Shown here: positions 1 through 64,000 of the stretch, in pieces
Position numbering within the stretch: the stretch's first letter is position 1
Layout: the number at the start of each line of letters is the position of its first letter
NCBI GenBank assembly: GCA_026414365.1
Contig: JAOAJD010000001.1
Location: 231,687 to 295,686 of the forward strand
Origin: Candidatus Iainarchaeum sp.
GTDB taxonomy: Archaea > Iainarchaeota > Iainarchaeia > Iainarchaeales > SKW153
Length of the DNA: 64,000 nucleotides
Direction of reading: 5' to 3'
The notes under the pieces: generated by a model
Database searches by the model: none
Told to the model about the DNA's origin: nothing
Seen by the model: only the letters and a program-made list of their open reading frames with translations
Made by a program: the position numbers and the translations under genes

Positions 1-151
1 CTTTTAAAATATCTTTTGCAACCTCTATCGAACATTCGTTTGTTATATCCCCGCTAAAAACAACAAGATCTATTTCCCCATTAAACCTTCTTCTCAATGC
101 TCGAACTTTATTTATGTTAGAATGTATATCTGATATAGCCAAAATCCTCAC
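1..151 (-). CDS. Metallophosphoesterase, N-terminal fragment
   Basis: This is the start of a calcineurin-like phosphoesterase that runs off the left edge. About 50 residues are visible on the minus strand. They begin with a GTG codon and read RILAISDIHSN, then DLVVFSGDIT about 25 residues later. These match the first two metal-binding blocks of the family (D-x-H and G-D). A second in-frame GTG lies 9 bases further upstream at 158-160. I prefer the inner one because it puts the first strand at the N-terminus, as is usual. The gene is transcribed away from the secreted-protein gene at 194, so both promoters share about 40 bp. The substrate cannot be told from this fragment. Confidence 0.75.
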   Translation of the reverse strand, partial: MRILAISDIHSNINKVRALRRRFNGEIDLVVFSGDITNECSIEVAKDILK

Positions 152-193
152 AAGATTCACTTTTTAAATTTGATTATTATATTTATAATATTG

Positions 194-985
194 ATGAGAA
201 ATATGTTAAAAAGAATAATACTTTTGTTTTTTTTAGTTCAGATATCTTTTAGTGGTTTCTCTATAATTACTGTTTTATCTCCTGTAGAAGAAAATCTATT
301 AAATAATGAAAGTATTACTATAGGTAGTGTACAACAAGGAGAATGTTTTGAAGTCATTGTAGCAAGAGAAGGGTTGAGAAAGCAGTATTGGGATGATGTC
401 ATTGTATCGTTACCTAATGACAAATGGAAATATGAATATAAAGTTGAAGATAAAACTATTTCTGTAGATGTTTGCGTTAAAAAAGAAGAAGCTGAAAATA
501 TCTACAACATCGGCATTTTATTAATAGATAACGAAGCGGTTATGCCAAAAGAAAAAGTAAATATTAAAGTCAAAGTAGAAGAAAATTTGATCAATTTTAA
601 AGTAATAAAAACAACAGAAGTTGGAGAAGTCGGGAAGCCTATTAATTATAAAATTATTGTGGAAAATAAGTCTATCGCATCACACAAAATTTTAATAAAC
701 TCGGATTTATCAAAAGCATGGTTCACTGAAGTAATTTTTGAAGCACCGCCAAAGAGCAAAAGGGAGCTCAATGTTAGTATTACCCCTAGAGCAGCAGGGT
801 ATAAAAAATTTAATTTTAAATTTGACTCCTTAATTAATGGAAAGGAGCTCTCAAGAAAAGATACAGAAATCAAGATAAACCCATCTCTACTATCAAAACT
901 TTCAAGCGCCGCATACAGTTTACCACTTTTTGATATTGTAACTTTACCGCAAAGACTCATCGTTTCAGCACTATTTGTAAAATAA
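194..985 (+). CDS. Secreted protein with signal peptide, Ig-like fold suspected
   Basis: The function is not recognised. The first 25 residues are a signal peptide or membrane anchor (basic MRNMLKR, then a hydrophobic run). The rest is a soluble beta-rich region of about 200 residues. Residues around 130-215 (GEVGKPINYKIIVENKS, then a PPKSKRELNVSITP stretch) look like the extracellular Ig/NEW3-type domains of archaeal surface proteins. The ORF track begins at a TTG at 170. I chose the ATG at 194 because a TTTAAATT box at about 164-171 lies roughly 25 nt upstream, which fits a leaderless start. It stands alone, 29 bp before elp3 on the same strand. Confidence 0.6.
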   Translation: MRNMLKRIILLFFLVQISFSGFSIITVLSPVEENLLNNESITIGSVQQGECFEVIVAREGLRKQYWDDVIVSLPNDKWKYEYKVEDKTISVDVCVKKEEAENIYNIGILLIDNEAVMPKEKVNIKVKVEENLINFKVIKTTEVGEVGKPINYKIIVENKSIASHKILINSDLSKAWFTEVIFEAPPKSKRELNVSITPRAAGYKKFNFKFDSLINGKELSRKDTEIKINPSLLSKLSSAAYSLPLFDIVTLPQRLIVSALFVK

Positions 986-1014
986 AAATCTTTCTTTAGC
1001 TTAAATAAATAATT

Positions 1015-2592
1015 ATGGACAAAATAATCAAATTCTCAAAAGAGGTAATTGAAGAGATTATAAAAGAAAATGTAGAAAATAGAGAGCAAATAAATAATAT
1101 AAAAATGCGAATTGCAGAAAAATATAAGTTAAAAGAAATGCCGAGCAATGCAGATATATTAAAATATGCAAACCCTACTGACGAAAGGATAAGGAAAATA
1201 CTTTTAAAAAAACCAGTCAGAAGTGCCTCAGGTGTAGCTGTAGTTGCTTTAATGGTAAAACCACATAAATGTCCTGGCAAGTGTATTTATTGTCCAAATC
1301 CGATTGAAAAGAAGTCACCAAAGAGTTACACTGGCCATGAACCGGCCGCAATGAGAGCTATACAATTCAACTTTTCTCCAAAAGAACAGATAAGAAATAG
1401 GATAGGGCAATTAAAAGAAATGGGGCACTCAACAGATAAAATAGAAATGATAATAATGGGTGGCTGTTTTTTAGCAATGAGCGAGAAATATCAAAATTGG
1501 TTTGTAAAAAGTTGTCTTGATGAAATAAATAACAAAGAATCAAAAAATCTCAGAGAAGCAAAACTTAATGCAGAGCATAGCAAAAGAAAACTTGTAGGCT
1601 TAACTATAGAAACCAGACCTGATTATTGCAAAAAATACCATATAAAAAGAATATTAAATTTGGGTGCAACAAGAGTAGAACTAGGCGTACAAATGCCATC
1701 AGATTTAGTATATAAAAAGGTAAGAAGGGGACATAAAGTTGAACACGTTATAGAAGCAACAAGACTTCTAAAAGATTCTGCACTTAAAGTTTGTTATCAT
1801 ATTATGCCTGGCATATATGGAATAGATATCGATAGACAAATGGATTTGCTAAAATCTATTTTTGAAGAAGATGATTTTAAACCAGATATGCTTAAGATAT
1901 ATCCTTGTTTGGTAATAAAAAATACAAAATTATATGATCTTTGGAAAGAAGGTAAATATAAACCTTTAAACGATGAAGAAGCAGCAGAATTTATTGCAGA
2001 ACTGAAAAAGTATGTACCTAAGTGGGTAAGAATAATGAGAGTACAGAGAGATATCCCTGCAAAATTAATAACTGCTGGAGTTAAAAAAAGCAATCTTAGA
2101 CAACTGGTAGAAGAAAAGATGAAAGAAAAGAATATTATGTGTAATTGCATTAGACATAGAGAAATTGGGATAAGAGAGATAAAAAAAATTAATACACCTC
2201 AAATTGAAAGCTTAAGAATAAACAAAATAGAATATGACGCAAGCAAAGGAAAAGAATTTTTTATAGAAGCTGTTGATAAAGAAGATTCATTATATGGTTT
2301 TTTAAGGTTAAGAATCCCATATGAACCATTTGTAAAACCATTAAATAGAGAGACTGCTCTTATAAGAGAACTGCATGTCTACGGTAGTGCTTTGCCTATT
2401 GGCATAAGAAAAGAAGATGCAATACAACATAGAGGAATAGGTAAGATGCTTATGCAAGAAGCTGAAGAGATAGCTACAGAAAAAAATATGGAAAGTATAG
2501 CCATAATTTCTGCTTTAGGAGTTAGAGAATATTATAAAAAATATTTTGGCTATGAAAAAAAAGGAGTTTATATGTGGAAAAAAATAACATAA
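1015..2592 (+). CDS. elp3: Elp3-like tRNA U34 carboxymethyl-modifying enzyme (radical SAM + GNAT)
   Basis: Elp3 uses a radical SAM domain and an acetyl-CoA-binding domain to place a carboxymethyl group on wobble uridine 34 of tRNA. The cluster motif is visible as C86-x3-C90-x2-C93 (CPGKCIYCP). The radical SAM barrel follows to about residue 330 (ETRPDYC, ELGVQ and HIMPG are typical). A GNAT domain occupies about 390-525, with the acetyl-CoA loop HRGIGKMLM and the C-terminal EYYKKYFGYE. The length of 525 aa is normal for archaeal Elp3. The gene seems monocistronic, with a TTAAATAAAT box just before the ATG. The convergent M24 peptidase ends 2 bp away. Confidence 0.95.
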   Translation: MDKIIKFSKEVIEEIIKENVENREQINNIKMRIAEKYKLKEMPSNADILKYANPTDERIRKILLKKPVRSASGVAVVALMVKPHKCPGKCIYCPNPIEKKSPKSYTGHEPAAMRAIQFNFSPKEQIRNRIGQLKEMGHSTDKIEMIIMGGCFLAMSEKYQNWFVKSCLDEINNKESKNLREAKLNAEHSKRKLVGLTIETRPDYCKKYHIKRILNLGATRVELGVQMPSDLVYKKVRRGHKVEHVIEATRLLKDSALKVCYHIMPGIYGIDIDRQMDLLKSIFEEDDFKPDMLKIYPCLVIKNTKLYDLWKEGKYKPLNDEEAAEFIAELKKYVPKWVRIMRVQRDIPAKLITAGVKKSNLRQLVEEKMKEKNIMCNCIRHREIGIREIKKINTPQIESLRINKIEYDASKGKEFFIEAVDKEDSLYGFLRLRIPYEPFVKPLNRETALIRELHVYGSALPIGIRKEDAIQHRGIGKMLMQEAEEIATEKNMESIAIISALGVREYYKKYFGYEKKGVYMWKKIT

Positions 2593-2594
2593 TT

Positions 2595-3323
2595 TTATCT
2601 TGGTTTTATTAAGAAAATGTTTTTCTGTAAAGGTGTTGTTATTTCAATATCATCTTTTTTTATCAAGATGTCTACTTCAGATCTTAGTCCATATTTGCCT
2701 TTAAAATAAATACCTGGTTCTATAGTATAAAGCATATCATAGTTAAGCCTTCTGCCAGACTTTTTACCTATTTTTTCTTTGCCGTGAACTTTAGTTATGC
2801 CAAGAGAATGACCAGTACTATGAATAAAAAATTTCCCAAAACCCTCGTTGCTTATTATATCTCTTGCTATCTTATCCACTTCTTTAGCTTTTGGCAGATC
2901 ATATATGTTATCTTTTATAAAAGAGATTGCTTCATCTCTTGCTTTTACTATAATCTTAAAATAATTGTTTATCTCTTTAGGTATTCTTTTACCATAATAC
3001 GCCATCAAAGTTATATCTGCATAAGGAGAAGCCCTTTTTCTATCTCTTGCCCAAAAATCTAAAAGAATCAAATTGTTTTCTCTAAGAACTTTATTATTAT
3101 CAAACCTATAGTGAGGAAAGGCAGAATTTTCATTAAAAGCCACAATACAACCAAAATTGTCACTTATTAGCGAGCTGTTTTTATAACTGGTCTTTACAAA
3201 ATCTCTAATTTTAAGTTCATCCAAATTACGTTTATGTTTTATTAAAGTAAAGACACTCTTAAATATTCTGTTTAGTCTATTAGAAGTTTTTTTGTGACTT
3301 AGTATCTGACTAAGAGTATACAT
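2595..3323 (-). CDS. M24-family metallopeptidase (Xaa-Pro aminopeptidase/creatinase-like), short form
   Basis: A pita-bread-fold metallopeptidase expected to remove an N-terminal residue from peptides. The five usual dimetal ligands appear in order: Asp in ILLDFWA, Asp in YADITL, His in HSTGHSLGI, Glu in TIEPGIY and Glu in GLRSEVD. At 242 aa it has the catalytic domain but only a stub of the N-terminal creatinase domain of full-length PepP/PepQ (about 350-440 aa). Specificity, Xaa-Pro versus Met, is therefore not certain; the HSTGHSLGI block favours the Xaa-Pro branch. It is transcribed alone, convergent with elp3 and divergent from the CARF-like gene. Confidence 0.85.
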   Translation of the reverse strand: MYTLSQILSHKKTSNRLNRIFKSVFTLIKHKRNLDELKIRDFVKTSYKNSSLISDNFGCIVAFNENSAFPHYRFDNNKVLRENNLILLDFWARDRKRASPYADITLMAYYGKRIPKEINNYFKIIVKARDEAISFIKDNIYDLPKAKEVDKIARDIISNEGFGKFFIHSTGHSLGITKVHGKEKIGKKSGRRLNYDMLYTIEPGIYFKGKYGLRSEVDILIKKDDIEITTPLQKNIFLIKPR

Positions 3324-3427
3324 AATATCCCCTACAAAAACGCAAAAATAAAAAAAGAGTATTTATAAATATATAATTAGTATTATATTAAATATAATAT
3401 ATTAAGAGCATGTTAAAGGAGATTTTA

Positions 3428-3775
3428 ATGAAAAAGTCATTAATTGCAACATTGGGCATAGGAAGAAAAACTTGGGGACATGTAAAAAGGCTTATAGCAG
3501 AACAAGATTGGGACAAAATAATTATAATTTCCAATGAATGGGGAAAACAACACTTTGCTCCAGATAAAGAATGCGAATGGATAATGGTAAACGACAGATC
3601 AGGTTTTGACTCTATAAAAAGTGAGATAAAAAATAAATTACCTGAAGGAAAGATTGCAATCTCTTTGATATCAGGCAGTGGCAAAGAACATATGGCTTTA
3701 ATTGCCGCATTGAAAGAAGAAGGCAGAGATATAGAATTAGTGACAATAACAAAAGAAGGAATAAAATATTATTAA
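3428..3775 (+). CDS. Small stand-alone CARF-like Rossmann protein
   Basis: The 115-aa protein is not assigned to a named family with certainty. By eye it has the layout of a CARF (CRISPR-associated Rossmann fold) domain. The first strand and loop is SLIATLGIG (residues 4-12), then a helix, then the strand KIIIIS (30-35). A late strand AISLIS leads into G83-S84-G85-K-E-H-M89-A, which resembles the ligand-contacting GG-T-x-x-M segment of CARF proteins, followed by helix and strand. I chose the ATG at 3428, not 3410, because an AAAGGAG ribosome site ends 6 nt before it. It lies 18 bp upstream of a membrane-anchored PD-(D/E)XK nuclease on the same strand. No CRISPR or cas genes are in the window. 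Confidence 0.5.
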   Translation: MKKSLIATLGIGRKTWGHVKRLIAEQDWDKIIIISNEWGKQHFAPDKECEWIMVNDRSGFDSIKSEIKNKLPEGKIAISLISGSGKEHMALIAALKEEGRDIELVTITKEGIKYY

Positions 3776-3793
3776 AAACAATTAGAAAAAAGC

Positions 3794-4153
3794 ATGTTTG
3801 AAATAATAGCTACCCTAATAATAGCAATCTTGATTATAACTGTTATTTATTTTTATAAAAAGACACAAGAGCTTTTTGAAATAATTGAAAGAATAAAATT
3901 TGAAAAGAGAAGCCAATCTGTAAGATATGGTAAATTAACAGAACAATATATCCCATTTACTGAAGAATTTCCTTTTGATTCTGAAAATTTTAGATTTATT
4001 GGCAACCCTATAGATGGAATTGCATTTGAAGAAAATGAGATAATATTTTGTGAATTTAAGGCATCAGACTCAAAACTAAATGAAAAACAAAGAAAAATAA
4101 AAAAATTAGTAGAAGATAAAAAGATAAGATGGTTCGAGTTTAATATGAGATAG
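3794..4153 (+). CDS. Membrane-anchored Holliday-junction-resolvase-like endonuclease (COG4741 type)
   Basis: Residues 4-20 form one transmembrane helix, followed by a basic linker with the family block SVRYGKLTEQ and a PD-(D/E)XK nuclease core. The catalytic residues are visible as D74 (GNPIDGI) and E87-x-K89 (FCEFKAS), followed by the conserved LNEKQRKIKKLVE helix. This pattern matches predicted archaeal endonucleases distantly related to Hjc. The nuclease probably faces one side of the membrane as a tethered domain. It follows the CARF-like gene by 18 bp, so the two are probably cotranscribed. Its 3' end overlaps the convergent pelota gene by 14 bp. Nuclease activity is inferred from motifs only. 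Confidence 0.8.
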   Translation: MFEIIATLIIAILIITVIYFYKKTQELFEIIERIKFEKRSQSVRYGKLTEQYIPFTEEFPFDSENFRFIGNPIDGIAFEENEIIFCEFKASDSKLNEKQRKIKKLVEDKKIRWFEFNMR

Positions 4154-5168
4154 GGAATCTTAGAAAAGCCGCAATGCCACCGACGGAATCTAATTTCTTC
4201 TTTGCTTCACACTCAGAACTTATTATTCTTATCTTACCACCTTTATCTTCAACTCTCTCAAAAATCATTTCTAGAGAATCTCTCTCTTTATGAAAAAAAG
4301 AATCGGAGACCAGAAGTATATCTATTGCACCTAAAGATGCTGCTTTTTCTACATCTTGTAAAGAATAAGCCACTGGTTTACTTTTTCCCAAGTATTCAAA
4401 AAATTTTTCTATTAAATTGGTTTCTTCTAGAATTTCCATCTGACCAATCTCTTTTAAAAAACTCTCATTTTGCATAAGCTCATTTATCCCAGTTTCTCCA
4501 ATACAGGAAGTAGAAACTAATACAACCTTCTGCTTAAATGAGTTTTCCATTAAGAATTTGTAAAGTATTTCTTTTTCGAAACCTGGGCCTGCTATAACCA
4601 GAATATTTGGTTTGTGATTATCAATAAGCATTTTTAACTCTTTGTAAGAAGCTTGACTTTGTTGGCCAAATCTTTTACCAGATCTCTCTAAAGAAATTTT
4701 TGCTATTAGCTCCTTTGAGAAATCTTTCAACAAATAAAACTCTGCACTCTCATCATCAATTAACAAAACATATAATTTCTTTTTTGGATTTTGTGTTCTT
4801 TTTATTTTCTCGATCTGCCAATCATAAAGCCTCTGTTTTTTTAATTTTAGTAAAACTCCTGGCAATAAGTCTAAAGTATGAAATGCTCCTACTTCAATAT
4901 ATTCTTCTGGATAACCAGAAACTATTTTTCCAGAAATCCTGAGCAGATCTTTACTGGCTGAAAATTCAACCTTGGAAACTTCTAACTCAACAAATATTTT
5001 TAATCTAAAAGGTTTCTGGTAATTGTTAGTAGGTTTTATCTTTCTTTCACTGTTTCCCTTGACAATATCCCCTATATCTAAGATTTTAGATATGTGCCAG
5101 AGATCATCCAAAGATTCAGGTAATATTTCAATATAATTATTCTTTTTATCTAAAAAAATCACTTTCAT
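4140..5168 (-). CDS. pelA: aPelota (Dom34-family ribosome rescue factor)
   Basis: Pelota is an eRF1 relative that enters the empty A site of stalled archaeal ribosomes and, with aEF1A and ABCE1, splits them. The three domains can be followed: an Sm-like N-terminal domain (about 1-125, including DDLWHISKIL and GAFHTLDL), a central domain (about 130-250, with ERSGKRFGQQ and ILVIAGPGFEK) and a C-terminal domain (about 260-342, with EVEKAAS-like YSLQDVEKAASLGAI). There is no GGQ motif, as expected. It is divergent from ABCE1, with 53 bp between the two start codons, so two functional partners share one promoter region. Confidence 0.95.
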   Translation of the reverse strand: MKVIFLDKKNNYIEILPESLDDLWHISKILDIGDIVKGNSERKIKPTNNYQKPFRLKIFVELEVSKVEFSASKDLLRISGKIVSGYPEEYIEVGAFHTLDLLPGVLLKLKKQRLYDWQIEKIKRTQNPKKKLYVLLIDDESAEFYLLKDFSKELIAKISLERSGKRFGQQSQASYKELKMLIDNHKPNILVIAGPGFEKEILYKFLMENSFKQKVVLVSTSCIGETGINELMQNESFLKEIGQMEILEETNLIEKFFEYLGKSKPVAYSLQDVEKAASLGAIDILLVSDSFFHKERDSLEMIFERVEDKGGKIRIISSECEAKKKLDSVGGIAAFLRFPISY

Positions 5169-5221
5169 ATTTAAAACTTAACAAATCAAAGATTTAAATC
5201 ATTTGTATTTAATAAATCTTA

Positions 5222-7003
5222 ATGAAAGAGGATTCAACAAAGCAAAGAGTAGCGGTAATAGAGTATAAGCTATGCCAACCAGAGGCATGTGGCAATTTTT
5301 TGTGCATAAGAGTTTGCCCAGTAAACAAAATGGGAAAAGAGTGTATTAAAAAAAACATTGAAGAAAAACCAGAAATTGATGAAAATCTTTGTACTGGTTG
5401 CGGGATTTGCCAAAAGAAATGTCCTTTTGAAGCAATTCATATAATAAACATATCTACAAAATTAGGTAAGCCAATTCACCAATATGGAAAAAATGCTTTT
5501 AGGTTGTATAGACTTCCGCTACCAAAAGAAGGTTTTGTTGTTGGAATAATAGGTAAAAATGGTGTTGGGAAATCTACTGCCCTAAAGATAATATCAGGTA
5601 TATTAATCCCAAATTTAGGTAATTATGAAGAAAAGGAAAACATAGAAAAAGTTCTGGAATATTACAGAGGTAATGAAATATATAAGCTCTTTGAAAAAAT
5701 AAAAAATAAAGAAATTAAAATATCTTATAAACCACAAAATGTAGAAATAATCCCAAAATACTACAAAGGAAGAGTTATTGATATTTTAGAAAAACATGAT
5801 AGAGAAAAAGTTGATAGGATTATTGAACAATTAAACATAAAAGATTACTTAGATAGACTGTTAGAAAACTTAAGTGGGGGCGAACTACAAAAATTAGCAA
5901 TAGCACTCTGTATTTTAAAGGATGCTGAATTATATGCCTTTGATGAACCATCTTCTTATTTAGACATATACGAAAGAATGAGAATAGCAAAACAGATTAG
6001 AGAACTAGCAGAGAAGGGCAAAAGTGTTATAGTAATAGAACATGACTTAGCTTTATTGGATTATCTTAGCGATTATGTTCACGTTGTGTTTGGAAAACCT
6101 TCTGCATATGGTGTTTTCTCAACAATTAAGAACTCTAAGAATGGGATTAATGAATATTTAGATGGGTTCTTAAAAGATGAAAATCTAAGGTTTAGATCTG
6201 AAGAAATTAAATTCGATGTAGTAGCACCAAATATTGTAGAAAACAGGAAGATATTTACAACATACCCAGAAATGAGAAAAAATTACGAAAATTTTAGATT
6301 AGTTGTAGAAGCTGGTGAAATAAAGAAAGGTGAAGTTTTAGGTATTTTCGGGCCAAATGCAATAGGGAAAACTACTTTCATCAAAATGCTTGCAGGAGTT
6401 GAAAAACCAGATAATGTAAATTTAGAATGGAGATATAAGATTGCATATAAGCCCCAATATCTTACAATAGACGAAAACATCTTAGTTAGAGAATTCTTAG
6501 ATAAATCTAATATTGACAAAGAATTCTTTAACATGTGGTTTGAAAAAAAATTAGATTTGAAAAAATTATTGGATTGCAAACTATCTGAGCTTAGCGGAGG
6601 AGAATTGCAGAAAGTATCGGTAGCTGCGACAATTTGTAAAGACTCAGACATTATTTTATTAGATGAGCCTTCTGCATATGTAGATATAGAAGATAGGTTA
6701 ATAATGGCTGAAGTTATAAGAAAGGCTGCAGAAGTAAAAGAAAAGCCTATAATTGTAGTAGATCACGATATAATTTTTGTAGATTGTGTCAGTGAAAGAA
6801 TAATTGTGTTTGAAGGTAAACCTGCTTTTGAAGGTAGAGCTACAAGAGCTTTAGAAAAAAGAGAAGGTATGAATAAATTTTTAGGTAATATGCAAATAAC
6901 TATGCGCAGAGAAAAGACAACAGGAAGACCAAGGATAAATAAATTGAATTCACAACTTGATCAAGAGCAAAAAAAAGAAGGGAAATATTATTATCTTTAC
7001 TAA
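5222..7003 (+). CDS. abcE1: ABCE1/Rli1 ribosome-recycling ATPase
   Basis: ABCE1 separates ribosomal subunits after termination or rescue. The N-terminal iron-sulfur domain has two cysteine groups: C18, C23, C28, C32 and C57, C60, C63, C67. Two ABC cassettes follow. The first has Walker A GKNGVGKST and signature LSGGELQKLAIA. The second has Walker A GPNAIGKTT and signature LSGGELQKVSVA. The hinge and C-terminal R-rich tail are present, and 593 aa is the normal length. The second Walker A has Ala where Gly is more usual (GPNGIGKT), a mild oddity. It starts as an isolated plus-strand transcript divergent from pelota. Confidence 0.97.
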   Translation: MKEDSTKQRVAVIEYKLCQPEACGNFLCIRVCPVNKMGKECIKKNIEEKPEIDENLCTGCGICQKKCPFEAIHIINISTKLGKPIHQYGKNAFRLYRLPLPKEGFVVGIIGKNGVGKSTALKIISGILIPNLGNYEEKENIEKVLEYYRGNEIYKLFEKIKNKEIKISYKPQNVEIIPKYYKGRVIDILEKHDREKVDRIIEQLNIKDYLDRLLENLSGGELQKLAIALCILKDAELYAFDEPSSYLDIYERMRIAKQIRELAEKGKSVIVIEHDLALLDYLSDYVHVVFGKPSAYGVFSTIKNSKNGINEYLDGFLKDENLRFRSEEIKFDVVAPNIVENRKIFTTYPEMRKNYENFRLVVEAGEIKKGEVLGIFGPNAIGKTTFIKMLAGVEKPDNVNLEWRYKIAYKPQYLTIDENILVREFLDKSNIDKEFFNMWFEKKLDLKKLLDCKLSELSGGELQKVSVAATICKDSDIILLDEPSAYVDIEDRLIMAEVIRKAAEVKEKPIIVVDHDIIFVDCVSERIIVFEGKPAFEGRATRALEKREGMNKFLGNMQITMRREKTTGRPRINKLNSQLDQEQKKEGKYYYLY

Positions 7004-7007
7004 ACAT

Positions 7008-7343
7008 TTATCTTACACAAACTAATTTTATTTCAAAACTTATGGGTGCTTTATTAAACTTACAACTAAAAGTTGTATTTTTTTGAGTGCAATTTAAGTC
7101 ATAAACTTCAAATAACTTATTTAATGAAATATTTGAATTATCAATATTACAACCAGCCTCATTGTATATTATCTGGGCGTTTGTTTGTATTAGCGGTACT
7201 ATTTGTAATTTTTCATAGGCCAAATCATAATTAGCCTCTAATTTAGTGTTATAGTAAGTTGCATAATAATTACTAAAGGATATTATAAGCAAAATAACTG
7301 CCAAAGATACTAAGCCAGCATATGTCGCTTTTTTATTTAACAC
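7008..7343 (-). CDS. Pilin-like membrane protein lacking the acidic residue (minor-pilin module A, gene 4)
   Basis: A 111-aa protein with one N-terminal hydrophobic helix (NKKATYAGLVSLAVILL), followed by a small domain with four cysteines that could form disulfides outside the cell. No known family is recognised. The size and N-terminal helix resemble a type IV pilin, but the Glu or Asp expected about five residues into the helix is absent. I chose the GTG at 7343. A GTGAT ribosome site precedes it by five bases and the upstream gene stops at 7349, whereas the track start overlaps that gene. It is the last gene of a four-gene set (8611-7008) mirrored by a similar set at 36-37.7 kb. Confidence 0.6.
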   Translation of the reverse strand: MLNKKATYAGLVSLAVILLIISFSNYYATYYNTKLEANYDLAYEKLQIVPLIQTNAQIIYNEAGCNIDNSNISLNKLFEVYDLNCTQKNTTFSCKFNKAPISFEIKLVCVR

Positions 7344-7348
7344 AAAAA

Positions 7349-7633
7349 TCACTTTGTGCAATAATTTGCTATTATAGGATTTTTAGCATTATTTTCATTA
7401 TACCTAACTACTACATAACATACAGAATTTCCTGATAAAGAATCTGAAATACCATAACTACTTTTATCTAAATCATTTCCTAAACAAAGATTTGCTATTG
7501 CAAAATCAATACCATAAGAACTATCTTTGAGCTCATAGTAGGGAATAGCAACATCAGAAACAAAAAGATACAAAACAACTAATGCCATGCAAGCTAAGAT
7601 TGCATCTACAGTAAAAATAAATGCCTTTCTCAA
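7349..7633 (-). CDS. Pilin-like protein with Asp5 motif (minor-pilin module A, gene 3)
   Basis: A 94-aa protein whose N-terminus reads RKAFIFTVDAILACM, followed by a hydrophobic helix and a short Cys-containing ectodomain. The F-x-F-x-x-D pattern recurs in two genes of the second module (36387 and 36041). The acidic residue is Asp where the assembly-locus pilins have Glu. I prefer the TTG at 7633 over the GTG at 7642. It follows a GGGTGAT ribosome site by a normal distance and places the basic residues directly before the helix. A role as a minor or tip pilin is inference. Confidence 0.6.
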   Translation of the reverse strand: MRKAFIFTVDAILACMALVVLYLFVSDVAIPYYELKDSSYGIDFAIANLCLGNDLDKSSYGISDSLSGNSVCYVVVRYNENNAKNPIIANYCTK

Positions 7634-7638
7634 AAAAA

Positions 7639-8112
7639 TCACCCTTTATAAACATAGATATATAAAGTCCTAGGTTCTAACATACAACCATCCACATTCT
7701 TCAAACATTTGTTAAAGTCCCCATAACTAATATTTTGTCTATTTTGAGAATAAAGAATAATCCTTTTGGTTATGTAAAAGAAGTTTTTATCATAAGAAGA
7801 TGGGAGAGTATCTAAGTAAATATCGCAACCATAACCACTAGGAGCATTACAATCATTTGGCAATGTAGTTAAGCAATTTGGAATAACAAATTTTAAGTCA
7901 CCATTATTATTAGTAACATAGCAGTGATTAGTATCATAAACCAAATCAGTAGCTGCTATTTCGCTAATTTTTTTTATTTTATAAAGATCAATTTCTTGCA
8001 TAGCATAATAATTAAAAAGCTCAACTATATTTAACAAACTACCAAAAGCAAATATTACAAAAATCAAAGAAAAAAGGAAATCTATTGAAAAGAGTTGAGC
8101 ATCACTATTCAT
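7639..8112 (-). CDS. Pilin-like protein with Asp5 motif (minor-pilin module A, gene 2)
   Basis: A 157-aa protein that starts MNSDAQLFSIDFLFSLIF and continues as a single N-terminal helix. A Cys-rich extracellular region of about 110 residues follows, with six or more cysteines, several in a P-N-C/N-D-C/G-C-D-like stretch. The ATG at 8112 overlaps the stop codon of the preceding gene by 8 bp. The much longer track start (8223) would run deep into that gene. The SIDFLF segment aligns with the class III pilin core S-x-E-x-L-F, but with Asp in place of Glu. Secretion and processing by the prepilin peptidase are likely but not demonstrated. Confidence 0.65.
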   Translation of the reverse strand: MNSDAQLFSIDFLFSLIFVIFAFGSLLNIVELFNYYAMQEIDLYKIKKISEIAATDLVYDTNHCYVTNNNGDLKFVIPNCLTTLPNDCNAPSGYGCDIYLDTLPSSYDKNFFYITKRIILYSQNRQNISYGDFNKCLKNVDGCMLEPRTLYIYVYKG

Positions 8113-8611
8113 AAGGATCACTATAGACCTCATAATAACTATCGCATTCGATGGGTGGATTGTTAATAATGTTTGTAGAAACAATAGTTGGTTTGATGGG
8201 TTTAAAAGAAATAACACTTTCATAATTTGAATCTGTAGCTAAAAAAGAGAAAGGGTACGAAGATATTAATAATTGATTACTAAGAAAATAATAATATTTA
8301 CAATTATTAGTAGAAGGCGAGGTACTATTAATAAATATAGAAGTTTGTGTATTGTAATCTATACTATCCAAAGATTTATCTAAATACACCACACTAAAAA
8401 CTCCATAGTTAGTAATTTCAGATTGAAGGTTCATATTCATTTCATCTTGCGATGATTTTAAATTATATACAAAGGATATAAGGAAACTTAGCATAATAAT
8501 ATAAAACACTAGAGAAAACAATAAATCTAAAGATATTTGCGCCTTGATGTTACTTTTTCTAGTTGTGATATTAGTAGTTGTATGTTCACCCGATATGAAG
8601 ATATAATTCAT
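8105..8611 (-). CDS. Class III pilin-like protein with Asp5 (minor-pilin module A, gene 1)
   Basis: A 168-aa protein whose N-terminus contains KAQISLDLLF, a class III (Q-x-S-x-E) processing site with Asp at position 5 of the mature chain. The hydrophobic helix comes next, then an ectodomain with paired cysteines near the C-terminus. I chose the ATG at 8611 because a TTTTTATATATG box at 8633-8644 sits 25-30 nt upstream, the spacing of a leaderless archaeal promoter. The ORF-track start is a TTG further up inside that promoter. This promoter probably drives all four module A genes, which overlap or nearly touch. Confidence 0.7.
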   Translation of the reverse strand: MNYIFISGEHTTTNITTRKSNIKAQISLDLLFSLVFYIIMLSFLISFVYNLKSSQDEMNMNLQSEITNYGVFSVVYLDKSLDSIDYNTQTSIFINSTSPSTNNCKYYYFLSNQLLISSYPFSFLATDSNYESVISFKPIKPTIVSTNIINNPPIECDSYYEVYSDPYE

Positions 8612-8664
8612 TAATAAAAGTAACTTTATAACATATATAAAAATGTATGGCAGCAATATTAAAA

Positions 8665-10203
8665 CTAAAAAAGAGGTTTACCCTCCATCTCTCTTGGTTT
8701 TTTAATTTTTAATATTTTTAAAATAGTTGGAGCAACATCAATAAGACTCCCCTCTTTGAGCTTTAAATTCTTTAAATTGGGATCCTTCGAGACAATTATA
8801 AAAGGCACTGGATTAGTCGAGTGTGAAGGCTTTGGTTCGCCATTTGGATAAAGTTTATCTTCTGCACTTCCATGATCCGCAGTAATAACACAAATATAAT
8901 CTTTTTCTAAAGCAGCATTAACGATTTTGCCAACACAATCATCAACAGTCTCAACTGCCTTTATCACAGCTGTTAAAACTGCAGAATGCCCTACTAAATC
9001 GCAATTGGCGAAATTTACTAATATGAAATCATACTTCAAAGAATTTATTCTTTTCACTGTTTCTTCAGCAATCTCATAAGCAGACATTTCTGGCTTAACA
9101 TCATAACTTTGTAATTTTAAAGAAGGTATCATCACTCTTTCTTCATTAGGGTAGGGTTCTTCTATCTGTGAATTAAAAAAATATGTCACATGAGCGTATT
9201 TTTCAGTTTCCGCAATTCTGAGTTGTAAATAACCGTTTTTAGACAATAGTTCTCCTAAATTATTTTTAACCTCTGGAATTTCAAAAGCAACTTTGCAGTT
9301 AAGATTCTCTTCGTATTGTGTAAAAGTAACAAAAAATGTTTTCGGCCATATATTTCTTTCAAAATGATTGAATTCATCATCTAAAAAAGCATGACAAAGT
9401 TGTTTTGGTCTATCTGTTCTGAAGTTAAAAAATATTACTGAATCATTGTTTTTTATTGTTGCCAAAGGTTCTCCTTTTTCATTTACTATTACTGTAGGTT
9501 CTATATAATAATCTGTTCTGTCTCCTCTCTCATATGCTTTCTCAATCGCTTCTTTTGCGTTATTGGCTTTATGCCCAACACCTAGAGTTAGTAGTTCGTA
9601 TGCTTGTTTTGTCCTATCCCAATTCTTGTCTCTATCCATTGCATAATATCTCCCTACAACACTAGCTATCTGACCAAAACCAATCTCCTTGAATTTGTCT
9701 TCTATTTGTTTAACATATTTTAATGCAGATCTTTCAGGTACGTCTCTTCCATCTGCAAAAAAGTGCACATAAACATTTTTGAAATCCTCCTTCTTTGCTA
9801 AATCAAGAAGTGCAAGTAAATGATATGTTGTAGCATGAACGCCCTCATCAGAACAAAGACCCATTATATGCAGATTTGATTTATTTTTTTTACAGTTTCT
9901 TATGGCTTCTAATAAAACTTTATTTTTGAAGAAATTGCCAGATCTTATCTCCCTATTGATTAGCTCATATGGTTGCCAAACAACTCTACCAGCACCTATG
10001 TGTAAGTGACCAACTTCAGAATTACCTTGACTTCCTGCTGGCAAACCAACATATTCACCAGAAGCTTCCAACTTAGTAAAAGGAAAATTTGCAATATAAT
10101 AATCGTAATTTGGTTTTTTAGCTAGATGCACACAGTTTCCATTATTTGGTTCTGCAATACCCCAACCATCCATAACAATGAGAATTAATCTTTTTTTGTT
10201 CAT
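8665..10203 (-). CDS. gpmI: 2,3-bisphosphoglycerate-independent phosphoglycerate mutase, bacterial-type iPGM
   Basis: Interconverts 3- and 2-phosphoglycerate in glycolysis/gluconeogenesis. The alkaline-phosphatase-type metal site begins at MDGWG near residue 12. The phosphoserine loop PAGSQGNSEVGH holds the catalytic serine. ADGRDVPERSA, GRYYAMDRD and the final ADHGSAE/GHSAVLTA metal blocks are present. The length of 512 aa and these motifs match the bacterial GpmI form, not the roughly 400-aa archaeal ApgM, which suggests transfer from bacteria at some point. The start overlaps the stop of the JAMM gene (TAATG), so translation is probably coupled. Confidence 0.95.
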   Translation of the reverse strand: MNKKRLILIVMDGWGIAEPNNGNCVHLAKKPNYDYYIANFPFTKLEASGEYVGLPAGSQGNSEVGHLHIGAGRVVWQPYELINREIRSGNFFKNKVLLEAIRNCKKNKSNLHIMGLCSDEGVHATTYHLLALLDLAKKEDFKNVYVHFFADGRDVPERSALKYVKQIEDKFKEIGFGQIASVVGRYYAMDRDKNWDRTKQAYELLTLGVGHKANNAKEAIEKAYERGDRTDYYIEPTVIVNEKGEPLATIKNNDSVIFFNFRTDRPKQLCHAFLDDEFNHFERNIWPKTFFVTFTQYEENLNCKVAFEIPEVKNNLGELLSKNGYLQLRIAETEKYAHVTYFFNSQIEEPYPNEERVMIPSLKLQSYDVKPEMSAYEIAEETVKRINSLKYDFILVNFANCDLVGHSAVLTAVIKAVETVDDCVGKIVNAALEKDYICVITADHGSAEDKLYPNGEPKPSHSTNPVPFIIVSKDPNLKNLKLKEGSLIDVAPTILKILKIKKPREMEGKPLF

Positions 10204-10574
10204 TAATCAATCACCTCAACTGAAACATTTTTTCCATTATTGTCAAAAGCAGCAAAACAATTTATACAAAAAGGTGGAAAAGTTATTAAATGTATTTTGC
10301 CAAACTTTGGGAAATTAGTTAAGTCCACAAAAGATGGGTTGTTACCTAATGGGTGCGAATGCAAACTACCAACAATCTTTTTGTCAAAGGGTATTAACCA
10401 ATGCTTAATAAAAACTGAATTTTTTGAATATTCTGCTGGCACAACTACAAACTCATCAACTATCTCATCTTTATCTTTTGCACTTAACAAACAAAAGAAT
10501 TCATTTGGATAGAGCTTTTTTGAGGCAGCAAGTAAAGATAATAAAATAGATCTTTTTATTTTATATCTTGCCAT
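10203..10574 (-). CDS. JAMM/MPN+ metalloprotease domain protein
   Basis: A compact, single-domain MPN protein of 123 aa. The zinc motif is complete: E25 in the first helix, then H72-x-H74-x6-S81-x2-D84 in SLHSHPLGNNPSFVDL. Such stand-alone archaeal JAMM proteins act as desampylases that cut ubiquitin-like (SAMP/ThiS-like) modifiers from targets, or as related isopeptidases. The substrate here is inference, since no ubiquitin-like or E1 gene is in the window. It lies between the TctA-like gene (40 bp) and iPGM (1-bp overlap) in a minus-strand operon. Confidence 0.85.
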   Translation of the reverse strand: MARYKIKRSILLSLLAASKKLYPNEFFCLLSAKDKDEIVDEFVVVPAEYSKNSVFIKHWLIPFDKKIVGSLHSHPLGNNPSFVDLTNFPKFGKIHLITFPPFCINCFAAFDNNGKNVSVEVID

Positions 10575-10613
10575 AAAAATAATCTTATTGTTAGATTTTA
10601 AAATAAGAAACTT

Positions 10614-11792
10614 TTAACCCAGATAATAAAAAATTGTAGGGATTATCAAGAAAGACATTGCATTACTCCTCCTTATGCCAGAAGAGTTTGCAATGAGTCC
10701 TATCGCAGATGAAGTCAAAAAAAGAATTAAACCAATAAAACCTGAAAATACTGTTATAAAAAATATTAAAAATAGAAAGATAGACAAATTCACAAAAAGA
10801 TAGTTTAATGAACTAAAAAGCTTAAAAAACAGAATAGCGAAAAAATCTGCTAAAAAATAAGAAATTGACCCGGCAACAAGACAACAAAATAAAATAAGAA
10901 AAAGCATATTATTATCTAAATAGACCAAATTCTTAATTGCCAAAGCACTCCCTGTTCTTGTTTTTCCTAAAACGAAAAGAACTAGAAATGCAAATACTGT
11001 AGAAGCTGTGTTAATAGCACCACTTATAGTCAAATATGCTTTTTCATCTATTTTACTATAAACCTTTTTTAACAAAAGTAGAGTATTGTTAGGTCCTAAT
11101 GCAGGGAATATTGAGATAAATGCTGAAGCAATTGTCCCAAAAAGAGATTTTACTATATCTTGTTGATTATAACAATAATTACCACAAACTTGTCTTTTTA
11201 TCTCTCTGTTGTTAGTAATAGAGGAATATAGCAAAGAAGCACCTGCAAAAAAACCTGTAGTCAATGGCAATATAGAATTTTGAAAGTTATTTAATGCCAG
11301 TAAACCTAAAAAACCAGATAAAAAAATGACTATGAATGACCAAAAGAGATTTTCTTTTTCAGTAGAAAATAACATAAGAAAAATAGAAATTACTAAAACA
11401 TAAAGGGTTAAACTTTTTAGAATTGAGAAATATCTAGAGATAAAAAATATAAAAAAAGGTGAAACCAATAAACTAAAATACAAACCTAATATAGAACCAA
11501 GTAAAGCCAAACGTAGCGCATAAAATCCTTGACCTCTAAGTAAGAATCTATGAGTTGGCAATGGATTTTCACATTTATCTGATGCGCCTATTAAAATTGA
11601 TGGAATCAAATCAATAAAACAATGAGTAACAGACATTGCAGAAATGACAACAACTAAAAAAACATTATCTAGAAAAGTTAAAATAGAGAAAGAAAAAGCT
11701 ATTGTGTTTATATGAATACCGGGCATTAAACCTGTAAAGCAACCTAAAAGTATACCTAAAGATAGTGCATTAATTATTTCAAAGGCTTCCAA
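10614..11792 (-). CDS. TctA/DUF112-like polytopic membrane transporter (COG1784 type)
   Basis: A membrane protein of 392 aa with about ten transmembrane segments. The signature TGLMPGIHINT occurs near residue 20. A second half-repeat, FPALGPNNTLLLL, is near residue 230. Together these are the duplicated G-x-x-P-G-x-x-x-N/T blocks of the tripartite tricarboxylate transporter large subunit. It belongs to the archaeal branch that works without the usual periplasmic partners; its substrate is unknown. The start is a TTG at 11792 behind a GAGGTTG ribosome-site-like sequence, and it overlaps the OB-fold gene by 14 bp. The two are therefore probably translated as a unit. Confidence 0.75.
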   Translation of the reverse strand: MEAFEIINALSLGILLGCFTGLMPGIHINTIAFSFSILTFLDNVFLVVVISAMSVTHCFIDLIPSILIGASDKCENPLPTHRFLLRGQGFYALRLALLGSILGLYFSLLVSPFFIFFISRYFSILKSLTLYVLVISIFLMLFSTEKENLFWSFIVIFLSGFLGLLALNNFQNSILPLTTGFFAGASLLYSSITNNREIKRQVCGNYCYNQQDIVKSLFGTIASAFISIFPALGPNNTLLLLKKVYSKIDEKAYLTISGAINTASTVFAFLVLFVLGKTRTGSALAIKNLVYLDNNMLFLILFCCLVAGSISYFLADFFAILFFKLFSSLNYLFVNLSIFLFLIFFITVFSGFIGLILFLTSSAIGLIANSSGIRRSNAMSFLIIPTIFYYLG

Positions 11793-12159
11793 TCAAAACA
11801 ACCTCTTCTACTATAATCTCAAGATTTCCTTTGTATTCCTTCACTACTCCTTTTATCTTTAAACTATTGCCCTTTTTAACTAAAGATATTTCATCAACAG
11901 TTGGGTAAAAAATAAGACAATAAATATTCCCTTTATCTTGCAATTCAAAAAACAATATTCCTTTTGAAAGTTTTGCCCAACTGACTATCCCCTTAACCGA
12001 AATCTTCTTATCTATAAAGTTTTTATTTATGTCAGAAATTCTTAATTCAGTAGTTATGTTATTGCCCTCAAAAAAATGAATTAAAAATAAAATACCGAAA
12101 ATTGAAAACAAAAGAGCTATTTTTCTTATTTTATAATCTGAGATATCTTGGGTTAACAT
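11779..12159 (-). CDS. Membrane-anchored OB-fold protein
   Basis: A 126-aa protein with one transmembrane helix (about residues 12-28, KIALLFSIFGILFLIHFF) and then a single OB-fold domain of the tRNA-anti type (ISVKGIVSWAKLSKGILFFELQD ... LKIKGVVKEYKGNLEIIV). It probably binds nucleic acid or another ligand outside or beneath the membrane. No precise role is known. The ATG at 12159 lies about 26 nt downstream of an AAATTAAAAT box, which is itself preceded by an 18-bp palindrome at 12192-12209. It is the first gene of the operon that continues with the TctA-like, JAMM and iPGM genes. Confidence 0.7.
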   Translation of the reverse strand: MLTQDISDYKIRKIALLFSIFGILFLIHFFEGNNITTELRISDINKNFIDKKISVKGIVSWAKLSKGILFFELQDKGNIYCLIFYPTVDEISLVKKGNSLKIKGVVKEYKGNLEIIVEEVVLIGSL

Positions 12160-12189
12160 TAAAAAATTTCAGAAGGAAGTTATTTTAAT

Positions 12190-12777
12190 TTATTCGTTTA
12201 TTGACGAAATAATCTTATCTGGCTTTTTACCAAACAAAGTCTGCTTAACAGAAACTTTTACTGTTGTCCCTTTTTTATACCTCTTACTTGAACTAACCTT
12301 ATACTCTCCAGCACTTGTCATGGACAATAAATCAAAATCTTTTTCTACTATCGCAGAATCCTTATCAGAATATATTACTTTTGCTATGCAAATGTTCTTG
12401 GCATTAATATAAAAAAAGAAATAAATTAGCATTACCAAAAATATTGGTAAAACAGAAGAATAATAGGAATGAATAATCTTTGGTAACAGAAATGCTAGTA
12501 TTATTGAAAGGCATAAAGCAGAAAAAAACAGAACATATGAAAAAAATTCATCCTTTTTAACAACTTTGCGAAGCTCAATAAAAACAAAGTAAAAATATAA
12601 CAACAACAGGAGAAATAGTAAATAATATGCTTCGCTATAAAAATAACTAAACGGTAGGCATAGCAAAGTTAGAAATATTACCATTTGTATTTTAGATATA
12701 ACTAAAGAGATTGGATATTTTTTATTGAAAAAAATATTACTAATACTGTTAATGGAACAATTAGAATTAGTATTCAT
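12190..12777 (-). CDS. DUF2101-like archaeal membrane protein
   Basis: The first two thirds are about four hydrophobic helices. The last 60 residues form a small beta-rich soluble domain with KDFDLLSMTSAGEYKV and KKGTTVKVSVKQTLFGKKP, resembling the archaeal DUF2101 family. No function is known. I chose the ATG at 12777; a GTG and a TTG 12 and 9 bases upstream are possible and would overlap the preceding pilin gene. The gene is the distal member of the pilus operon. Its last codons and stop overlap the 18-bp palindrome that precedes the next promoter. Confidence 0.6.
   Translation of the reverse strand: MNTNSNCSINSISNIFFNKKYPISLVISKIQMVIFLTLLCLPFSYFYSEAYYLLFLLLLLYFYFVFIELRKVVKKDEFFSYVLFFSALCLSIILAFLLPKIIHSYYSSVLPIFLVMLIYFFFYINAKNICIAKVIYSDKDSAIVEKDFDLLSMTSAGEYKVSSSKRYKKGTTVKVSVKQTLFGKKPDKIISSINE
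12192..12209 (-). promoter_or_regulatory. TTCGTC-N4-ACGAA element upstream of the OB-fold operon
   Basis: Read toward the OB-fold gene the sequence is TTTCGTCAATAAACGAAT, followed by the TATA-like AAATTAAAATA and then, about 26 nt on, the ATG at 12159. It overlaps the last codons of the DUF2101-like gene. It differs from the copies at 35359 and 37732 at only three positions each in the 18-bp window. Placement directly upstream of the TATA box is the same in all three. Confidence 0.6.
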
Positions 12778-12782
12778 ATATA

Positions 12783-13166
12783 TCAACACTCTATGTTGGT
12801 ATTACACTGTTGGACACTGCCAAAACATACTCTTAACCTTGATGCACCTATCTGCGATTTCAACCCATTACACCAGTTAACATCAAATATCTTAGCTATA
12901 GATCTTATTCTAGAAAAACTAGAAAAATCTACAAAAACATTATAATCCCTGCCACTTATTTGTGTGTTAATATCTTTTAAGTATGTTGGTATATCAAACT
13001 CTGCTTGCTTCTTAATTACTGCCATCTTTGTGAAAAAAACTACTTTTGTCTCATTTAATTGACTGTGATAGTAAGATGCTACAATACCAATTATAAGAAT
13101 AATTGTAGAAATAACAAAAATTAACTCAAAAGATGTTTGAGCCTTATTGTTTAGAACAAACACCAT
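12783..13166 (-). CDS. Class III type IV pilin
   Basis: A 127-aa pilin. The N-terminus NNKAQTSFELIF matches the archaeal class III signal Q-x-S-x-E-x-x-x-L. Cleavage before Gln would leave Glu at mature position 5, ahead of the assembly helix. The ectodomain ends in a Cys cluster. An AGGAGG ribosome site, located inside the end of the preceding pilin gene, sits 8 nt before the ATG at 13166, so the two coding regions overlap by 23 bp. It belongs to the pilus operon with the prepilin peptidase two genes upstream. Confidence 0.85.
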   Translation of the reverse strand: MVFVLNNKAQTSFELIFVISTIILIIGIVASYYHSQLNETKVVFFTKMAVIKKQAEFDIPTYLKDINTQISGRDYNVFVDFSSFSRIRSIAKIFDVNWCNGLKSQIGASRLRVCFGSVQQCNTNIEC

Positions 13167-13572
13167 TTAAATTTCCTCCTGTTTTAGAGAAAGTACAACG
13201 ATATAACCCAGGAGCATTTAAAGTAAAATTAGGACAAGGTATAGGATAATAAGATTTGGACAATTGTGAAGAATTGTTTGATGCTGGCTTATTTAGATAA
13301 ATAATTGTATTTAAACTATTATTCTCACAAGAAATAGCAACTTTGTCAGGGATTAATAAATAGAAAGATAAAGATATGTTCCCAGAATACGAATTGATAT
13401 AAATTAACATTGAAAAAATCTTTCTATAAGCCAAATTTGCTTCAGTTATTGTTTTTATGTCGCTGGAATACCCAAATACATTTTGAGAAAAATCTATGAA
13501 AACATTCAAAATAATTAATGACAAAATTAGAATAAATAAAAATTCGATACTTGTTTGTGCTTTTTTGCTCAT
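13144..13572 (-). CDS. Class III type IV pilin
   Basis: A 142-aa pilin with MSKKAQTSIEFLFIL at the N-terminus, a textbook class III processing site with Glu5. A hydrophobic helix follows, then an ectodomain rich in Ser and Asn with several N-x-S/T sequons that could be glycosylated. I chose the ATG at 13572, which falls just after the stop of the peptidase gene. The track start (13596) would overlap that gene and add residues not seen in the family. Whether it is a major or minor subunit cannot be told. Confidence 0.85.
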   Translation of the reverse strand: MSKKAQTSIEFLFILILSLIILNVFIDFSQNVFGYSSDIKTITEANLAYRKIFSMLIYINSYSGNISLSFYLLIPDKVAISCENNSLNTIIYLNKPASNNSSQLSKSYYPIPCPNFTLNAPGLYRCTFSKTGGNLNGVCSKQ

Positions 13573-13577
13573 AATTT

Positions 13578-14726
13578 TTAAAACAAAAAGTCCCATAAAA
13601 TATCACCTGTAAAATGCAAGCATAAATAACCTAATAATACGGCTGGCACAAAAGGCGCACTTTCAGTAATTGTTATATAATCGATCCCTGAATGTTTAGC
13701 TAGCTCTTTTATTTTTATAACTGCTTCTTTAGTTAATCCTGCCGCACTTTTAGGCGTAGCAATCACCTTACCATATGGACATTCCCCTATACCTAAAAAA
13801 AACAAAACTTCATCTAATTTATTATTTTTTAACTTATTTAAAACACTTGTTGTTGAAGGGAAATCTATCTTTTTTATCACACCATCTTTTTCAACTATTA
13901 AATCGGAAACAATCATACCTTCTTTAATGTCTTTTATCTTAATCTTCTTTCGCATAGCGTTCCTTGAAAGAAAAATCAATTCAAAAAAAACAAAGATTAG
14001 AGATAAGATAATAAAATTAATAAAAAGATCTAGTAATACAGTTTGCTGAAATATAAATGAGAACAAAAAAATAGCAATTGAAATTAAATCAAATGTTTTT
14101 GTTTTTGCTATGTTGGTTAACAACAAAAAAACAAAAACAATTAAGAGAATTATGCTTTTTAAATGGCTAACTCCTAAAAAATTTAAGACAATTGGCAAAG
14201 AAGTATAAAAAATAGAAAAAATAAATACTTTACTAAAATTATTCTTTATACTTAAAAAAAAGAGATTTCTCAACTCGTTGTTTTTATAAAATCTTGAAAG
14301 TGTTATCAAAGCCGCGTAAGGAAACATTGCTAATATACTAAAAAAAAACAAAGATAAAGGAAATATTGGTAAGTTATATCCAAAAGAGAAAGTTTTGGCA
14401 GGGAAAAAGTTTGAAAACATTGAATAATTTATTGGGTTTAAAGATGCTATGGCAGTAAACAACTTTACATCGCCACCTGCCCAAAAACCAAGCTTCCAAA
14501 AGATGAGAGCGATTAAAAATGCTAAGATAGATGCTGCGATAGAAGAAATTAAATAAATAAAATTGTTAAAAAAAAGAGACATAATCAAATGAAGAAACAA
14601 CCCAGCAAATATTAAAAAATAACTGAGATGATCAGGAACTATTCTCTCTTTCAAGTCTGTATAACTTGCGTATACTAATCCAAAAATAGATAAAAGAAAT
14701 AAAAAAAAATAGATCAAAAGATTCAC
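13578..14726 (-). CDS. Archaeal prepilin peptidase (A24, EppA/FlaK-like)
   Basis: An aspartic membrane protease that trims class III or preflagellin-type signals from pilins. The two catalytic aspartates are visible in YTDLKERIVPDHL (near residue 24) and GGDVKLFTA (near residue 88). Seven to nine hydrophobic helices are present. A soluble insertion of about 100 residues (KIKDIKEGMIVSDL and following) comes before the last helix, as in EppA-type peptidases. It is flanked by class III pilins on both sides, which are its obvious substrates. The start is a GTG at 14726. A second, shorter A24 protease is at 58.2 kb. Confidence 0.93.
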   Translation of the reverse strand: MNLLIYFFLFLLSIFGLVYASYTDLKERIVPDHLSYFLIFAGLFLHLIMSLFFNNFIYLISSIAASILAFLIALIFWKLGFWAGGDVKLFTAIASLNPINYSMFSNFFPAKTFSFGYNLPIFPLSLFFFSILAMFPYAALITLSRFYKNNELRNLFFLSIKNNFSKVFIFSIFYTSLPIVLNFLGVSHLKSIILLIVFVFLLLTNIAKTKTFDLISIAIFLFSFIFQQTVLLDLFINFIILSLIFVFFELIFLSRNAMRKKIKIKDIKEGMIVSDLIVEKDGVIKKIDFPSTTSVLNKLKNNKLDEVLFFLGIGECPYGKVIATPKSAAGLTKEAVIKIKELAKHSGIDYITITESAPFVPAVLLGYLCLHFTGDILWDFLF

Positions 14727-14741
14727 TGATTTAAGATGATT

Positions 14742-14921
14742 TTAGAGGTTATTGAAATTAGATATAACTGCTTCCCTTCGCTCATTAATAATGTCATTTA
14801 TTACATTGATCACATCTAAAACTTTCGAAAATATTAAAATTATTACTGCCACTAGCGTCAAAGCTGTAGCTAAAATAAATAAGTATTCTACTGATATCTG
14901 TGCTTTGTCTTGTCTCTCCAT
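14742..14921 (-). CDS. Short class III type IV pilin
   Basis: A 59-aa pilin that consists of little more than the processing site and the helix: MERQDKAQISVEYLFIL followed by about 40 residues ending in charged INERREAV. Glu5 is present. I chose the ATG at 14921; the track TTG start adds three residues and looks unused. It sits between the likely major pilin and the peptidase gene. Such headless pilins are known to form thin archaeal filaments. Its abundance here is not shown. Confidence 0.85.
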   Translation of the reverse strand: MERQDKAQISVEYLFILATALTLVAVIILIFSKVLDVINVINDIINERREAVISNFNNL

Positions 14922-14956
14922 ATGAATCAAAGAACTATAAAATATATATTAATCTC

Positions 14957-15139
14957 TTAAGTATTCGCTAAGTTCCTTAAATGCGTCAATCGACTATTTA
15001 CATCGGTGGTAGCATTATTTACAGTATTCTTACCTAAAGAAAGTGCGTTAGTTACAACTAATATAACAACCGCAGCTACAATCAATGCTGCACCTATAAT
15101 TAGCAGATACTCTAATGCTCCTTGGGCCCTATTATCCAT
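14957..15139 (-). CDS. Probable major class III pilin
   Basis: A 60-aa pilin: MDNRAQGALEYLLIIGAALIV, then a short tail with TVNNATTDVN that offers an N-glycosylation sequon. The processing motif is R-A-Q-G-A-L-E, with Gly and Ala in place of the usual Ser but Glu5 kept. It is the best candidate for the major subunit. It has a strong GGAGGAGT ribosome site at 15145-15152, a symmetrical CTTATATATAAG box near 15202-15213 and a long leader of its own, unlike its neighbours. The peptidase and other pilins lie downstream. Confidence 0.85.
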   Translation of the reverse strand: MDNRAQGALEYLLIIGAALIVAAVVILVVTNALSLGKNTVNNATTDVNSRLTHLRNLANT

Positions 15140-15570
15140 AGTTTACTCCTCCAAATTACTTTTTTATAATAATAAAAACACTTACCTATATATAAAAATT
15201 ACTTATATATAAGACTATTCGTTTTTATTTAAATATAAAGTCATTAAGTAATCTTATTTACAAGATAAAATATATTGGCATTAATCTTAATTTAGTTCCA
15301 ATAAGTTTAGAATACATCCTGATGCACTCCTTTATCTATCAAGAAGTTTAGTTCTTTTATTAATTTTTCCTTAAATAAATCTTACTCTGGATGTTTTCAT
15401 AGAAGTTATTTCAACTATTAGTATATTTTAAAGGCCAAACGTACTCCATTACTTTTTAGGTTAGATTAAAGATAATCAATTAGGTGTTTAGATCTCTTAT
15501 TTAAAATACTAACAAAGCTAACAATTATTTGTACTCATTACAAATATTTAAAGTCCTTAAAAAGCAGTAA
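15140..15570. promoter_or_regulatory. 430-bp gene-free region: promoter and leader of the major pilin
   Basis: No open reading frame of coding quality is seen on either strand. Nearest the pilin it holds a GGAGGAGT ribosome site and a CTTATATATAAG TATA box on the minus strand. Just upstream of that box is ATAAAAACGAAT at 15217-15229, which resembles the right half of the three TTCG...CGAA elements described elsewhere. The remaining 330 bp, 15240-15570, is AT-rich with no clear hairpin or repeat; an untranslated RNA cannot be excluded. Confidence 0.5.
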
Positions 15571-15723
15571 CTAAAACAAACCTAAGACATCATTCAACCA
15601 TTTTATACCTTCATTCATAATTGTTTTTACAATAAGTATTAAAACAGCTACAGCAAAAAGGGCAGAAATAATAAGTAACAAATTTTCGATAGACGCTTGT
15701 GCTCTTTTGTCTTTAAACAACAC
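15571..15723 (-). CDS. 50-residue class III pilin (absent from the ORF track)
   Basis: Read directly from the minus strand: LFKDKRAQASIENLLLIISAL followed by a hydrophobic helix and a tail ending NDVLGLF. RAQASIE is a clear class III processing site with Glu5. The start is a GTG at 15723 or the adjacent TTG at 15720; a stop lies directly upstream in frame. The reading frame overlaps the end of the upstream TadC-like gene by 11 bp, which suggests translational coupling and cotranscription with the assembly genes. It is too short for the 60-aa ORF cutoff. It may be an adaptor or initiating pilin for the machine it is encoded with. Confidence 0.85.
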   Translation of the reverse strand: MLFKDKRAQASIENLLLIISALFAVAVLILIVKTIMNEGIKWLNDVLGLF

Positions 15724-16618
15724 CTATCCCACCTAACAGAGACATTGATACTATTTTTGCTCCTATATAACAAGCAGTAGCTAAAAAACAAAGTATGGGA
15801 AAATATATTAAACTCTTCCTTATGTTTCCATCTCTCATTATTGCTATCATAACTGCTGACATTACTGTCTCAAATATAATATAAAACTCTACACCTAAGA
15901 AAATCGTCTTTAATGTATTAAAAGCTTCTAAAGCTTTTTCTGGAGTTGCTATTATTGTTACAGAATTTATAAGAACTGTAGAAATAGATGTTGCAAAGCC
16001 AAATATTGCAGGAGCAACTATCGAGCCAGCAACAACAATAAATATTGTCTGCAATAGAGTTCTTGATTTTCTTTCCTTAGAAACCCTATGCATGGCTCTC
16101 GCATCTTCTGCTATATCCTCCAACAACTCTGACAAAGCTGCTCCTGCTCGCACAGCATCTATTATTATAGTAATTGTTCTTTTAACTAGTCTAGAATCAA
16201 CATTTTCAGAGATGGATGAAAAGGCTCTATCTAGAGGATCTCCTTCCTCTAATTTTCTTACAACATTGTTTATCTCTTTTTTCATCGGCCCAATATCGTA
16301 AGAAGATATTTCTCTAAGAGCATACTCTATGGTTCCACCTGCTCTCAAAGTATCTGAAATTATTTTTAATACGTCCGGCAATGACTCTTCTATTTCATTA
16401 ATTCTGTTTATCTCCATTAAGTATGGAAAAGATATAAATATATCAAATATTAAAATAAAAAAAGCAAAACTAAGAAGAGGAAAATCTGGCAAAATAACAA
16501 AAGTTAGTAAAGCAACTATAATTGCTAATAAAAATGAAAAGACAAACCAAAGAAGAGGACTTATCTTTAGTCCTATATTTTTTAGATAAATTTCATATTT
16601 TTCTATAAAATTCACCAT
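15713..16618 (-). CDS. Archaeal TadC/FlaJ-like pilus platform protein (second copy)
   Basis: A 301-aa inner-membrane platform protein of the type II secretion F family. Its cytoplasmic segment reads SLPDVLKIISDTLRAGGTIEYALREIS ... DPLDRAFSSI, then RLVKRTITIIIDAVRAGAALSELLEDIAED, the typical duplicated helical pattern. About four to five hydrophobic helices lie on either side. It is smaller than its upstream neighbour and probably pairs with it, as TadB and TadC do in Tad systems. The three-gene assembly core is ATPase, TadC-like, TadC-like, with gaps of 4 bp or less. Confidence 0.88.
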   Translation of the reverse strand: MVNFIEKYEIYLKNIGLKISPLLWFVFSFLLAIIVALLTFVILPDFPLLSFAFFILIFDIFISFPYLMEINRINEIEESLPDVLKIISDTLRAGGTIEYALREISSYDIGPMKKEINNVVRKLEEGDPLDRAFSSISENVDSRLVKRTITIIIDAVRAGAALSELLEDIAEDARAMHRVSKERKSRTLLQTIFIVVAGSIVAPAIFGFATSISTVLINSVTIIATPEKALEAFNTLKTIFLGVEFYIIFETVMSAVMIAIMRDGNIRKSLIYFPILCFLATACYIGAKIVSMSLLGGIGVV

Positions 16619-16622
16619 TCTA

Positions 16623-17834
16623 TCACACCTTTGGCTCTATCATTTTTAGATAGAAAGTCATAATAATTAAAACAACTGGCATAAAAACAAAGTAAAAGAA
16701 TAAAAAAATACTAACAGGCAAAGAAAAAGATAAAAATCCAAAAGGCACAGAAGATATTGCACCTAATAAAGCCACAAAAACAGGGAATACTATTGCCCCT
16801 ACAATAAACAAAACACCGAAGAAATTTAACTTTTCACCGAAATCTCTCACTTTCATCGTTAACTCAAAAGAAACATCTTCTGCAATCTTTGTCATCATAG
16901 TAGAAAGATTACCACCTGTACGCATAGCTCTAAGCATCTGCAAAATTGCTGATTTTAACGCTTTAGAATTTGTTCTTATAGCAAAATGCTCCAGTGCATC
17001 TTTAATGTCAGTTCCCTCTTCAACCTCTCTTATTGTTCTTGCAAATTCTTCTGAAAGTACACCATAATCAGAAGAGGCGATAGTTTGCAAAGTTTTGTAA
17101 AGTCCAACACCTGATTTTACCTGTGTAGCCATATGTCTTAGAGCGAATGGTAATTCAGTGTTTAAATCATCCGCTCTTTTTTTTGCTATACTAGATGGAA
17201 GTAGCAAAGCCACGCAAAAAACAAATATTGAAAAAGCGAATGCAAACAACGCACTTAACAAAAAGTTTGATAGTAATTTTATACCTAATATATCAGTAGA
17301 TATGAATTCTATTTCAAAATAGCTACTTAGGACAGAAATAAAAACAAAAGATAATAGAAGAGATAAAATAAAGGCAATTGCACAAGCAACTAAAGAAATC
17401 GCTAAATATTGATGAACACTCAATCGTATATTTGCACAATATAATTGAAAAGCCAAAGACTTTACAAAAGATAAATTCTTTATTTTATTTAAAAAAAAAT
17501 CAAAAAAATCTTTTAAAGATAGATATATTTTGCCCAATGCTGCTGCTAAAGGGGAGTAATATTCTACCATATCGAAAGATTCATCTTTACTCAATTGAGC
17601 AACTGAACCTTCATAACCTTTGAGTATTTGATCTCCTATAACTTTGCTTCTAATATCACCTATTTTTCCTTCTGCCTCTTCAAGAACAATACCTTCTCGT
17701 TTATATTTTTCTTTTATTTTTCTCACAATTTCATCTACTTTTTCTATATCAATTGGTTGCGAAACGCTCTCCTTTGTTTCTTTTTTTTCTTCTTTAAAGA
17801 ATTCATTTTTTTTATTATCTTTCGAATCCCCCAT
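16623..17834 (-). CDS. Archaeal TadB/FlaJ-like pilus platform protein (first copy)
   Basis: A 403-aa platform protein with a charged, Lys/Glu-rich N-terminal tail of about 90 residues and four or more transmembrane helices. The T2SSF domain shows LPFALRHMATQVKSGVGLYKTLQTIA and LQMLRAMRTGGNLSTMMTKIAEDV. The start lies 1 bp after the ATPase stop codon. In archaeal type IV pili this protein anchors the ATPase and drives subunit extraction from the membrane. The long acidic/basic tail may interact with the similarly charged N-terminus of the ATPase; that is inference. Confidence 0.88.
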   Translation of the reverse strand: MGDSKDNKKNEFFKEEKKETKESVSQPIDIEKVDEIVRKIKEKYKREGIVLEEAEGKIGDIRSKVIGDQILKGYEGSVAQLSKDESFDMVEYYSPLAAALGKIYLSLKDFFDFFLNKIKNLSFVKSLAFQLYCANIRLSVHQYLAISLVACAIAFILSLLLSFVFISVLSSYFEIEFISTDILGIKLLSNFLLSALFAFAFSIFVFCVALLLPSSIAKKRADDLNTELPFALRHMATQVKSGVGLYKTLQTIASSDYGVLSEEFARTIREVEEGTDIKDALEHFAIRTNSKALKSAILQMLRAMRTGGNLSTMMTKIAEDVSFELTMKVRDFGEKLNFFGVLFIVGAIVFPVFVALLGAISSVPFGFLSFSLPVSIFLFFYFVFMPVVLIIMTFYLKMIEPKV

Positions 17835-17835
17835 A

Positions 17836-19494
17836 TCAACCCTTCTTATCTAATAAATATTTTTCACATTCTCTTGAAACTTCTACAACATTTCTTATAC
17901 CTTGTTTTCTAAGATTGTCTAAGAAATTAGCTCTTGAGTATACTTCTGCTTCTATTTGTTTCATTGTTAATCCTGTATATTGTTGTAAATCGTTTAAATA
18001 TTTAACTTTAACGGCCACCTTTTCTATATTATCTTTCACTGGATCCCATATATATATTTGTTGAATTTTTGGTTTTCCTGAAAGCACATCTACAACTTCA
18101 CCTATCTCAACAATTCTTCTTATTGTACCTTTTCTCTTATCATGAATTCTACTTTCTACAATAATTAAATCTAAACCAGACAACATTAAAACAGGAACAT
18201 TCATAGGAGGACTTATTATTCTAACTATTGTTTCGTCTGCAGAGTTTGCGTGTATTGTACCCATACTACCCTGATGACCTGTATTCATAGCAGTAAATAA
18301 AGAAAATGCCTCTGCATGTCTTACCTCCCCAACTATAATCCTATCTGGTCTCATTCTTAGAGCATTTTTAGTTAGTATATCTAAAGATATTTCGCCTGTA
18401 CCCTCAATAGTAGGAGGTCTAGCCTCCATTCTTATCCAATGTTTTAAAGGCAAGTTGAGCTCTGCTGTATCTTCTATAGAAATTATTCTCTCATAACTTG
18501 GAATAAAAGAAGATAAAACATTTAATAGAGTTGTTTTACCTGAGCCTGTACCGCCAGCAATTAGTATGTTTGCAGGTTTAACTTTTAAACCTTCTACACA
18601 TAGCCATAAAAAAGCTGCAAGTTCTGTAGAAAGAGTATTAAAATCTATTAGATCAATCACAGAAAAAGGATCCTCTTTGAATTTTCTTATTGTTAAAGTA
18701 GATGAATCTACAGAAGCTGGTGGTATTGTAGCATTTACTCTGCTTCCATCAGCTAGTCTGGCATCAAGTAACGGCGAGGATAAATCAACTCTCCTACCAA
18801 CAGAAGCTGCAATCCTGTTTATCAAATCTTGTATTTCTTTTTCAGTGAAGAAGACAACATTAGTTAACATCATTTCATACTTCCTATGGAAAACATATAC
18901 TGGTTTTTTTGCCCCTATTACCATTATTTCTTCCAGATTATCATCTCTGACTAAAGGATCTATTAAACCATAACCAACCATCTCTCTAACTACAGCATCT
19001 GCATAAAAGTCCCACTTTGTTGGAGGAACTTTAAGCTCAGTTGATTCTTTTAGTATCTCAATAACTTTTTTATAGTAAGTTGTTCTCCTCTCCCTTTCGT
19101 CTCTTATTCTATATGGTGATATAGTTACTAATCTTGTAACTATTTCTTTAATTGTGTTTATCGTTGCTCTCTCTGCTGCCGATGGTCTGGGTACTGGAAC
19201 GGTGTAAAGAAGAAGAGATTCTCCTTCTAACTTGTATATTTTCGTGTTACCGTAAGAATCTATTAAAACCTTCTTGATTTTTTCTAAATCATTGGTAAAC
19301 TTCTCTTCTTCAGCTCCATAAAAGATAGCTTCTTCTTTTTGTTCATCGCTAAATTTTTTCTCTTCAGCAAAGATATTTTCATCAGCTTTCTCTTTAGAAG
19401 AATCTTCTTCTTTCTTAACTTCTTGACCTTTGGCTATTTCTTGCTCCTTAGTTTCTTTTACTTTTTTCATCAAATCTTTTAAATACTCTGGCAT
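17836..19494 (-). CDS. Type IV pilus assembly ATPase (TadA/VirB11/FlaI family)
   Basis: A 552-aa hexameric secretion ATPase that powers pilin polymerisation. The first 90 residues are highly charged. The N-terminal domain includes ATINTIKEIV and the adapter REMVGYGLIDPLVRDDNLEEIMV. The Walker A motif is IAGGTGSGKTT. Asp-box and Walker B-like features are ISIEDTAEL and RPDRIIVGEVRHAEA, and the His box is GHQGSMGTIHANSA. A TTTATATATAC TATA box lies about 20-30 nt upstream of the ATG at 19494. It heads the run of minus-strand pilus genes. Confidence 0.95.
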   Translation of the reverse strand: MPEYLKDLMKKVKETKEQEIAKGQEVKKEEDSSKEKADENIFAEEKKFSDEQKEEAIFYGAEEEKFTNDLEKIKKVLIDSYGNTKIYKLEGESLLLYTVPVPRPSAAERATINTIKEIVTRLVTISPYRIRDERERRTTYYKKVIEILKESTELKVPPTKWDFYADAVVREMVGYGLIDPLVRDDNLEEIMVIGAKKPVYVFHRKYEMMLTNVVFFTEKEIQDLINRIAASVGRRVDLSSPLLDARLADGSRVNATIPPASVDSSTLTIRKFKEDPFSVIDLIDFNTLSTELAAFLWLCVEGLKVKPANILIAGGTGSGKTTLLNVLSSFIPSYERIISIEDTAELNLPLKHWIRMEARPPTIEGTGEISLDILTKNALRMRPDRIIVGEVRHAEAFSLFTAMNTGHQGSMGTIHANSADETIVRIISPPMNVPVLMLSGLDLIIVESRIHDKRKGTIRRIVEIGEVVDVLSGKPKIQQIYIWDPVKDNIEKVAVKVKYLNDLQQYTGLTMKQIEAEVYSRANFLDNLRKQGIRNVVEVSRECEKYLLDKKG

Positions 19495-19612
19495 TTCATT
19501 AACTTAATAGTTTATTAGTATATATAAATCTTAATGTAAAATAAGAAAATGATTTAAGGAGTTATTTAGAAAATAGAAAAACAAAGAAACTTTTAATCAC
19601 CAAATCTAAAGA

Positions 19613-21334
19613 TTATTTAAACTCTTGTATCTCTCCTTTTAATTTATTTATAAAATCTTCAAAAGGTAATTGTATTAATTTATTATTCTGCCTTATAGTT
19701 ACTGTTTTATTCTCTAATTCCTTTTTACCAATTGCTATTATATAATTGAATTTTTGCAATTCTGCATCTCTTACTTTTGCAGCTACAGTTTCTTTTCTAA
19801 GATCTAATTCTACTCTAAAATAATTACTCAAAAGTTTATTATAGATATCTAAAGAATAATCATAAAACTCTTCAGATATTGGAATTATCATTACTTGATT
19901 AGGACTTAACCACAAAGGAAATCTACCACCATAGTGCTCTATTAATATTCCTATAAATCTCTCAATCGAACCAAATACAACTCTATGTATCATTACAGGA
20001 GTGTGAGGCTTATCATCTTTTCCAATGTAGAATAACTCAAAGTTAAGAGGCATAAGAAAATCGAGTTGTACTGTAGCACATTGCCAAGTTCTACCTAGAG
20101 AATCTCTTATGTGAAAATCAATCTTAGGTCCATAGAAAGCACCTTCTCCTTCATTTATCTTATATTTTATGCCCAAACTGTCTAATGCTTTTTTAAGTGA
20201 AGAAGTTGCTTTCTCCCAAATTTCATCAGAACCCATTGAATTTTTTGGTCTTGTGCTAAGTTCTACGTGATAATCAAAATTAAACTTTTTGTAGACAAAA
20301 TCTATTAGATCAATAACTCCTTTAACTTCTTGTTCTATTTGGTCTTCTGTACAAAAAATATGAGCATCGTCTTGAGTAAACTTTCTAACTCTCAACAAAC
20401 CATTTAAAACCCCGGATAATTCATGTCTGTGTACTGTTCCAACTTCGGCCATTCTCAAGGGCAACTCTTTATAAGATCTTCTTTTTGATTTATAAATCAA
20501 AATATGACCTGGGCAATTCATAGGCTTTATTGCATAATCCTCATTATCTATCTTAGTAAAATACATATTTTCTTTATAATGATCCCAATGTCCTGATTTT
20601 ATCCAAAGTGTTTTTTTCAAAATGATTGGAGTTATAACTTCAACATAACCTCGTTTGAAATGTTCCCTTCTCCAAAATTCCATTAAAGAATTCCAAATAA
20701 CCACTCCCTTTGGATGGAAGAAAGCAACTCCTGGAGCTTCTTCTTGCATACTAAAAAGATCCAGTTCTTTCCCTAACTTAATATGATTTCTTTTTTTAGC
20801 TTCTTCAATTTTATTCAAATAATCATCAAGCATGTCTTTGCTTGGAAAGGTTATCCCATAAATTCTTTGAAGCATCTTGTTTTTCTCATCTCCTCTCCAA
20901 TAAGCTCCACTAACTTTCAATAACTTTATTGCCTTTATTTTTGAAGTATAATCGATGTGTGGACCTCTGCAAAGATCAATAAAATCACCTGTCTTATAAA
21001 TAGAAATTTTTTCTTCACTGGGCAATTCTTTAATTAACTCTATCTTATAAGGATTACTTTTAAACAATTCTAAGGCTTCTTCTCTTGTTATCTCTTTTCT
21101 TTCAAACCTATCATTTTTCTTTGCTAGTTCTTTCATTTTTTCTTCTATTTTTTCTAAATCTTCAGGAGTAAAAGGTTTGTCTATATCAAAATCATAATAA
21201 AATCCTTCCTCAATTGGTGGCCCAATAGTTGGTTTTGCATTTGGAAATATCTTTAAAACTGCAGATGCAAGTAAATGAGCACTTGAATGCCAAAATTTTT
21301 CTCTTTCTTCTTTGTTATTAAAATCTATCGTCAT
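19613..21334 (-). CDS. thrS: Threonyl-tRNA synthetase, bacterial/eukaryotic-type editing domain, no TGS domain
   Basis: Charges tRNA-Thr. The protein starts straight at the N2 editing domain: HSSAHLLASAVLK gives H-x3-H, and DLCRGPHIDYT with SGAYWRG gives the remaining editing residues. The class II core follows with MNCPGHILIYKS (zinc Cys), VGTVHRHELSGVLNGLLRVRKFTQDDAHIF (motif 2) and HRVVFGSIERF (motif 3). A C-terminal anticodon-binding domain ends it. At 573 aa it lacks the N1/TGS domain of about 60 residues found in E. coli ThrRS. It also has the bacterial-type editor, not the D-aminoacyl-deacylase-like editor of most archaea. Confidence 0.95.
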   Translation of the reverse strand: MTIDFNNKEEREKFWHSSAHLLASAVLKIFPNAKPTIGPPIEEGFYYDFDIDKPFTPEDLEKIEEKMKELAKKNDRFERKEITREEALELFKSNPYKIELIKELPSEEKISIYKTGDFIDLCRGPHIDYTSKIKAIKLLKVSGAYWRGDEKNKMLQRIYGITFPSKDMLDDYLNKIEEAKKRNHIKLGKELDLFSMQEEAPGVAFFHPKGVVIWNSLMEFWRREHFKRGYVEVITPIILKKTLWIKSGHWDHYKENMYFTKIDNEDYAIKPMNCPGHILIYKSKRRSYKELPLRMAEVGTVHRHELSGVLNGLLRVRKFTQDDAHIFCTEDQIEQEVKGVIDLIDFVYKKFNFDYHVELSTRPKNSMGSDEIWEKATSSLKKALDSLGIKYKINEGEGAFYGPKIDFHIRDSLGRTWQCATVQLDFLMPLNFELFYIGKDDKPHTPVMIHRVVFGSIERFIGILIEHYGGRFPLWLSPNQVMIIPISEEFYDYSLDIYNKLLSNYFRVELDLRKETVAAKVRDAELQKFNYIIAIGKKELENKTVTIRQNNKLIQLPFEDFINKLKGEIQEFK

Positions 21335-21441
21335 AAGGAAATATTACACTAATAATAAATAAATAATATTGGTTCAATTTGACTCCTGACTAAAAAAACA
21401 AAAAAGAATAAATTCAAAAAATGAAAAAATAAAAAATAATT

Positions 21442-22671
21442 ATGGAAAGAGGACTTTGTGTAAAGTGTAAGGGCAGGTTGTTTTGTGGTTTGCATAAATG
21501 TCCCCTTCTTGAAAAGAAAAAAAACTATTTAAAAATAAAAGAAAGATTGAAAGATGAATTTATTGCATACACCCCTCCTTCCATCTTTATAACTTGGAAG
21601 AAATATCCAAAAGTTGACGTAGCCCCATTGGCCTCCTTTGATAATAGCAAAAAGGTTTCATTTTATGATATGCCAGAAAACTGGTTTGGATTGGATGCAA
21701 ACAAGATTATTTCTTTTAGAGAATCTTTGATAATGCCTTACAAAAGTTTTGAAAAAGAAGATGCAGCAGAACCAAGTTATGAACTTTTAGAAATACAAGA
21801 ATCTGCAATGACTATTGGTTCATTGATGAGTGAGTATGAAATAAAAGAAAAACCTAAGTTAGAAGTAAGTTTCTCAGAATACTATGCTCCTGTAGGTCCT
21901 AAAGCAGAAATGAAAAGATTTGATTTATTAGAAAACCCAAAAATTCCTAGGAAAGTTGATTATCTAAATTCTGACACTGATGCAAAAGCAAGTGATGCAA
22001 TATATGAATTATATAACTCTGGATTTCAAGTAAGTTATTTATCCAAAATACTAAGTATTGGTACATTAGGAATTGAAAGAAAAAGAAAGTTAGTTCCAAC
22101 AAGATGGGCAATTACCGCAGTTGACTCTACCTTGGCAGACAAATTAATTGAAGAGAAAATTAAAAACTATAATAAGATAGATTGTTATAAAATTTTTCAT
22201 TCAGAGTATTTAGAAAATACTTTCTATATCTTACTTATGCCATACGAATGGTCTTTTGAACAATTAGAAGCATGGAAAGCAGGATCTTTCTGGAATAGAT
22301 CGAATGAAGAAGTAGAGATAATCTCAGATTATGAATTATATGAAGGAAGAAAAGAATACGCAGCTAATGTTTCAGGTGCATACTATGCAGCAAAACTTGC
22401 AGTAGCAGAATATTTGGTAAAAGAAAAGATACAGGCTTCTGTTATTGTGTTTAGAGAAATAAGTGATAAATATCAAATACCTCTGGGAGTTTGGCAAATA
22501 AGAGAAAATGTGAGAAATGCCATGAAAAACAAATACGTAGAATTTAATAATTTAGATGATGCGCTTTTGCATCTCAGCAAGAGATTATCTGTTAACATAT
22601 CTGCTTATACAAAAAAATCTGTTCTTATCGACAAAATAAAAAAGCAAAAAAGGATAATTGATTTTTTTTAA
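21442..22671 (+). CDS. Nre-family archaeal DNA repair protein with PIP box
   Basis: Nre proteins (COG1602) are archaeal factors linked to DNA damage resistance that work with PCNA. The N-terminal Cys cluster CVKCKGRLFCGLHKCP is visible at residues 5-20, as in the family. A conserved core follows (KVDVAPLASFDN, NWFGLD, KRKLVPTRWAITAVD). The last eight residues, QKRIIDFF, fit the PCNA-interacting motif Q-x-x-h-x-x-F-F exactly. The length of 409 aa is normal. It appears monocistronic between divergent thrS and the downstream transglutaminase gene. Confidence 0.92.
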   Translation: MERGLCVKCKGRLFCGLHKCPLLEKKKNYLKIKERLKDEFIAYTPPSIFITWKKYPKVDVAPLASFDNSKKVSFYDMPENWFGLDANKIISFRESLIMPYKSFEKEDAAEPSYELLEIQESAMTIGSLMSEYEIKEKPKLEVSFSEYYAPVGPKAEMKRFDLLENPKIPRKVDYLNSDTDAKASDAIYELYNSGFQVSYLSKILSIGTLGIERKRKLVPTRWAITAVDSTLADKLIEEKIKNYNKIDCYKIFHSEYLENTFYILLMPYEWSFEQLEAWKAGSFWNRSNEEVEIISDYELYEGRKEYAANVSGAYYAAKLAVAEYLVKEKIQASVIVFREISDKYQIPLGVWQIRENVRNAMKNKYVEFNNLDDALLHLSKRLSVNISAYTKKSVLIDKIKKQKRIIDFF

Positions 22672-22727
22672 TAAAGGTTCGATAAATTTAAATAAATACA
22701 AAATTTTCTTTTATTAAGAGATGAGAA

Positions 22728-24626
22728 ATGAAAAATAAAATAAGATTGTTGTCGAAAGTTTTACTTGTTTTTATTCTTTTTACTTTCATTCAACAAAATT
22801 GCTTTTGCTTGGACACATATATTGAAAATATTAAATCATTAGATGTAAACGTAACACAAAGAATTATAGGAAAGATATCTGGAGAAGTTAGTAGAGGTGA
22901 TGAAATAGAAATAAAAATAGGTACTTTTAAAGAAAATGAAAATCAAATAGTTCTAAAAAGAGAAGCACTAATGAGTATAAAAGGAAAAACAGTTTATGGA
23001 ATTTTCGAAGAAGATAAGAATGAAAATGTTTTTGCAGTATTTAAAATTAAAAATCTTGAAGAATTCGGAACTGGAGATTTTAATATAGAAATAAAGTCTC
23101 GTGTAGTTAGAACGGCTGCCTACAAATTTGATGAAGATATTTCTATTGATCAAATAGAAAAAATTGAAGAGTTTTTAGAACCAACAAACTATATAGAAAG
23201 TGATGATCCTGACTTAAAAGTTAAGACAGAAATCGAATTTAAAAGTGAAAGTTTTTTGGATACTTTAGTTGATGTAGTCAGTTGGGTAAATAAAAACATC
23301 GAATATGACAAAAATAATTATGTTTATATTACAAATTCTGCAAGAAAAACATATATAGAAAGAAAAGGGGTTTGTGACGAATTTTCTTTACTAACTGCAG
23401 CTTTCTTGAGAATTAAGAAAATTCCAACAAAATATGTTGTTGGAGTAACTACAGACATGAATTCTTCTGGAAATCATGCCTGGTTAAAAGCCTATGGGAA
23501 TAGATGGTATTATTTAGATCCTACATATAATCAAGTAATATTTCTAGACGCCGGGCATTTAGAGATTAGTGAAGCAGAAGATCCATCTAAAATAAAAGAC
23601 TTTATTGTTAAAACAAAAACAAAGTATAAAATCGATATCTATGTGAAACATGAAGATCCTGAAGTACAAATAAATTCTTATGAGAAGTTTAGCAAAATGG
23701 TAAATTTTGTTATAGGTGCGTCTACTAGACCCAAAAAATGGGAAGATGCAAAGATATCAGTAATAGTAAAAAATATATCAAATGAAAATATAGTAATTCC
23801 ATTTACTTTTTTAATACATGAAGATTTTGAAATAAAAGATAATTTTAAAAAAAATGTTTGGTTGAAAGAAAACGAAGAAAAGACAGTCGAATGGTTGATT
23901 AAAAATACTGTCGAAATAATTTTACCTTTAAACTATTTATATAAATACAAATATTTTGTGGTGACACCGGATCAAAATCAAGCAGGAATAATTGAAATTT
24001 TGCCAGGCCCTAAAGAAGAATATATAAGAATAAAAGACGTGTCTACAATAACTGACTACGATCAAAATGTTGTTTCTATTTATCTCAAATATGAGAACAC
24101 TTTTGATGCAGTCAAAAAAGCAACAATAGAAGTATATTTCAACTTTAAATTGACCAAAAAAGAAGATATTGAACTTTTACCTGACTACAATTATATAAAG
24201 ATTGAAATAAACAATCCACCAAATAAATATTTTGGATTCTATGAAATTTATATAACTTATGAAAACGAAAAAGAGAAATACTCTTTTTACCTATGGCCGA
24301 AACTACCTAGAATAAAAGAATTTATTCTACCAACAATAGAAATGCCGGATATAGAAGATGGTAACACATACTCTGATAATAACGAACAAATAACAGATGA
24401 AAATTATATTAATGATAAAAACGATGATGAAACAGATATTTTAAATGAAAAAAATAATAATACAGAAACTTATGAAGAAGTAGAAGATAGTTATGAAGAT
24501 ACTTCTAATAAAGAAAATGGTGATGAATTAATCACAAGATATTTTATTTATTCGATATTTATTATATCAACAATCCTATTTTTGGCAGCAATAGCTTTCT
24601 TAGTTTTAAAAAGAGTGAATTATTAA
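22728..24626 (+). CDS. Membrane-anchored transglutaminase-like ectoprotein
   Basis: A 632-aa cell-surface protein. It has an N-terminal signal peptide (about 1-27) and then a transglutaminase-like cysteine protease fold. The catalytic Cys is in KGVCDEFSLL, His in NHAWLKAYG and Asp in YYLDPTYN (about residues 215-265). Two Ig-like regions follow, then an acidic Asn/Asp/Glu-rich stalk of about 70 residues and a C-terminal transmembrane helix. This architecture occurs in archaeal envelope proteins that may cut or cross-link surface proteins. The substrate is unknown. Confidence 0.82.
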   Translation: MKNKIRLLSKVLLVFILFTFIQQNCFCLDTYIENIKSLDVNVTQRIIGKISGEVSRGDEIEIKIGTFKENENQIVLKREALMSIKGKTVYGIFEEDKNENVFAVFKIKNLEEFGTGDFNIEIKSRVVRTAAYKFDEDISIDQIEKIEEFLEPTNYIESDDPDLKVKTEIEFKSESFLDTLVDVVSWVNKNIEYDKNNYVYITNSARKTYIERKGVCDEFSLLTAAFLRIKKIPTKYVVGVTTDMNSSGNHAWLKAYGNRWYYLDPTYNQVIFLDAGHLEISEAEDPSKIKDFIVKTKTKYKIDIYVKHEDPEVQINSYEKFSKMVNFVIGASTRPKKWEDAKISVIVKNISNENIVIPFTFLIHEDFEIKDNFKKNVWLKENEEKTVEWLIKNTVEIILPLNYLYKYKYFVVTPDQNQAGIIEILPGPKEEYIRIKDVSTITDYDQNVVSIYLKYENTFDAVKKATIEVYFNFKLTKKEDIELLPDYNYIKIEINNPPNKYFGFYEIYITYENEKEKYSFYLWPKLPRIKEFILPTIEMPDIEDGNTYSDNNEQITDENYINDKNDDETDILNEKNNNTETYEEVEDSYEDTSNKENGDELITRYFIYSIFIISTILFLAAIAFLVLKRVNY

Positions 24627-24671
24627 AAACAATAGTTACAAATAATTTATTTAATTATATAAAAACTATTT

Positions 24672-24770
24672 GCGATCGTAGTCTAGTGGTTAGGATAGGG
24701 CCTTGCCAATTTATAAACAAAATTAAAAAGCAAAAAGGCTCTGACCCGGGTTCGAATCCCGGCGATCGCA
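24672..24770 (+). tRNA. tRNA-Gly (GCC) with 27-nt intron
   Basis: The acceptor stem GCGATCG pairs with CGATCGC, with discriminator A and no encoded CCA. The D-arm is GTCTAGTGGTTAGGAT and the T-arm CCGGG-TTCGAAT-CCCGG. The anticodon stem GGGCC/GGCTC is interrupted after position 37 by an intron at 24709-24735. TTGC in the loop pairs with GCAA in the intron, flanked by 3-nt bulges CAA and AAA. This is the bulge-helix-bulge cut by the archaeal splicing endonuclease. Splicing gives loop TTGCCAA with anticodon GCC. Confidence 0.93.
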
Positions 24771-24861
24771 CTAATACTTCATTTTTCATTTTAAATTATT
24801 ACTAAAAAAGTTCAGTCAAAAAACTAATTTATTAAAATTTAAAAACAAGAAATTTAAATAT

Positions 24862-24935
24862 GGGCCTGTAGGCTAGCCAGGATAGACCATCCGGCTTCGG
24901 ACCGGATTGCGTGGGTTCGAATCCCACCAGGCTCA
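24862..24935 (+). tRNA. tRNA-Arg (TCG)
   Basis: The acceptor stem GGGCCTG pairs with CAGGCTC (one G-U pair), discriminator A, no encoded CCA. The anticodon stem TCCGG/CCGGA closes the loop CTTCGGA, giving anticodon TCG. The T-arm is GTGGG-TTCGAAT-CCCAC. The D-stem is weak, with one apparent C-A mismatch. No intron is present. It is 91 bp downstream of tRNA-Gly(GCC), with AATTTAAATA directly before the 5' end. Confidence 0.93.
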
Positions 24936-25036
24936 TCAACTTAGGAGTTAATCTTTTTAATTCTTTTCTAACAAAAGGCTATTTTATAGGCTTGATTACC
25001 AAACTTGACCTATATTCAACTAAAAAAGGTGTGTAA

Positions 25037-25192
25037 ATGAAAACTTGTATCAGTTGTAAAAAAGAGATTACAAAAGAATATGTTGAGTTCAAATGCCCTT
25101 CATGTAACAAACACAAGATAATAAGATGTTTACACTGTAAAAAAACATCAAAGGAGTATAGCTGTCCAGAATGTGGATTTTCTGGACCATAG
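25037..25192 (+). CDS. 51-aa zinc-ribbon protein (DUF1610/HVO_2753-like)
   Basis: A tiny protein missing from the ORF track. It carries four C-x-x-C pairs (CISC, CPSC, CLHC, CPEC) that would form two zinc knuckles. It resembles the archaeal DUF1610 zinc-ribbon proteins, which are commonly encoded directly upstream of elongation factor 1-beta, exactly as here. The AAGGTG ribosome site lies 5 nt before the ATG. A translation-related or RNA-binding role is presumed from that conserved pairing; none is shown by the sequence. Confidence 0.85.
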   Translation: MKTCISCKKEITKEYVEFKCPSCNKHKIIRCLHCKKTSKEYSCPECGFSGP

Positions 25193-25219
25193 GAATTGAG
25201 ATAAATTAAAGGTGTGATT

Positions 25220-25480
25220 GTGGGAAGTACTATCCTAATATATAAAATAAAACCAAAAGAAGATTTTGATACAAAAAAAGTTATGGAAGATTTAAAAAAA
25301 ATACAAAAAGGTAGATGCACTGATGCAAAAGAGATCCCAATTGGGTTTGGAATAAAAATAGTAAAGGCAGTAGTAATGGTGCCTGAAAAGCAAGAGAACA
25401 TAATAAATGAAGTTACTGAAGAAATAATGAAGATAAATTCTGTTGAAGAAGCAGAGATAGAAGGAATGACATTGGCATAA
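25220..25480 (+). CDS. Translation elongation factor aEF-1 beta
   Basis: The guanine-nucleotide exchange factor for aEF1A, 86 aa. The family pattern is clear: STILIYKIKPKEDFDTKKVMEDL, then IGFGIKIVKAVVMVPE and the final SVEEAEIEGMTLA. I chose the GTG at 25220, which encodes a normal M-G start and follows an AGGTG ribosome site. The track GTG at 25214 lies within that site. It follows the zinc-ribbon gene by 27 bp and is probably cotranscribed with it. Confidence 0.93.
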   Translation: MGSTILIYKIKPKEDFDTKKVMEDLKKIQKGRCTDAKEIPIGFGIKIVKAVVMVPEKQENIINEVTEEIMKINSVEEAEIEGMTLA

Positions 25481-25556
25481 CAATTAAATTGATTTTTAAA
25501 TCTTTCTTAAGAAGGACTTATTTATTACCCCAATAAAACTTATTTTGAGTGATTTT

Positions 25557-25763
25557 ATGAAGAAACTAACCAGATTTGAAATTGCTAGACTGATAAGTGC
25601 TAGAGCACTACAATTAGCTTTAGGTGCTCCTTTGTTGATAAAAGCCGAAGAAAAAACAACAATGTTAGACTTGGCAAAAAGGGAGTTTGAAGAAAAAGTA
25701 ATTCCGCTTACAGTATTGAGAGAATACCCTAACGGAAAAGTAGAAAAAGTAGAGGTATTTTGA
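25557..25763 (+). CDS. rpoK: DNA-directed RNA polymerase subunit Rpo6 (RpoK)
   Basis: The archaeal homologue of omega/RPB6, needed for RNA polymerase assembly. The core motif TRFEIARLISARALQLALGAP is unmistakable. I prefer the ATG at 25557, which gives 68 aa starting MKKLTRFE. A GTGAT ribosome site precedes it, and the TTG at 25545 would place that site inside the gene. Its stop codon overlaps the open frame of S17e by a few bases. Confidence 0.93.
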   Translation: MKKLTRFEIARLISARALQLALGAPLLIKAEEKTTMLDLAKREFEEKVIPLTVLREYPNGKVEKVEVF

Positions 25764-25777
25764 AGAGGTGTTCTAAG

Positions 25778-25972
25778 TTGGGAAAAGCTGTACCAAAAAT
25801 AATAAAAACAAGAGCGTTGCAGCTAATCGAGTTATATAAAGATAAATTCACTACCGATTTCTATAAAAACAAAGAATTTGTAAAAAGCCTAGAGCTACCT
25901 CTATCTAAGACAACAGTAAACAAAATAGTTGGTTATATAACAAGGGTAATGAAGAAGGCTTCTTCTCAATAA
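25778..25972 (+). CDS. rps17e: Ribosomal protein S17e
   Basis: Small-subunit protein S17e, 64 aa. Recognised by KIIKTRALQLIELYKDKFTTDFYKNKEFV and the closing KIVGYITRVMKK. I chose the TTG at 25778 because a GAGGTG ribosome site sits 8 nt before it and the product then begins at the usual place. The track start 18 bases upstream would include the site. The 3' end overlaps the convergent rad50 gene by 7 bp. Confidence 0.92.
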   Translation: MGKAVPKIIKTRALQLIELYKDKFTTDFYKNKEFVKSLELPLSKTTVNKIVGYITRVMKKASSQ

Positions 25973-28005
25973 GATATTATTTTAGTTGGCTCATCTCTCG
26001 CTTTGTCTCTATCTAAAATATATAAACTCCCAGAAGCGGCATTTTCTAAATTTTTGTCGTGAGTAATAATAAATATTTGTTCAACTAGTTCAGGCAAATG
26101 ATTTCTAAGCATATCAGCTAACCTAAAAACAGCATTACTATCTAAGTTATGTGTTGGCTCATCCAGAATAATCCAACCTAAATTTCTAGCTAAAACTAGA
26201 GAAACAGAGATTCTCATAACCAAAGCTACAGAACTTCTTTCTCCACCGCTAAGTATCCCATCTACACTAACCCAACTCCCATCCCTTGTGCACACAACAA
26301 CTTCATAACTTGATTCTTCTATCAAAATCTTAGCACTGGTATAATCTTTATATGGATAAACTTTATCCCAAATGTTGTCCATAGCTTCATTTATCGCACC
26401 TAAGAGATAATCCCTTAATTCTACTTGCATCGAAACCAATGCGTTTATAAATATTTTCAGTTTTTCCATCTTTGTACTTGCTTTTTTTATAAAATTCTCG
26501 TAATTTTCAATTTCAGATTTTTTCTTTTCAAACAAAATAATATTTTTTTCAACCTCTTTTGAAATATAAAAATAACTTTCTAATTCTTTTTTTATTGATG
26601 CTTTGGTTTCTCTCAAAGATGAAACTAACTCCCGTTTACTCTCGATTAAGCTTTTATCAATATTGATTGAAGAAAGTTCTTTTTCAATATTTTCTAACTT
26701 ATTCTTCTCAGCAACAATCTCAGATTCTAAAGAAATTATTTTCTTTTCTTTTTCTCTAACCATTTCTGCTTCAGATTTGCTCTTTAGCAAGATCTCTAAC
26801 TCTTTATTCTTTTCTTTTATTGCCCTTCTAATTTCATCAGACTCTTTCTCTAAGCGAATAATCTTATTTTTACTATCACTCTCTTCCTTCTCCAACATAT
26901 TTATTAATTTGTTATTTTCCTCTACAAGAGTTTGTTTTAGCTCTTCTTTCACAGGTTGCGAACAAACAGGGCATTTGTTTCCTAAATTTTTCAGATCGTA
27001 TATCATCTTTATAGCTCTTTTCTTATTGGAAGATATCTCTCCCAAACTTGAAGAAATTTCAGAAATGTTCTTTTTAATTGATTGCTCTTTTGATTCTAAT
27101 TCATTTATTTTCTGATTTATCAAATCTATTTTTCTGTTTATTTCATTTAAGTCTAAAAAAGACTTTTTCGAAATTTCTTCTTTATATTCTAAAACCCTCT
27201 TATTTATAGAAGAAATTCTCTCGATACATAATGCTTTATTTCTCTCCAAATAAGTTTGTCTCTCTAATTTTTCCTCTTCTTTTTTTAGAGATTCTAATTG
27301 AACAGAGATTTCTTTGTCCAATTCTTTAAGTTTTTTCTCATTGTGCTCTATGTTTATCTGAATTTGTTTTAATTTTTCTCTAGCCGCTACTAATTCTTCT
27401 TCAGAAAAACTTTTTTTTAATTCTTTCAAAACTCTTTCTCTTTCCTCAAGTAATTTTTTTAAATAATTTAACAAAGAAACTGCATTGGACCTTGCTAATT
27501 CATATTTATCTAACTGCAGAAGTTGGTCAAATTTTCTCTTTCTTTCTGAGGCGCTAAGCTTTAGGAAATAATCTAATTCATTTTGTTCAGAATAAACTGC
27601 TAAAACAAACAACTCATAGCTAACTCCTAATATTTCCTCTATCTTAGCATTTACGTCTTTTGGTTTTGGACCAAATATTAGCTTTCCACTTTCGTAAAGA
27701 TTTGCTTCACTTGCACCCTTCCTTTTAATTTTTCTTTCTACGCAATATGATCTTTCATTGTAGTCAAAATCAAGTTTCAAAATAGCATAATCTGCTTTAT
27801 TTGGTTTTGAAGTAATTAAATCGTCTAAAGTTACTTTTTTTGATGACAATGCTGGAAAAGTACCGTAAAGACAAAAACAAATTGCATCCATTATACTTGT
27901 TTTACCTGCACCCATCACTCCAATAATTACATTTGTCCCTTTAGAGAAAGTTAACTCCGTTTTGCAATGGCACTTCCAATTTTCTAAATATATTTTGTTT
28001 ATCAT
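25966..28005 (-). CDS. rad50: Rad50-like SMC-family DNA repair ATPase
   Basis: Rad50 forms the coiled-coil clamp of the Mre11-Rad50 break-processing complex. The N-terminal Walker A is GVMGAGKTS. Two long coiled-coil arms flank a zinc-hook CPVC near residue 350. The C-terminal lobe has the signature LSGGERSSVALV and Walker B WIILDEPTHNLD. At 679 aa the coils are shorter than in typical archaeal Rad50 (about 850-900). No mre11, herA or nurA is adjacent, which is unusual, since these often form an operon; mre11 must lie outside the window or be absent. Confidence 0.92.
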   Translation of the reverse strand: MINKIYLENWKCHCKTELTFSKGTNVIIGVMGAGKTSIMDAICFCLYGTFPALSSKKVTLDDLITSKPNKADYAILKLDFDYNERSYCVERKIKRKGASEANLYESGKLIFGPKPKDVNAKIEEILGVSYELFVLAVYSEQNELDYFLKLSASERKRKFDQLLQLDKYELARSNAVSLLNYLKKLLEERERVLKELKKSFSEEELVAAREKLKQIQINIEHNEKKLKELDKEISVQLESLKKEEEKLERQTYLERNKALCIERISSINKRVLEYKEEISKKSFLDLNEINRKIDLINQKINELESKEQSIKKNISEISSSLGEISSNKKRAIKMIYDLKNLGNKCPVCSQPVKEELKQTLVEENNKLINMLEKEESDSKNKIIRLEKESDEIRRAIKEKNKELEILLKSKSEAEMVREKEKKIISLESEIVAEKNKLENIEKELSSINIDKSLIESKRELVSSLRETKASIKKELESYFYISKEVEKNIILFEKKKSEIENYENFIKKASTKMEKLKIFINALVSMQVELRDYLLGAINEAMDNIWDKVYPYKDYTSAKILIEESSYEVVVCTRDGSWVSVDGILSGGERSSVALVMRISVSLVLARNLGWIILDEPTHNLDSNAVFRLADMLRNHLPELVEQIFIITHDKNLENAASGSLYILDRDKARDEPTKIISY

Positions 28006-28126
28006 TAATATAAATTATTCAACTAAAAAACATTAAAACATGCGGTTGTAAATATTATTTACTTAAAAATAAAAATTGCTAAAAACATGCTAATTTAAAT
28101 TAATATTTGCTCCAAAGAATAAAAGT

Positions 28127-30148
28127 ATGAAGTTAATAATTACTGAAAAAGAAATTGCGGCAGCAAAGATAGCTGAAATATTGGCTAACAAGAAAGTGAG
28201 CAAATCTATTTATGAGAATGTACCAATTTTCCCTTTCGAAAAAAATAAAATAAAATATATTGTATTTCCTCTAAAGGGCCATATAGTAGATGTTGACTTC
28301 CCAAGTTATTATTCCAGTTGGGTTGGAACAGACATAAAAAAACTAGTTTTTGTGGAACCTATTTATATAGAGAAGGAAAAGAGAATAGCAGAAGCGCTTA
28401 AGAAAATTGCTTCAGAAGCAGATGAAGTAATAATAGCAACAGACGCAGATAGAGAAGGTGAATCTATAGGAGTTGAGGCAATAGAAATAATAAAAAAAAT
28501 AAAACCAAACGTTAAAATAAAAAGAGCGATATTTTCAGCTATAACTCCCAAAGATATAAATGAAGCATTTTCAAAATTAGAAGAAGTTGATTATAATTTG
28601 GCTGATTCTGCTAACTCAAGAAGAGAAATAGATTTGCTGTGGGGAGCTGCACTAACAAGATTCCTTTCTTTAGCCACAGGTAGACTTGGAAAAGACTTTT
28701 TATCTGTTGGCAGAGTACAAACACCTGTGCTTTCATTAATAGTTTCTAGAGAAAAAGAGAGAATGCAATTTAAACCAAAAAAATATTGGGAGATAAAAGC
28801 AATATTCGAAAAAGATAAACAAACTTTTGAAGCATATCATAAAGAGGGTAAATTTTGGGAAAAAGAAAAAGCAGAAAGAGTATTTAAAAATAAATCAGGG
28901 TATGGGATAGTTAAAGAAGTGAAAAGTAAAGAAAAAATAATTAAGAAACCTCTACCTTTTAACACCACAGAATTCTTAAGATCTGCTACAACTATTGGCT
29001 TCAGCGCACATGAAGCTATGTCTATAGCTGAATATTTATATCAAAGTGGGTATATATCGTATCCTAGGACTGATAATCAAGTATATCCTTCAACAATAAA
29101 CCTTAAAGAAATATTAGAAGAATTGAGCAAAAATGAAGATTTGGGTAAGGATGCGAAAGAAATACTCTCTAAGAAATCTATAAAACCTTCAGCAGGAAAA
29201 CAAACAAAAGACCATCCTCCAATATATCCTGTGGGAAATTGCAAAAAAGAAAATGTTAACGCAAAACAATGGAAAATATATGAGTTAGTAGTAAGAAGGT
29301 TTCTTGCAACTTTGGCGGAGGATGCAAGAGTTAATAGTACTAGCATACTTATAGATTTGTCTTCAGAACCGTATGTTGCTAATGGACAAACTGTAATAGA
29401 TCCTGGTTGGAAAAAATATTATCCTTATTCTAAACTTTCAGAAGTAATACTGCCACAAATAAAAAAGAACGACAAAGTAAAATTAATAGATCATAAGTTG
29501 GAAGAGAAAGAAACAAAACCTCCAGAGAGATATAGTCAATCGGCTTTGATTAAGCTAATGGAAGAGCTTGGCTTAGGTACCAAAGCAACAAGAGCCGAAA
29601 TAATACAGAAGTTGTATCAAAGGAGATATATACATGGGTCTAAAGCAATTGAACCAAACAATTTAGCTTTTGCAGTTATTGATGTTCTACAGAAAGATGC
29701 TGAAAAAATAACAAAGCCGGATATGACTGCCGAACTAGAAAAAGAGATGGATTTAGTAGCAATTGGCAAAAAAAAGAAAAAAGAAGTTGTAGACGAATCA
29801 AGAAACATGCTTAAAGAAATAATAGATGAGCTTTGTGAGAAAAGAGAAAATATTTCTAGAGAAATTAAGAAAGCTTTAGCAAAAGATGCTTCGATAGGCA
29901 AATGTACTGTATGTAATGGAGAATTGAGAATTATAAACTCAAAATTTGGAAAAAGATTTATAGCATGTTCTAACTATCCAAACTGTAAAAATAGTTTCCC
30001 TATGCCCCAAAAAGGAAAAGTAACTATTGAAAATAAAATATGCAATTATTGTAACAATCCTATAATAAAAGTAAGTATGGGTAAATCCAGTTATAAAATG
30101 TGTATAAACCCAAATTGTAAAAGCAAAGAAAATTGGAAAACAAAATAG
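28127..30148 (+). CDS. topA: DNA topoisomerase I (type IA)
   Basis: Relaxes negative supercoils by single-strand passage. The Toprim motif is ATDADREGES near residue 105. The catalytic tyrosine lies in YISYPRTDNQ. The C-terminus carries two zinc fingers (CTVCNGEL ... CSNYPNC, and CNYCNNP ... CINPNC). The length of 673 aa is that of the archaeal topo I group, not reverse gyrase, since no helicase domain is present. It is divergent from rad50 with about 120 bp between. A strong 9-bp stem-loop follows the stop codon. Confidence 0.95.
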   Translation: MKLIITEKEIAAAKIAEILANKKVSKSIYENVPIFPFEKNKIKYIVFPLKGHIVDVDFPSYYSSWVGTDIKKLVFVEPIYIEKEKRIAEALKKIASEADEVIIATDADREGESIGVEAIEIIKKIKPNVKIKRAIFSAITPKDINEAFSKLEEVDYNLADSANSRREIDLLWGAALTRFLSLATGRLGKDFLSVGRVQTPVLSLIVSREKERMQFKPKKYWEIKAIFEKDKQTFEAYHKEGKFWEKEKAERVFKNKSGYGIVKEVKSKEKIIKKPLPFNTTEFLRSATTIGFSAHEAMSIAEYLYQSGYISYPRTDNQVYPSTINLKEILEELSKNEDLGKDAKEILSKKSIKPSAGKQTKDHPPIYPVGNCKKENVNAKQWKIYELVVRRFLATLAEDARVNSTSILIDLSSEPYVANGQTVIDPGWKKYYPYSKLSEVILPQIKKNDKVKLIDHKLEEKETKPPERYSQSALIKLMEELGLGTKATRAEIIQKLYQRRYIHGSKAIEPNNLAFAVIDVLQKDAEKITKPDMTAELEKEMDLVAIGKKKKKEVVDESRNMLKEIIDELCEKRENISREIKKALAKDASIGKCTVCNGELRIINSKFGKRFIACSNYPNCKNSFPMPQKGKVTIENKICNYCNNPIIKVSMGKSSYKMCINPNCKSKENWKTK

Positions 30149-30155
30149 AAGTAGT

Positions 30156-30196
30156 AGGAAGGGGAAAAATAAAATGGTGAGCCCAAACCCCTTCCT
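30156..30196 (+). terminator. G-rich stem-loop after topA
   Basis: A perfect 9-bp inverted repeat, AGGAAGGGG (30156-30164) and CCCCTTCCT (30188-30196), starts 8 bp after the topA stop codon and encloses a 23-nt loop. It stands out in a region otherwise almost free of G and C. A T-rich run (GTTTTTTATT) follows about 15 nt later. A transcript-ending or RNA-stabilising hairpin is likely. A small structured RNA is an alternative. Confidence 0.55.
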
Positions 30197-30283
30197 AAAA
30201 ATAATTTATTTGTTTTTTATTGGATCCCCCAATTTATAATAGAATTATAATCCTGATTTATATTTAATATTTAATTAAATTTT

Positions 30284-30320
30284 GTGTCCTTTTAGACACA
30301 TTTAAAAACTTTTAGATGTA
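30284..30320 (+). promoter_or_regulatory. Promoter with TATA box between TTTTAGA repeats
   Basis: TTTTAGACACA (30290-30300) and TTTTAGATGTA (30310-30320) are direct repeats exactly 20 bp apart, with the TATA-like ATTTAAAAAC between them. GTGTC (30284-30288) and GACAC (30295-30299) also form a short dyad. The start codon is at 30349, about 45 nt from the TATA box, so a short leader is expected. A related arrangement with the same 20-bp spacing is found in the hsp20 promoter. A repressor bound here would block TBP. Confidence 0.5.
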
Positions 30321-30348
30321 CTAAAAAATATAAATATGGTTGGTCAAA

Positions 30349-30885
30349 ATGTCCGTTATAAAAAAACCAGACGATGAAATAAGACTAAAAATAATAGAAG
30401 CTCTAATGCAAAAGAAAACATCTATGCCAAGCATAAGAGAGATACAAAAAAGAACTGGATTGCATAAAGCAACAATAAAATCATCTTTAGATTTTCTGGA
30501 AAAGGAAAAAATATTACTTGGATTTGGCCCAAAGATTAACTTTAGAGGTCTTGGTTACAAACTAGAAGTTATTGAAATGTTACAAATAGATACATCAAAA
30601 AAAGAATTATTTGGAAAGTTTTTAGACGTTGCTAATAAGGATCCAAACTTATTTAGATTGTCTGCTACGATAGGTTCTGGAACTTGGAACATAATTGCAT
30701 ATCATATATACAAAGATGTTGAATCTTATCATAAAGGGACACAACAGAAATATTATGAAAAAATAGAAAACATATATGATCTAGTAAAGGACAGACAAAT
30801 ATTTTATGCAACAGAACCACTTTATAAAAATGCATCAAGAACTGACTCTGTATTAGAGATAATAAAAAAGGAAAGAGGTTATTAA
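30349..30885 (+). CDS. Winged-HTH transcriptional regulator (Lrp-like), probable autoregulator
   Basis: A 178-aa regulator. Residues about 12-65 form a winged helix (SIREIQKRTGLHKATIKSSLDFLEKEKIL). An alpha/beta domain follows (FRLSATIGSGTWNIIAYHIYKDVESY) that resembles the effector half of Lrp/AsnC proteins. I chose the ATG at 30349; the track TTG is 9 bases upstream. Its stop overlaps the start of the RqcH-like gene (TAATG). The repeats around its own TATA box recur in the hsp20 promoter, which hints at a stress role. The ligand is unknown. Confidence 0.7.
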   Translation: MSVIKKPDDEIRLKIIEALMQKKTSMPSIREIQKRTGLHKATIKSSLDFLEKEKILLGFGPKINFRGLGYKLEVIEMLQIDTSKKELFGKFLDVANKDPNLFRLSATIGSGTWNIIAYHIYKDVESYHKGTQQKYYEKIENIYDLVKDRQIFYATEPLYKNASRTDSVLEIIKKERGY

Positions 30886-31694
30886 TGTCTACAAAAATAG
30901 AATTATTTTTCGATAAAAGCTTGGAAGAAAATGCTAATTACTACTTTGAACAATCAAAAAAATTAAAGAAAAAATTAGAAGGATTGGAAAAAGCGTTAAA
31001 AGAGATGGAGCAAAAATTAGAAGATGCCAAAAAAAATGTTGTTGAAAAGAAAGAAATTAAACTAGAGAAAAAAAGGAGGAGAGAGTGGTTTGAAAAATTC
31101 AGATGGTTTTTTACCTCTAACGGATTTTTAGTAATAGCTGGTAGAGACGCAACAAGCAATGAAGTAGTTGTAAAGAAATATATGGAGAAAGATGATTTGT
31201 ATTTTCATGCTGATGTTTATGGTGCGCCGCATGTTGTACTAAAAACTTGCAAATCAGAGATAAAACAAGAAGATAAAGAAGAAGCAGCTACTTTTGCAGC
31301 AACTTTTTCAAATGCGTGGAAAGATGGAATAAGTTATGCTAACGTTTATTCTGTTAAGCCAGAACAAGTAACGAAAGAAGCACCTACTGGAGAATTTCTT
31401 ACTAGAGGGGCTTTTTACATCAAAGGACAAAGAGAATGGTTTTATAAAGTTAAGTTAGAGTGCTTTATTGGCATAGAAAAATTTGAAGATTCTTATAGAG
31501 TTATGGCTGGTCCAAAAAAAGCTGTAGAAAAAAAATGTTTTGTCTTTTTTGAAATAAAACAGGGAAAAAAAGAAAAAAGTGAAGTTGCAAAAATAATAAA
31601 GAATTATGTTAAAGAGAAGTATGGTATTGATCTAAACCTAGATGATTTAATTGCAGCTATGCCTAATGGCTATAGTGATGTTATCATAAAATAA
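30885..31694 (+). CDS. NFACT-R protein: C-terminal half of an RqcH/NEMF-like factor
   Basis: RqcH/NEMF proteins bind obstructed large subunits and recruit tRNA to extend stalled chains. Here 269 aa contain a coiled coil (about 10-65) and the NFACT-R (DUF814) domain (about 70-180, with WFFTSNGFLVIAGRDA and DLYFHADVYGAPHVVLK). A C-terminal region follows with the end motif DLIAAMPNGYSDV. The NFACT-N and helix-hairpin-helix domains of full archaeal proteins (about 600-650 aa) are missing, and no upstream frame supplies them. It is translationally coupled to the HTH gene. It may be a tRNA-binding stub or work with a separately encoded N-terminal half. Confidence 0.8.
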   Translation: MSTKIELFFDKSLEENANYYFEQSKKLKKKLEGLEKALKEMEQKLEDAKKNVVEKKEIKLEKKRRREWFEKFRWFFTSNGFLVIAGRDATSNEVVVKKYMEKDDLYFHADVYGAPHVVLKTCKSEIKQEDKEEAATFAATFSNAWKDGISYANVYSVKPEQVTKEAPTGEFLTRGAFYIKGQREWFYKVKLECFIGIEKFEDSYRVMAGPKKAVEKKCFVFFEIKQGKKEKSEVAKIIKNYVKEKYGIDLNLDDLIAAMPNGYSDVIIK

Positions 31695-31760
31695 ATTTGC
31701 ATTAAAATAAATGAAGGTCAGAACAAATAAAAGAAAGTCATTATGATTTCTTATAAAAAA

Positions 31761-33947
31761 TTATCTTATATAGGTAGGCTTAAAATTCACATATTGTTTG
31801 CTAAAGGACTCATAGCTATCGCTTATCTCTTTGCTTATTGTTGGATAAATTTTTTGCATTGCTTTTTCGAAATGCTCTTTCTTAACTTTGCCTGCTTTGT
31901 TCTTATTCTCCCTTATGCATAACAATGCTGCCTCTCTAACTAAACCCTCTATGTCTGCACCAGAATAACCTTCAAGCTTTCTAGCCAGCTCTTGAAGATT
32001 AACACTATCATCTAAAGGTACATTTTTAGTATGAACCTTTAATATAGCTAATCTTGCTTTTTCATCTGGAGCTGGGACATAAATCAATTTATCAAATCTT
32101 CCTGGTCTTAACAAAGCAGGATCTAAAAGATCTGGTCTATTGGTAGCTCCTATTACTACAATATCTTTTATAGACTCTATTCCATCTAACTCTGTTAAAA
32201 GTTGGTTAAGCGCAGAATCATAAACTCTTGTACCAACTGAATCTGCATCACTCCTCCTAACAGCTATGGCATCAATTTCATCAAAGAAAACAACTACAGG
32301 ACTAACTTGTCTTGCCTTTCTGAAAACGGATCTTATTCCTCTTTCTGTTTCTCCAACCCATTTACTAACCAATTCAGGTCCCTTTATTGAAATGAAGTTT
32401 GCCTCAGATTCTGTAGCTACTGCTTTAGCTAATAAAGTTTTTCCTGTTCCTGGTGGACCATAAAGCAATATCCCTTTTGTTGGTCTTATACCCATTTCTT
32501 TGAATATTTTTGGATTTTTCAAAGGCCATTCTACAGCCTCTTTTATCTCTTCTTTAATTTTATCTAATCCTCCTATATCCGCCCACTTAACATTCGGTAT
32601 TTCTACAGTGATCTCTCTTAAAGCAGATGGTTGAACCTCCTTTAATGCATCTAAGAAATCATCCTTAGTAACCTTTAAGGATTCCAAAATCTCTTCAGGT
32701 ATTGTATCTTCGTCAAGATTTATCTTTGGTAAATACCTGCGCAAGGCTTTCATAGCTGCTTCTTTCGCTAAAACTTCTAAATCTGCACCAACAAAACCGT
32801 GAGTTATTGAAGCTAAATAATCTAGATTTACGTTTTCATCTAAAGGCATTCCTCTTGTATGAATTTGTAGTATTTGTTTTCTACCTTTCTTGTCAGGCAC
32901 TGGAAACTCAATTTCTCTATCGAACCTTCCAGGCCTACGTAAAGCTTCATCTATTGAATTGACTCTGTTTGTTGCTCCTATTACTATAACGTTTCCTCTT
33001 GCCTCCATTCCATCCATTGCAGTTAAAATTTGAGCTACTACTCTTCTTTCCACTTCTCCAACTACTTCATCTCTCTTTGGTGCAATTGCATCCAACTCAT
33101 CAAAGAATATTATACTTGGTGCTTTCTCTTTTGCTTCCTTAAAAATTTGCCTTATTTTCTCTTCAGCTTCTCCAACAAATTTACTCATAATAGAAGGCCC
33201 ATCAATTGGAATAAAATGAGCTTCGGTCTCTGATGCTACTGCTTTAGCTAACAAAGTTTTTCCTGTTCCTGGTGGACCATGCAACAATACTCCTTTAGGA
33301 GGTTGTATTCCTAACCTTCTAAATATCTCGGGATGTTTCATTGGTAGTTCGATTAACTCTCTAACTTTCTGTATCTGCTCATCTAAACCTCCGATATCCT
33401 CATAAGAAACTTTAGGCACTGCTGAATCAACAACACCCTTCACAGGTTCTTCTCTAATAATAAACTGTGTAAAATCAGTAACTTTAACTATGCCTTTTGG
33501 TATTGTATCGATAACTTGATAAACAAATCCAGACCCAAAACCACTAACCCAGATCCTATCTCCTTTTACTAATGGTCTTCCTATGAAATTTCTCTTGAGT
33601 ATTCTTTCATATCCTTTTGCAATTATCTTGATTGGCTCTGTTGGTGCAATCTCTGCTTTCTTCGCTTCTTCAACAACTGCTTTTCTCACAACAACTTTTT
33701 CTCCTAAAGCAGTTCCACAATTTTTTCTTATTAAATGGTCCATTCTAATTATTCCCTTGTTTTCATCTTCTTGTCTCGCTGGCCAAACAACAGCAGCAGT
33801 TTTTCTTGTACCTTCTATTTCAACTATATCTCCAGAAGTAATTCCTAATAAATCTTTAGTTTTTTTATCTAACGTTATAATGCTTCTCCCAACATGTGCC
33901 GGGTCTGGCTCTTCAACTCTAAGAACAATTTCTTTTTTTTCAGCCAT
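31761..33947 (-). CDS. cdc48: CDC48/VCP-family AAA+ unfoldase
   Basis: A 728-aa double-ring AAA ATPase that extracts and unfolds proteins for the proteasome. The N-domain (about 1-185) is a double-psi barrel plus four-stranded part. Two AAA modules carry Walker [18 protein letters not shown] and [17 protein letters not shown]. The Walker B motifs are [14 protein letters not shown] and [14 protein letters not shown]. Arginine fingers and sensor motifs are conserved. It converges on the RqcH-like gene with 66 bp between. In eukaryotes Cdc48 pulls stalled nascent chains from 60S-NEMF complexes, so the neighbourhood is suggestive. Confidence 0.96.
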
Positions 33948-34093
33948 GAAAATTACCTATCTAACTATTTAAACTCTTAAAAGCAAAATCTTCTTTAAAT
34001 ATACTCGTAATTCTATAAAACATAAAACAACAAAAAATATTATTAAAATAGAGGATAACGAAAAGAAGAGAAAAGTGTTGTAACTATTTGTTT

Positions 34094-34543
34094 TTACTTA
34101 ACTTCAATTATTTTCTGTCTTTGTTTTGACGTTGTTTTCTTTGGTATTCTTACTTCTAATAATCCATTTTTATAGCTAGCCGTTGCTTTATCAATATCTG
34201 CATATTCTGGCAAACTAATGTACCTCTTAAAACCAACACTTCTAGAAGAATAACTATAACTATCTTTGTCTTTCTTCTCTTTTTCCTCTTTTTTCATTCC
34301 CTTGATTTCTAATCCATCTCCTGTAGCAACTATTTCAACATTTTCTTTTTCAATTCCTGGTAGTTCAACTTTCGCAATTATTTCTTTGTCTGTCTCTTCT
34401 AATTCTGCAAAGGCTCTTCTAAATATTTCTTTTTTAGCAGGGAAATCTAGATCATAAAAGAAACTGTCATTGAAGAAATCATCAAATAAATCTCTAAATC
34501 TATTTCTAATCCTTAACCCTTCAAATGGAACAATATCTCTCAT
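34094..34543 (-). CDS. hsp20: Small heat-shock protein Hsp20
   Basis: A 149-aa alpha-crystallin-type holdase chaperone. The crystallin domain runs about 45-135 (VELPGIEKENVEIV, DGLEIKGMKKE, RYISLPEYADIDKATASYKNGLLEVRIPK). A C-terminal I-x-I/V-type end follows. I moved the start to the ATG at 34543 because a strong GGAGGTGG ribosome site lies directly before it; the track start (34561) would translate that site. The promoter carries two TTTAGAC repeats around a TATA box. Confidence 0.93.
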   Translation of the reverse strand: MRDIVPFEGLRIRNRFRDLFDDFFNDSFFYDLDFPAKKEIFRRAFAELEETDKEIIAKVELPGIEKENVEIVATGDGLEIKGMKKEEKEKKDKDSYSYSSRSVGFKRYISLPEYADIDKATASYKNGLLEVRIPKKTTSKQRQKIIEVK

Positions 34544-34575
34544 ACCACCACCTCCGTTCAAAAAAATAAAAAATA

Positions 34576-34629
34576 TCTAATTTTTTTAGACATTTATAAA
34601 AATATTTAGACTTTTTATATTTAAAAACC
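34576..34629 (-). promoter_or_regulatory. hsp20 promoter with TATA box between TTTAGAC repeats
   Basis: On the plus strand TTTAGAC occurs at 34585-34591 and 34605-34611, 20 bp apart, with ATTTATAAAAA between them. Read for hsp20, the TATA-like TTTTTATAAAT is thus bracketed by two GTCTAAA copies, about 50 nt from the ATG. A second TATA candidate (TTTTTAAATATAAAAAG) lies just upstream. Aligned on one strand, 22 of 28 positions match the HTH-gene promoter at 30290. This is not the published Phr operator of Pyrococcus. Confidence 0.5.
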
Positions 34630-34703
34630 TTTCTTCAGGTAAGAAGTGATTATAAAAATAGGATTGTCACAAACTTTTTCGAAATTAAGTTAATACTAAA
34701 AAC

Positions 34704-35267
34704 TTAGATGACAAAACTACCAATAAGAGCGATAGAAAACAAAATAGCCCAAATCTTAAGATCCCACATAAAGACTTTAACTCCATCTAAAATAAAAAAA
34801 GGCAGTAGATTAAAGAAAGCCAGGTAAAAGTTCATTCTTGCTGAAAACAAAAAGAGTTTTTCAAAAAATCCTGTGGAAGTGAGTGATAAAAAAAGTAAGA
34901 TAATACCAATAAGAATGTTTGTAGCAGGTCCCGCAGCAGATATAATACCGTTTTCTCTTTTTCCAATCCTGTGATCATTAAACACATAAACTGCTCCAGG
35001 CGCAGCAAAGATAAACCCTAAGAAAGCAGAGAAGATTGTGAAAATTAAACCTGGCCACCAAAGTCTATATTCTGCATGAACCCCAAAGTATTTTGCTACA
35101 TTTCTATGTGCCAATTCATGAAAAACAAAACCAGTACCAACTGCAAATAATGCAATTGGAATAATACTGATAATGTTTGATGAATTTAATCTACCAAGGA
35201 GTATTGCAAAGGCAAGACTTATAGTAAGCCAACTAATTAAAATTTCACTAAGCTCTTTATTATCCAT
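34704..35267 (-). CDS. M50-family (site-2-protease-like) membrane metalloprotease
   Basis: A 187-aa intramembrane zinc protease. The metal motif H50-E-L-A-H54 lies in the second helix. The third ligand region NLLPFFILDGVKVF (an N-x2-P-x4-D-G pattern) is near residue 155. Five or so hydrophobic helices are present, with no PDZ or CBS domain. It is small, like other DPANN and Nanoarchaeum M50 proteins. It might cleave membrane-bound regulators; one such candidate, an HTH protein with two transmembrane helices, is 2.5 kb away, but no link is shown. Confidence 0.85.
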   Translation of the reverse strand: MDNKELSEILISWLTISLAFAILLGRLNSSNIISIIPIALFAVGTGFVFHELAHRNVAKYFGVHAEYRLWWPGLIFTIFSAFLGFIFAAPGAVYVFNDHRIGKRENGIISAAGPATNILIGIILLFLSLTSTGFFEKLFLFSARMNFYLAFFNLLPFFILDGVKVFMWDLKIWAILFSIALIGSFVI

Positions 35268-35358
35268 AAATTAATTTTTTCATAGAAAAAACATTTAAAA
35301 CAAACACAAAACAAAAAAAACTCTAGTGAAGACTAAAAAATATTGAATGACAATGATA

Positions 35359-35387
35359 ATTCGACAATAAACGAAATATTTATATAC
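35359..35387 (+). promoter_or_regulatory. TTCG-N8-CGAA element plus TATA box, pilin promoter
   Basis: ATTCGACAATAAACGAAA at 35359-35376 is followed at once by ATTTATATAC. The pilin ATG at 35410 lies about 27 nt after the TATA centre, so the transcript is leaderless or nearly so. The element matches the copies at 12192-12209 and 37732-37749 at 13 invariant positions of 18 when all are read in the direction of the following gene. Its right end (CGAAA) coincides with the place of the BRE, where TFB binds. Confidence 0.65.
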
Positions 35388-35409
35388 TTTTTTTACATGT
35401 TTCTTATTT

Positions 35410-35622
35410 ATGAGAACAATGAGAGTAGGCGATGGAGAAATCGACAAAAAATTTGAAAAACAAAGAGCACAAATAAGTATAGAATTTATAATCATAATTG
35501 CAGCCGTTGTTGCAGTGGTTTTAATCTTAGTAAACTGGATGCAAAAAACTGCTGAAAAAGGTACTGAAAAAATGTCTAAGAAAGCTGATGAAGTGTTTAA
35601 GGTTATTGACCAAATTGAATGA
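35410..35622 (+). CDS. Class III type IV pilin
   Basis: A 70-aa pilin with a longer than usual charged leader (about 19 residues) before RAQISIEFIIIIAAVV. Cleavage before Gln leaves a 50-aa mature chain with Glu5 and an amphipathic, lysine-rich tail. It has its own promoter with an upstream palindromic element. An internal ATG at codon 4 could also be the start. The next pilin gene begins 4 nt after its stop. It could be the main subunit of a second filament or an accessory pilin for the 13-19 kb machine. Confidence 0.85.
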   Translation: MRTMRVGDGEIDKKFEKQRAQISIEFIIIIAAVVAVVLILVNWMQKTAEKGTEKMSKKADEVFKVIDQIE

Positions 35623-35626
35623 TTTA

Positions 35627-36073
35627 ATGACCAAAAAAAATATTTTTGTAAAAACAAACGCACAAATAAGTATAGAGTATCTCATCTTAATTGCAGTATC
35701 TCTAGGATCTATTTTAATATTGACCCAAGCGATGGATAAAATTAATGAAGTATTTATTTTTCTAATAGAATTGAAAGAAGCAGAAAGAATAATGAACAGT
35801 ATAGAAAGTAGGATTAACCTCTTGAACGAACTTGCAGATAATAGTTGTATGTGTGAAGATTTATATTTTGGTAATGCGCATAAAGAACTAAAAAAAGATT
35901 ATGATAAAATTACTTTAACAATTAGATACAAAACTAGAGAAAAAGATATTTCTAGAGATGTTAAACTTAGAAATGTTGTTATAAAAAATCAAATCGTAGA
36001 AAAACTAAAAAAAATTTGCATAACAAAAAAAGATAATTTTCTAATAATAGATAACAAATGTCAACCTTTCTAA
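35627..36073 (+). CDS. Class III type IV pilin with ectodomain
   Basis: A 148-aa pilin starting MTKKNIFVKTNAQISIEYLILIA. The motif N-A-Q-I-S-I-E carries Glu5. The ectodomain is about 100 residues, with CMC and two further cysteines. The ATG at 35627 is 4 nt after the stop of the first pilin; the track start at 35588 lies well inside it and is not credible. Its 3' end overlaps the convergent module B gene by 33 bp, an unusually long antisense overlap. Confidence 0.82.
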   Translation: MTKKNIFVKTNAQISIEYLILIAVSLGSILILTQAMDKINEVFIFLIELKEAERIMNSIESRINLLNELADNSCMCEDLYFGNAHKELKKDYDKITLTIRYKTREKDISRDVKLRNVVIKNQIVEKLKKICITKKDNFLIIDNKCQPF

Positions 36074-36394
36074 ATGCAGATTGTCTATATAGTAAATATC
36101 TACCGCATTGCTTTCTGTAGTTGAAATAGAATTACAATCTACAAAGAACTTATCTTTATCTGAGTAAAAATATGCTTTTTTTCCATAAAAAAAGAAACAA
36201 AAATCTTTAGTAAGTAAATCTTTATCAAAAGAATTTTCTATCAACCAAATTCTAGCTAAGTCATATTGTTTTTGGATTATTATAAAATCTTCCAAATCTT
36301 GATTCAAGTTTACTGAATGAAAACTTAAAAATAACAGACAAAAACAAAACAAAAAAAATATACTATCATAACTAAAAACAAATCCTCTAATCAT
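36041..36394 (-). CDS. Pilin-like protein with Asp5 motif (minor-pilin module B, gene 4)
   Basis: A 117-aa protein: MIRGFVFSYDSIFFLF, a hydrophobic helix, then a short ectodomain with two cysteines. The F-V-F-S-x-D-S pattern is shared with the gene just upstream and with F-I-F-T-V-D in module A. The ATG at 36394 overlaps the upstream stop codon by 8 bp, so translation is probably coupled. No database family is recognised. It is likely exported and helix-anchored; a tip or minor pilin role is inference. Confidence 0.6.
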   Translation of the reverse strand: MIRGFVFSYDSIFFLFCFCLLFLSFHSVNLNQDLEDFIIIQKQYDLARIWLIENSFDKDLLTKDFCFFFYGKKAYFYSDKDKFFVDCNSISTTESNAVDIYYIDNLHLERLTFVIYY

Positions 36395-36851
36395 AACAAA
36401 ACCTTGCAATAAGCTTTGCTTTATATCTTTTATCTTTCATAACAACAACAAATCTTTCCATAGAAAAGCAGTTTTCTTCTTCGTCTAAACTACAAAAAAC
36501 TTCGCTTTTATTATCTTCATATTTTAAAAACAAACATTGTAGATAAATTTTGCTATTCAACAAATAGAAGGGCAGCTCCATCTTCTTCAATAAATTATAA
36601 TCTATTGTGTTCTCAATTATTCTTTTTTTATCTGTATCGTAATATGCACTACCAAGTAAAGGAAAATTTTCATTTCGATCTCTGATAAAAATATTTAGAA
36701 AAGAGCTAGTTTTTCTAAAGTCAGAAAATTGTTTAAGCTGTTGGCTATAGAATAAAGTATTTTGAAAAACAAAAAACATGAAAAAAGAAGCTGAAACAAA
36801 TATTAAGAATAAACCTAAAGAGCTATCTGAAGAAAAAACAAATCCTTTCAA
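36387..36851 (-). CDS. Pilin-like protein with Asp5 motif (minor-pilin module B, gene 3)
   Basis: A 154-aa protein beginning (M)KGFVFSSDSSLGLFLIF, one hydrophobic helix and a Cys-containing ectodomain (five cysteines). I chose the TTG at 36851 because GGTGAT precedes it by six bases. The same GGTGATTTTTTTG start arrangement is seen for module A gene 3 at 7633. Asp replaces the pilin Glu5. Its order and start signal parallel the module A gene, which suggests common descent despite little other similarity. Confidence 0.6.
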   Translation of the reverse strand: MKGFVFSSDSSLGLFLIFVSASFFMFFVFQNTLFYSQQLKQFSDFRKTSSFLNIFIRDRNENFPLLGSAYYDTDKKRIIENTIDYNLLKKMELPFYLLNSKIYLQCLFLKYEDNKSEVFCSLDEEENCFSMERFVVVMKDKRYKAKLIARFCYD

Positions 36852-36866
36852 AAAAATCACCAAAAA

Positions 36867-37205
36867 TTACTCATAGTATTTCCTTGGTTCTATCTTAAAG
36901 CTTATATTGCTATCTGAAGAAGGAATTATTCTAGAAAAAACTCTTGCAAAAACATAATTGTGCTTTGGATGAGATATGTAGTTATCTTTAAAGTATCTGC
37001 AATGAAACCACTTACTAAAAGACCATCTTACAAAATAAACTCTAGAGTTATCGATCAAAAAAGCACATGTCTCTAGATCTGCTAAATTATTTAGATTAAT
37101 AAACTTATTTTCTAACATTTCTATTGATCTGATAAAAAAAAGAGACAATAAGATAACAACAAAAATATAAGCAAGAGTAGAAAATATAAAATCTAAACTA
37201 ATCAT
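36867..37205 (-). CDS. Pilin-like protein with Asp5 motif (minor-pilin module B, gene 2)
   Basis: A 112-aa protein that starts directly with MISLDFIFSTLAYIF: almost no leader, Asp at the fifth residue, then the helix. The ectodomain has two cysteines and is rich in Arg and aromatic residues. I-S-L-D-F-I-F corresponds to I-S-L-D-L-L-F of module A gene 1 and to S-I-D-F-L-F of gene 2. Its ATG overlaps the upstream stop (ATGA). With no basic leader, processing by a prepilin peptidase may not be needed. Confidence 0.6.
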   Translation of the reverse strand: MISLDFIFSTLAYIFVVILLSLFFIRSIEMLENKFINLNNLADLETCAFLIDNSRVYFVRWSFSKWFHCRYFKDNYISHPKHNYVFARVFSRIIPSSDSNISFKIEPRKYYE

Positions 37206-37702
37206 TTTATCACCAAAACTTTATAATCAATGGGCAATCTAAAATTTTCTTTGGCATACGAATTATAAATTTCAATTTCGAAGAAACAATCTTTCATTAA
37301 ACCACCTGTAAAAAGAGAAACAAAATATTTAGAATTATCATTATAAGACTCATAAAATAAAAATAAATCTTCAAAATTAGTCCAACTATTCCTTATACCT
37401 TTACAGTTAAGATAAAACTTCTTTTTATCTGAATTAACTTTGGTTATATATGAAGCCAAAGAATCCACAAAATAGATTTTTGCTTCAGCTATTTTGTTAG
37501 AATTAGCAAGCGAATAATAAATAATATGATCAAAGGCCTGCTCTATAGAAAATCTTTCAAAAGACAATTCCTCAAAAGCTATTGCTAAAAACAAACCTTC
37601 CTGAATTTTGCTTTTTATGGAATTGGATTCTTGTTGGATTAAAAATAAAATATTAAAAAATACCAACAAAAAGACAAAAGAAAAGAAAGCTTTATTTTCC
37701 AT
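37202..37702 (-). CDS. Pilin-like protein lacking the acidic residue (minor-pilin module B, gene 1)
   Basis: A 166-aa protein with MENKAFFSFVFLLVFFNILF as its N-terminal helix and a Cys-containing ectodomain of about 140 residues. Val stands where sister genes have Asp, so it has no acid in the helix. It is the first gene of module B. The ATG at 37702 lies about 25 nt after a TTTTTATTAC box, which directly follows the 18-bp palindrome at 37732-37749. The larger size and missing acid recall GspK-like tip pseudopilins; that comparison is by analogy only. Confidence 0.6.
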   Translation of the reverse strand: MENKAFFSFVFLLVFFNILFLIQQESNSIKSKIQEGLFLAIAFEELSFERFSIEQAFDHIIYYSLANSNKIAEAKIYFVDSLASYITKVNSDKKKFYLNCKGIRNSWTNFEDLFLFYESYNDNSKYFVSLFTGGLMKDCFFEIEIYNSYAKENFRLPIDYKVLVIK

Positions 37703-37731
37703 AAAATAAGTATACAACAAAAGTAATAAAA

Positions 37732-37749
37732 ATTCGTCTATCGACGAAT
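37732..37749 (-). promoter_or_regulatory. TTCGTC-N4-GACGAA palindrome upstream of module B promoter
   Basis: ATTCGTCTATCGACGAAT on the plus strand is a perfect 7-bp inverted repeat with a 4-nt spacer. It spans the stop codon of the membrane HTH gene and lies immediately upstream of the TTTTTATTAC box for gene 37202. It could be an operator, possibly for the HTH protein itself. Because it can also fold in RNA and is followed by a T-run, it could alternatively end the HTH transcript. Two related copies elsewhere favour the operator view. Confidence 0.6.
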
Positions 37750-38337
37750 ATAACTAAACTTATTCTTATATTTTTTATAACTTAAAAATAAGAATAATGA
37801 TCCAATGATTAACAAAATAATAGCCAAAACACTTCTGATTTGCTTTTGTTGCTCTGTCATGACGCTTGGTTCTAAACTTAAACTTTCAACTAGAATATCC
37901 AGAAAGTTATGCTCTTTATCTCCCTCCAAATTATCAAGGTTTTTAGGAGCTATTGAAGCTTTAAATATTTTGTCTTCTCTTTGTGATTGCATATAAAAAG
38001 AAGTATATAAAAGATATAGCGAGAAGAATATCAAAATAAGAGAAAGTGAAAAAATAAAAGTTATTGAAATTATATCTTTGCTTTCGTCCAAAAACAAAGA
38101 CTGTGCCTTTTTTGTTAAAACAAAATATTTCCATTTTCTACCTTCATCTATTGTTTCTACAAAACCGTTTTTTGCTAGGATATCTAAATGCTCCTTAGCA
38201 GAAGATGGCTTAATTTTAAGCTCTTCTGACAACTCACTCAAAGTCTTTCTTCTTTTTTTCAAACTCTTTAAAATTTTTCTTCTTGTCTCTGAGGAAATAA
38301 TCTTGATATCTTGTTCTGCCAATTGCAAAGAGATCAC
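37738..38337 (-). CDS. Membrane-bound winged-HTH regulator (ArsR-like HTH, two TM helices; ArnR-like layout)
   Basis: Residues about 10-75 form an ArsR-type winged helix (RRKILKSLKKRRKTLSELSEELKIKPSSAKEHLDILAKNGFV ... GRKWKYFVLT). Two transmembrane segments follow, about 90-112 and 165-185, separated by a loop of about 50 residues. This HTH-TM-loop-TM layout is that of ArnR, a membrane-bound regulator of archaellum genes in Sulfolobus. The gene sits directly before minor-pilin module B and ends in a palindrome found at other pilin promoters. Control of pili is a reasonable but unproven role. Confidence 0.72.
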   Translation of the reverse strand: MISLQLAEQDIKIISSETRRKILKSLKKRRKTLSELSEELKIKPSSAKEHLDILAKNGFVETIDEGRKWKYFVLTKKAQSLFLDESKDIISITFIFSLSLILIFFSLYLLYTSFYMQSQREDKIFKASIAPKNLDNLEGDKEHNFLDILVESLSLEPSVMTEQQKQIRSVLAIILLIIGSLFLFLSYKKYKNKFSYIRR

Positions 38338-38606
38338 AAAAAAATGAAAAATATTAAAATAATTAAAAACACTGCTGTTGCAAAAGTTCTATCATAATAA
38401 GCTAACAAAGCTGGTAAAAGTGGAGCTAATATTAAATAACTTGCATGGTGAGGCCATCTGTTCACAACTAAAACACCATATATGGCACCTAAAGTAAATA
38501 TAATAAAAAGAGAAGCAACAAAGTTAGAAATTGCAGATGTTATTTTACTAGAAATTTTATTATATAACGAATCAATTTTGCTACCTTTGTCTTTTTCTTT
38601 ACCCAT
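38334..38606 (-). CDS. Small membrane protein, three helices
   Basis: A 90-aa protein of unknown family. The N-terminus is charged (GKEKDKGSKIDSLYNKI), followed by about three hydrophobic segments with WPHHASYLI between the first two. Its stop overlaps the start of the membrane HTH gene by 4 bp, so the two are very probably co-translated. It may help position or stabilise the regulator in the membrane. The promoter is in the 158-bp gap shared with the divergent YbjQ-like gene. Confidence 0.55.
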   Translation of the reverse strand: MGKEKDKGSKIDSLYNKISSKITSAISNFVASLFIIFTLGAIYGVLVVNRWPHHASYLILAPLLPALLAYYDRTFATAVFLIILIFFIFL

Positions 38607-38764
38607 ATCTAAATAATCTATTTTTTAAATATTAAAAATTTTCTATATTCAAAAAATTTTGTTATTTAGAAAAAAGCCTTTAAGAAATATAAAAAAAACT
38701 TAAAAAACTTAAAATTTGTCATTAAATAAAGATTTTATAATGATTAGTAATAATAATTTAAATT

Positions 38765-39151
38765 ATGGCAGAAAAAACGATAACCCTAAAAGAAAAGAGT
38801 ACTGAGATACAAAAAGGCATCCCTATTGTAACAACTAATGAAATTGATGGTTATGAAATCTTGGAAGTAAAAGGTTTAGTGTGGGCAAGTTCTGTAAAGG
38901 CAAAATCAATATTTAAAGATATAATTGCGATGTTTAGAATAATGTGGGGTGGGGATGTTGATGAATATTGGGAACTAGTAAATGAAGCAAGGCATGAGAT
39001 TTTAGAAAAATTAAACAAGAATGCAAAAGAAATTGATGCTAACGGAATAATAGGATTAAAGCTTGTAACCTCACAAATCGTACCAGGAACTGTGGAAATA
39101 ATGGCATATGGTACTGCTGTAAAGATAGAACCAAAAAGAAAGAGCAGATAG
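38765..39151 (+). CDS. YbjQ/DUF74-family protein
   Basis: A 128-aa protein of the YbjQ (COG0393) family, pentameric proteins of unclear function once called heavy-metal-binding. The family features are ITTNEIDGYEILEVKGLVWASSV at the start, a central helix with EYWELVNEARHEILEKLNKNAKEIDANGIIGL, and the final strand TVEIMAYGTAVKI. The length is slightly above the usual 105 aa. The downstream membrane-protein frame opens with a GTG that overlaps its stop by 1 bp. Confidence 0.85.
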   Translation: MAEKTITLKEKSTEIQKGIPIVTTNEIDGYEILEVKGLVWASSVKAKSIFKDIIAMFRIMWGGDVDEYWELVNEARHEILEKLNKNAKEIDANGIIGLKLVTSQIVPGTVEIMAYGTAVKIEPKRKSR

Positions 39152-39609
39152 TGGATAAAATGAACAAAGGCTATTTGTTGAAAACAGTTAAAATAATACT
39201 TTTTTTTGTGATAACTTATGCTATAATATATTTAATTGGTAGATATAGTCCTCTTTTAGATTTTCCTTTTTCCAATAATGATTGGATTTTTAGAAGTGAT
39301 TATATGTTAATAACAATGCCAATAGTAGGTTTCTTTTTTTCTATATTGGCAATAGAATGGACAAATAATTTTTTCGAAGAAAAATACGGAGACTCTGTAT
39401 TTTTTCCGTTATTTATTTGGCTTTTTGGAATACCTTCTTATTATATAGCAATCTACTTTTATATGGGTAACATAAAATATTTGGGTGGTAATGTAGAGTT
39501 TAATTTTTTAGATCTATTCATTAATTCACAATATATTTACTTTCTAATTTCTGCAACGTTCGGATGGATATTTTATAAAATAGACAACTTTTTGTTTAAT
39601 AGAAAATAA
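39151..39609 (+). CDS. Polytopic membrane protein of unknown function
   Basis: A 152-aa protein with about four hydrophobic helices and no recognised motif. Aromatic residues are abundant between helices two and three (FFPLFIWLFGIPSYYIAIYFY). The GTG at 39151 overlaps the preceding stop; an ATG three codons on, at 39160, is equally possible. It is followed 8 bp later by the methylthiotransferase gene and may share its transcript. No function can be proposed. Confidence 0.5.
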   Translation: MDKMNKGYLLKTVKIILFFVITYAIIYLIGRYSPLLDFPFSNNDWIFRSDYMLITMPIVGFFFSILAIEWTNNFFEEKYGDSVFFPLFIWLFGIPSYYIAIYFYMGNIKYLGGNVEFNFLDLFINSQYIYFLISATFGWIFYKIDNFLFNRK

Positions 39610-39617
39610 AGATCTAA

Positions 39618-40865
39618 ATGTTAAAATTTTATATTGAAGGATATGGCTGTTCACTTGCAAAAAGCGAGACAGAACAAATAATAGAATTTCTAAAACAAAG
39701 AAATTTTCTAATAGTAAACAACCCAAAAGAAGCAGATTACATAATAATAAACTGCTGTGGAGTCAAAGAAACTACTGAAAAAAGAATGTTAAGTAGGATA
39801 GAATATCTAAATGAAAACAAGAAGAAACTCGCAAAAATTATCTCTTTTGGTTGTCTGTCAATTATAAATCCTGATAAAATAAAAGAGATAGATAAAGATA
39901 TAATAACAGTAGGTACAAAACTAGAAGAACTCTGTGAAGTTTTAGAAATTGAAGAAGAAAGATTTTCCCCAGCTCTGGCAGCAAGAGTTAAGAGTGATTA
40001 CATAGGAATAATACCAATAGCAACAGGATGTTTAAAAAATTGTAGTTATTGCGCAGTAAAACAAGCAAGAGGAAATCTAAGAAGTTATGAAAAAAAAGAA
40101 ATAATTGAGTCAATCAAAGCTCAAATTAAAACAAAAAAAGAGTTTTGGTTGACTGCTCAAGACTGCGGTTGTTATGGCTTGGACATAGATACAAATATTT
40201 ATGAACTACTTAAAGAAATCACAAAGATAGACGAAAAATTTAGAGTGAGAATCGGAATGATTAATCCGTCATATGCAAAAGTTTTCATTGACAAAATATT
40301 ACCTCTGTTTGAAAGCGGAAAATTGTATAGGTTTTTACACCTTCCTGTGCAATCTGGAAGCAATAAAATTTTGGATTATATGAATAGAGGATATACAAGA
40401 GAAGATTTTTTAGAAATTTCTAAAAAGATAAGGGATTGCTATCAAGACTTTACTATAGCTACAGATATCATAGTTGGATTTCCTGGTGAAGACGAAAAAG
40501 AGTTCAGAGAAACATTGGATTTATTATATGAGGTTAAACCAAATATTGTAAATATCTCAAGATTTGGCCCAAGACCAAAAACAAAAGCCAAAAGAATGAA
40601 GCAAATAGACAGTAAAATAAAGAAAGAAAGAAGTAGGATAGTCAGCGCAATATCAAAGAAAATAAGCCTTGAGGAAAATGAAAAAATGTTAGGTAAAATA
40701 GATGAAGCATACTTTTCAGAAATTGGAAAAAACAACAAATATGTTGGCAGAGTATCCAACTATAGAGCGGTCATAACAAAAGAAAACTTTTTAGGCAAAT
40801 TCGCTAAAATAAAAATAAACAAGTACAGAGAGACATACTTAGAGGGCGAACCGATCTATATTTAA
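39618..40865 (+). CDS. tRNA methylthiotransferase (MiaB/CDKAL1 family, t6A-modifying type)
   Basis: A radical SAM enzyme that adds a methylthio group to adenosine 37; archaeal members act on t6A. The N-terminal cluster cysteines are C11 (YGCSLAKSE), C46 or C47 (NCCGVKETTE) and C79 (FGCLS). The radical SAM cysteines are in CLKNCSYC. HLPVQSGSNKIL, IIVGFPGEDEKEF and a C-terminal TRAM domain complete it. The length of 415 aa is normal. A short sequence at 56.8 kb repeats its GEDEKEFRE segment. Confidence 0.92.
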   Translation: MLKFYIEGYGCSLAKSETEQIIEFLKQRNFLIVNNPKEADYIIINCCGVKETTEKRMLSRIEYLNENKKKLAKIISFGCLSIINPDKIKEIDKDIITVGTKLEELCEVLEIEEERFSPALAARVKSDYIGIIPIATGCLKNCSYCAVKQARGNLRSYEKKEIIESIKAQIKTKKEFWLTAQDCGCYGLDIDTNIYELLKEITKIDEKFRVRIGMINPSYAKVFIDKILPLFESGKLYRFLHLPVQSGSNKILDYMNRGYTREDFLEISKKIRDCYQDFTIATDIIVGFPGEDEKEFRETLDLLYEVKPNIVNISRFGPRPKTKAKRMKQIDSKIKKERSRIVSAISKKISLEENEKMLGKIDEAYFSEIGKNNKYVGRVSNYRAVITKENFLGKFAKIKINKYRETYLEGEPIYI

Positions 40866-40901
40866 ATAATTTTTTAATTTTATTATTTAGTAGTGATTTT
40901 T

Positions 40902-41624
40902 TTGATTAGAGAAACATTTGACTGTTACAAGAATAATTTTACTATAGCTCTCTTGTTTGGAGTGTTGTTAATATTTTTGCCTATATTCATATATGCCTCA
41001 GAGATAAACATAGAAGCTGGTAGCATACTTCTTGATTATTCAATAATGTCTAAAGATAGCAGCTCCTTTGTATTATCAGTAATAATAATTCTTATATTTT
41101 TACTGTTTTATAGTACACTAACCACATTAATGATATTTGCTGTTAGAAGAGAGATATCAAAGTCTAAAACAAAATATAGCATATTAGAACAGATCGAAAA
41201 ATTTTCGTTTAAAATATTTGCTTTTTATCTAATATTACTTCTAATTATCTTCTCAATAAATTTTATAATATTAAGTAACCGACTTAATATTATCTTAGGT
41301 CTTGTTATATCTACGATAATAGCAATAATAACATATTTTGTACCACAATCAATAATAATAGATGAATTTAGCCTAACTAGTGCATTGGCAGCAAACCTAG
41401 ATTTTATTAGGAGAAAATCAGATTATTTTATTTATGCACTTGCAGCAGGATTTTTACTATTCCTGTTAGTTGTAATAGCCGAGTTTATAATAGATAGTAT
41501 ATTTGGTTTTGGATATTATTTAACTCCGATACTATCTGCAATCTTTGTTGTGCCTTTCCTTGAGTCATTGAAAACAGTTATATATTTAAGTAAGTTTGAG
41601 CTTCTTCTGACAAGAAAAAAATAA
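40902..41624 (+). CDS. Six-helix membrane protein, related to 54539 and 55711 genes
   Basis: A polytopic protein of about 240 aa with some six hydrophobic helices. The N-terminal LIRETFDCYKNNF resembles the LIEAYKKSFNIYA and ILVESYKKSLSPI starts of two genes at 54-56 kb, and the order of helices is alike. I prefer the TTG at 40902 behind GTGAT; the track GTG at 40893 lies within that ribosome site. It is followed 3 bp later by an Lrp regulator, probably one operon. The role is unknown. Confidence 0.55.
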   Translation: MIRETFDCYKNNFTIALLFGVLLIFLPIFIYASEINIEAGSILLDYSIMSKDSSSFVLSVIIILIFLLFYSTLTTLMIFAVRREISKSKTKYSILEQIEKFSFKIFAFYLILLLIIFSINFIILSNRLNIILGLVISTIIAIITYFVPQSIIIDEFSLTSALAANLDFIRRKSDYFIYALAAGFLLFLLVVIAEFIIDSIFGFGYYLTPILSAIFVVPFLESLKTVIYLSKFELLLTRKK

Positions 41625-41627
41625 AGA

Positions 41628-42116
41628 ATGATAAAAATGGATACAGTTGAGATAGACCATATTGACAGAAAGATAATCGAACATTTACTTCTAGATGGAA
41701 GAGTTTCTTTTAGCAGCATAGCAAAACAAATGAATATAACAGACGTGGCAATAAAAAAAAGATTTGAAAGATTAGTAAAGAAGGGTATAGTAAAGTCAAT
41801 AAAGGCTGAATTGGATCTTAGGATGCTAGGCTATGAGAATCCGATGTATGTTCAAATAAAATACGACCTTTCTAAAAAAAAGGACATAATTAAACAATTA
41901 TCATCTATGGATATTGTAGTTGAGATATGCGAGACAATAGGAAAATATAATTTACTGGTTAAGATTGTTTTACCAAAACTTGAAGACGCTACTAAAGCTA
42001 TAGAAAAGATAGGTTCTATTGATGGAATAATAGAGATTGAGTCAATGGTAGTTATAAATGAAATAAAATGCTTCAATAGTCTACCAACTATGCCATTACA
42101 AAAAAAAATAAAATAG
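41628..42116 (+). CDS. Lrp/AsnC-family transcriptional regulator
   Basis: A 162-aa feast/famine regulator. The HTH occupies about 10-60 (IDRKIIEHLLLDGRVSFSSIAKQMNITDVAIKKRFERLVKKGIV). The ligand-binding RAM domain follows (PMYVQIKYDL, ICETIGKYNLLVKIV and IDGIIEIESMVVINEIK). It is probably cotranscribed with the upstream membrane protein. An alternative ATG lies three codons in. The target genes and effector are not evident. Confidence 0.9.
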   Translation: MIKMDTVEIDHIDRKIIEHLLLDGRVSFSSIAKQMNITDVAIKKRFERLVKKGIVKSIKAELDLRMLGYENPMYVQIKYDLSKKKDIIKQLSSMDIVVEICETIGKYNLLVKIVLPKLEDATKAIEKIGSIDGIIEIESMVVINEIKCFNSLPTMPLQKKIK

Positions 42117-42158
42117 TGTTTGTTAGGCAATGCCTTGTTATATTTTTTTTATCAAAGA

Positions 42159-43364
42159 TTATAATATCCTATCTAATATGAAACTAGGTTCGAAATCTAT
42201 AAGATCATCATAAGACTGACCTATTCCTATAAATAATATCGGTTTTTTTATAGAATGTAAAATTGAAATAGCAGTACCTCCTTTAGCATCTGCATCTACT
42301 TTGGTTAATATAAAAGCATCTATGGTTAAATGTTTATCAAACTCTCTTATTTGATTTAACAAGTTTTGTCCAGCATAAGATTCTGCTACAAACACTTTCA
42401 AATTCGGCTTTGAAACTCTGATTATCTTCTTTAATTCTTCGATGAGATTTTTGTTAGTTTCTTGTCTTCCAGCAGAATCTATCATAACTATATCTATACC
42501 ATGAGATTTAGCTGCCTCTATTGCATCATAAGCAACCGCAGCAGGATCAGAACCATAGTTGTGTTTTATTAATCTTATATTAAGTTTCTTTGCATGCTCT
42601 TCTAACTGCTCTATAGAAGCTGCTCTAAAAGTATCTGAAGCCGCCCAAATAACCCTTTTGCCTCTTTTCATGAAAAGATTTGTTAATTTAGCAATAGTTG
42701 TTGTTTTTCCCGCACCGTTTGGACCCAAAAATAATATAACGTAAGGCTTCTGATTTGAAGCTTCATTAAAAATATTTGGTTTTTTAACATCCATTATATT
42801 AAATAAACATTTTTTTATCTCATTCTTTAAAAATTCAGAAATATCTGTGTTTTTGTCAACTTCTTTACCGACCAAATCCTTTTTTAAACTATTAACTATC
42901 TCTGAAGCAGTATTTTGCTCTACGTCAGCTTCAAGCAAAGATAATTCTAAATCCAAAAGCAAATCTTCTATATCTTTCTCAGAGATCTTTATTTTGCTAG
43001 ATATTATACTTTTAACTCTAGTCTCTAAAGATACTTTTGCTTTTATTTCTCTCTTATCTTCAACCTTTAATTTCTCAAACTTTTGCTCTTTATCAGTTGT
43101 CTCTTTTGCTTTTTCGCTCTCTCTAAACTCATCTTTTACAAAGATTTTTACGGGCTGTTTAGTAATTTCTTCCTTTTGCAACCCTGTTTCATCCAATTTA
43201 TTTTGCAAATCTGAAGTAACTATTTTTTGTTCTTCAAATAAAAGATCTTCTTTAGTAATTTGCCTTTGTAGCTCTGACTCTGACAACTCTTTCTCTTTAG
43301 AAAATATCTTTTCTTTTAATTTTTCTTTAAAATTTGATATTTTTTTCTTTAAAAATTCAAACAT
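42159..43364 (-). CDS. ftsY: Signal recognition particle receptor FtsY
   Basis: The SRP receptor GTPase that docks ribosome-SRP54 complexes at the membrane. The first 110 residues form a Lys/Glu-rich A-domain for membrane association. The N and G domains carry GPNGAGKTTTIAKL (G1), DTFRAASIEQLEEHAKKL, DSAGRQETNKNL (G3), TKVDADAKGGTA (G4) and the closing FIGIGQSYDDLIDFEP. It is the distal gene of a ribosomal operon, 5 bp after prefoldin. Its partner srp54 is at 56.9 kb. Confidence 0.96.
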   Translation of the reverse strand: MFEFLKKKISNFKEKLKEKIFSKEKELSESELQRQITKEDLLFEEQKIVTSDLQNKLDETGLQKEEITKQPVKIFVKDEFRESEKAKETTDKEQKFEKLKVEDKREIKAKVSLETRVKSIISSKIKISEKDIEDLLLDLELSLLEADVEQNTASEIVNSLKKDLVGKEVDKNTDISEFLKNEIKKCLFNIMDVKKPNIFNEASNQKPYVILFLGPNGAGKTTTIAKLTNLFMKRGKRVIWAASDTFRAASIEQLEEHAKKLNIRLIKHNYGSDPAAVAYDAIEAAKSHGIDIVMIDSAGRQETNKNLIEELKKIIRVSKPNLKVFVAESYAGQNLLNQIREFDKHLTIDAFILTKVDADAKGGTAISILHSIKKPILFIGIGQSYDDLIDFEPSFILDRIL

Positions 43365-43369
43365 AGCTA

Positions 43370-43807
43370 CTACTGCTTCTTAGATTTTATAACTTTACTG
43401 ATGACTTGATTCAAGCTTGCTAAATTCTGAGAAATTTGCATAAATTCTTTTTGTGTTTTTTCAAGCTCTTTTTTAATCTCTTCATTTTTTGTGTTTAAGA
43501 TCTTTTTAGCATCTTCTTTTGAGATTTCTTCAAAGACACCTGCAGGTAAACCAAACAAAAACTTGTTAGAATCTTCTATTTTTGCTTTAACATATATGCC
43601 TGCACCTAAAGAAACATATATTGGTGAATTAACCTTTTCAATTTCATCCAAACATTGTTCTACAACAGAAATCTCTTCAGACACAGACCTTAAAGCACCG
43701 ACTTTTGATTCTAACATAGATAACTTTCTCTTTTCGTTTTCATACATTGCTATAACTTGTTCAAAACTCAATTGTATTTCTTTTTTTTCGTTTTCTTTCT
43801 TAACCAT
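43370..43807 (-). CDS. pfdA: Prefoldin subunit alpha (GimC alpha)
   Basis: A hexameric holdase subunit, 145 aa. Two coiled-coil helices flank the beta hairpins VNSPIYVSLGAGIYVKAKIEDSNKFLFGLPAGVFEE, typical of the alpha class. I chose the ATG at 43807, preceded by GGTGAT; a second ATG at 43810 and a GTG at 43816 are within or too close to that site. It overlaps the end of the LX gene by 8 bp and lies in the usual archaeal order LX, prefoldin alpha, ftsY. Confidence 0.93.
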   Translation of the reverse strand: MVKKENEKKEIQLSFEQVIAMYENEKRKLSMLESKVGALRSVSEEISVVEQCLDEIEKVNSPIYVSLGAGIYVKAKIEDSNKFLFGLPAGVFEEISKEDAKKILNTKNEEIKKELEKTQKEFMQISQNLASLNQVISKVIKSKKQ

Positions 43808-43988
43808 CATTATCACCTAATTTATTTATTCCTTCTATTATAATATGCCTTCTGTTCAACTTATGCTCAGAACCAAACAAACATTTTATCTTCTCTTCGG
43901 CTAGCTTTTCGCTTTTTGCATCTACTATTCTAGAGAACTTGTGCTTTTGACCATTTTTAATAAAATAACCTTTAATCTCAAAATTCAT
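43800..43988 (-). CDS. rplX: Ribosomal protein L20A (LX)
   Basis: A 62-aa archaeal large-subunit protein (LX/L18a). Recognised from FEIKGYFIKNGQKHKFSRIVDAKSEKLAEEKI and RRHIIIEGINKL. It is encoded between aIF6 (overlap 4 bp) and prefoldin alpha (overlap 8 bp), the conserved archaeal gene order. Confidence 0.9.
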   Translation of the reverse strand: MNFEIKGYFIKNGQKHKFSRIVDAKSEKLAEEKIKCLFGSEHKLNRRHIIIEGINKLGDNDG

Positions 43989-44650
43989 TTCTCTGCACCT
44001 CCAAAAGCATCATTAATCCTAATTATTTCTTTTGGTGTAGTATAGCTTCCAACAAAAACAGCGTTGCTATTCGCTAAAATATCATTTGCCACAAAAACAT
44101 CACCATAATTAGCAGTACATGGTTGACCATTCACATTGAACAATCTCTTCAAAATTTGAAACTCTTTGTTATCTATATTGGGATTAACAATAAAACCTTT
44201 CTCACTAACAACCAAAGAAGAACCTACTAAGTCTGTACAACTGAAGCTTTGATGTAAAAATTTTTTTAAGCCAAAAAAATTCTTTATTTCATCAAACTCT
44301 TTTTTTGTTATAATATTACTAGCAATGCCTCCACTATTGTTCAAAGCTATGAGATTCCCATATGCTTTATTGCCCAAGGTTAATATTTCAATACCCTTTG
44401 ATCTGAAGAAATCTAATTCCTCATTACTCATTAGATCAGGTGCCACGAATTTATTTCCAATACCTCTTAACATAACACCAAATAAGCTGCTATCCGCAAC
44501 AGTTGCTTTTATTATTTCTACATCAAAAGTCTCAATTTTTTTTAACTCTTTTTTAGAAATATCTTTTGGCACTAAAGCTATACTGTCAGTAACCGCAGAA
44601 AAAACTCCTATAAAAGGACTGCTCTTTATTGTAAGTTTATCAATTAACAT
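43985..44650 (-). CDS. eif6: Translation initiation factor aIF6
   Basis: An anti-association factor that holds the large subunit until maturation is complete. Its five-fold pseudo-repeat is visible in segments such as SPFIGVFSAVTDSIALVPKD, IRGIGNKFVAPDL-like GIGNKFVAPDLMSNEEL, GNLIALNNSGGIASNIIT, TDLVGSSLVVSEKGFIVNPN and FVGSYTTPKEIIRINDAFG. The start is the ATG at 44650, with a TTG one codon upstream ignored. The length of 221 aa is normal. It lies 7 bp downstream of L31e. Confidence 0.95.
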   Translation of the reverse strand: MLIDKLTIKSSPFIGVFSAVTDSIALVPKDISKKELKKIETFDVEIIKATVADSSLFGVMLRGIGNKFVAPDLMSNEELDFFRSKGIEILTLGNKAYGNLIALNNSGGIASNIITKKEFDEIKNFFGLKKFLHQSFSCTDLVGSSLVVSEKGFIVNPNIDNKEFQILKRLFNVNGQPCTANYGDVFVANDILANSNAVFVGSYTTPKEIIRINDAFGGAEK

Positions 44651-44657
44651 CAAACCA

Positions 44658-45095
44658 CTATTTCATTTCTACTTTTGCTGCAAATGATTCTTTCTGTCTC
44701 TTTTCCTCTAATAATTTTTTCTCCTTCTCTTCTTTCTCTTTGTCCTTTTCATCCTTCTTTTCTTCTTTCTGCTTTTCATCCACTTTAGCTTCTTTTATTT
44801 CCTCCTTTTTCTTTTTCTCTTTTGCCAAATCTTCTTCTAATTGTTTTCCCCCTTTTAAATAAACAAAAATCTTATTATCCTTATTAAACAAGATAGCACT
44901 TACTTTTCTGGGAAAGTTTTCACTATGTTTATTTATGAACTCATTGACCTCATTACTTATGACTATATTTTTATTTTTTGTGTGTTTATAAACAAAGTCT
45001 TTGATTACTTTAATTACTCTCAATCTCCTCTTTGTCCAACTTTTTTTATACAAATCTTTTAATGGAATGATATACTCTGATTTCTCTGTTTTCAT
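44658..45095 (-). CDS. rpl31e: Ribosomal protein L31e with Lys/Glu-rich C-terminal extension
   Basis: The first 90 residues are L31e (YIIPLKDLYKKSWTKRRLRVIKVIKDFVYKH ... VSAILFNKDNKIFVYL). A tail of about 55 residues follows, made almost only of Lys and Glu with some Asp and Gln, ending in ESFAAKVEMK. The tail is absent from typical archaeal L31e. I chose the ATG at 45095, behind a GGTGAG ribosome site. It may reach toward the exit tunnel mouth, where L31e sits, next to the SRP and chaperone binding area. Confidence 0.9.
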   Translation of the reverse strand: MKTEKSEYIIPLKDLYKKSWTKRRLRVIKVIKDFVYKHTKNKNIVISNEVNEFINKHSENFPRKVSAILFNKDNKIFVYLKGGKQLEEDLAKEKKKKEEIKEAKVDEKQKEEKKDEKDKEKEEKEKKLLEEKRQKESFAAKVEMK

Positions 45096-45100
45096 TATAC

Positions 45101-45352
45101 TCACTCACCCAAGTATTTTCTTTTAAACTTCCTAGGACTCCAACCACTTTTAAATTTTCTCTTAGCCTTCTTAAGTTTTAAATATTGTTTACCAATATCA
45201 ATATTCCTCCAGTGCCTTTTTGCTTTTTTTGAATATATCCTCTTTTGTGCTTTTTGCATTATCCAAACAGGAACGTTTATTAAACCTGGAGATATTGATT
45301 TTCTCTTTGATATTAAAAATTCTTTGAAAGATGCTTCTTTATTTTTGGCCAT
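45101..45352 (-). CDS. rpl39e: Ribosomal protein L39e with N- and C-terminal extensions
   Basis: The L39e core is in the middle: PVWIMQKAQKRIYSKKAKRHWRNIDI. Normal L39e is about 51 aa and ends near that point. Here a basic tail of roughly 30 residues (KLKKAKRKFKSGWSPRKFKRKY) follows, and the N-terminus is also longer, for a total of 83 aa. L39e lines the nascent-chain tunnel, so extra basic residues would contact rRNA or the tunnel exit. The next gene, L31e, follows in the usual archaeal order. Confidence 0.88.
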   Translation of the reverse strand: MAKNKEASFKEFLISKRKSISPGLINVPVWIMQKAQKRIYSKKAKRHWRNIDIGKQYLKLKKAKRKFKSGWSPRKFKRKYLGE

Positions 45353-45353
45353 C

Positions 45354-45659
45354 TCACTTCCTCCTTATCTTTATCTCTCTTTTAGGGTTTAGTTTTGAAA
45401 GCAACTCTTTAAGTTGATTATCTGTAATCTTAGAAGTTAATCTCCTAGTATTATAAAGGTATATTATCGCCTGAGCTGCCTTAAGATATAATTCTTTATT
45501 GACCAACTTTATATTTGCTAATCTTTCTCTTGCAGCATCTTCAACTAAACTTCTAATAGTATTATCTAATTCTTCCTCTGCTTTTTTCTCAGCTAGTTGT
45601 TGTTGGATCATTTTAAGATATTGTTCCCTTATATTATTTGCATTATTTTCATTTTCCAT
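45354..45659 (-). CDS. PDCD5/TFAR19-family DNA-binding protein
   Basis: A 101-aa protein of the PDCD5 (COG2118) family, small helical nucleic-acid-binding proteins common next to S19e and L39e in archaea. The features are REQYLKMIQQQLAEKKAEEELDNTIRSLVEDAARERLANIKLVNKELYLKAAQAIIYL. I moved the start from 45704 to the ATG at 45659, where the conserved part begins. The longer form would overlap S19e and add residues with no family match. Confidence 0.92.
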   Translation of the reverse strand: MENENNANNIREQYLKMIQQQLAEKKAEEELDNTIRSLVEDAARERLANIKLVNKELYLKAAQAIIYLYNTRRLTSKITDNQLKELLSKLNPKREIKIRRK

Positions 45660-45693
45660 ACAAAACCAACCATAAAATATTAAATAACAACTC

Positions 45694-46182
45694 CTAACCT
45701 TCACCGGCCAAATTTATATCTCTTCTAGTGGAATTTTTGTCTAAATTAGAATTATTACTCTCTTCAGCTTTAGTTCCGCTTTTTGCTTCTTTTACAACCT
45801 TCTCTAAAAAAGATATACCTTTTGGACTTATCTTTCTACCTTTAGGTTTTGCTTTCTCAACAAGGCCCTCCTTTTCTAATGCTTGTAAGCAGAACCTTAT
45901 AACCTTACCGCTTGCTCTCCTATGATGAGGCCTTGCTCTACCTCTTCTTTTCTTACTACCGTAGTATGTTCTAAGAGAACCAACTCCCTGAGGACCATCA
46001 ACATAAAGCCTATATAAAATAGAACCCATTCTTACGTATATCCAATCTCTATTATCTGGTGCTCTTTCTTTACTACAACTTGTCTTAACATAATCTGCCC
46101 ACGCTGGTTTAGCTATTTTTAATTTTAATTTTTCTGCTACTTTTTTAATAAGCAAATCTGCAGGTATGCTAAGGATACTCAT
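45694..46182 (-). CDS. rps19e: Ribosomal protein S19e
   Basis: Small-subunit protein S19e with about 25 extra residues at its C-terminus. The core is PADLLIKKVAEKLK, KPAWADYVKTS, RDWIYVRMGSILYRLYVDGPQGVGSLRTYYGSKKRRGRARPHHRRASG and the winged-helix end. The ATG at 46182 follows a GAGGTG ribosome site by five bases; the TTG at 46185 is ignored. It is the first gene of an operon of S19e, PDCD5, L39e, L31e, aIF6, LX, prefoldin and ftsY, behind a structured leader. Confidence 0.94.
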   Translation of the reverse strand: MSILSIPADLLIKKVAEKLKLKIAKPAWADYVKTSCSKERAPDNRDWIYVRMGSILYRLYVDGPQGVGSLRTYYGSKKRRGRARPHHRRASGKVIRFCLQALEKEGLVEKAKPKGRKISPKGISFLEKVVKEAKSGTKAEESNNSNLDKNSTRRDINLAGEG

Positions 46183-46187
46183 CAAAA

Positions 46188-46257
46188 CACCTCGCTCTTT
46201 TCAGAGCATTTGTTCAAATGCCCTTAAGGCACAAACTTCTATAAAAAATAGAAGTTT
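46188..46257 (-). promoter_or_regulatory. Structured leader of the S19e ribosomal operon: overlapping hairpins
   Basis: In mRNA sense the segment contains, in order, an inverted repeat AAACTTCTA/TAGAAGTTT (46233-46257), TGCC/GGCA (46219-46231), GCATTT-GAAC-AAATGC (46206-46221) and GCTCT-GAAA-AGAGC (46194-46207, a GNRA tetraloop). The GAGGTG ribosome site (46188-46193) directly abuts the last stem. The last three stems share bases at their borders, so neighbouring ones cannot all form fully. This is the form expected of a regulatory leader; no known ribosomal leader motif is recognised. Confidence 0.6.
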
Positions 46258-46290
46258 ATAAAATAAATGAGTTAGCTAAGATTTAAAAAA

Positions 46291-47454
46291 TTACTTTTTT
46301 GCTGTGCCACTGGCACATGAATTTTTTTCAATTATCATTTCATAAAAAGATTTGGTGATTTTTGCAACGTTTTCTATAGAAAATGCTTTGGCAAACGCAT
46401 AAGAACCCTTTGAAAGCCTCTTTAAATTATTTCTATCAAAACAAAGTTCTAGTTTTTCAGCAAGCTGAACATAATTAAAAGGTTCAAATAGATATCCGTT
46501 ATAATTATCTTTTATAGAATCAGGGATTGCTAAATAGTTAGCTCCAACGCAACACAAACCTGCAGCCATGGATTCTATAATAGTTAAACCTTGTGTTTCT
46601 ATTGTTGATGCAGTAACAAAAACATCATGTTTTGCTACAAATCTAGCTAAGTTTTTACCCTTCATAGGTTTATAGAACTTGATATATTTCTCAAGATTTG
46701 CACTTTTTACTAAAGAGACTAAACTATCTAGAGCAGGCCCTGAACCAACGATTGAAAGAGAAAAATTCTTGTTCTTCTTAGCTAATAACTCAGCCGCTTT
46801 TATTAATACATCAATATTTTTTTCAAAACCTACTCTACCAAAATAAATTAATTTTAACTTATTACCAGAAAATTTTCTTTTTTTATATTTACTAAATAGT
46901 TTAAAATTTATTGCATTCGGTAAAATTTCTGAGTTTACGCCATTCTCACTTAACAATTTTTTCATCGCAACTGTAGGTGTAGTAACAAACTGGCAGTTAT
47001 TATAAAAACTTCTTAAATAATGCCAACTTAGAATTTTTGCTAATTTGCTTCTCTTAAAAATAGGTATTGGTAAATAGACTAAAAAATCAGGGATATGCGT
47101 ATGATATGTTGCTAAGAAAGGAATCTTGTGTTTCTTAGCTAAACTTAAACCTAACCAACCAACTCCAAAAGGAGTATGAATGTGAATTATATCTGGATTA
47201 AAATTAAGCAAAGCTTCCTCAACCTCTTTTGAAAATCCAAAAAAAACTCTATACTCTTTATAAGTTGGCAAAGAAAAAGAAGGCAAGAGCAAAACTTCTT
47301 TGTTATCTCTTGAATATCTAAAAAACTCTTTGGTAGGAGATGGGGCTATAATTAAGAAGTTACTTTTTTTCATTCCTTCACATATATTTTCTATTTGAGT
47401 AACGACACCATTTATTTGAGGTAAATAGCTATCAGTAAAAACAGCAATCTTCAT
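46291..47454 (-). CDS. GT4-family glycosyltransferase
   Basis: A 387-aa GT-B fold glycosyltransferase. The N-terminus is MKIAVFTDSYLPQINGVVTQI, and the acceptor domain includes PDIIHIHTPFGVGWLG. The C-terminal donor domain has LIYFGRVGFEKNIDVLIKAAELL and the E-x7-E type TQGLTIIESMAAGLCCVGANYLAIPD. Such enzymes make glycolipids or surface glycans; the acceptor is unknown, with resemblance to diacylglycerol glucosyltransferases. It lies 14 bp after a GT2 enzyme, suggesting a shared pathway. The last codons contain a TGTGCC/GGCACA hairpin. Confidence 0.9.
   Translation of the reverse strand: MKIAVFTDSYLPQINGVVTQIENICEGMKKSNFLIIAPSPTKEFFRYSRDNKEVLLLPSFSLPTYKEYRVFFGFSKEVEEALLNFNPDIIHIHTPFGVGWLGLSLAKKHKIPFLATYHTHIPDFLVYLPIPIFKRSKLAKILSWHYLRSFYNNCQFVTTPTVAMKKLLSENGVNSEILPNAINFKLFSKYKKRKFSGNKLKLIYFGRVGFEKNIDVLIKAAELLAKKNKNFSLSIVGSGPALDSLVSLVKSANLEKYIKFYKPMKGKNLARFVAKHDVFVTASTIETQGLTIIESMAAGLCCVGANYLAIPDSIKDNYNGYLFEPFNYVQLAEKLELCFDRNNLKRLSKGSYAFAKAFSIENVAKITKSFYEMIIEKNSCASGTAKK
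46303..46317 (-). terminator. Hairpin in the last codons of the GT4 gene
   Basis: TGTGCC-act-GGCACA is a perfect 6-bp inverted repeat with a 3-nt loop, encoding part of the C-terminal C-A-S-G-T-A. In the transcript it is followed by A6-GTAA-T6, itself an inverted repeat with a terminal T-run. This combination could end the glycosyltransferase transcript before the S19e promoter. Confidence 0.4.
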
Positions 47455-47468
47455 AGAGAACCCTTTAT

Positions 47469-48173
47469 TTATCTCACTACTTCATACTCTTTAATAGATT
47501 TTCCACTAATATGAAATTTAATTGCATTATATGTGTGAAAAACAATATATTTAAAGAAACCCCACTTTTTTATTCTTCTAGAGGAAACATCTACTGCAAG
47601 GTTAGAACAAAACTTAATTTTTCCTTGCTTTTTTATCCTCTTTGCCAAATCTAAATCCTCAGCAGTAATCAAATTTGTATTAAATCCTCCTATTTTAAAA
47701 AAAACTTTTTTTCTAACAGCCATGTTAGAACCTATTACATTGTCTACACCAAAAAACGAACACAAATATAAGAAAAAACACATAATATTTTTACTAAGTA
47801 TTTCATAAAATTTGCCAGAATCAGAAAAATAAACGGAACCGTAAACTAAAACTAAACCTTTGTCTTTTTGGAATTCTTTAACAATATTATCAACCCAATC
47901 TTCAGGAACTTTACAATCTGCATCCACAAAAGCGATTATCTCTCCTTTTGCATATTTTGCTCCAGTTTGCCTCTCCCAAGCAGCAGATCTTTTTCTTTGA
48001 AACACTACTTTTACTCCTTCTTCTTTAGCTATCTTTGCCGTTTTATCTTCACTATAACCATCGCAAACAATTATCTCATATTTGTGTTTTGTCCTCTGAT
48101 TCTTTAAACTTCTTAGAATATTTCGGATATATTTCTCTTCATTTAAAGCAGCAACAACTATAGAAATAAACAT
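47469..48173 (-). CDS. GT2-family glycosyltransferase
   Basis: A 234-aa GT-A fold enzyme. The visible parts are SIVVAALNEEKYIRNILRSLKNQ, VCDGYSEDKT and the metal-binding D-x-D in FVDADCKVPEDW, followed by GSNMAVRKKVFFKIGGFNTNLITAEDLDLAKRI. This is the usual set for transfer of a sugar from a nucleotide or dolichol-type donor. There are one or two short hydrophobic stretches but no clear anchoring domain. It is probably in one operon with the RNase P subunit upstream and GT4 downstream. Confidence 0.9.
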   Translation of the reverse strand: MFISIVVAALNEEKYIRNILRSLKNQRTKHKYEIIVCDGYSEDKTAKIAKEEGVKVVFQRKRSAAWERQTGAKYAKGEIIAFVDADCKVPEDWVDNIVKEFQKDKGLVLVYGSVYFSDSGKFYEILSKNIMCFFLYLCSFFGVDNVIGSNMAVRKKVFFKIGGFNTNLITAEDLDLAKRIKKQGKIKFCSNLAVDVSSRRIKKWGFFKYIVFHTYNAIKFHISGKSIKEYEVVR

Positions 48174-48179
48174 TGTAAA

Positions 48180-48464
48180 TCACCTAGCAAAGGCTTTTGA
48201 AAAACCACACTCTCCACAAACAATTCTAACTAAGTTTCCATCAAAATATTTTGCACAATTAACTCCTTCTTTTAAAAAAGCGCCGCACTTTTTGCAAAAC
48301 ATTTTTTTAAGCTCTTTAGGAATCTTAACTTTATTTTTCTTACTTATCTCTCTTGCCAATTCAACATATCTTCTACTTCTTTCTGGATGTTTTTCAAACT
48401 CAATATCTGCCAATTCAAAAAGTCTATAAATTCTCTCTAAAGCAATCTTTTGGAAAATCTTCAT
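48180..48464 (-). CDS. rnp4: RNase P protein component 4 (Rpp21)
   Basis: A 94-aa zinc-binding subunit of archaeal RNase P. An N-terminal helical part (ALERIYRLFELADIEFEKHPERSRRYVELAREISKKNKV) precedes a zinc ribbon with C-x2-C (FCKKCG) and C-x2-C (VCGECG). This is the exact arrangement of Rpp21/Rpr2. It is divergent from the KaiC-like gene. Confidence 0.93.
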   Translation of the reverse strand: MKIFQKIALERIYRLFELADIEFEKHPERSRRYVELAREISKKNKVKIPKELKKMFCKKCGAFLKEGVNCAKYFDGNLVRIVCGECGFSKAFAR

Positions 48465-48532
48465 AAAAATTACTATATAAGAAGCTTAAATTATAAATAT
48501 AAGTTACAATATTTATTGATTTGGTGAGTGAC

Positions 48533-49273
48533 GTGGAAAGAGTACCAACAGGAATCCCAGGATTGGATGAATTAATAGAAGGTGGATTTCCAAGAGATAG
48601 ATCAATTTTAGTTTCAGGAGGATGTGGTACCGGAAAAACTATCTTCTGTATGCAATATATTTATCAAGGCGCGAAAAAATATTCAGAACCTGGGATATAT
48701 ATAACCTTAGATGAAAGACCTGAATTAATAAGGCAAGATATGCTAAGATTTGGGTGGGACATAAAGAAATTAGAAGATGAAAATATGATTCAAATGATTG
48801 ATGCAAGTATTGCAAAAATAGGAATTCCTTCCGAAGAGCAATACGCGATGCCAGCCAGTGGCTTTGATTTAGATAAACTTCTATTAGAAATAATGAGAGT
48901 TTCAAAAAGGATAGGTGCTAAGAGAATTGCTATTGACTCAATACCTGCTTTAGGTTTTAATTATGACAACGAAAATGAAATAAGAAAAGCAGTATTAAAA
49001 CTAAGTTATTTACTTATGAGAATTGGCGTAACATCAGTTTTAACATCAGAAACCGAAGAAGAAAGCAAGAGATATAGTAAGTATGGAGTAGAAGAATTTG
49101 TAGTAGATGGAGTAATAGTTTTACATTATATGGGCATAGGCACACAATCAAATAGAACATTACATATAAGAAAAATGAGAGCCACAAAACATTCTGAAGA
49201 TTTACATCCTATTGAAATAACAAACAAAGGTCTAATTGTGCACAAGATAGAAGAGGAATACACGAAGATTTAA
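48533..49273 (+). CDS. KaiC-like RecA-superfamily ATPase
   Basis: A single-domain KaiC/GvpD-type ATPase of about 246 aa. The start VPTGIPGLDELIEGGFPRD leads to Walker A SGGCGTGKT. Family blocks YITLDERPELIRQDMLRFGWDI and KRIAIDSIPALGF (Walker B) follow. These archaeal proteins are thought to act in signalling or to sense nucleotide state; the partner is unknown. I chose the GTG at 48533, five bases after a GGTGA ribosome site. The track TTG at 48521 would include that site. Confidence 0.88.
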   Translation: MERVPTGIPGLDELIEGGFPRDRSILVSGGCGTGKTIFCMQYIYQGAKKYSEPGIYITLDERPELIRQDMLRFGWDIKKLEDENMIQMIDASIAKIGIPSEEQYAMPASGFDLDKLLLEIMRVSKRIGAKRIAIDSIPALGFNYDNENEIRKAVLKLSYLLMRIGVTSVLTSETEEESKRYSKYGVEEFVVDGVIVLHYMGIGTQSNRTLHIRKMRATKHSEDLHPIEITNKGLIVHKIEEEYTKI

Positions 49274-49275
49274 AA

Positions 49276-50352
49276 TTAAATGTTTCTATCAACTAAAAAG
49301 TTTGCAAATGCTTCCAACTTATGTTTTGCTTTGCTTTCTTCCAAACATGCATCTACTTTTTGCCAAGAATTTTTCACAATCTCTTTAGCTTTGTTTTTTG
49401 CGTATTCTATAGCACCACATTCATCTATTATAGAAACTGCTTCGCTAATTAGTCTTTTATCTTTTGTATGCATATTTAAAATTTCTAATAGCTTATTAGC
49501 CTTCTTCTCTTCTGTATTTTTTAAAGTATATATTACCATCAAAGTCTTTTTACCCTCACTTATATCATCACCAAATTCTTTACCCCATTTTTCAGAAGGC
49601 TTTATATTTAAGATATCGTCTTGGATCTGAAAAGCAACACCTATTGAAGCAGCAAAATTACCTAAAGCAACTATTTGTTCTCTAGATGCATCGCCTAATA
49701 TAGCACCTATCTTTGCAGACATTTTAGCTAGAGAACCTGTTTTATAAGTGCACATCTGCAAATATTGTTCTTCTGTTATATTTGAAATTTTTTTTCTATG
49801 CCAGAGTATGTCCATTGCCTGACCTAAAGATAATCTTATCATTTCTTCAGTATAAACCATATAAATCTCAACTGCCTTATCTTTGTCTATCAACTTTTTA
49901 TCGATTGCATCCTCTATTATTTTTAATGGTAAAAAATAAATAGAATTGCCTGCGTTTATTGCTATATCTTGTCCATAGATAAGATGCAATGTTGGTTTAC
50001 CTCTTCTAATTGTAGAATTGTCCTCAATATCATCTACTATTATTGAGCCGTTGTGCGCTAACTCTGGCAAAATTGTAAAAGATAAAAAATCCTTAGGATT
50101 ACCACCAACAGCTTCACAACTTAGTAATAAAAGAAAAGGCCTCCATCTTTTGCCTCCTCTACTCAAAAAATCCCACAAAGGGATTGTAATTGAATCTCTC
50201 AAACTTTCAAGATCATAACAAAACTCTGGCTTAGATGCTATAAAATCCAACCATTTTTTGTGTGGCTCTTTTGGTAAAACTTTCTCTATTTCTCTATCTA
50301 TCAAACGTGCCTCTTTTACTAGCAGTTTTTCTATATCTATTTTTTCTTTCAT
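49276..50352 (-). CDS. Isoprenyl diphosphate synthase (geranylgeranyl diphosphate synthase)
   Basis: Builds the C20 chain for archaeal ether lipids. The first aspartate-rich motif is DDIEDNSTIRRGKP and the second QIQDDILN. GGKRWRPFLLLLSCEAVGG precedes them. The length of 358 aa is slightly long for the family, with an extended N-terminus. Chain length is predicted, not proven, since the residues before the first motif were not modelled. The ATG overlaps the stop of lysS (ATGA). The next enzyme of the pathway, GGGP synthase, is at 63.3 kb. Confidence 0.88.
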   Translation of the reverse strand: MKEKIDIEKLLVKEARLIDREIEKVLPKEPHKKWLDFIASKPEFCYDLESLRDSITIPLWDFLSRGGKRWRPFLLLLSCEAVGGNPKDFLSFTILPELAHNGSIIVDDIEDNSTIRRGKPTLHLIYGQDIAINAGNSIYFLPLKIIEDAIDKKLIDKDKAVEIYMVYTEEMIRLSLGQAMDILWHRKKISNITEEQYLQMCTYKTGSLAKMSAKIGAILGDASREQIVALGNFAASIGVAFQIQDDILNIKPSEKWGKEFGDDISEGKKTLMVIYTLKNTEEKKANKLLEILNMHTKDKRLISEAVSIIDECGAIEYAKNKAKEIVKNSWQKVDACLEESKAKHKLEAFANFLVDRNI

Positions 50353-51947
50353 AACAAAGACCTTAACCTATCAGAAACTTTTTCTTTACCTATTGCCATT
50401 ATCAAAGTACCTGCTTTTGGGCCTTTTTCTTTACCTATTATAGAAAGATAAATCAATTTAAACACTTTTTGTAACTCTAAACTATGCTTTTTAGCAATCT
50501 CATATATTAAAGTTTGAACTTCATCAGCATTATTACAATTTTCCATTAAATCAGATATTTCTTTTATTGCTTCTTTTGTTTTTTCGTCTAAATTTAATTT
50601 ACTTTTATCCGGAACATCAACAAAAGAAATTTTATAAGATTCTGGAGCGTAATTGACCAACCAATTATTTGCTCTTTGTAAAATTTCAAAAATTAAATCT
50701 TTATCTTCTTGTGTTAATTCACCAAAAATATGTCCTGTTTGTTTTAGCACTGATACTATCTTATTAAAATCATTTTTATAATCTATTAACTGACAAAGTT
50801 GTACTGCAAAACTATAAGGCAGTTGAAAGTTAATTTTATCTCTTTGTTTCTTTATCTGTGAAAAATAATATGCTCTCTCAAGTTTTGTCTCCAATCTCTC
50901 TTTATCCTCTTTTTCTAATCCATAATACAACCTTTCTGCTCTTTCATATCTTTCCATAAGCAAAATAAAATTATTATCTGACAAACTAAATTCTATAGAA
51001 GACTGGGGTTTGTAGCTAAAATTCATAAATCTAAAAACTTCTGGCAAAGCAACTTCATTCCATTGCTTTAAACTAATTACATTTCCTTTTGAACCGGAAA
51101 TTTTTCTTCCATACAGCAAAATAAATTCTGTAGGAAATTGTATTGGTGGCTCTTTCCTAAAAACTTCTCTCATTAAAGCTCTGCCAACATCTACAGAACC
51201 ACCTTTAGAAAAATGATCTTTACCACCAGACTCAAAATCTACTTCATGAACTATCCAATGAGCAACCCAATGAACACGCCAATGCAATTTTGCATTTCCT
51301 CTATATGGTTCTACTGAATCTTCGTTACCACATTTACATTTATATAATACTTTCTCATCATTCGAATCCCAAGATACTATCTGAGTTGATAATAGACCAT
51401 TGCATTTAGAACAAACAATTTGCAGAGGTACAAAATTTTCTTCTTTAGAAGCACCTGCTACTCTCTTCCAAACGTCTACTATTTTTTTTGAATTCTCTAA
51501 AGAGAATCTTATTATATCGTCGAATTTTCCTGCTTTGTAACTTTCATATGCAGAAATAATATTAACTTCCAAACCAAATGACTCAAAAGAAGAAACTGCT
51601 TCTGAAACAAAAAAATCGGCCCAACTTTTATAACCTTCTACAGGGCTCGGAGCAAGATAACATGGTTTTTCTAAATAGTTAGGATAATCTTTCTCTTTTA
51701 TACCTAATCCTTCAGGTATTTTCCTTATACCATCAAAATCATCTATAATAAAATTTTGCCTAACTTTTAAACCTCTATCTTTTAAAACTCTATAAACAGC
51801 ATAAGGGGTAAATAATTCAGACCTTGCATTACCTATATGAAAAAACCCACTCGGTGTCCACATTCCTTGACAAACAAATTCTTTCTTATTTCTTTTTAAA
51901 ACGTCATCAGCAACTTTATCGGCCCAAAAAAACTCTTTACTTTCCAT
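50349..51947 (-). CDS. lysS: Lysyl-tRNA synthetase, class I
   Basis: The archaeal class I LysRS, a Rossmann-type enzyme unrelated to class II LysRS. The HIGH motif is HIGNARSE and the KMSKS motif is KISGSKGNV. A zinc-binding insertion shows CSKCNGLL and CKCGNE. The HWRVHWVAHWIVHEVDFESGGKDHFSKGGS region is highly typical. The length of 532 aa is normal. It may be cotranscribed with the surface-protein gene upstream (31 bp). Confidence 0.96.
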   Translation of the reverse strand: MESKEFFWADKVADDVLKRNKKEFVCQGMWTPSGFFHIGNARSELFTPYAVYRVLKDRGLKVRQNFIIDDFDGIRKIPEGLGIKEKDYPNYLEKPCYLAPSPVEGYKSWADFFVSEAVSSFESFGLEVNIISAYESYKAGKFDDIIRFSLENSKKIVDVWKRVAGASKEENFVPLQIVCSKCNGLLSTQIVSWDSNDEKVLYKCKCGNEDSVEPYRGNAKLHWRVHWVAHWIVHEVDFESGGKDHFSKGGSVDVGRALMREVFRKEPPIQFPTEFILLYGRKISGSKGNVISLKQWNEVALPEVFRFMNFSYKPQSSIEFSLSDNNFILLMERYERAERLYYGLEKEDKERLETKLERAYYFSQIKKQRDKINFQLPYSFAVQLCQLIDYKNDFNKIVSVLKQTGHIFGELTQEDKDLIFEILQRANNWLVNYAPESYKISFVDVPDKSKLNLDEKTKEAIKEISDLMENCNNADEVQTLIYEIAKKHSLELQKVFKLIYLSIIGKEKGPKAGTLIMAIGKEKVSDRLRSLL

Positions 51948-51977
51948 ATCACAGATACCTCTTAATCAGATTGGTCT

Positions 51978-52030
51978 TCTATTTTTCTTTTCTCTTTTGT
52001 GTGTATTTTTCTTTTCTCTTTTGTGTGATT
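51978..52030 (-). repeat. 24-bp tandem duplication at the 3' end of the surface-protein gene
   Basis: The unit TTTTTCTTTTCTCTTTTGTG occurs twice in a row with a period of 24 bp, duplicating the eight residues Y/I-T-Q-K-R-K-E-K at the cytoplasmic C-terminus. The copies are almost identical at the DNA level, so the duplication is probably recent. Confidence 0.8.
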
Positions 52031-53526
52031 TCTCTCTTGACATTATAATAATAAATAAATAAAATTATACCTACAACAAAAATTGTAAAAAGTGTTGGAG
52101 CTATATATGTGCTTATATTAAAAAAATCTAAATTTTTTAGATATGTTGAGTTATCGTCATAAATTATAGGTGGGACGATAAATCTTTCTTGTAAATTACC
52201 TAATACAGTAAGATCTTGCTCGGTTGGATAATTTAAAACGTAGAAAGCATAAAAATAATTTGAATCTTCATAAATAAATTGTAAAGGAACAATAAACGGA
52301 TCTTCTGTTATTGGTTTTTCCTTTGGTTTACCTAATCTGTTGATAATTTCCTTCGGTATATATTCATACCCATAGACATTCTCAACAACATGCTTTTTAA
52401 CTCTTATCTCGAAAACAGTGATATAATTAATATTATTATTTAACTTTACGGCAGCAAAATAAAAAAATCTTTCTGGCAGATACTTATCAAAAAAAGATTC
52501 TGCTTCGGCTATTTGCTTTTCATTTAGATAACTTTTTAGATTTTTACTAAAAAGAGACTTATCTGATAAAATAGGCGTGGGTTTACTTAAATATTCTACA
52601 TAAAAGGAATCTTTTAAGTTATTTAAATCAGTTAGCAATTTTTTTAAGTTAAGAACTGCATTTCTATATTGCCCAGTAACAATGTATTTTATTGAGCTCG
52701 AGTATAGTTCTTCACTTTGTCTTACAAAATCTTCTAAACTCAAAACATCCATACCATATTGCTTAGCGATAAGCAAATCCTTCTTTAGCTGAATTATTTT
52801 TTCCTCTACAACTTTGGCCAAAAATTCAGCATTTTCTATATTTTCTTTTTTATCCAATATTGAAAAACTTAAAGATGCCTCTGCCTTGTTATTTTGATTA
52901 TCATAAGCAAATACAGTTACTGTATAAGATCCTGGGGCATACTTAGACAAATTTAAATCGTAATAGTAAACAGAATCTTCTTTTTGCAAAGGATTTAATT
53001 CTTCTTTAAAATATTTATTATTTATAAAAAATTTAACATCTTTTACACCTGAGTACTTATCAAATACTTCTGCAGAGATTCTGAAAAGGTTAGTATTAAT
53101 ATCTGTATTTTTGTTAACAAAGTTTATGATAGGTTTTGTTCTATCTAATAAGAAACTTTTTTCGACAAAACAAACGTTGTCTAAATAATCTTTAAATTTT
53201 AGTTTAATTGTATAGTTGCCATCATCGTTTCCTTCAACAGAGAAAGAATATTCTAAACTGTTTTTATCATGTTCACTATAACCTCTACCAAATGCACTGT
53301 TGGGTTCTTCAACTGAAACATAAATCTCCTTAAATTTGTGATCCAAGTCACTAACAACAATATTTATCAACTCTCTGTTACTATCATAAGAAACTAGAAA
53401 ATCAAATTTAAAGTTACAATCTGTGTTTTGATCACTAATTATTATATTACCATAAATAGTTGGGGATTTAACAAAAAAACAAAAGATAAACAAAAACAAA
53501 ACAAAAAAATACTTTTTAGCAAACAT
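51979..53526 (-). CDS. Membrane-anchored surface protein with Ig-like domains
   Basis: A 515-aa protein of unknown function. The signal peptide spans about 1-27. The ectodomain contains Ig-like repeats (TKPIINFVNKNTDI ... ISAEVFDKYSGVKDVKFFINNKYF ... SYTVTVFAYDNQNNKAEASLSF), a helical segment and a further domain. A transmembrane helix lies near 475-495. The short cytoplasmic tail ends in TQKRKEKYTQKRKEK, a duplication encoded by a 24-bp tandem repeat. A role in the envelope is likely. Confidence 0.65.
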   Translation of the reverse strand: MFAKKYFFVLFLFIFCFFVKSPTIYGNIIISDQNTDCNFKFDFLVSYDSNRELINIVVSDLDHKFKEIYVSVEEPNSAFGRGYSEHDKNSLEYSFSVEGNDDGNYTIKLKFKDYLDNVCFVEKSFLLDRTKPIINFVNKNTDINTNLFRISAEVFDKYSGVKDVKFFINNKYFKEELNPLQKEDSVYYYDLNLSKYAPGSYTVTVFAYDNQNNKAEASLSFSILDKKENIENAEFLAKVVEEKIIQLKKDLLIAKQYGMDVLSLEDFVRQSEELYSSSIKYIVTGQYRNAVLNLKKLLTDLNNLKDSFYVEYLSKPTPILSDKSLFSKNLKSYLNEKQIAEAESFFDKYLPERFFYFAAVKLNNNINYITVFEIRVKKHVVENVYGYEYIPKEIINRLGKPKEKPITEDPFIVPLQFIYEDSNYFYAFYVLNYPTEQDLTVLGNLQERFIVPPIIYDDNSTYLKNLDFFNISTYIAPTLFTIFVVGIILFIYYYNVKREITQKRKEKYTQKRKEK

Positions 53527-53612
53527 TAAAACACCAAATGCATTAAAAAATACAAGTTACAAATTTTCTCTTTCTTTATAAAATAATAAAAATATTCTTA
53601 TTTAATTTTAAT

Positions 53613-53696
53613 TGCAACCGCCGGGATTTGAACCCGGGTCGGGAGCTTTCTTCTTAGAAATGGAAGGCTCCTATGCTGCCACTACACCACGGTTGC
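53613..53696 (-). tRNA. tRNA-Gly (TCC) with 13-nt intron
   Basis: The acceptor stem GCAACCG pairs with CGGTTGC, discriminator A. The D-arm is GTGTAGTGGCAGCAT, the anticodon stem GGAGC/GCTCC and the T-arm CCGGG-TTCAAAT-CCCGG. The loop contains an insert at 53648-53660. CTTC pairs with GAAG, and 3-nt bulges CAT and AAA place the cuts after position 37, giving loop CTTCCAA with anticodon TCC. Only six bases remain inside the helix, so the second bulge-helix is relaxed. Confidence 0.92.
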
Positions 53697-53832
53697 TTAA
53701 ACTGCCTTTATCTAAAAAAGAATTTTATATAGAATAATTGGATAAAAAAGTTTTAAAAGAAGAGATTTTGGAAAGTATATGATAAAGAAACTTTAGAATC
53801 TTTTATAAAAAATAATTCTACAATAGTTAAAT

Positions 53833-54462
53833 ATGGAAAGGGGTTTTTTTGTAGTAGTAGATGGCATAGATGGTTGTGGAAAAAGCACTGTGATAAAAGG
53901 AATAAAAGATTTCTTAATATCTTTAGGAATAAACAGAAATAAAATTTTTATAACTAAAGAACCTTCAAATTCAATATTTGGACATAAAATAAAAGAAATC
54001 TTAAGAAAGCAGAAAAATGAATATCAAAACAAAGAGTTAATAACAGAACTCTATTTGAAAGACAGAAAAGAACATGTTAAGAAAGAGATATTACCAGCCT
54101 TAAAAGATTCTAAGATAGTTCTCTGTGATAGATATATATATAGTACAATTGCATATCAGTCCGCTCAAGGAATGAGCATGGAAGAACTCATAAAACAAAA
54201 TGAAGAATTTACTAAACCAAACGTTGTAATAATCCTAGATATTGATCCTAAAGATGCAATAAAAAGGATAAATTTAGATAAAAATAGAGACAAAAAAGAA
54301 CTTTTTGAAAAAGAAGAGTTCTTGAAAAAAGTTAGAGAAAATTTTCTAAAGTTAAAAGCGCTAATGGAAGATGAAAATATTATAATAATCGATGGTTCTA
54401 AACCAAAAGAAGATGTTATAAAAGAAGTTAAAAATATTTTAGAAAAAAGCTTGTTAGAATAA
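53833..54462 (+). CDS. tmk: Thymidylate kinase
   Basis: Phosphorylates dTMP to dTDP. The P-loop is DGIDGCGKST near residue 10. DR-Y motif LCDRYIYSTIAYQSAQG and the lid region with NLDKNRDKKELFEKEEFLKKVRENF are typical. Cys replaces the usual Ser in the P-loop (GCGKST), which is tolerated in the family. The length of 209 aa is normal. It stands between tRNA-Gly and a membrane-protein gene. Confidence 0.93.
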   Translation: MERGFFVVVDGIDGCGKSTVIKGIKDFLISLGINRNKIFITKEPSNSIFGHKIKEILRKQKNEYQNKELITELYLKDRKEHVKKEILPALKDSKIVLCDRYIYSTIAYQSAQGMSMEELIKQNEEFTKPNVVIILDIDPKDAIKRINLDKNRDKKELFEKEEFLKKVRENFLKLKALMEDENIIIIDGSKPKEDVIKEVKNILEKSLLE

Positions 54463-54538
54463 ATCAACATGAAAACTTAAAAAAATTAAAAGAACATGTT
54501 AAACAAAAATTTAAAAATGTAAACATGATAACATTAAT

Positions 54539-55576
54539 ATGCCAAAAGAGAAGAAAAGTAAGGCTTCAAAAAAAATAGAAATACAAAAAACAAAAAAGAA
54601 AGAAGATGTTGTCATAAAACAAGAGCAACGATATGAACAAGCTAAAGAAAAAAGTATAGAAACTGAAGAAAAAAATGATTTTATCAATCCGTTAATTGAA
54701 GCTTACAAAAAGAGTTTCAATATCTATGCAATTATTTATATTTTAATTATAGTTATTGCATTTGGTTTTATTAGTTTTATTATTGCTTACATATCTAATA
54801 TAATATCTAACCCACTTATAAAAGGTTCGATATCAGAGAAAATTACCTATGGGGCAATTATTTTGATTGTGCTTATTTACTTAGTAAGATATTTGATTGA
54901 CATATTTATTACTAGTATATCTCAAGGCTCTTTATTATTAGTTGCAAAATCTATAATGGAAAACAAAAAGGTAAGTATAGAAGAAGCTATAAAAAATAGT
55001 TGGGGAAAAAAATACACTTTGTTTTTAGTATATCTTTTTGAGAATTTTTTAATCTTTCTAATTTTTTTATTAATATTAACAATAGTTATGTCAATTTTTG
55101 CTATTGATTTTTATGGGAAAATAGGAGTTATTAAAGACGTTAGTATAGAAAATTTAATAAGTCTTGTACTGAACAATATTGATCTATTATTAAAATTTAT
55201 TATTTTCTTGTTAACTGCCCTCCTGATAAGCTCAATCATCATCTTCTTGTTAAGCCCAATAATATGGCTTCTATTACCCATTGCGGTATATGAAAATCTA
55301 AATGTAAAAGAAACTATATTAGAAGCAATAAGAAGAGGGAAAGAAAAATACTTATCAAAACTAATATATATCTTCATTTATTATATTATTGCATATCTGC
55401 CTATAATTTTAGCAATGGTTTTTTTAATTTTGGGCCTTGCTAATTATAAAAGCATAATTATGTTTATTTTACTTACTTCTAGTGCTGCACTATTATTAGT
55501 AGGACTAATTCTAATTCTTATATTCACACCTTTGGCAAAATATAATTTTTATAAGCTCGATAAGAAAGTACATTAG
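54539..55576 (+). CDS. Six-helix membrane protein with charged N-terminal tail
   Basis: A 345-aa protein with a Lys/Glu-rich cytoplasmic tail of about 50 residues and six hydrophobic helices. The start of the membrane part (NPLIEAYKKSFNIYAIIYILII) and the block LPIAVYENLNVKETILEAIRRGKEKYLSKLIYIFI match the next gene's TSLFEDINIAEVITKAFSLGFKDLLKNAAYII in layout. The two are therefore likely paralogues. No function is known. Confidence 0.6.
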   Translation: MPKEKKSKASKKIEIQKTKKKEDVVIKQEQRYEQAKEKSIETEEKNDFINPLIEAYKKSFNIYAIIYILIIVIAFGFISFIIAYISNIISNPLIKGSISEKITYGAIILIVLIYLVRYLIDIFITSISQGSLLLVAKSIMENKKVSIEEAIKNSWGKKYTLFLVYLFENFLIFLIFLLILTIVMSIFAIDFYGKIGVIKDVSIENLISLVLNNIDLLLKFIIFLLTALLISSIIIFLLSPIIWLLLPIAVYENLNVKETILEAIRRGKEKYLSKLIYIFIYYIIAYLPIILAMVFLILGLANYKSIIMFILLTSSAALLLVGLILILIFTPLAKYNFYKLDKKVH

Positions 55577-55710
55577 TATGCATAATATTTTTCTTTATCC
55601 TATTTATAAGATAATTTAAACGATTTTTCAATCAAAAAATAATAAAAAACAGAAATCTTTAAATATACCTTATTATTTATCTAACATAAGAGTTCTTCAT
55701 TAGTGGTTAA

Positions 55711-56463
55711 ATGAAAGAAATTACGGAAATATTAGTTGAATCTTATAAAAAAAGCTTATCTCCTATTAATATAATAAAGGTAGTAGGGATATTTGCAATT
55801 ATTTATCTAATAAGTATTGTGCTTGCTCTTGTGCCAATTGTAGGTCCTATACTTTCGCTTTTAACAATGTTCTTCGGTATTGCAGTGACGTATATTGTTG
55901 GTGCAAATATTGCATATGAAAAAAACAAGTTTGAAATAAATAGAGCTGTGCAAAGATATGTAACTTTTGTTTTAGCAAATTTGTTTTTAGCAATAATTAG
56001 TGCTGTAATTGCAATAATTTTGATTTTAGCTGGCATAGGCACAATAATAGGATCTGTTGCAACATTTGGTTTCACTACTCAAACACTACAATCTCTAATT
56101 TTGCCATTAATAGTAGTATTTATTATAGCTTTGATAATCTCTGTTGTTATAACACCAATAGCTTGGCTTCTAGCGACTTTGTCTTTATTTGAAGATATCA
56201 ATATTGCAGAGGTAATAACTAAAGCATTTTCTCTAGGCTTTAAAGACCTTCTCAAAAATGCAGCTTATATAATAGGTACTGGATTGCTTACATTAATACC
56301 AGGTGTATTAATAGGCATAATTATCTTTTTAGGCATACAAAACTTCCTTTTGCTTATTATAGGAATGATTCTTTTGATAATATGGATACTACAAGCAACA
56401 ACCTTCAACATTATTGCTACAGTAAACTTTTACAGATACAAGATAGAAAGTGCAAAAAAATAA
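55711..56463 (+). CDS. Six-helix membrane protein, paralogue of the preceding gene
   Basis: A 250-aa polytopic protein with MKEITEILVESYKKSLSPIN at the N-terminus and six helices, rich in Ile, Leu and Gly. It resembles its neighbour at 54539 and the gene at 40902. A TATA-like box (TTAAATATACC) lies about 50 nt upstream, so it has its own promoter. No motif indicates transport or catalysis. Confidence 0.6.
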   Translation: MKEITEILVESYKKSLSPINIIKVVGIFAIIYLISIVLALVPIVGPILSLLTMFFGIAVTYIVGANIAYEKNKFEINRAVQRYVTFVLANLFLAIISAVIAIILILAGIGTIIGSVATFGFTTQTLQSLILPLIVVFIIALIISVVITPIAWLLATLSLFEDINIAEVITKAFSLGFKDLLKNAAYIIGTGLLTLIPGVLIGIIIFLGIQNFLLLIIGMILLIIWILQATTFNIIATVNFYRYKIESAKK

Positions 56464-56897
56464 TTACCTCTAATATTTTTATTTTATAAAAAAAAGACAA
56501 ATAGTTGATAAATGCCAAAAAGACTGCTTTTTTACCAATATATTCGGTAGAAGATTTACTCTGATAAATTAAACAAACAAAAACTAAATAATAATAGAAC
56601 AAAAAGATGCTGACAAGTAAAATAAATAAAATAACATAAAAAAATATCCTGAAACAACAAAAAATTTATAAAAAAATTAGTAACAAACATAGAAGAATAG
56701 TATTTAGAGGGATGAGAAATAATAAAACTTTAAAATTTAATTAAAAATTTAGAGAAGCAAACATAAAAGGAAAAAATAGAAAAATATAAACAATTAATGG
56801 AGAAGACGAAAAAGAATTTAGGGAAGTATTAGAAAAAAAATACTAAAAAGTATTAGTTATGGTTATATTAGTTTTCTAATCTTAATTAAATGAGAAA
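56464..56897. other. 434-bp gene-free region with a possible gene remnant
   Basis: No credible ORF is seen. The part nearest srp54 holds ATTAG-TTTT-CTAAT (56867-56880), a small palindrome 18 nt before the SRP54 start. In the middle, a 19-codon stretch resembles part of the methylthiotransferase gene (see the separate entry). The rest is A-rich with stops in every frame. It looks like decayed coding sequence, but most of it cannot be matched to anything. Confidence 0.45.
56790..56846 (+). pseudogene. Possible remnant of a MiaB-like methylthiotransferase gene
   Basis: The frame reads T-I-N-GEDEKEFREVLEKKY before a stop. GEDEKEFRE is identical to the segment in the intact methylthiotransferase at 40.5 kb (FPGEDEKEFRETLDLLY). 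Over about 35 bases there are roughly seven differences, and most fall at third codon positions. That pattern suggests descent from a translated copy, not recent duplication. Flanking sequence has no further similarity that I can see, so chance remains possible. Confidence 0.3.
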
Positions 56898-58235
56898 ATG
56901 TCTTTTGGAGAGAAAATAAGATCTGCAATAGAAAAATTAAAAGGCAAAATATTTGTAGATGATGCTGCTATAAAAGAGATGGTAAGAGAAATACAAAAAG
57001 CACTTATCTCTGCAGATGTAGAAATAAATTTAGTTTATGATATAAGTAAAAAAATAGAAGAAATGTCTAAAAAAGAGCCTCCAAAAGGGCTCACAAAAAA
57101 AGAATATATTATAAAAAATACATATGACCTATTAGTTGAGCTATTAGGCGGAAATTATACTTTGCCAGAAAATACTAAAAGAATTCTTTTAATTGGTTTG
57201 TATGGCTCAGGAAAAACGACTACTACTGCAAAATTGGCAAAATGGTTTTCTAAAAGAGGAAAAAAAGTTTTATTAGTTTCAGCTGATACTGCTAGGCCCG
57301 CTGCCTATGAACAATTAAAACAACTGGCTGAGAAAATAAATGTTGCATTTTATGGTGACAAGGAACAAAAAGATTCATCAAAAATCGCAAAGCAAGCTTA
57401 TTTAGAAAGTGAAAAATACGATGTAACAATATTAGATTCTGCTGGGAGAAGTGCATTAGATGATGATTTAGCAGAAGAAATAAAAAAAATAAGCGAAAAC
57501 TTTAAACCTGTTTGTAAATGGCTTGTGATGAGTGCTGATTTGGGACAAATTGCAAAAAAACAAGCATCTGCTTTTCATGAAATTGTGGGAATAGATGGAG
57601 TAATCATAACAAAAACAGATGGTTCTGCCAAAGGTGGTGGAGCTTTAGCAGCCTGTCATGCAACAAATGCAAAAGTTTATTTTATAGGTACGGGAGAAAA
57701 AATAGATGATATTCAAGAATTTGATGCTCAAAGATATCTAAGCAGAGTTTTGGGTTATGGAGACTTAAAAGCTTTAATAGAAAAAGCAGAAGAGATAAAA
57801 GATGAAATAAATATAGAAGAAATTGATGTAAAAGAGTTCAATCTCGAAACTTTTTATAAACAACTAAAAGCTGCAAGAAAGATAGGACCTCTTGGAAAAG
57901 TTTTAGAGATGGTTGGTTTATCTCAACAAATTCCAAAAGAATTAGTAGAAGTTAGTGAAGAAAAATTGAACAAGTTTGGTTATATAATAGATTCAATGAC
58001 AAAGGCTGAGAGAAAAAATCCTGATATACTAAATAAAAGTAGAATACAAAGAATTGCAAAAGGTTCTGGTACAACAGAAGCTGAAGTTAGGGAACTAATA
58101 AAACAATACAAGATGATGGAAAAGATGTTTGATAAATTTAAAAGATTCAATGAAAAATCATTAAGACCAGAAAAACTTGATGATATTATGAAAAAATTTG
58201 GCCTTATGAAAAGAAAAAAATTAAAGATAAGATAA
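56898..58235 (+). CDS. srp54: Signal recognition particle protein SRP54
   Basis: The SRP GTPase that binds signal sequences as they leave the ribosome. The N-domain begins MSFGEKIRSAIEKLKGK. The G-domain has GLYGSGKTTTTAKLAKWF, DTARPAAYEQLKQLAEK, DSAGRSALDDDL and TKTDGSAKGGGAL. The M-domain (about 300-445) has DFNLETFYKQL-like FNLETFYKQLKAARKIGPLGKVLEMVG and SRIQRIAKGSGTTEAEVRELIKQYKMMEKM. The length of 445 aa is normal. Its receptor FtsY is encoded at 42.2 kb. Confidence 0.96.
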   Translation: MSFGEKIRSAIEKLKGKIFVDDAAIKEMVREIQKALISADVEINLVYDISKKIEEMSKKEPPKGLTKKEYIIKNTYDLLVELLGGNYTLPENTKRILLIGLYGSGKTTTTAKLAKWFSKRGKKVLLVSADTARPAAYEQLKQLAEKINVAFYGDKEQKDSSKIAKQAYLESEKYDVTILDSAGRSALDDDLAEEIKKISENFKPVCKWLVMSADLGQIAKKQASAFHEIVGIDGVIITKTDGSAKGGGALAACHATNAKVYFIGTGEKIDDIQEFDAQRYLSRVLGYGDLKALIEKAEEIKDEINIEEIDVKEFNLETFYKQLKAARKIGPLGKVLEMVGLSQQIPKELVEVSEEKLNKFGYIIDSMTKAERKNPDILNKSRIQRIAKGSGTTEAEVRELIKQYKMMEKMFDKFKRFNEKSLRPEKLDDIMKKFGLMKRKKLKIR

Positions 58236-58247
58236 TTGGGGTTTAAA

Positions 58248-59078
58248 ATGTTCGAATCTATAAGAATTTTTTTATTAATCGTAACGACTGCATTAGCAAG
58301 CTATTTTGATCTGAAAAAAAGAGAGATTCCTGATGAGGTGAATTTTGCAGCAATAATTGTAGGTGCTTTATTATGTATTATTGAACAGAAATATATTGCC
58401 TTTTTGTTAGCAATATTCATCTTTTTAGTTGGATATGTTATATATCTTAGCGGCAAGATTGGAGGTGGAGATATAAAACTCTTTGTTGCAATATCTTTAT
58501 TATTGCCATTACACAAAAACAGAATTTTAATTCTAGATCTATTACTTATTGGATCAATAATTGCATTATTTGTAATTTCAGCATATTACTCTTTAAAGTA
58601 CATTATGAAAGGTGTAAATTTAAATGATATTAAAAAGAATATGTTAAATGCCATGCTTTTCCTGATGTTGGTTGTAATATATTCTCTGCTGCTAATTTTT
58701 ATTATTGATATTAATTTTATCTACATAATATCGATTTTAATCATAGGTTTATTTTGTTTCTTATTTATTTTGTTTGAACATGGCATAAAAAAGGAATTTT
58801 TCTTAAAGAAAGTTAAACTAGATGAATTAGAAGAAGATGAAGTTGTTGCCTATGAATTTTTAGACAAAAAAGTAAAAGATGTGATTTATAAAAATAAATT
58901 TATAGCAAAGGGTATCTTAACAGACGAAGAAATCAAAAAACTTAAAGAAGCAAGAATAAAAGAAATTCTAGTGTATAAAAATATGCCCCCCTTTGCACCA
59001 TTCATTTTCTTAGCTGTTATCTTTGTCTTTTTATTCCCTGAATACACAAATATGATAAAAATGATTGTGGGAATATGA
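58248..59078 (+). CDS. Second A24 prepilin peptidase
   Basis: An aspartic prepilin peptidase of about 276 aa. The catalytic Asp motifs are SYFDLKKREIPDEVN (near residue 18) and GGGDIKLFVAI (near residue 70). There are six or more helices and a soluble insertion (KKVKLDELEEDEVVAYEF) before the last one, shorter than in the 13.6-kb peptidase. I chose the ATG at 58248 over the TTG at 58236. It lies directly after srp54 and before ribD, with no pilin nearby. Its likely substrates are among the 15 pilin-like proteins elsewhere. Confidence 0.9.
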   Translation: MFESIRIFLLIVTTALASYFDLKKREIPDEVNFAAIIVGALLCIIEQKYIAFLLAIFIFLVGYVIYLSGKIGGGDIKLFVAISLLLPLHKNRILILDLLLIGSIIALFVISAYYSLKYIMKGVNLNDIKKNMLNAMLFLMLVVIYSLLLIFIIDINFIYIISILIIGLFCFLFILFEHGIKKEFFLKKVKLDELEEDEVVAYEFLDKKVKDVIYKNKFIAKGILTDEEIKKLKEARIKEILVYKNMPPFAPFIFLAVIFVFLFPEYTNMIKMIVGI

Positions 59079-60130
59079 ACAACAAAATTTTTATGCTTAG
59101 AGCAATTGAACTGTCTAAAAAAGCTTTCAATAAAACAAGTCCGAACCCAAAAGTAGGCTGCGTTATTGCAAGGAACAAAAAAATAATTTCAGAAGGATTT
59201 CATAAAGAGTTTGGAAAAGATCATGCTGAAATTGATGCTCTAAAAAAACTTAAAATGAGAGCAAAGGGCGCATCATTGTATGTTAATCTAGAACCTTGCT
59301 GTCATTATGGAAAAACACCTCCATGCACAAAAGCAATCATAAAAGCTGGGATAAAAGAAGTTTTTGTTGCAATGAAAGATCCAAATCCAAAAGTAAATGG
59401 CAAAGGTATAAAAGAATTAAAAAAAGCTGGCATAAAAGTTAAATTAGGACTGTGTAAAAAAGAAGCAGAAAATATAAATGCTCCTTTTATAAAATCTTTT
59501 AAGAGAGGTTTGCCTTATGTAATTTGTAAGATAGCGATAAACAGAGAAGGAATTTTTACTTATGGTGACGGCAAAAGAAAACCTATAAGTAGCAAAAGAT
59601 CTAGAGATATTGCTTACTATTTAAGAAATTTTGTTGACGCAATAGTTGTGGGTATAAGCACAGTAGAAAAAGATAATCCAAGACTAATCCCTAAACCCCA
59701 GTTAGGAAAAAAACCGTTTAGAATTATTTTAGATCCAGAATTAAGAATAAGAGAAAATGCAAAAGTTTTAGGGAAAGAAGCAATAATATTTTATGATAAA
59801 TCAAAAGAAAAAATAATCAAAGAAAAAAAGCAAAAAATAAAAGAAAAAGCAATTATCATAGGTGTTGAGTGCAAAGATAATAAGCTTAATTTAATCAAAA
59901 TTCTTAGAATTCTAAATAAGATGGGAGTTAATGTGCTACTAATAGAATGTGGAGGAACTCTTTTTGAATATATAGTAAAAAAAAGACTTTTCGATGAGAT
60001 ATTAATATTTTTATCAAAGAAGAAAATTAGAAATGGAAAAAAAATAAATTTATGTCTATTAAAAAATACTAGTAAAATTGCAATACCTGTTGATAAAGAT
60101 TATTTAGTTATTGCGAAACCAAAAAGCTAA
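59075..60130 (+). CDS. ribD: Riboflavin biosynthesis bifunctional deaminase/reductase RibD
   Basis: RibD converts the pyrimidine intermediate of riboflavin synthesis by deamination and then reduction. The deaminase zinc site is complete: H-A-E in DHAEIDAL and P-C-x(n)-C in NLEPCCHYGKTPPCTKAI. The reductase domain follows (about 145-351, with PYVICKIAINREG, DAIVVGISTVEKDNP and LLIECGGTLFEYIVK). This fused bacterial form differs from the separate archaeal reductase (ArfC/RibD-C type), suggesting transfer. No other rib gene is nearby. The ATG overlaps the peptidase stop (ATGA). Confidence 0.94.
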   Translation: MNNKIFMLRAIELSKKAFNKTSPNPKVGCVIARNKKIISEGFHKEFGKDHAEIDALKKLKMRAKGASLYVNLEPCCHYGKTPPCTKAIIKAGIKEVFVAMKDPNPKVNGKGIKELKKAGIKVKLGLCKKEAENINAPFIKSFKRGLPYVICKIAINREGIFTYGDGKRKPISSKRSRDIAYYLRNFVDAIVVGISTVEKDNPRLIPKPQLGKKPFRIILDPELRIRENAKVLGKEAIIFYDKSKEKIIKEKKQKIKEKAIIIGVECKDNKLNLIKILRILNKMGVNVLLIECGGTLFEYIVKKRLFDEILIFLSKKKIRNGKKINLCLLKNTSKIAIPVDKDYLVIAKPKS

Positions 60131-61341
60131 AATTCTCTCAATGCCTCAATTGGATCTAATCTAGATGCTCTCAACGAAGGCAATAGACCTGATAAGGCAC
60201 CAACAAGTATGGAAAAGACGAGTGCTCCTAGAATCAATTCAATACTTACATAATATTCTAAATTCAATCCTATTAATTTAGCAAGATTGTGAACAACAAA
60301 AGAAAATGAAAAACCTAAGATAACTCCTATTACTCCTCCTATAAACCCTATCATTGAAGATTCTGTTAAAAAAAGAAACAAAATAAAAGAATTCTTTGCA
60401 CCTACTGATTTCATTATACCAATCTCTTTTGTTCTTTCTGTTATTGCCATAAACATAGTGTTCATTATTCCCAACCCTCCAACAACTAATGAAATCGCAG
60501 CAATACCTATTAGAACAATATTTATAACAGCTAAAACAGATGTAGCTCTCTCCCTAATCTGTTGCTGACTTAATACAGAGAAATCTTTTTTTCCATGCTT
60601 TTTTTTCAGGACCTCTTCAATTTCATTCTTTACTCTTTCTACCTCATCTTTATCGAATACCTTTACAAATATTCTGAAAGGAGTTAAAGGTTCATTAATT
60701 ATTTCTTTTAAATATTTATAATTAATTATAACAGAAGAGTCAAAAAAACTTCCATAAGACAACCCTTGTGGCTTTATAATTCCAACTACTGTTAACGAGT
60801 GACCATTCAAATATAAATTTTGTTTAATTTTGATATCTTTTTTAAATACGTCTTTAGCAAGTGTACTTCCTATTAATATTCCGCCTCTTTCATTACTATT
60901 TAATTTTCTACCTTCAGCTAGTCCTAATAAACCTACTCTACCAAAATTTTCTTGTTTTTCTGGATCTATACCTATCAATAAGAGAGATTTCTTCTCGTTA
61001 TCAAAAAGTATTGTTTTTGTAGTGAAGTACAAAGGTGTTGCATAATCAACTCCTCTTATTGACTCTAAAACTTTTGCATCATCCTCTTCTAGCTTAGCAA
61101 AGAAACTGTCTGCAAAACTAGATCCTGGCATAACTACTATAGTAGTACTCCCCATAGTTTCAAATCTCTCTTCGACAGATAAGTTGAAACCTTGCATAAT
61201 AGAAATTAAGCCAACAACTGATGCAATTCCAATTATTATTCCTAACAAAGTTAGATAACCTATAATTCTCTGTCTTCTTATATTTCTAAAAGCTTCTATA
61301 AAAATATCTTTGTCAATTAAACTCAAAACCAACACCCTCAA
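60127..61341 (-). CDS. MacB/FtsX-type ABC transporter permease
   Basis: A 404-aa permease with the MacB layout: one helix near the N-terminus (RRQRIIGYLTLLGIIIGIASVVGLISIMQG), a periplasmic-type core domain of about 210 residues, and three C-terminal helices (VVGGLGIMNTMFMAITERTKEIGIMKSVGAK). It ends LPSLRASRLDPIEALRE. Such permeases export lipids, peptides or signals with a LolD-like ATPase, but no ATPase gene is adjacent. The TTG start at 61341 overlaps rtcA by 29 bp; later GTG or TTG codons could reduce that overlap. Confidence 0.88.
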   Translation of the reverse strand: MRVLVLSLIDKDIFIEAFRNIRRQRIIGYLTLLGIIIGIASVVGLISIMQGFNLSVEERFETMGSTTIVVMPGSSFADSFFAKLEEDDAKVLESIRGVDYATPLYFTTKTILFDNEKKSLLLIGIDPEKQENFGRVGLLGLAEGRKLNSNERGGILIGSTLAKDVFKKDIKIKQNLYLNGHSLTVVGIIKPQGLSYGSFFDSSVIINYKYLKEIINEPLTPFRIFVKVFDKDEVERVKNEIEEVLKKKHGKKDFSVLSQQQIRERATSVLAVINIVLIGIAAISLVVGGLGIMNTMFMAITERTKEIGIMKSVGAKNSFILFLFLTESSMIGFIGGVIGVILGFSFSFVVHNLAKLIGLNLEYYVSIELILGALVFSILVGALSGLLPSLRASRLDPIEALREF

Positions 61342-62368
61342 CAGTTAAAGAAAACAGATCATTATCATCTTGTTTGAATTCGCTTAAACTAAAATTAACA
61401 TCAAAAAAAAGCTCCGCTGTTTTTATAGAGTTTATTAAATGATCTGTAACTTTCTTAAAAACTATTTTGCTATTTCCTTTTGCCAAAACAACATAAGGTA
61501 TTAGTTGATCTGGCATATTTTTGTCAAATGGAGAAAGGGATTTAAATTCTTCTAAAAATTTATTTGCTGCCTCGTTGCCAATAGCCACAGCATCTTTACC
61601 ATCTTTATTTAATGCATTAACACCAATTATTGAATTTTTGAAAGTTGCGATTATATCTAAACCGCTACCTTTAGTTTCTGACATTTCAGCACAATCAACA
61701 AACTCTTCTAAAAGAAAATCTTGATTGATGTTTTCACAGATTAATTTTTTTGCAGAACTTATTTGATTTAATGCAACTTCTTTATAAAAAGAAGCACAAT
61801 GCGAATAAAAAGAAATTTTCTCTAAAGCACCTCTCTGCTCTATCTTGATTGGTTTCATGCTTCTTATCGATTTTGACTTAAAGATTATTTTGCCTTTTCC
61901 AACTGGAAAATAACCCCTTCTTATTAACTCAAAGCTATAAGAAGCACCAAATTTCCTAATAATAGGTAAAAAAACCTTATCTAAATAAATGAATGATGGG
62001 CTAAAAGGCACATCTGTCCCACCTTCTATACTGATCTTAACATCCTTTAAAAGAGATGGAAGCATAATCGATTGGAGCAACAAAGATATGCTGCCAGCAG
62101 AACCTATATTTATTGCATAAACACCACCATTAAAACTTTTTGGTAGAAAAGAAATTCTCTTAGAACCTAAAAAAGCACCTTTTATTTTTGCATTACACAT
62201 CTTTTTTAAAAGTTTTAAGCATGCTAAATGCTGTTTTTTTAAGCCTGGGTTGTTCCTTGATGATCTTATATTTTTTACAATAATTGGCTTATTTAATATT
62301 ATAGAGTAAGCTAAAGAAGTTCTTAGAACTTGGCCGCCCGACGATGCATCTACCTCTAAAAAATTCAT
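61313..62368 (-). CDS. rtcA: RNA 3'-terminal phosphate cyclase
   Basis: Converts 3'-phosphate RNA ends to 2',3'-cyclic phosphate through an adenylylated histidine. The motifs are SSGGQVLRTSLAYSIILNKPI, NIRSSRNNPGLKKQHLACL, GSAGSISLLLQSIMLP and EGGTDVPFSPSFIYL. The catalytic-site region is DQLIPYVVLA ... KVTDHLINSIKTAELFF with its conserved His. The length of 351 aa is normal. The ATG lies about 25 nt from a TATA-like repeat shared with the divergent SDR gene. No RtcB gene is visible. Confidence 0.94.
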   Translation of the reverse strand: MNFLEVDASSGGQVLRTSLAYSIILNKPIIVKNIRSSRNNPGLKKQHLACLKLLKKMCNAKIKGAFLGSKRISFLPKSFNGGVYAINIGSAGSISLLLQSIMLPSLLKDVKISIEGGTDVPFSPSFIYLDKVFLPIIRKFGASYSFELIRRGYFPVGKGKIIFKSKSIRSMKPIKIEQRGALEKISFYSHCASFYKEVALNQISSAKKLICENINQDFLLEEFVDCAEMSETKGSGLDIIATFKNSIIGVNALNKDGKDAVAIGNEAANKFLEEFKSLSPFDKNMPDQLIPYVVLAKGNSKIVFKKVTDHLINSIKTAELFFDVNFSLSEFKQDDNDLFSLTVEGVGFEFN

Positions 62369-62412
62369 ATTAATAATTATTAATATGTTAATTATTAATA
62401 TAAAGAGTGAAT
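62369..62412. promoter_or_regulatory. Divergent rtcA/SDR promoter with a 15-bp-spaced repeat
   Basis: AATTATTAATAT occurs at 62375-62386 and again at 62390-62401, a 12-bp direct repeat with a period of 15. Each copy can serve as a TATA box for one direction: the right copy for rtcA (start 62368) and the left for the SDR gene (start 62413). The whole intergenic region is only 44 bp, so the two promoters overlap. Confidence 0.5.
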
Positions 62413-63297
62413 ATGAAAGAAAGAGTTTTAGTTACAGGTAGTAATGGTTTTCTAGGCAAAGAAGTTTGTAAAATACTAAAAGAAAAGGATTACGAAGTTA
62501 TAGAGTATGACAGAAATTTAGGATGTGATGTATTAGACAGAAACTCTCTAGAGAAAGTAGTTAGCAAAGCAAATTATGTAATTCATTTGGCTGCTAAAAT
62601 AGATGAAAAGGACAAAGATATTTTTAAAGTAAATATTGATGGAACAAGGAATATTTTAGAAGCTTCAGCAAAGAATAAAATAAAAAAATTAATATTTGCT
62701 AGTAGTGTCGGTGTTTTAGGCAATTTTGAAGGCTGTGCTGATGAGAACTATCCATACAATCCTATAACAACATATGAAAAAAGCAAAACAGAAGCTGAAA
62801 AATTGGTGATATCTTACCAAGAAGCAGTGCCTGTTGTTATAGCAAGATTGGCTTTAATATTTGGGCCAAATAAATTCTGGAAATTTGTAATAGATTCAGT
62901 AAAAGAAAGATTTCCTATTATTGGAGATGGAAAAAACAAATTTCAAACAATATACGTTAAAAATGCTGCAGATGCAATTGTCTTTTTGTTAGAGAGGGGT
63001 GAGATTGGTGAAATATATAATGTTGCTGATGAAGAAATACCAACACTAGAAGAGTTTTATGTAAAAATATCTGAAGAGTTTAATATAAAAGATAAACCAA
63101 GACACATAAATTATTATTTGGCAATGTTTTTATTACCTATAAAAACAAAAGGTTTTATACAGCCAGAATTAGTAAAAAGATTATCAAAAAATAGATGTTA
63201 TAATATAGAAAAAATTAAAAGTTTAGGGTACAAACAAAAATATTCTCTAGAAAGGGCAATAAAAGATACTATAAAAGAACTTGAAAATGAGGAGTAA
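62413..63297 (+). CDS. NAD-dependent nucleotide-sugar epimerase/dehydratase (extended SDR)
   Basis: An extended short-chain dehydrogenase of about 294 aa. The cofactor loop is LVTGSNGFLG (G-x-x-G-x-x-G), followed by DVLDRNSLEKVV and VIHLAAKID. The active-site Tyr-x3-Lys is in TYEKSKTEAEKLV, and RLALIFGPNKF is typical. Nucleotide-sugar or steroid-type substrates are possible; it may supply sugars to the GT2/GT4 enzymes. A GTG two codons upstream (62407) could be used instead of the ATG. Confidence 0.85.
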   Translation: MKERVLVTGSNGFLGKEVCKILKEKDYEVIEYDRNLGCDVLDRNSLEKVVSKANYVIHLAAKIDEKDKDIFKVNIDGTRNILEASAKNKIKKLIFASSVGVLGNFEGCADENYPYNPITTYEKSKTEAEKLVISYQEAVPVVIARLALIFGPNKFWKFVIDSVKERFPIIGDGKNKFQTIYVKNAADAIVFLLERGEIGEIYNVADEEIPTLEEFYVKISEEFNIKDKPRHINYYLAMFLLPIKTKGFIQPELVKRLSKNRCYNIEKIKSLGYKQKYSLERAIKDTIKELENEE

Positions 63298-63300
63298 ATA

Positions 63301-64000
63301 TTATCTTTCTTTAGCTCCTTTCTCTGCTGATCTTACTATTTTTGAAATTTTTTCATCAATTTTCTTAAAATCCTTAGAACTCTCCTCTACTACTGTACCA
63401 ATATGTAAAATATCTGCCCCTGCCTTTGCACACTCATAAGCAAATTTATCATTTCTTACCCCGCCTGCTACAATTAAAGGAATATCTATTACTTGCTTTG
63501 TTTGTTTTATCATTTCTACGGGAGCAGGGCTCTCCGCACCACCACCACTCTCTAATATTGCTAACTTTGCACCCATGTACTGACCTGCCAAACAACTTAT
63601 TGCACCTAGATACGGTAAATCTCTAGGTACTTTTTGGGCCCTACCAATAAAACCAACAGCCCTACCTGGCTCAATTATAGTATAGCAAGTAGGGATGACT
63701 TCCAATCCAATTTTCTTTATAGGCATTGCCGATGCTATTTGAGCACCAGTAATATAATATGGATCAAGAGAATTCATCATATACATGAAATATATTGCAT
63801 CTGCATACTTACTTAAAGTTGCAATATTGCCAGGAAACAAAATTACAGGTAAAGAAGAATTGTTTTTTATTTCTAAAATTGTTTTGTCTAATAATTCTCC
63901 TTGCGCCCCTACAGAACCACCAACTGCTACTGCTTTTACACCATTATCTTCGGCAATCTTCGCTATTTTTCCTGCTTCTTCTGGACTTTGATTAGGAGGA
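63301..64000 (-). CDS. Geranylgeranylglyceryl phosphate synthase, C-terminal part (cut by window edge)
   Basis: GGGP synthase joins glycerol-1-phosphate to GGPP, the first committed step of archaeal lipid synthesis. The frame stays open to base 64000; the visible N-terminal residues PPNQSPEEAGKIAKIAEDNG and AVGGSVGAQGE match the family's D-P-x-K/N region. NSLDPYYITGAQ, EVIPTCYTIIEPG and the phosphate-binding IVAGGVRNDKFA with AGADILHIGTV follow. The ORF-track start at 63840 is an internal TTG. Only the first 10-20 residues are missing. The GGPP synthase at 49.3 kb provides its substrate. Confidence 0.93.
   Translation of the reverse strand, partial: PPNQSPEEAGKIAKIAEDNGVKAVAVGGSVGAQGELLDKTILEIKNNSSLPVILFPGNIATLSKYADAIYFMYMMNSLDPYYITGAQIASAMPIKKIGLEVIPTCYTIIEPGRAVGFIGRAQKVPRDLPYLGAISCLAGQYMGAKLAILESGGGAESPAPVEMIKQTKQVIDIPLIVAGGVRNDKFAYECAKAGADILHIGTVVEESSKDFKKIDEKISKIVRSAEKGAKER

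Follow-up and report, generated by a model that had tools for sequence, protein, structure and literature searches.

A predicted stand-alone CARF-fold protein encoded beside a membrane-anchored COG4741 nuclease in small-genome archaea

The window analysed here, a stretch of 64,000 nucleotides from an archaeal contig, carries two small neighbouring genes whose products, P0001 and P0002, were described in an earlier note as a CARF-like protein paired with a membrane-anchored nuclease. Both open reading frames are present on the forward strand, separated by 18 bp and encoding 115 and 119 residues respectively, and a GGAG sequence lies just 5' of the P0001 ATG. The genome to which the window belongs comprises 579 kb and is 69% complete, and its closest relatives in GTDB are named Candidatus Diapherotrites. 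The genes and motifs of the locus, with the evidence on which each description rests, are as follows.

1015..2592, forward strand: Elp3 (radical SAM and GNAT domains), conserved upstream neighbour of the CARF and nuclease genes across the order (Pfam, synteny)
2595..3323, reverse strand: M24 metallopeptidase of 242 residues, in the slot between elp3 and the CARF gene where most relatives have a winged-HTH (wHTH) gene (open reading frame, Pfam, locus comparison)
3428..3775, forward strand: P0001, 115-residue stand-alone protein with a predicted CARF fold (open reading frame, homologues, predicted structure, PDB fold matches, motif alignment)
Within P0001: an LGxGKGTWGH motif following strand 1 and an SGSGKEH motif following strand 4, both resembling parts of a ligand pocket
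3794..4153, forward strand: P0002, 119-residue membrane-anchored PD-(D/E)XK nuclease, COG4741/PF10107 Endonuc_Holl (Pfam match, invariant core residues, model)
4140..5168, reverse strand: Pelota (eRF1-like), convergent neighbour of the nuclease gene, conserved with or without CARF (Pfam, synteny)
5222..7003, forward strand: ATPase of ribosome recycling, ABCE1/Rli1-like, a conserved neighbour (synteny; sequence with two ABC domains and a ferredoxin-like N-terminus)

Upstream of this elp3 gene, outside the window, lie genes for PTH2, a CCA-adding enzyme, a ThpR-like 2',3'-cyclic phosphodiesterase, Tyw3 and a metallophosphoesterase (L187, 7036-14847). The tRNA-gene neighbourhood was considered as proof of P0001 function and rejected, because the elp3-pelota-ABCE1 synteny is kept in genomes without the CARF gene and is missing in other lineages that have it.

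The structure of P0001 was predicted by AlphaFold from a 34-sequence family alignment, giving a confident model (pLDDT 93.5, pTM 0.88) of topology b-a-b-a-b-a-b-a-b-b, with strands at residues 4-8, 31-35, 50-53, 76-79, 102-108 and 111-114 and a beta hairpin at its end. The best 36 PDB fold matches are exclusively CARF proteins (probability 0.99-1.00), headed by Can2 (8q41, E 1.2e-4, TM 0.68) and with Crn1 (Sso2081) as the second protein in the list; Csa3 (2wte), Csm6, Cam1 and Cad1 are also among them. Structure prediction and comparison with CARF domains, the check put forward in the earlier note, has thus been carried out and agrees with the fold proposed there, and because all 36 of these matches to a confident model are CARF proteins, a CARF fold for P0001 is supported at the level of predicted structure.

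CARF domains are defined by a six-stranded Rossmann-like core in which strands 5 and 6 form a beta hairpin, together with a conserved basic residue after strand 4 in the motif [DN]x[ST]xxx[RK] (PMC4012209). The predicted model of P0001 has both the six-stranded core and the 5-6 hairpin, and after strand 4 the SxxxK spacing is exact, although the [DN] two positions before the serine is not conserved among 81 family sequences. The GSGKEHMA segment that had first suggested a ligand-binding region is indeed found in P0001; across the same 81 sequences S82, G83, G85, E87 and H88 are invariant, K86 is kept in 93%, and the strand-1 loop GKGTWGH is nearly invariant. The end of strand 1, where CARF domains are expected to carry an alcoholic residue (S/T), varies by lineage, reading S10/T11 in the Woesearchaeota and Methanofastidiosum copies and mostly G/I in Diapherotrites. 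In the model, the two conserved motifs sit where CARF domains bind ligand.

At the level of sequence the resemblance is faint. Pfam, NCBIfam and PADLOC scans of 34 family members returned no family at curated cut-offs, most of the weak PADLOC matches being to CARF models, and direct sequence searches of the PDB with P0001 and with its profile gave noise only. Aligned by hhalign with 28 archaeal Csa3-like proteins, the family profile scored 24.6, with a maximum of 22.0 in 100 column shuffles and 13.1 for the reversed profile; the associated probability was 7.6%, though the score lay above all 100 shuffles. A search of a viral fold library with P0001 gave no named CARF protein.

P0002 matches PF10107 (Endonuc_Holl) with E 5.5e-18 and 65.7 bits (cut-off 23.8), and combines this Pfam match with the N-terminal transmembrane helix and the E-D-ExK core of the family. 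The helix is a single hydrophobic segment (Kyte-Doolittle mean 2.67 over 19 residues from residue 2), and the nuclease core residues picked out in the earlier note, D74, E87 and K89, are invariant, as is E50, in 32 homologues. The predicted model consists of a long N-terminal helix (residues 2-55) and a minimal core, for which fold matches are weak, activated Card1 (non-significant) and Hjc-type resolvases being placed on top. An earlier description of COG4741 (PMC1189080) presents it as a family of PD-(D/E)XK proteins, mostly from archaea, that have a transmembrane helix at the N-terminus and a nuclease domain predicted to be cytosolic. P0002, whose helix, minimal core and predicted orientation are the same, is therefore a known kind of nuclease: its identification as a membrane-anchored PD-(D/E)XK protein holds, but the family is not a new one. 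The conserved placement of the gene between elp3 and pelota in Diapherotrites is not described in that work.

Relatives of P0001 are present in 46 of 93 related genomes (identity up to 69% by single-sequence search, the same 46 being found with a profile), and relatives of P0002 in 67 of the 93, which marks both as genuine, conserved genes. In GTDB contigs approximately 270 relatives of P0001 were found, extending to Woesearchaeota, Nanoarchaeia, Methanofastidiosum and MAGs labelled Thermococci and Methanomicrobia, and every copy read is a stand-alone protein. Plasmids and viral contigs were searched and yielded no relatives, so that P0001 looks like an ordinary chromosomal gene. At six loci (L076, L081, L085, L089, L097 and L100) an archaeal P0001-family gene in archaeal context is found under the labels Thaumarchaeota, Falkowbacteria, Chloroflexi, Firmicutes or Aminicenantes; these look like misnamed bins.

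The nuclease gene lies downstream of the CARF gene on the same strand in 37 of the 46 CARF genomes, at a distance of 170 nt or less in 34 and mostly within 100 nt. Co-occurrence was assessed across the order (Diapherotrites) in 75 genomes, 45 with the CARF gene and 30 without. The nuclease is present in 38 of the former and 22 of the latter (Fisher p=0.26, with shared ancestry ignored), and in 14 inspected genomes that have the nuclease without CARF it is still found beside elp3 and/or pelota. Family f4, conversely, has CARF without the nuclease. At the loci of Woesearchaeota and Methanofastidiosum the CARF gene has other neighbours, the nuclease not being adjacent. The survey of co-occurrence envisaged in the earlier note therefore bears out the common adjacency of the two genes but not a dependence of one on the other: neither needs the other, and the adjacency is largely a matter of conserved gene order, given that the nuclease is about as common without CARF and its locus is then kept. 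The genes are separate, as had been proposed, with two open reading frames in the window and no CARF-nuclease fusion in any copy translated; the further claim that they form a two-gene functional unit equivalent to a split Can or Card protein is not supported by these data.

A different gene follows the distribution of CARF more closely. Most relatives have, between elp3 and the CARF gene and on the same strand, a gene for a winged-HTH protein of approximately 100 residues, 17 of 26 members of this family matching HTH_45. It adjoins the CARF gene in 28 of 40 informative loci, in 27 directly upstream on the same strand and in one, a rearranged locus (G076) with neither elp3 nor the nuclease nearby, in convergent orientation. 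It is absent beside CARF in the remaining 12, including that of the window, where no wHTH gene was found in the elp3-CARF slot and the M24 peptidase gene is present instead. Within the 75 genomes the wHTH gene occurs in 32 of 45 with CARF versus 2 of 30 others (Fisher p=1.5e-8, shared ancestry again ignored), an association giving p=0.0005 among genomes at least 85% complete and p=0.08 among those at least 90% complete. The partner of CARF that is statistically supported is accordingly the wHTH gene and not the nuclease, although distance correlations controlled for elp3 (0.37 for CARF-nuclease, 0.03 for CARF-HTH) point weakly the other way.

The best-known role of CARF domains is to sense the second messengers of type III CRISPR systems. 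Here the Cas10 palm domain is found above cut-off in only one of the 46 CARF genomes, with a weak match in one more. Searches of the window's own genome (69% complete) for Cas1 and Cas10 gave no match, in accord with the earlier remark that no CRISPR locus was in view. SMODS matches in many genomes were considered as signalling cyclases and set aside: at approximately 465 residues, very common and often a few kb from the CARF locus, they fit the CCA-adding enzyme, an identity confirmed by Pfam for the copy in the window's genome. Since Cas10 is nearly always missing and the SMODS matches are accounted for in this way, a type III CRISPR messenger is an unlikely ligand.

On balance, we moderately favour a reading in which P0001 is a chromosomal, CRISPR-independent, stand-alone CARF protein that lies beside a separate and constitutive nuclease and probably supplies the ligand-binding half of a Csa3-like regulator encoded by two genes. 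P0001, consisting of one CARF domain and nothing else, would dimerise, and the dimer pocket would take a nucleotide or RNA-end ligand; in genomes with the wHTH gene the signal would pass from the P0001-family protein to the separate wHTH protein. Csa3, an archaeal CRISPR regulator, likewise associates a CARF fold (2wte) with a winged HTH, but in Csa3 the two are fused and the gene belongs to CRISPR loci, whereas here they are separate genes, with the wHTH gene upstream and sometimes missing and usually no Cas10. Where the locus has no wHTH gene, as in the window's genome, P0001 might have a different partner or might itself cleave its ligand in the manner of a ring nuclease, and the invariant E87-H88 pair, with K86, would suit catalysis. 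P0002 would be a distinct COG4741 enzyme with a predicted cytosolic nuclease domain, belonging to the conserved elp3-pelota-ABCE1 block, that perhaps shares transcription with the CARF gene and is not its obligate effector. A precedent for an RNA ligand outside CRISPR is provided by RtcR, a protein of RNA metabolism whose divergent CARF domain binds tRNA halves with a cyclic phosphate end (PMC7790460). In RtcR, however, CARF is fused to AAA+ and HTH domains, whilst P0001 stands alone and its RNA ligand is hypothetical.

Among the alternatives, it is rather unlikely, but deserves weighing, that P0001 has no obligate partner and is itself an enzyme, using K86-E87-H88 to cut an RNA end or a cyclic oligonucleotide. 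The high rank of Crn1 among the fold matches, the stand-alone state of all copies read and the difference in partners between lineages are all consistent with this, as is the complete invariance of E87 and H88, which is unlike ordinary CARF motifs. Against it, the Cas10 and SMODS searches detected no source of a cyclic oligonucleotide in most genomes, and the tRNA-gene neighbourhood is neither kept in other lineages nor confined to genomes with CARF. Crn1 is, like P0001, a stand-alone CARF domain and a strong fold match, but P0001 is shorter (115 residues), with its own motif SGSGKEH and no type III locus.

A split version of the Can and Card nucleases, in which P0001 would bind a cyclic nucleotide and switch on the membrane-tethered P0002 in trans, appears improbable. 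For P0001 the best fold match is Can2, and for P0002 the top match, albeit a non-significant one, is activated Card1; both proteins are predicted on the cytosolic side, and the same-strand adjacency in 37 genomes and the partial distance correlation of 0.37 given elp3 would also be expected. The independent occurrence of the nuclease, which 22 genomes of the order have without CARF, the reverse situation in f4, the other neighbours of CARF in Woesearchaeota and Methanofastidiosum and the near-universal lack of Cas10, the cyclic-oligoadenylate synthase, speak against it. Whilst Can1, Can2 and Card1, the ancillary nucleases of type III systems, share with this locus a CARF fold and a PD-(D/E)XK nuclease, there the two form one polypeptide, and here they are unfused, often encoded next door to one another, and inherited independently, with a membrane-anchored COG4741 enzyme as the nuclease.

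DAGK_cat, another Rossmann-like fold with a glycine-rich loop, matched 11 family members weakly (best 8e-5) and was dropped as an identity for P0001 because the fold matches are to CARF only. More generally, that some other Rossmann-like domain (SLOG, DAGK or similar) has converged on a CARF-like shape is very unlikely: those weak matches, the low sequence similarity to CARF and the presence of SLOG/DUF2493 proteins among the viral fold matches can be cited for it, but no SLOG or DAGK structure is found in the best 36 PDB matches, and both the closing beta hairpin and the SxxxK that follows strand 4 are characteristic of CARF domains.

The favoured reading of P0001 as a CRISPR-independent CARF protein can be extended, tentatively and with a good deal of doubt, to a widespread archaeal module in which a stand-alone CARF protein would sense a host-made nucleotide or a damaged-tRNA end and control a separate wHTH protein and, in some lineages, perhaps the neighbouring membrane nuclease or an Orc1/Cdc6-like ATPase. 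Were this so, CARF signalling would also be a housekeeping system outside antiviral defence. In a 2025 update of CARF classification, 11 CARF families are listed for type III systems; what may be new here is a CARF family without fused effector, usually without Cas10 and in a housekeeping locus, although an earlier listing in CARF classifications is possible. That such a family is conserved in archaea that have small genomes and, as a rule, no Cas10, in company with a wHTH gene and close to genes for tRNA functions and ribosome rescue, suggests that CARF signalling also operates outside CRISPR and could shed light on how CRISPR signalling arose. P0001, at 115 residues, is a tractable target for ligand searches.

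Other genes recur near CARF outside Diapherotrites. A small winged-HTH gene lies 20 bp upstream of it in a Thermococci-labelled MAG (L099, 4519-4773), and in seven Methanofastidiosum loci (e.g. L093, 6576-6887) such a gene is found downstream of CARF, two or three genes away. An Orc1/Cdc6-like AAA+ ATPase gene follows CARF, often directly, in 20 of the 42 loci from outside Diapherotrites (L117, 6389-7426, and 19 other Woesearchaeota/Nanoarchaeia loci within L095-L130), and this ATPase is another candidate partner. A 151-residue protein without a Pfam match is encoded near CARF in 13 of the same 42 loci.

Follow-up and report, generated by a model that had tools for sequence, protein, structure and literature searches.

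The window analyzed here, a 64,000-nucleotide stretch of a Candidatus Iainarchaeum genome, contains four overlapping minor pilin genes, A1 to A4, whose products probably initiate and cap filaments of the main Tad/Epd-like type IV pilus in the Diapherotrites. The set is most likely a tip/initiation complex, with a tip position that we infer. Domains grafted onto its subunits and a cap subunit without Glu5 are hallmarks of bacterial tip complexes.

Four overlapping pilin genes conserved across a phylum

The four minus-strand ORFs lie exactly at 7008-8611, where a sequence-only reading of the window had placed a four-gene pilin set (Table 1). The overlaps are 8 bp between A1 and A2, 4 bp between A2 and A3, and 13 bp between A3 and A4. 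In all four families, a short, positively charged leader ends in Gly or Ala and is followed by a long hydrophobic helix. The window proteins contain two (A1), six (A2), four (A3), and four (A4) cysteines. In the orthologue alignments, two cysteines of A3 (n = 31) and one of A4 were invariant, and further cysteines were near-invariant. A scan for consensus promoters and terminators gave counts close to the shuffled expectation.

Table 1. Features of the window discussed in the text (^, presumed processing site; positions are those of the window)
Feature	Position	Strand	Description	Basis
ABCE1	5222-7003	plus	convergent with A1-A4
A4	7008-7361	minus	acid-less pilin, NKKATYAGLVSL (NKKA^TYAGLVSL), 117 aa, candidate tip cap	ORF call, alignment
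A3	7349-7642	minus	minor pilin, RKAFIFTVDAIL (RKA^FIFTVDAIL), 97 aa, GTG start	ORF call, alignment
A2	7639-8112	minus	minor pilin, SDA^QLFSIDFLF, 157 aa	ORF call, alignment, AlphaFold
A1	8105-8611	minus	class III minor pilin, ...IKA^QISLDLLF, 168 aa	ORF call, family alignment
iPGM	8665-10203	minus	constant upstream neighbor and synteny marker, probably outside the pilus	locus comparison
JAB/MPN	10203-10574
TctA-like permease	10614-11792
OB-fold	11779-12159
Two class III pilins	12783-13596	minus	QTSxE, 127 and 150 aa, same conserved locus
Prepilin peptidase	13578-14726	minus	Peptidase_A24 + Arc_PepC, presumed processing enzyme	family search
Three small Flp-like class III pilins	14742-15723	minus	QISVE, QGALE, QASIE; candidate major pilins
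TadC2	15713-16618	minus	assembly platform	family knowledge
TadC1	16623-17834	minus	assembly platform	family knowledge
TadA	17836-19494	minus	secretion ATPase	family knowledge
Module B	36041-37720	minus	second four-pilin set
HTH regulator	37738-38337
Second A24-type prepilin peptidase	58236-59078	plus		named by eye

The assembly of the host genome measures 579 kb and is 68.5% complete, and its order includes archaeon GW2011_AR10 (AR10) and other records named Candidatus Diapherotrites. Profile searches were performed on 87 genomes of the host phylum (Diapherotrites/Iainarchaeota). The A2 profile matched 79 of them, including all 25 genomes that are at least 90% complete, and the A4 profile matched 72; weak hits to paralogues are included in both numbers. 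The gene order iPGM-A1-A2-A3-A4-ABCE1 was kept across families of the host order and was also found in a genome from another order of the class (L192). The gene after A4 was usually ABCE1 or that of a secreted DUF4139 protein. Syntenic four-gene sets, which the sequence-only reading had suggested looking for in related archaea, were thus found in the same order across the phylum. A frameshift or ORF artefact as the source of A1-A4 was ruled out by the synteny kept in many genomes.

Two side observations were made in these loci. The DUF4139 protein repeatedly found downstream of A4 is membrane-anchored and about 500 aa long (L063:8777-10291, L062:5487-7028, and L071:6906-8393). Records titled 'Thaumarchaeota archaeon' (L066) and 'Chloroflexi bacterium' (L067) carry the Diapherotrites module and its neighbors, and their titles are probably wrong.

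A search of the host genome with PF04021 (Class_IIIsignal, QxSxE) returned exactly the seven Glu pilins described below, and A1-A4 gave no match to this profile at E ≤ 1. Pfam, NCBIfam, and PDB sequence searches with A1-A4 returned no relative, including no homology to GspH/I/J/K or PilH/I/J/K. The AlphaFold model of window A2 (pLDDT 90.2) shows a helix at residues 8-60 followed by a beta ectodomain. That of an A4 orthologue (L068; pLDDT 84.9) shows a helix at 4-71, a second helix at 76-97, and five strands. Folds unrelated to pilins had been named as one outcome that would speak against the proposal; both models have the pilin layout of a long N-terminal helix and a C-terminal beta ectodomain. 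Foldseek searches of the two models against the PDB gave no match at E ≤ 0.001, and a match to a solved pilin is supportive rather than strictly defining, as archaeal pilin ectodomains vary.

Identity and position of the N-terminal acid

The seven class III pilins of the window (coordinates from 12783, 13144, 14742, 14957, 15574, 35410, and 35588) all carry Glu, as the sequence-only reading had listed, and their presence in the same window rules out genome-wide drift as the source of Asp. The acids of A1-A4 were counted over 69 orthologous loci. A1 carried Asp in 53 of 64 orthologues and Glu in the other 11, always at +5 from the conserved Gly/Ala (64/64). In A2, Asp was found in all 68 orthologues, at +6 wherever spacing was scored (66/66). 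A3 carried Asp in 50, Glu in 10, and no acid in 5 of 65 orthologues, with the acid at +6 in 60/60. The spacing from Gly/Ala to the acid showed no variation within the A1, A2, or A3 family. A4 was without an acid in 60 of 60 orthologues. A2 was the best conserved of the four, and its Asp was the sole invariant column in an alignment of 32 orthologues with a mean column identity of 27%.

Three subunits with an acid and one without were found in nearly all loci. This pattern is not absolute, because A3 is also acid-less in one family (f4) and the A3 gene is absent from one genome (G011). The +6 spacing of A2 and A3 means either that the peptidase cuts one residue later or that the acid truly lies at +6, and the +6 Asp may not be equivalent to Glu5.

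The sequence-only reading had described Asp5 in three pilins as a consistent Glu-to-Asp change. Asp is present in all three window proteins, but it lies at +5 from the conserved Gly/Ala in A1 alone. In the form given, a consistent change at position 5 finds no support, given the +6 acid of A2 and A3, the Glu of some A1 and A3 orthologues, the acid-less A3 of f4, and the Asp(+6) common to other minor-pilin modules. The conservation it had asked about was complete for the Asp of A2 and partial for A1 and A3. Random residues at this place in homologues were clearly not what was found, and its acid-less fourth pilin held in every orthologue.

A census was compiled from all pilin-like ORFs of the loci examined. 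Among Q-type pilins whose acid lies at +6, 67 carried Asp and 2 Glu, and +5 class III pilins with no A2-type pilin directly after them carried Glu in 72 and Asp in 6, counts that are not phylogenetically independent. Among +5 pilins directly before an A2-type pilin, Asp and Glu numbered 50 and 13, versus 6 and 72 in the other +5 class III pilins (Fisher p ~5e-19, descriptive only given the phylogenetic non-independence).

Asp might merely be tolerated in place of Glu, with any carboxylate under selection, which we consider possible but doubtful; such tolerance would be compatible with a tip complex, except for A2. The Glu found in A1 (11/64) and A3 (10/65) agrees with tolerance, and in TcpB, an initiating pilin of bacteria, E5D is nearly neutral, pilus assembly being kept with slightly lower function (PMC5207764). 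However, the unbroken Asp of A2 (68/68), together with the census contrast between +6 Q-type pilins and +5 class III pilins, argues that Asp is required in the +6 geometry.

Pilus locus, paralogous modules, and grafted domains

The full locus in AR10 and G006 comprises, in order, ThrRS, TadA, TadC1, TadC2, small QGALE/QxSxE pilins, the A24 peptidase, two QxSxE pilins, the OB-fold protein, the TctA-like permease, iPGM, and A1-A4; AR10 also has DUF2101, and G006 also has JAB. The window agrees with this locus from 21334 down to 7008, and A1-A4 lie at its distal end. The genes at 15713-19494 we take to encode TadA, TadC1, and TadC2, as named from the window sequences by established family knowledge. 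The three proteins were found in the same order in G006, AR10 (G012), G011, and G018. In G011 and G016, the motor genes lie elsewhere, and the quartet is still with TctA/JAB/iPGM. Because A1-A4 are placed in this locus and are kept by TctA/JAB/iPGM when it is split, the pilus that the quartet serves is most likely the main Tad/Epd-like one.

The OB-fold, TctA-like permease, and JAB/MPN genes are held in the pilus locus across the phylum for no obvious reason. The second A24-type prepilin peptidase of the window, together with that of the pilus locus, makes two in one small genome, a pair that recalls the FlaK/EppA division of labour.

Module B is a second four-pilin set, in which an acid-less pilin comes first and is followed by pilins with ISLD, FSSD, and FSYD. 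It gave no match in Pfam and NCBIfam. Its apparent orthologues (L182, L184, L185, and L187, the last from AR10) have an M50-like membrane protease nearby, and some also have an HTH regulator, as in the window. Module B and several paralogous sets share a similar series of Glu(+5) pilins, then an Asp(+6) pilin, then one with either Asp or Glu at +6, and a pilin without the acid. In the longer sets, this acid-less pilin has a length of about 290-713 aa. These paralogues rule out Asp as unique to the quartet, here module A. Asp in the A2/A3-type pilins of other modules is therefore a general mark of minor-pilin sets in the phylum. The one distinctive trait of module A is the Asp(+5) of A1.

An extra adhesive or enzymatic domain was found on A4 in two lineages. 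The A4 orthologue of L069 (1471-4764; 1098 aa) combines a pilin with PKD repeats and a GH10 glycosidase (E = 5e-63); it comes from a small-genome archaeon and shares its contig with L137. That of L136 (1533-5099; 1189 aa) combines a pilin with four Laminin_G_3 domains (E = 4e-68). In both, the reading frame of the A4 pilin part runs on into the graft, and A1-A3 are found upstream. Grafts of this size (about 900-1000 aa) occur in 2 of 60 A4 orthologues, each on one contig; most A4 orthologues are 96-222 aa long with no catalytic domain, and the window's own A4 has no graft. Furthermore, VWA domains were found on A3-type pilins (770-1270 aa) of paralogous modules (L176:2992-6807, L179:2482-4788, and L191:4504-8145). 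The adjoining acid-less pilins of these three loci are 331-713 aa long, and that of L191 carries DUF2341, a domain linked to archaeal PilY-like tip proteins (PMC4858521).

The huge C-terminal grafts on the acid-less A4 fit a tip position. They also bear on an unlikely alternative, in which A1-A4 are accessory minor pilins on the shaft or at the base, with no part in initiation or capping and with the missing acid of A4 incidental. Makarova et al., drawing an analogy with minor archaellins, put the minor pilins of archaea near the base (PMC4858521), and several minor pilins of Methanococcus maripaludis are dispensable for piliation (PMC3875500), both in line with such a role. However, an acid-less subunit cannot neutralise the N-terminus of the pilin above it (argument in PMC9934059), and A4 is acid-less in every orthologue; the A4 grafts would be hard to accommodate in a shaft, and the strict four-gene order is unlike that of scattered decorative pilins.

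A short type II secretion-like pseudopilus, or a surface-anchored, non-polymerised array as proposed for the Sulfolobus bindosome, with the grafted forms acting as surface enzymes or binding proteins, is quite improbable: the GH10, LamG, PKD, and VWA grafts, the class III signal peptides also used by Sulfolobus sugar-binding surface proteins (work cited in PMC3875500), and the secreted DUF4139 protein often encoded downstream point that way, but several pilins of the locus are small and Flp-like, as is typical of a true pilus, and the usual A4 is short and non-catalytic.

Proposed tip complex and comparison with known systems

In the tip/initiation model, the A24 peptidase would trim the four prepilins, and their hydrophobic N-terminal helices would associate in the membrane. 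The Asp of A1, A2, and A3, at +5 or +6, would be available to pair with the N-terminal amine of the next subunit up, and A4 could be the top subunit only, because it has no acid. A tip complex capped by a subunit without Glu5 follows a rule described previously (PMC10191384). The TadA ATPase and the TadC platform would add small QGALE-type major pilins underneath, so that the quartet would remain at the tip, where its disulfide-bonded ectodomains would touch the target. In some species, the lectin, VWA, or glycosidase grafts would also contact the target.

The proposal of a dedicated tip or initiation complex made in the sequence-only reading is upheld as to the dedicated four-pilin unit, now with phylum-wide synteny, an acid-less subunit, and A4 grafts, but not as to a consistent Glu-to-Asp change at position 5. 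Its view that the set is not a described archaeal system agrees with the literature searched, in which no archaeal tip complex of this sort was found.

We give about even weight to the possibility that A1-A4 are the first set in archaea to be recognised as equivalent to the four-pilin initiation/tip complex of bacteria. The quartet would use Asp, its acid-less cap would also hold interchangeable tools (lectin, glycosidase), each genome would have several paralogous versions, and Diapherotrites would use them for cell or surface contact. If this is true, the one-residue shift of A2 and A3 and their Glu-to-Asp change would solve the same problem of N-terminal docking in another way. The starting factor and the tip occupant of archaeal type IV pili are poorly known. 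A1-A4 provide four alignable families kept across a DPANN phylum, absent from Pfam and NCBIfam and missed by PF04021. With them, the 'acid-less cap' rule can be put to the test in another domain of life, and the lectin, VWA, and glycosidase grafts hint at what these archaea touch or digest.

The minor pilins of M. maripaludis Epd pili (EpdA/B/C and MMP1283) likewise belong to the archaeal class III pilins and have a peptidase of their own, and some are essential for piliation (PMC3875500). Unlike A1-A4, the six pilins of that study have Gln at +1 and Glu at +5, their genes are mostly scattered, and no acid-less cap is described for them.

Among bacterial systems, TadEFG and Myxococcus KilLMN resemble the present case in the Tad-type motor, the small Flp-like major pilins, and the several paralogous sets of tip genes in each genome, whose C-terminal domains vary (PMC12075869). 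They differ in having three subunits, with no acid-pattern rule in PMC12075869 and no sequence relation found to A1-A4. Streptococcus sanguinis PilABC also has one subunit without Glu5, and its tip pilins PilB and PilC carry a VWA domain and a ConA-like lectin, respectively (PMC9934059), comparable to the VWA and LamG grafts here. However, PilABC comprises three proteins, and its acid-less subunit, PilA, is small and has no graft, whereas in module A the grafts are on the acid-less A4.

PilHIJK and GspHIJK, of bacterial type IVa pili and type II secretion, are needed for initiation and share with A1-A4 four co-encoded minor pilins, one of them without the docking acid, and the layout of a helix and a beta ectodomain (PMC10191384, PMC9934059). 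Four such genes were found together in the A1-A4 loci, with A3 missing in G011. A1-A4 differ in showing no detectable sequence or fold-search similarity to them, in Asp for Glu, in two subunits with the acid at +6, in an archaeal Tad-like motor, and in a tip location that we infer. Homology does not place A1-A4 in any of these families; in the tip model, they most likely work like HIJK, PilABC, and KilLMN.
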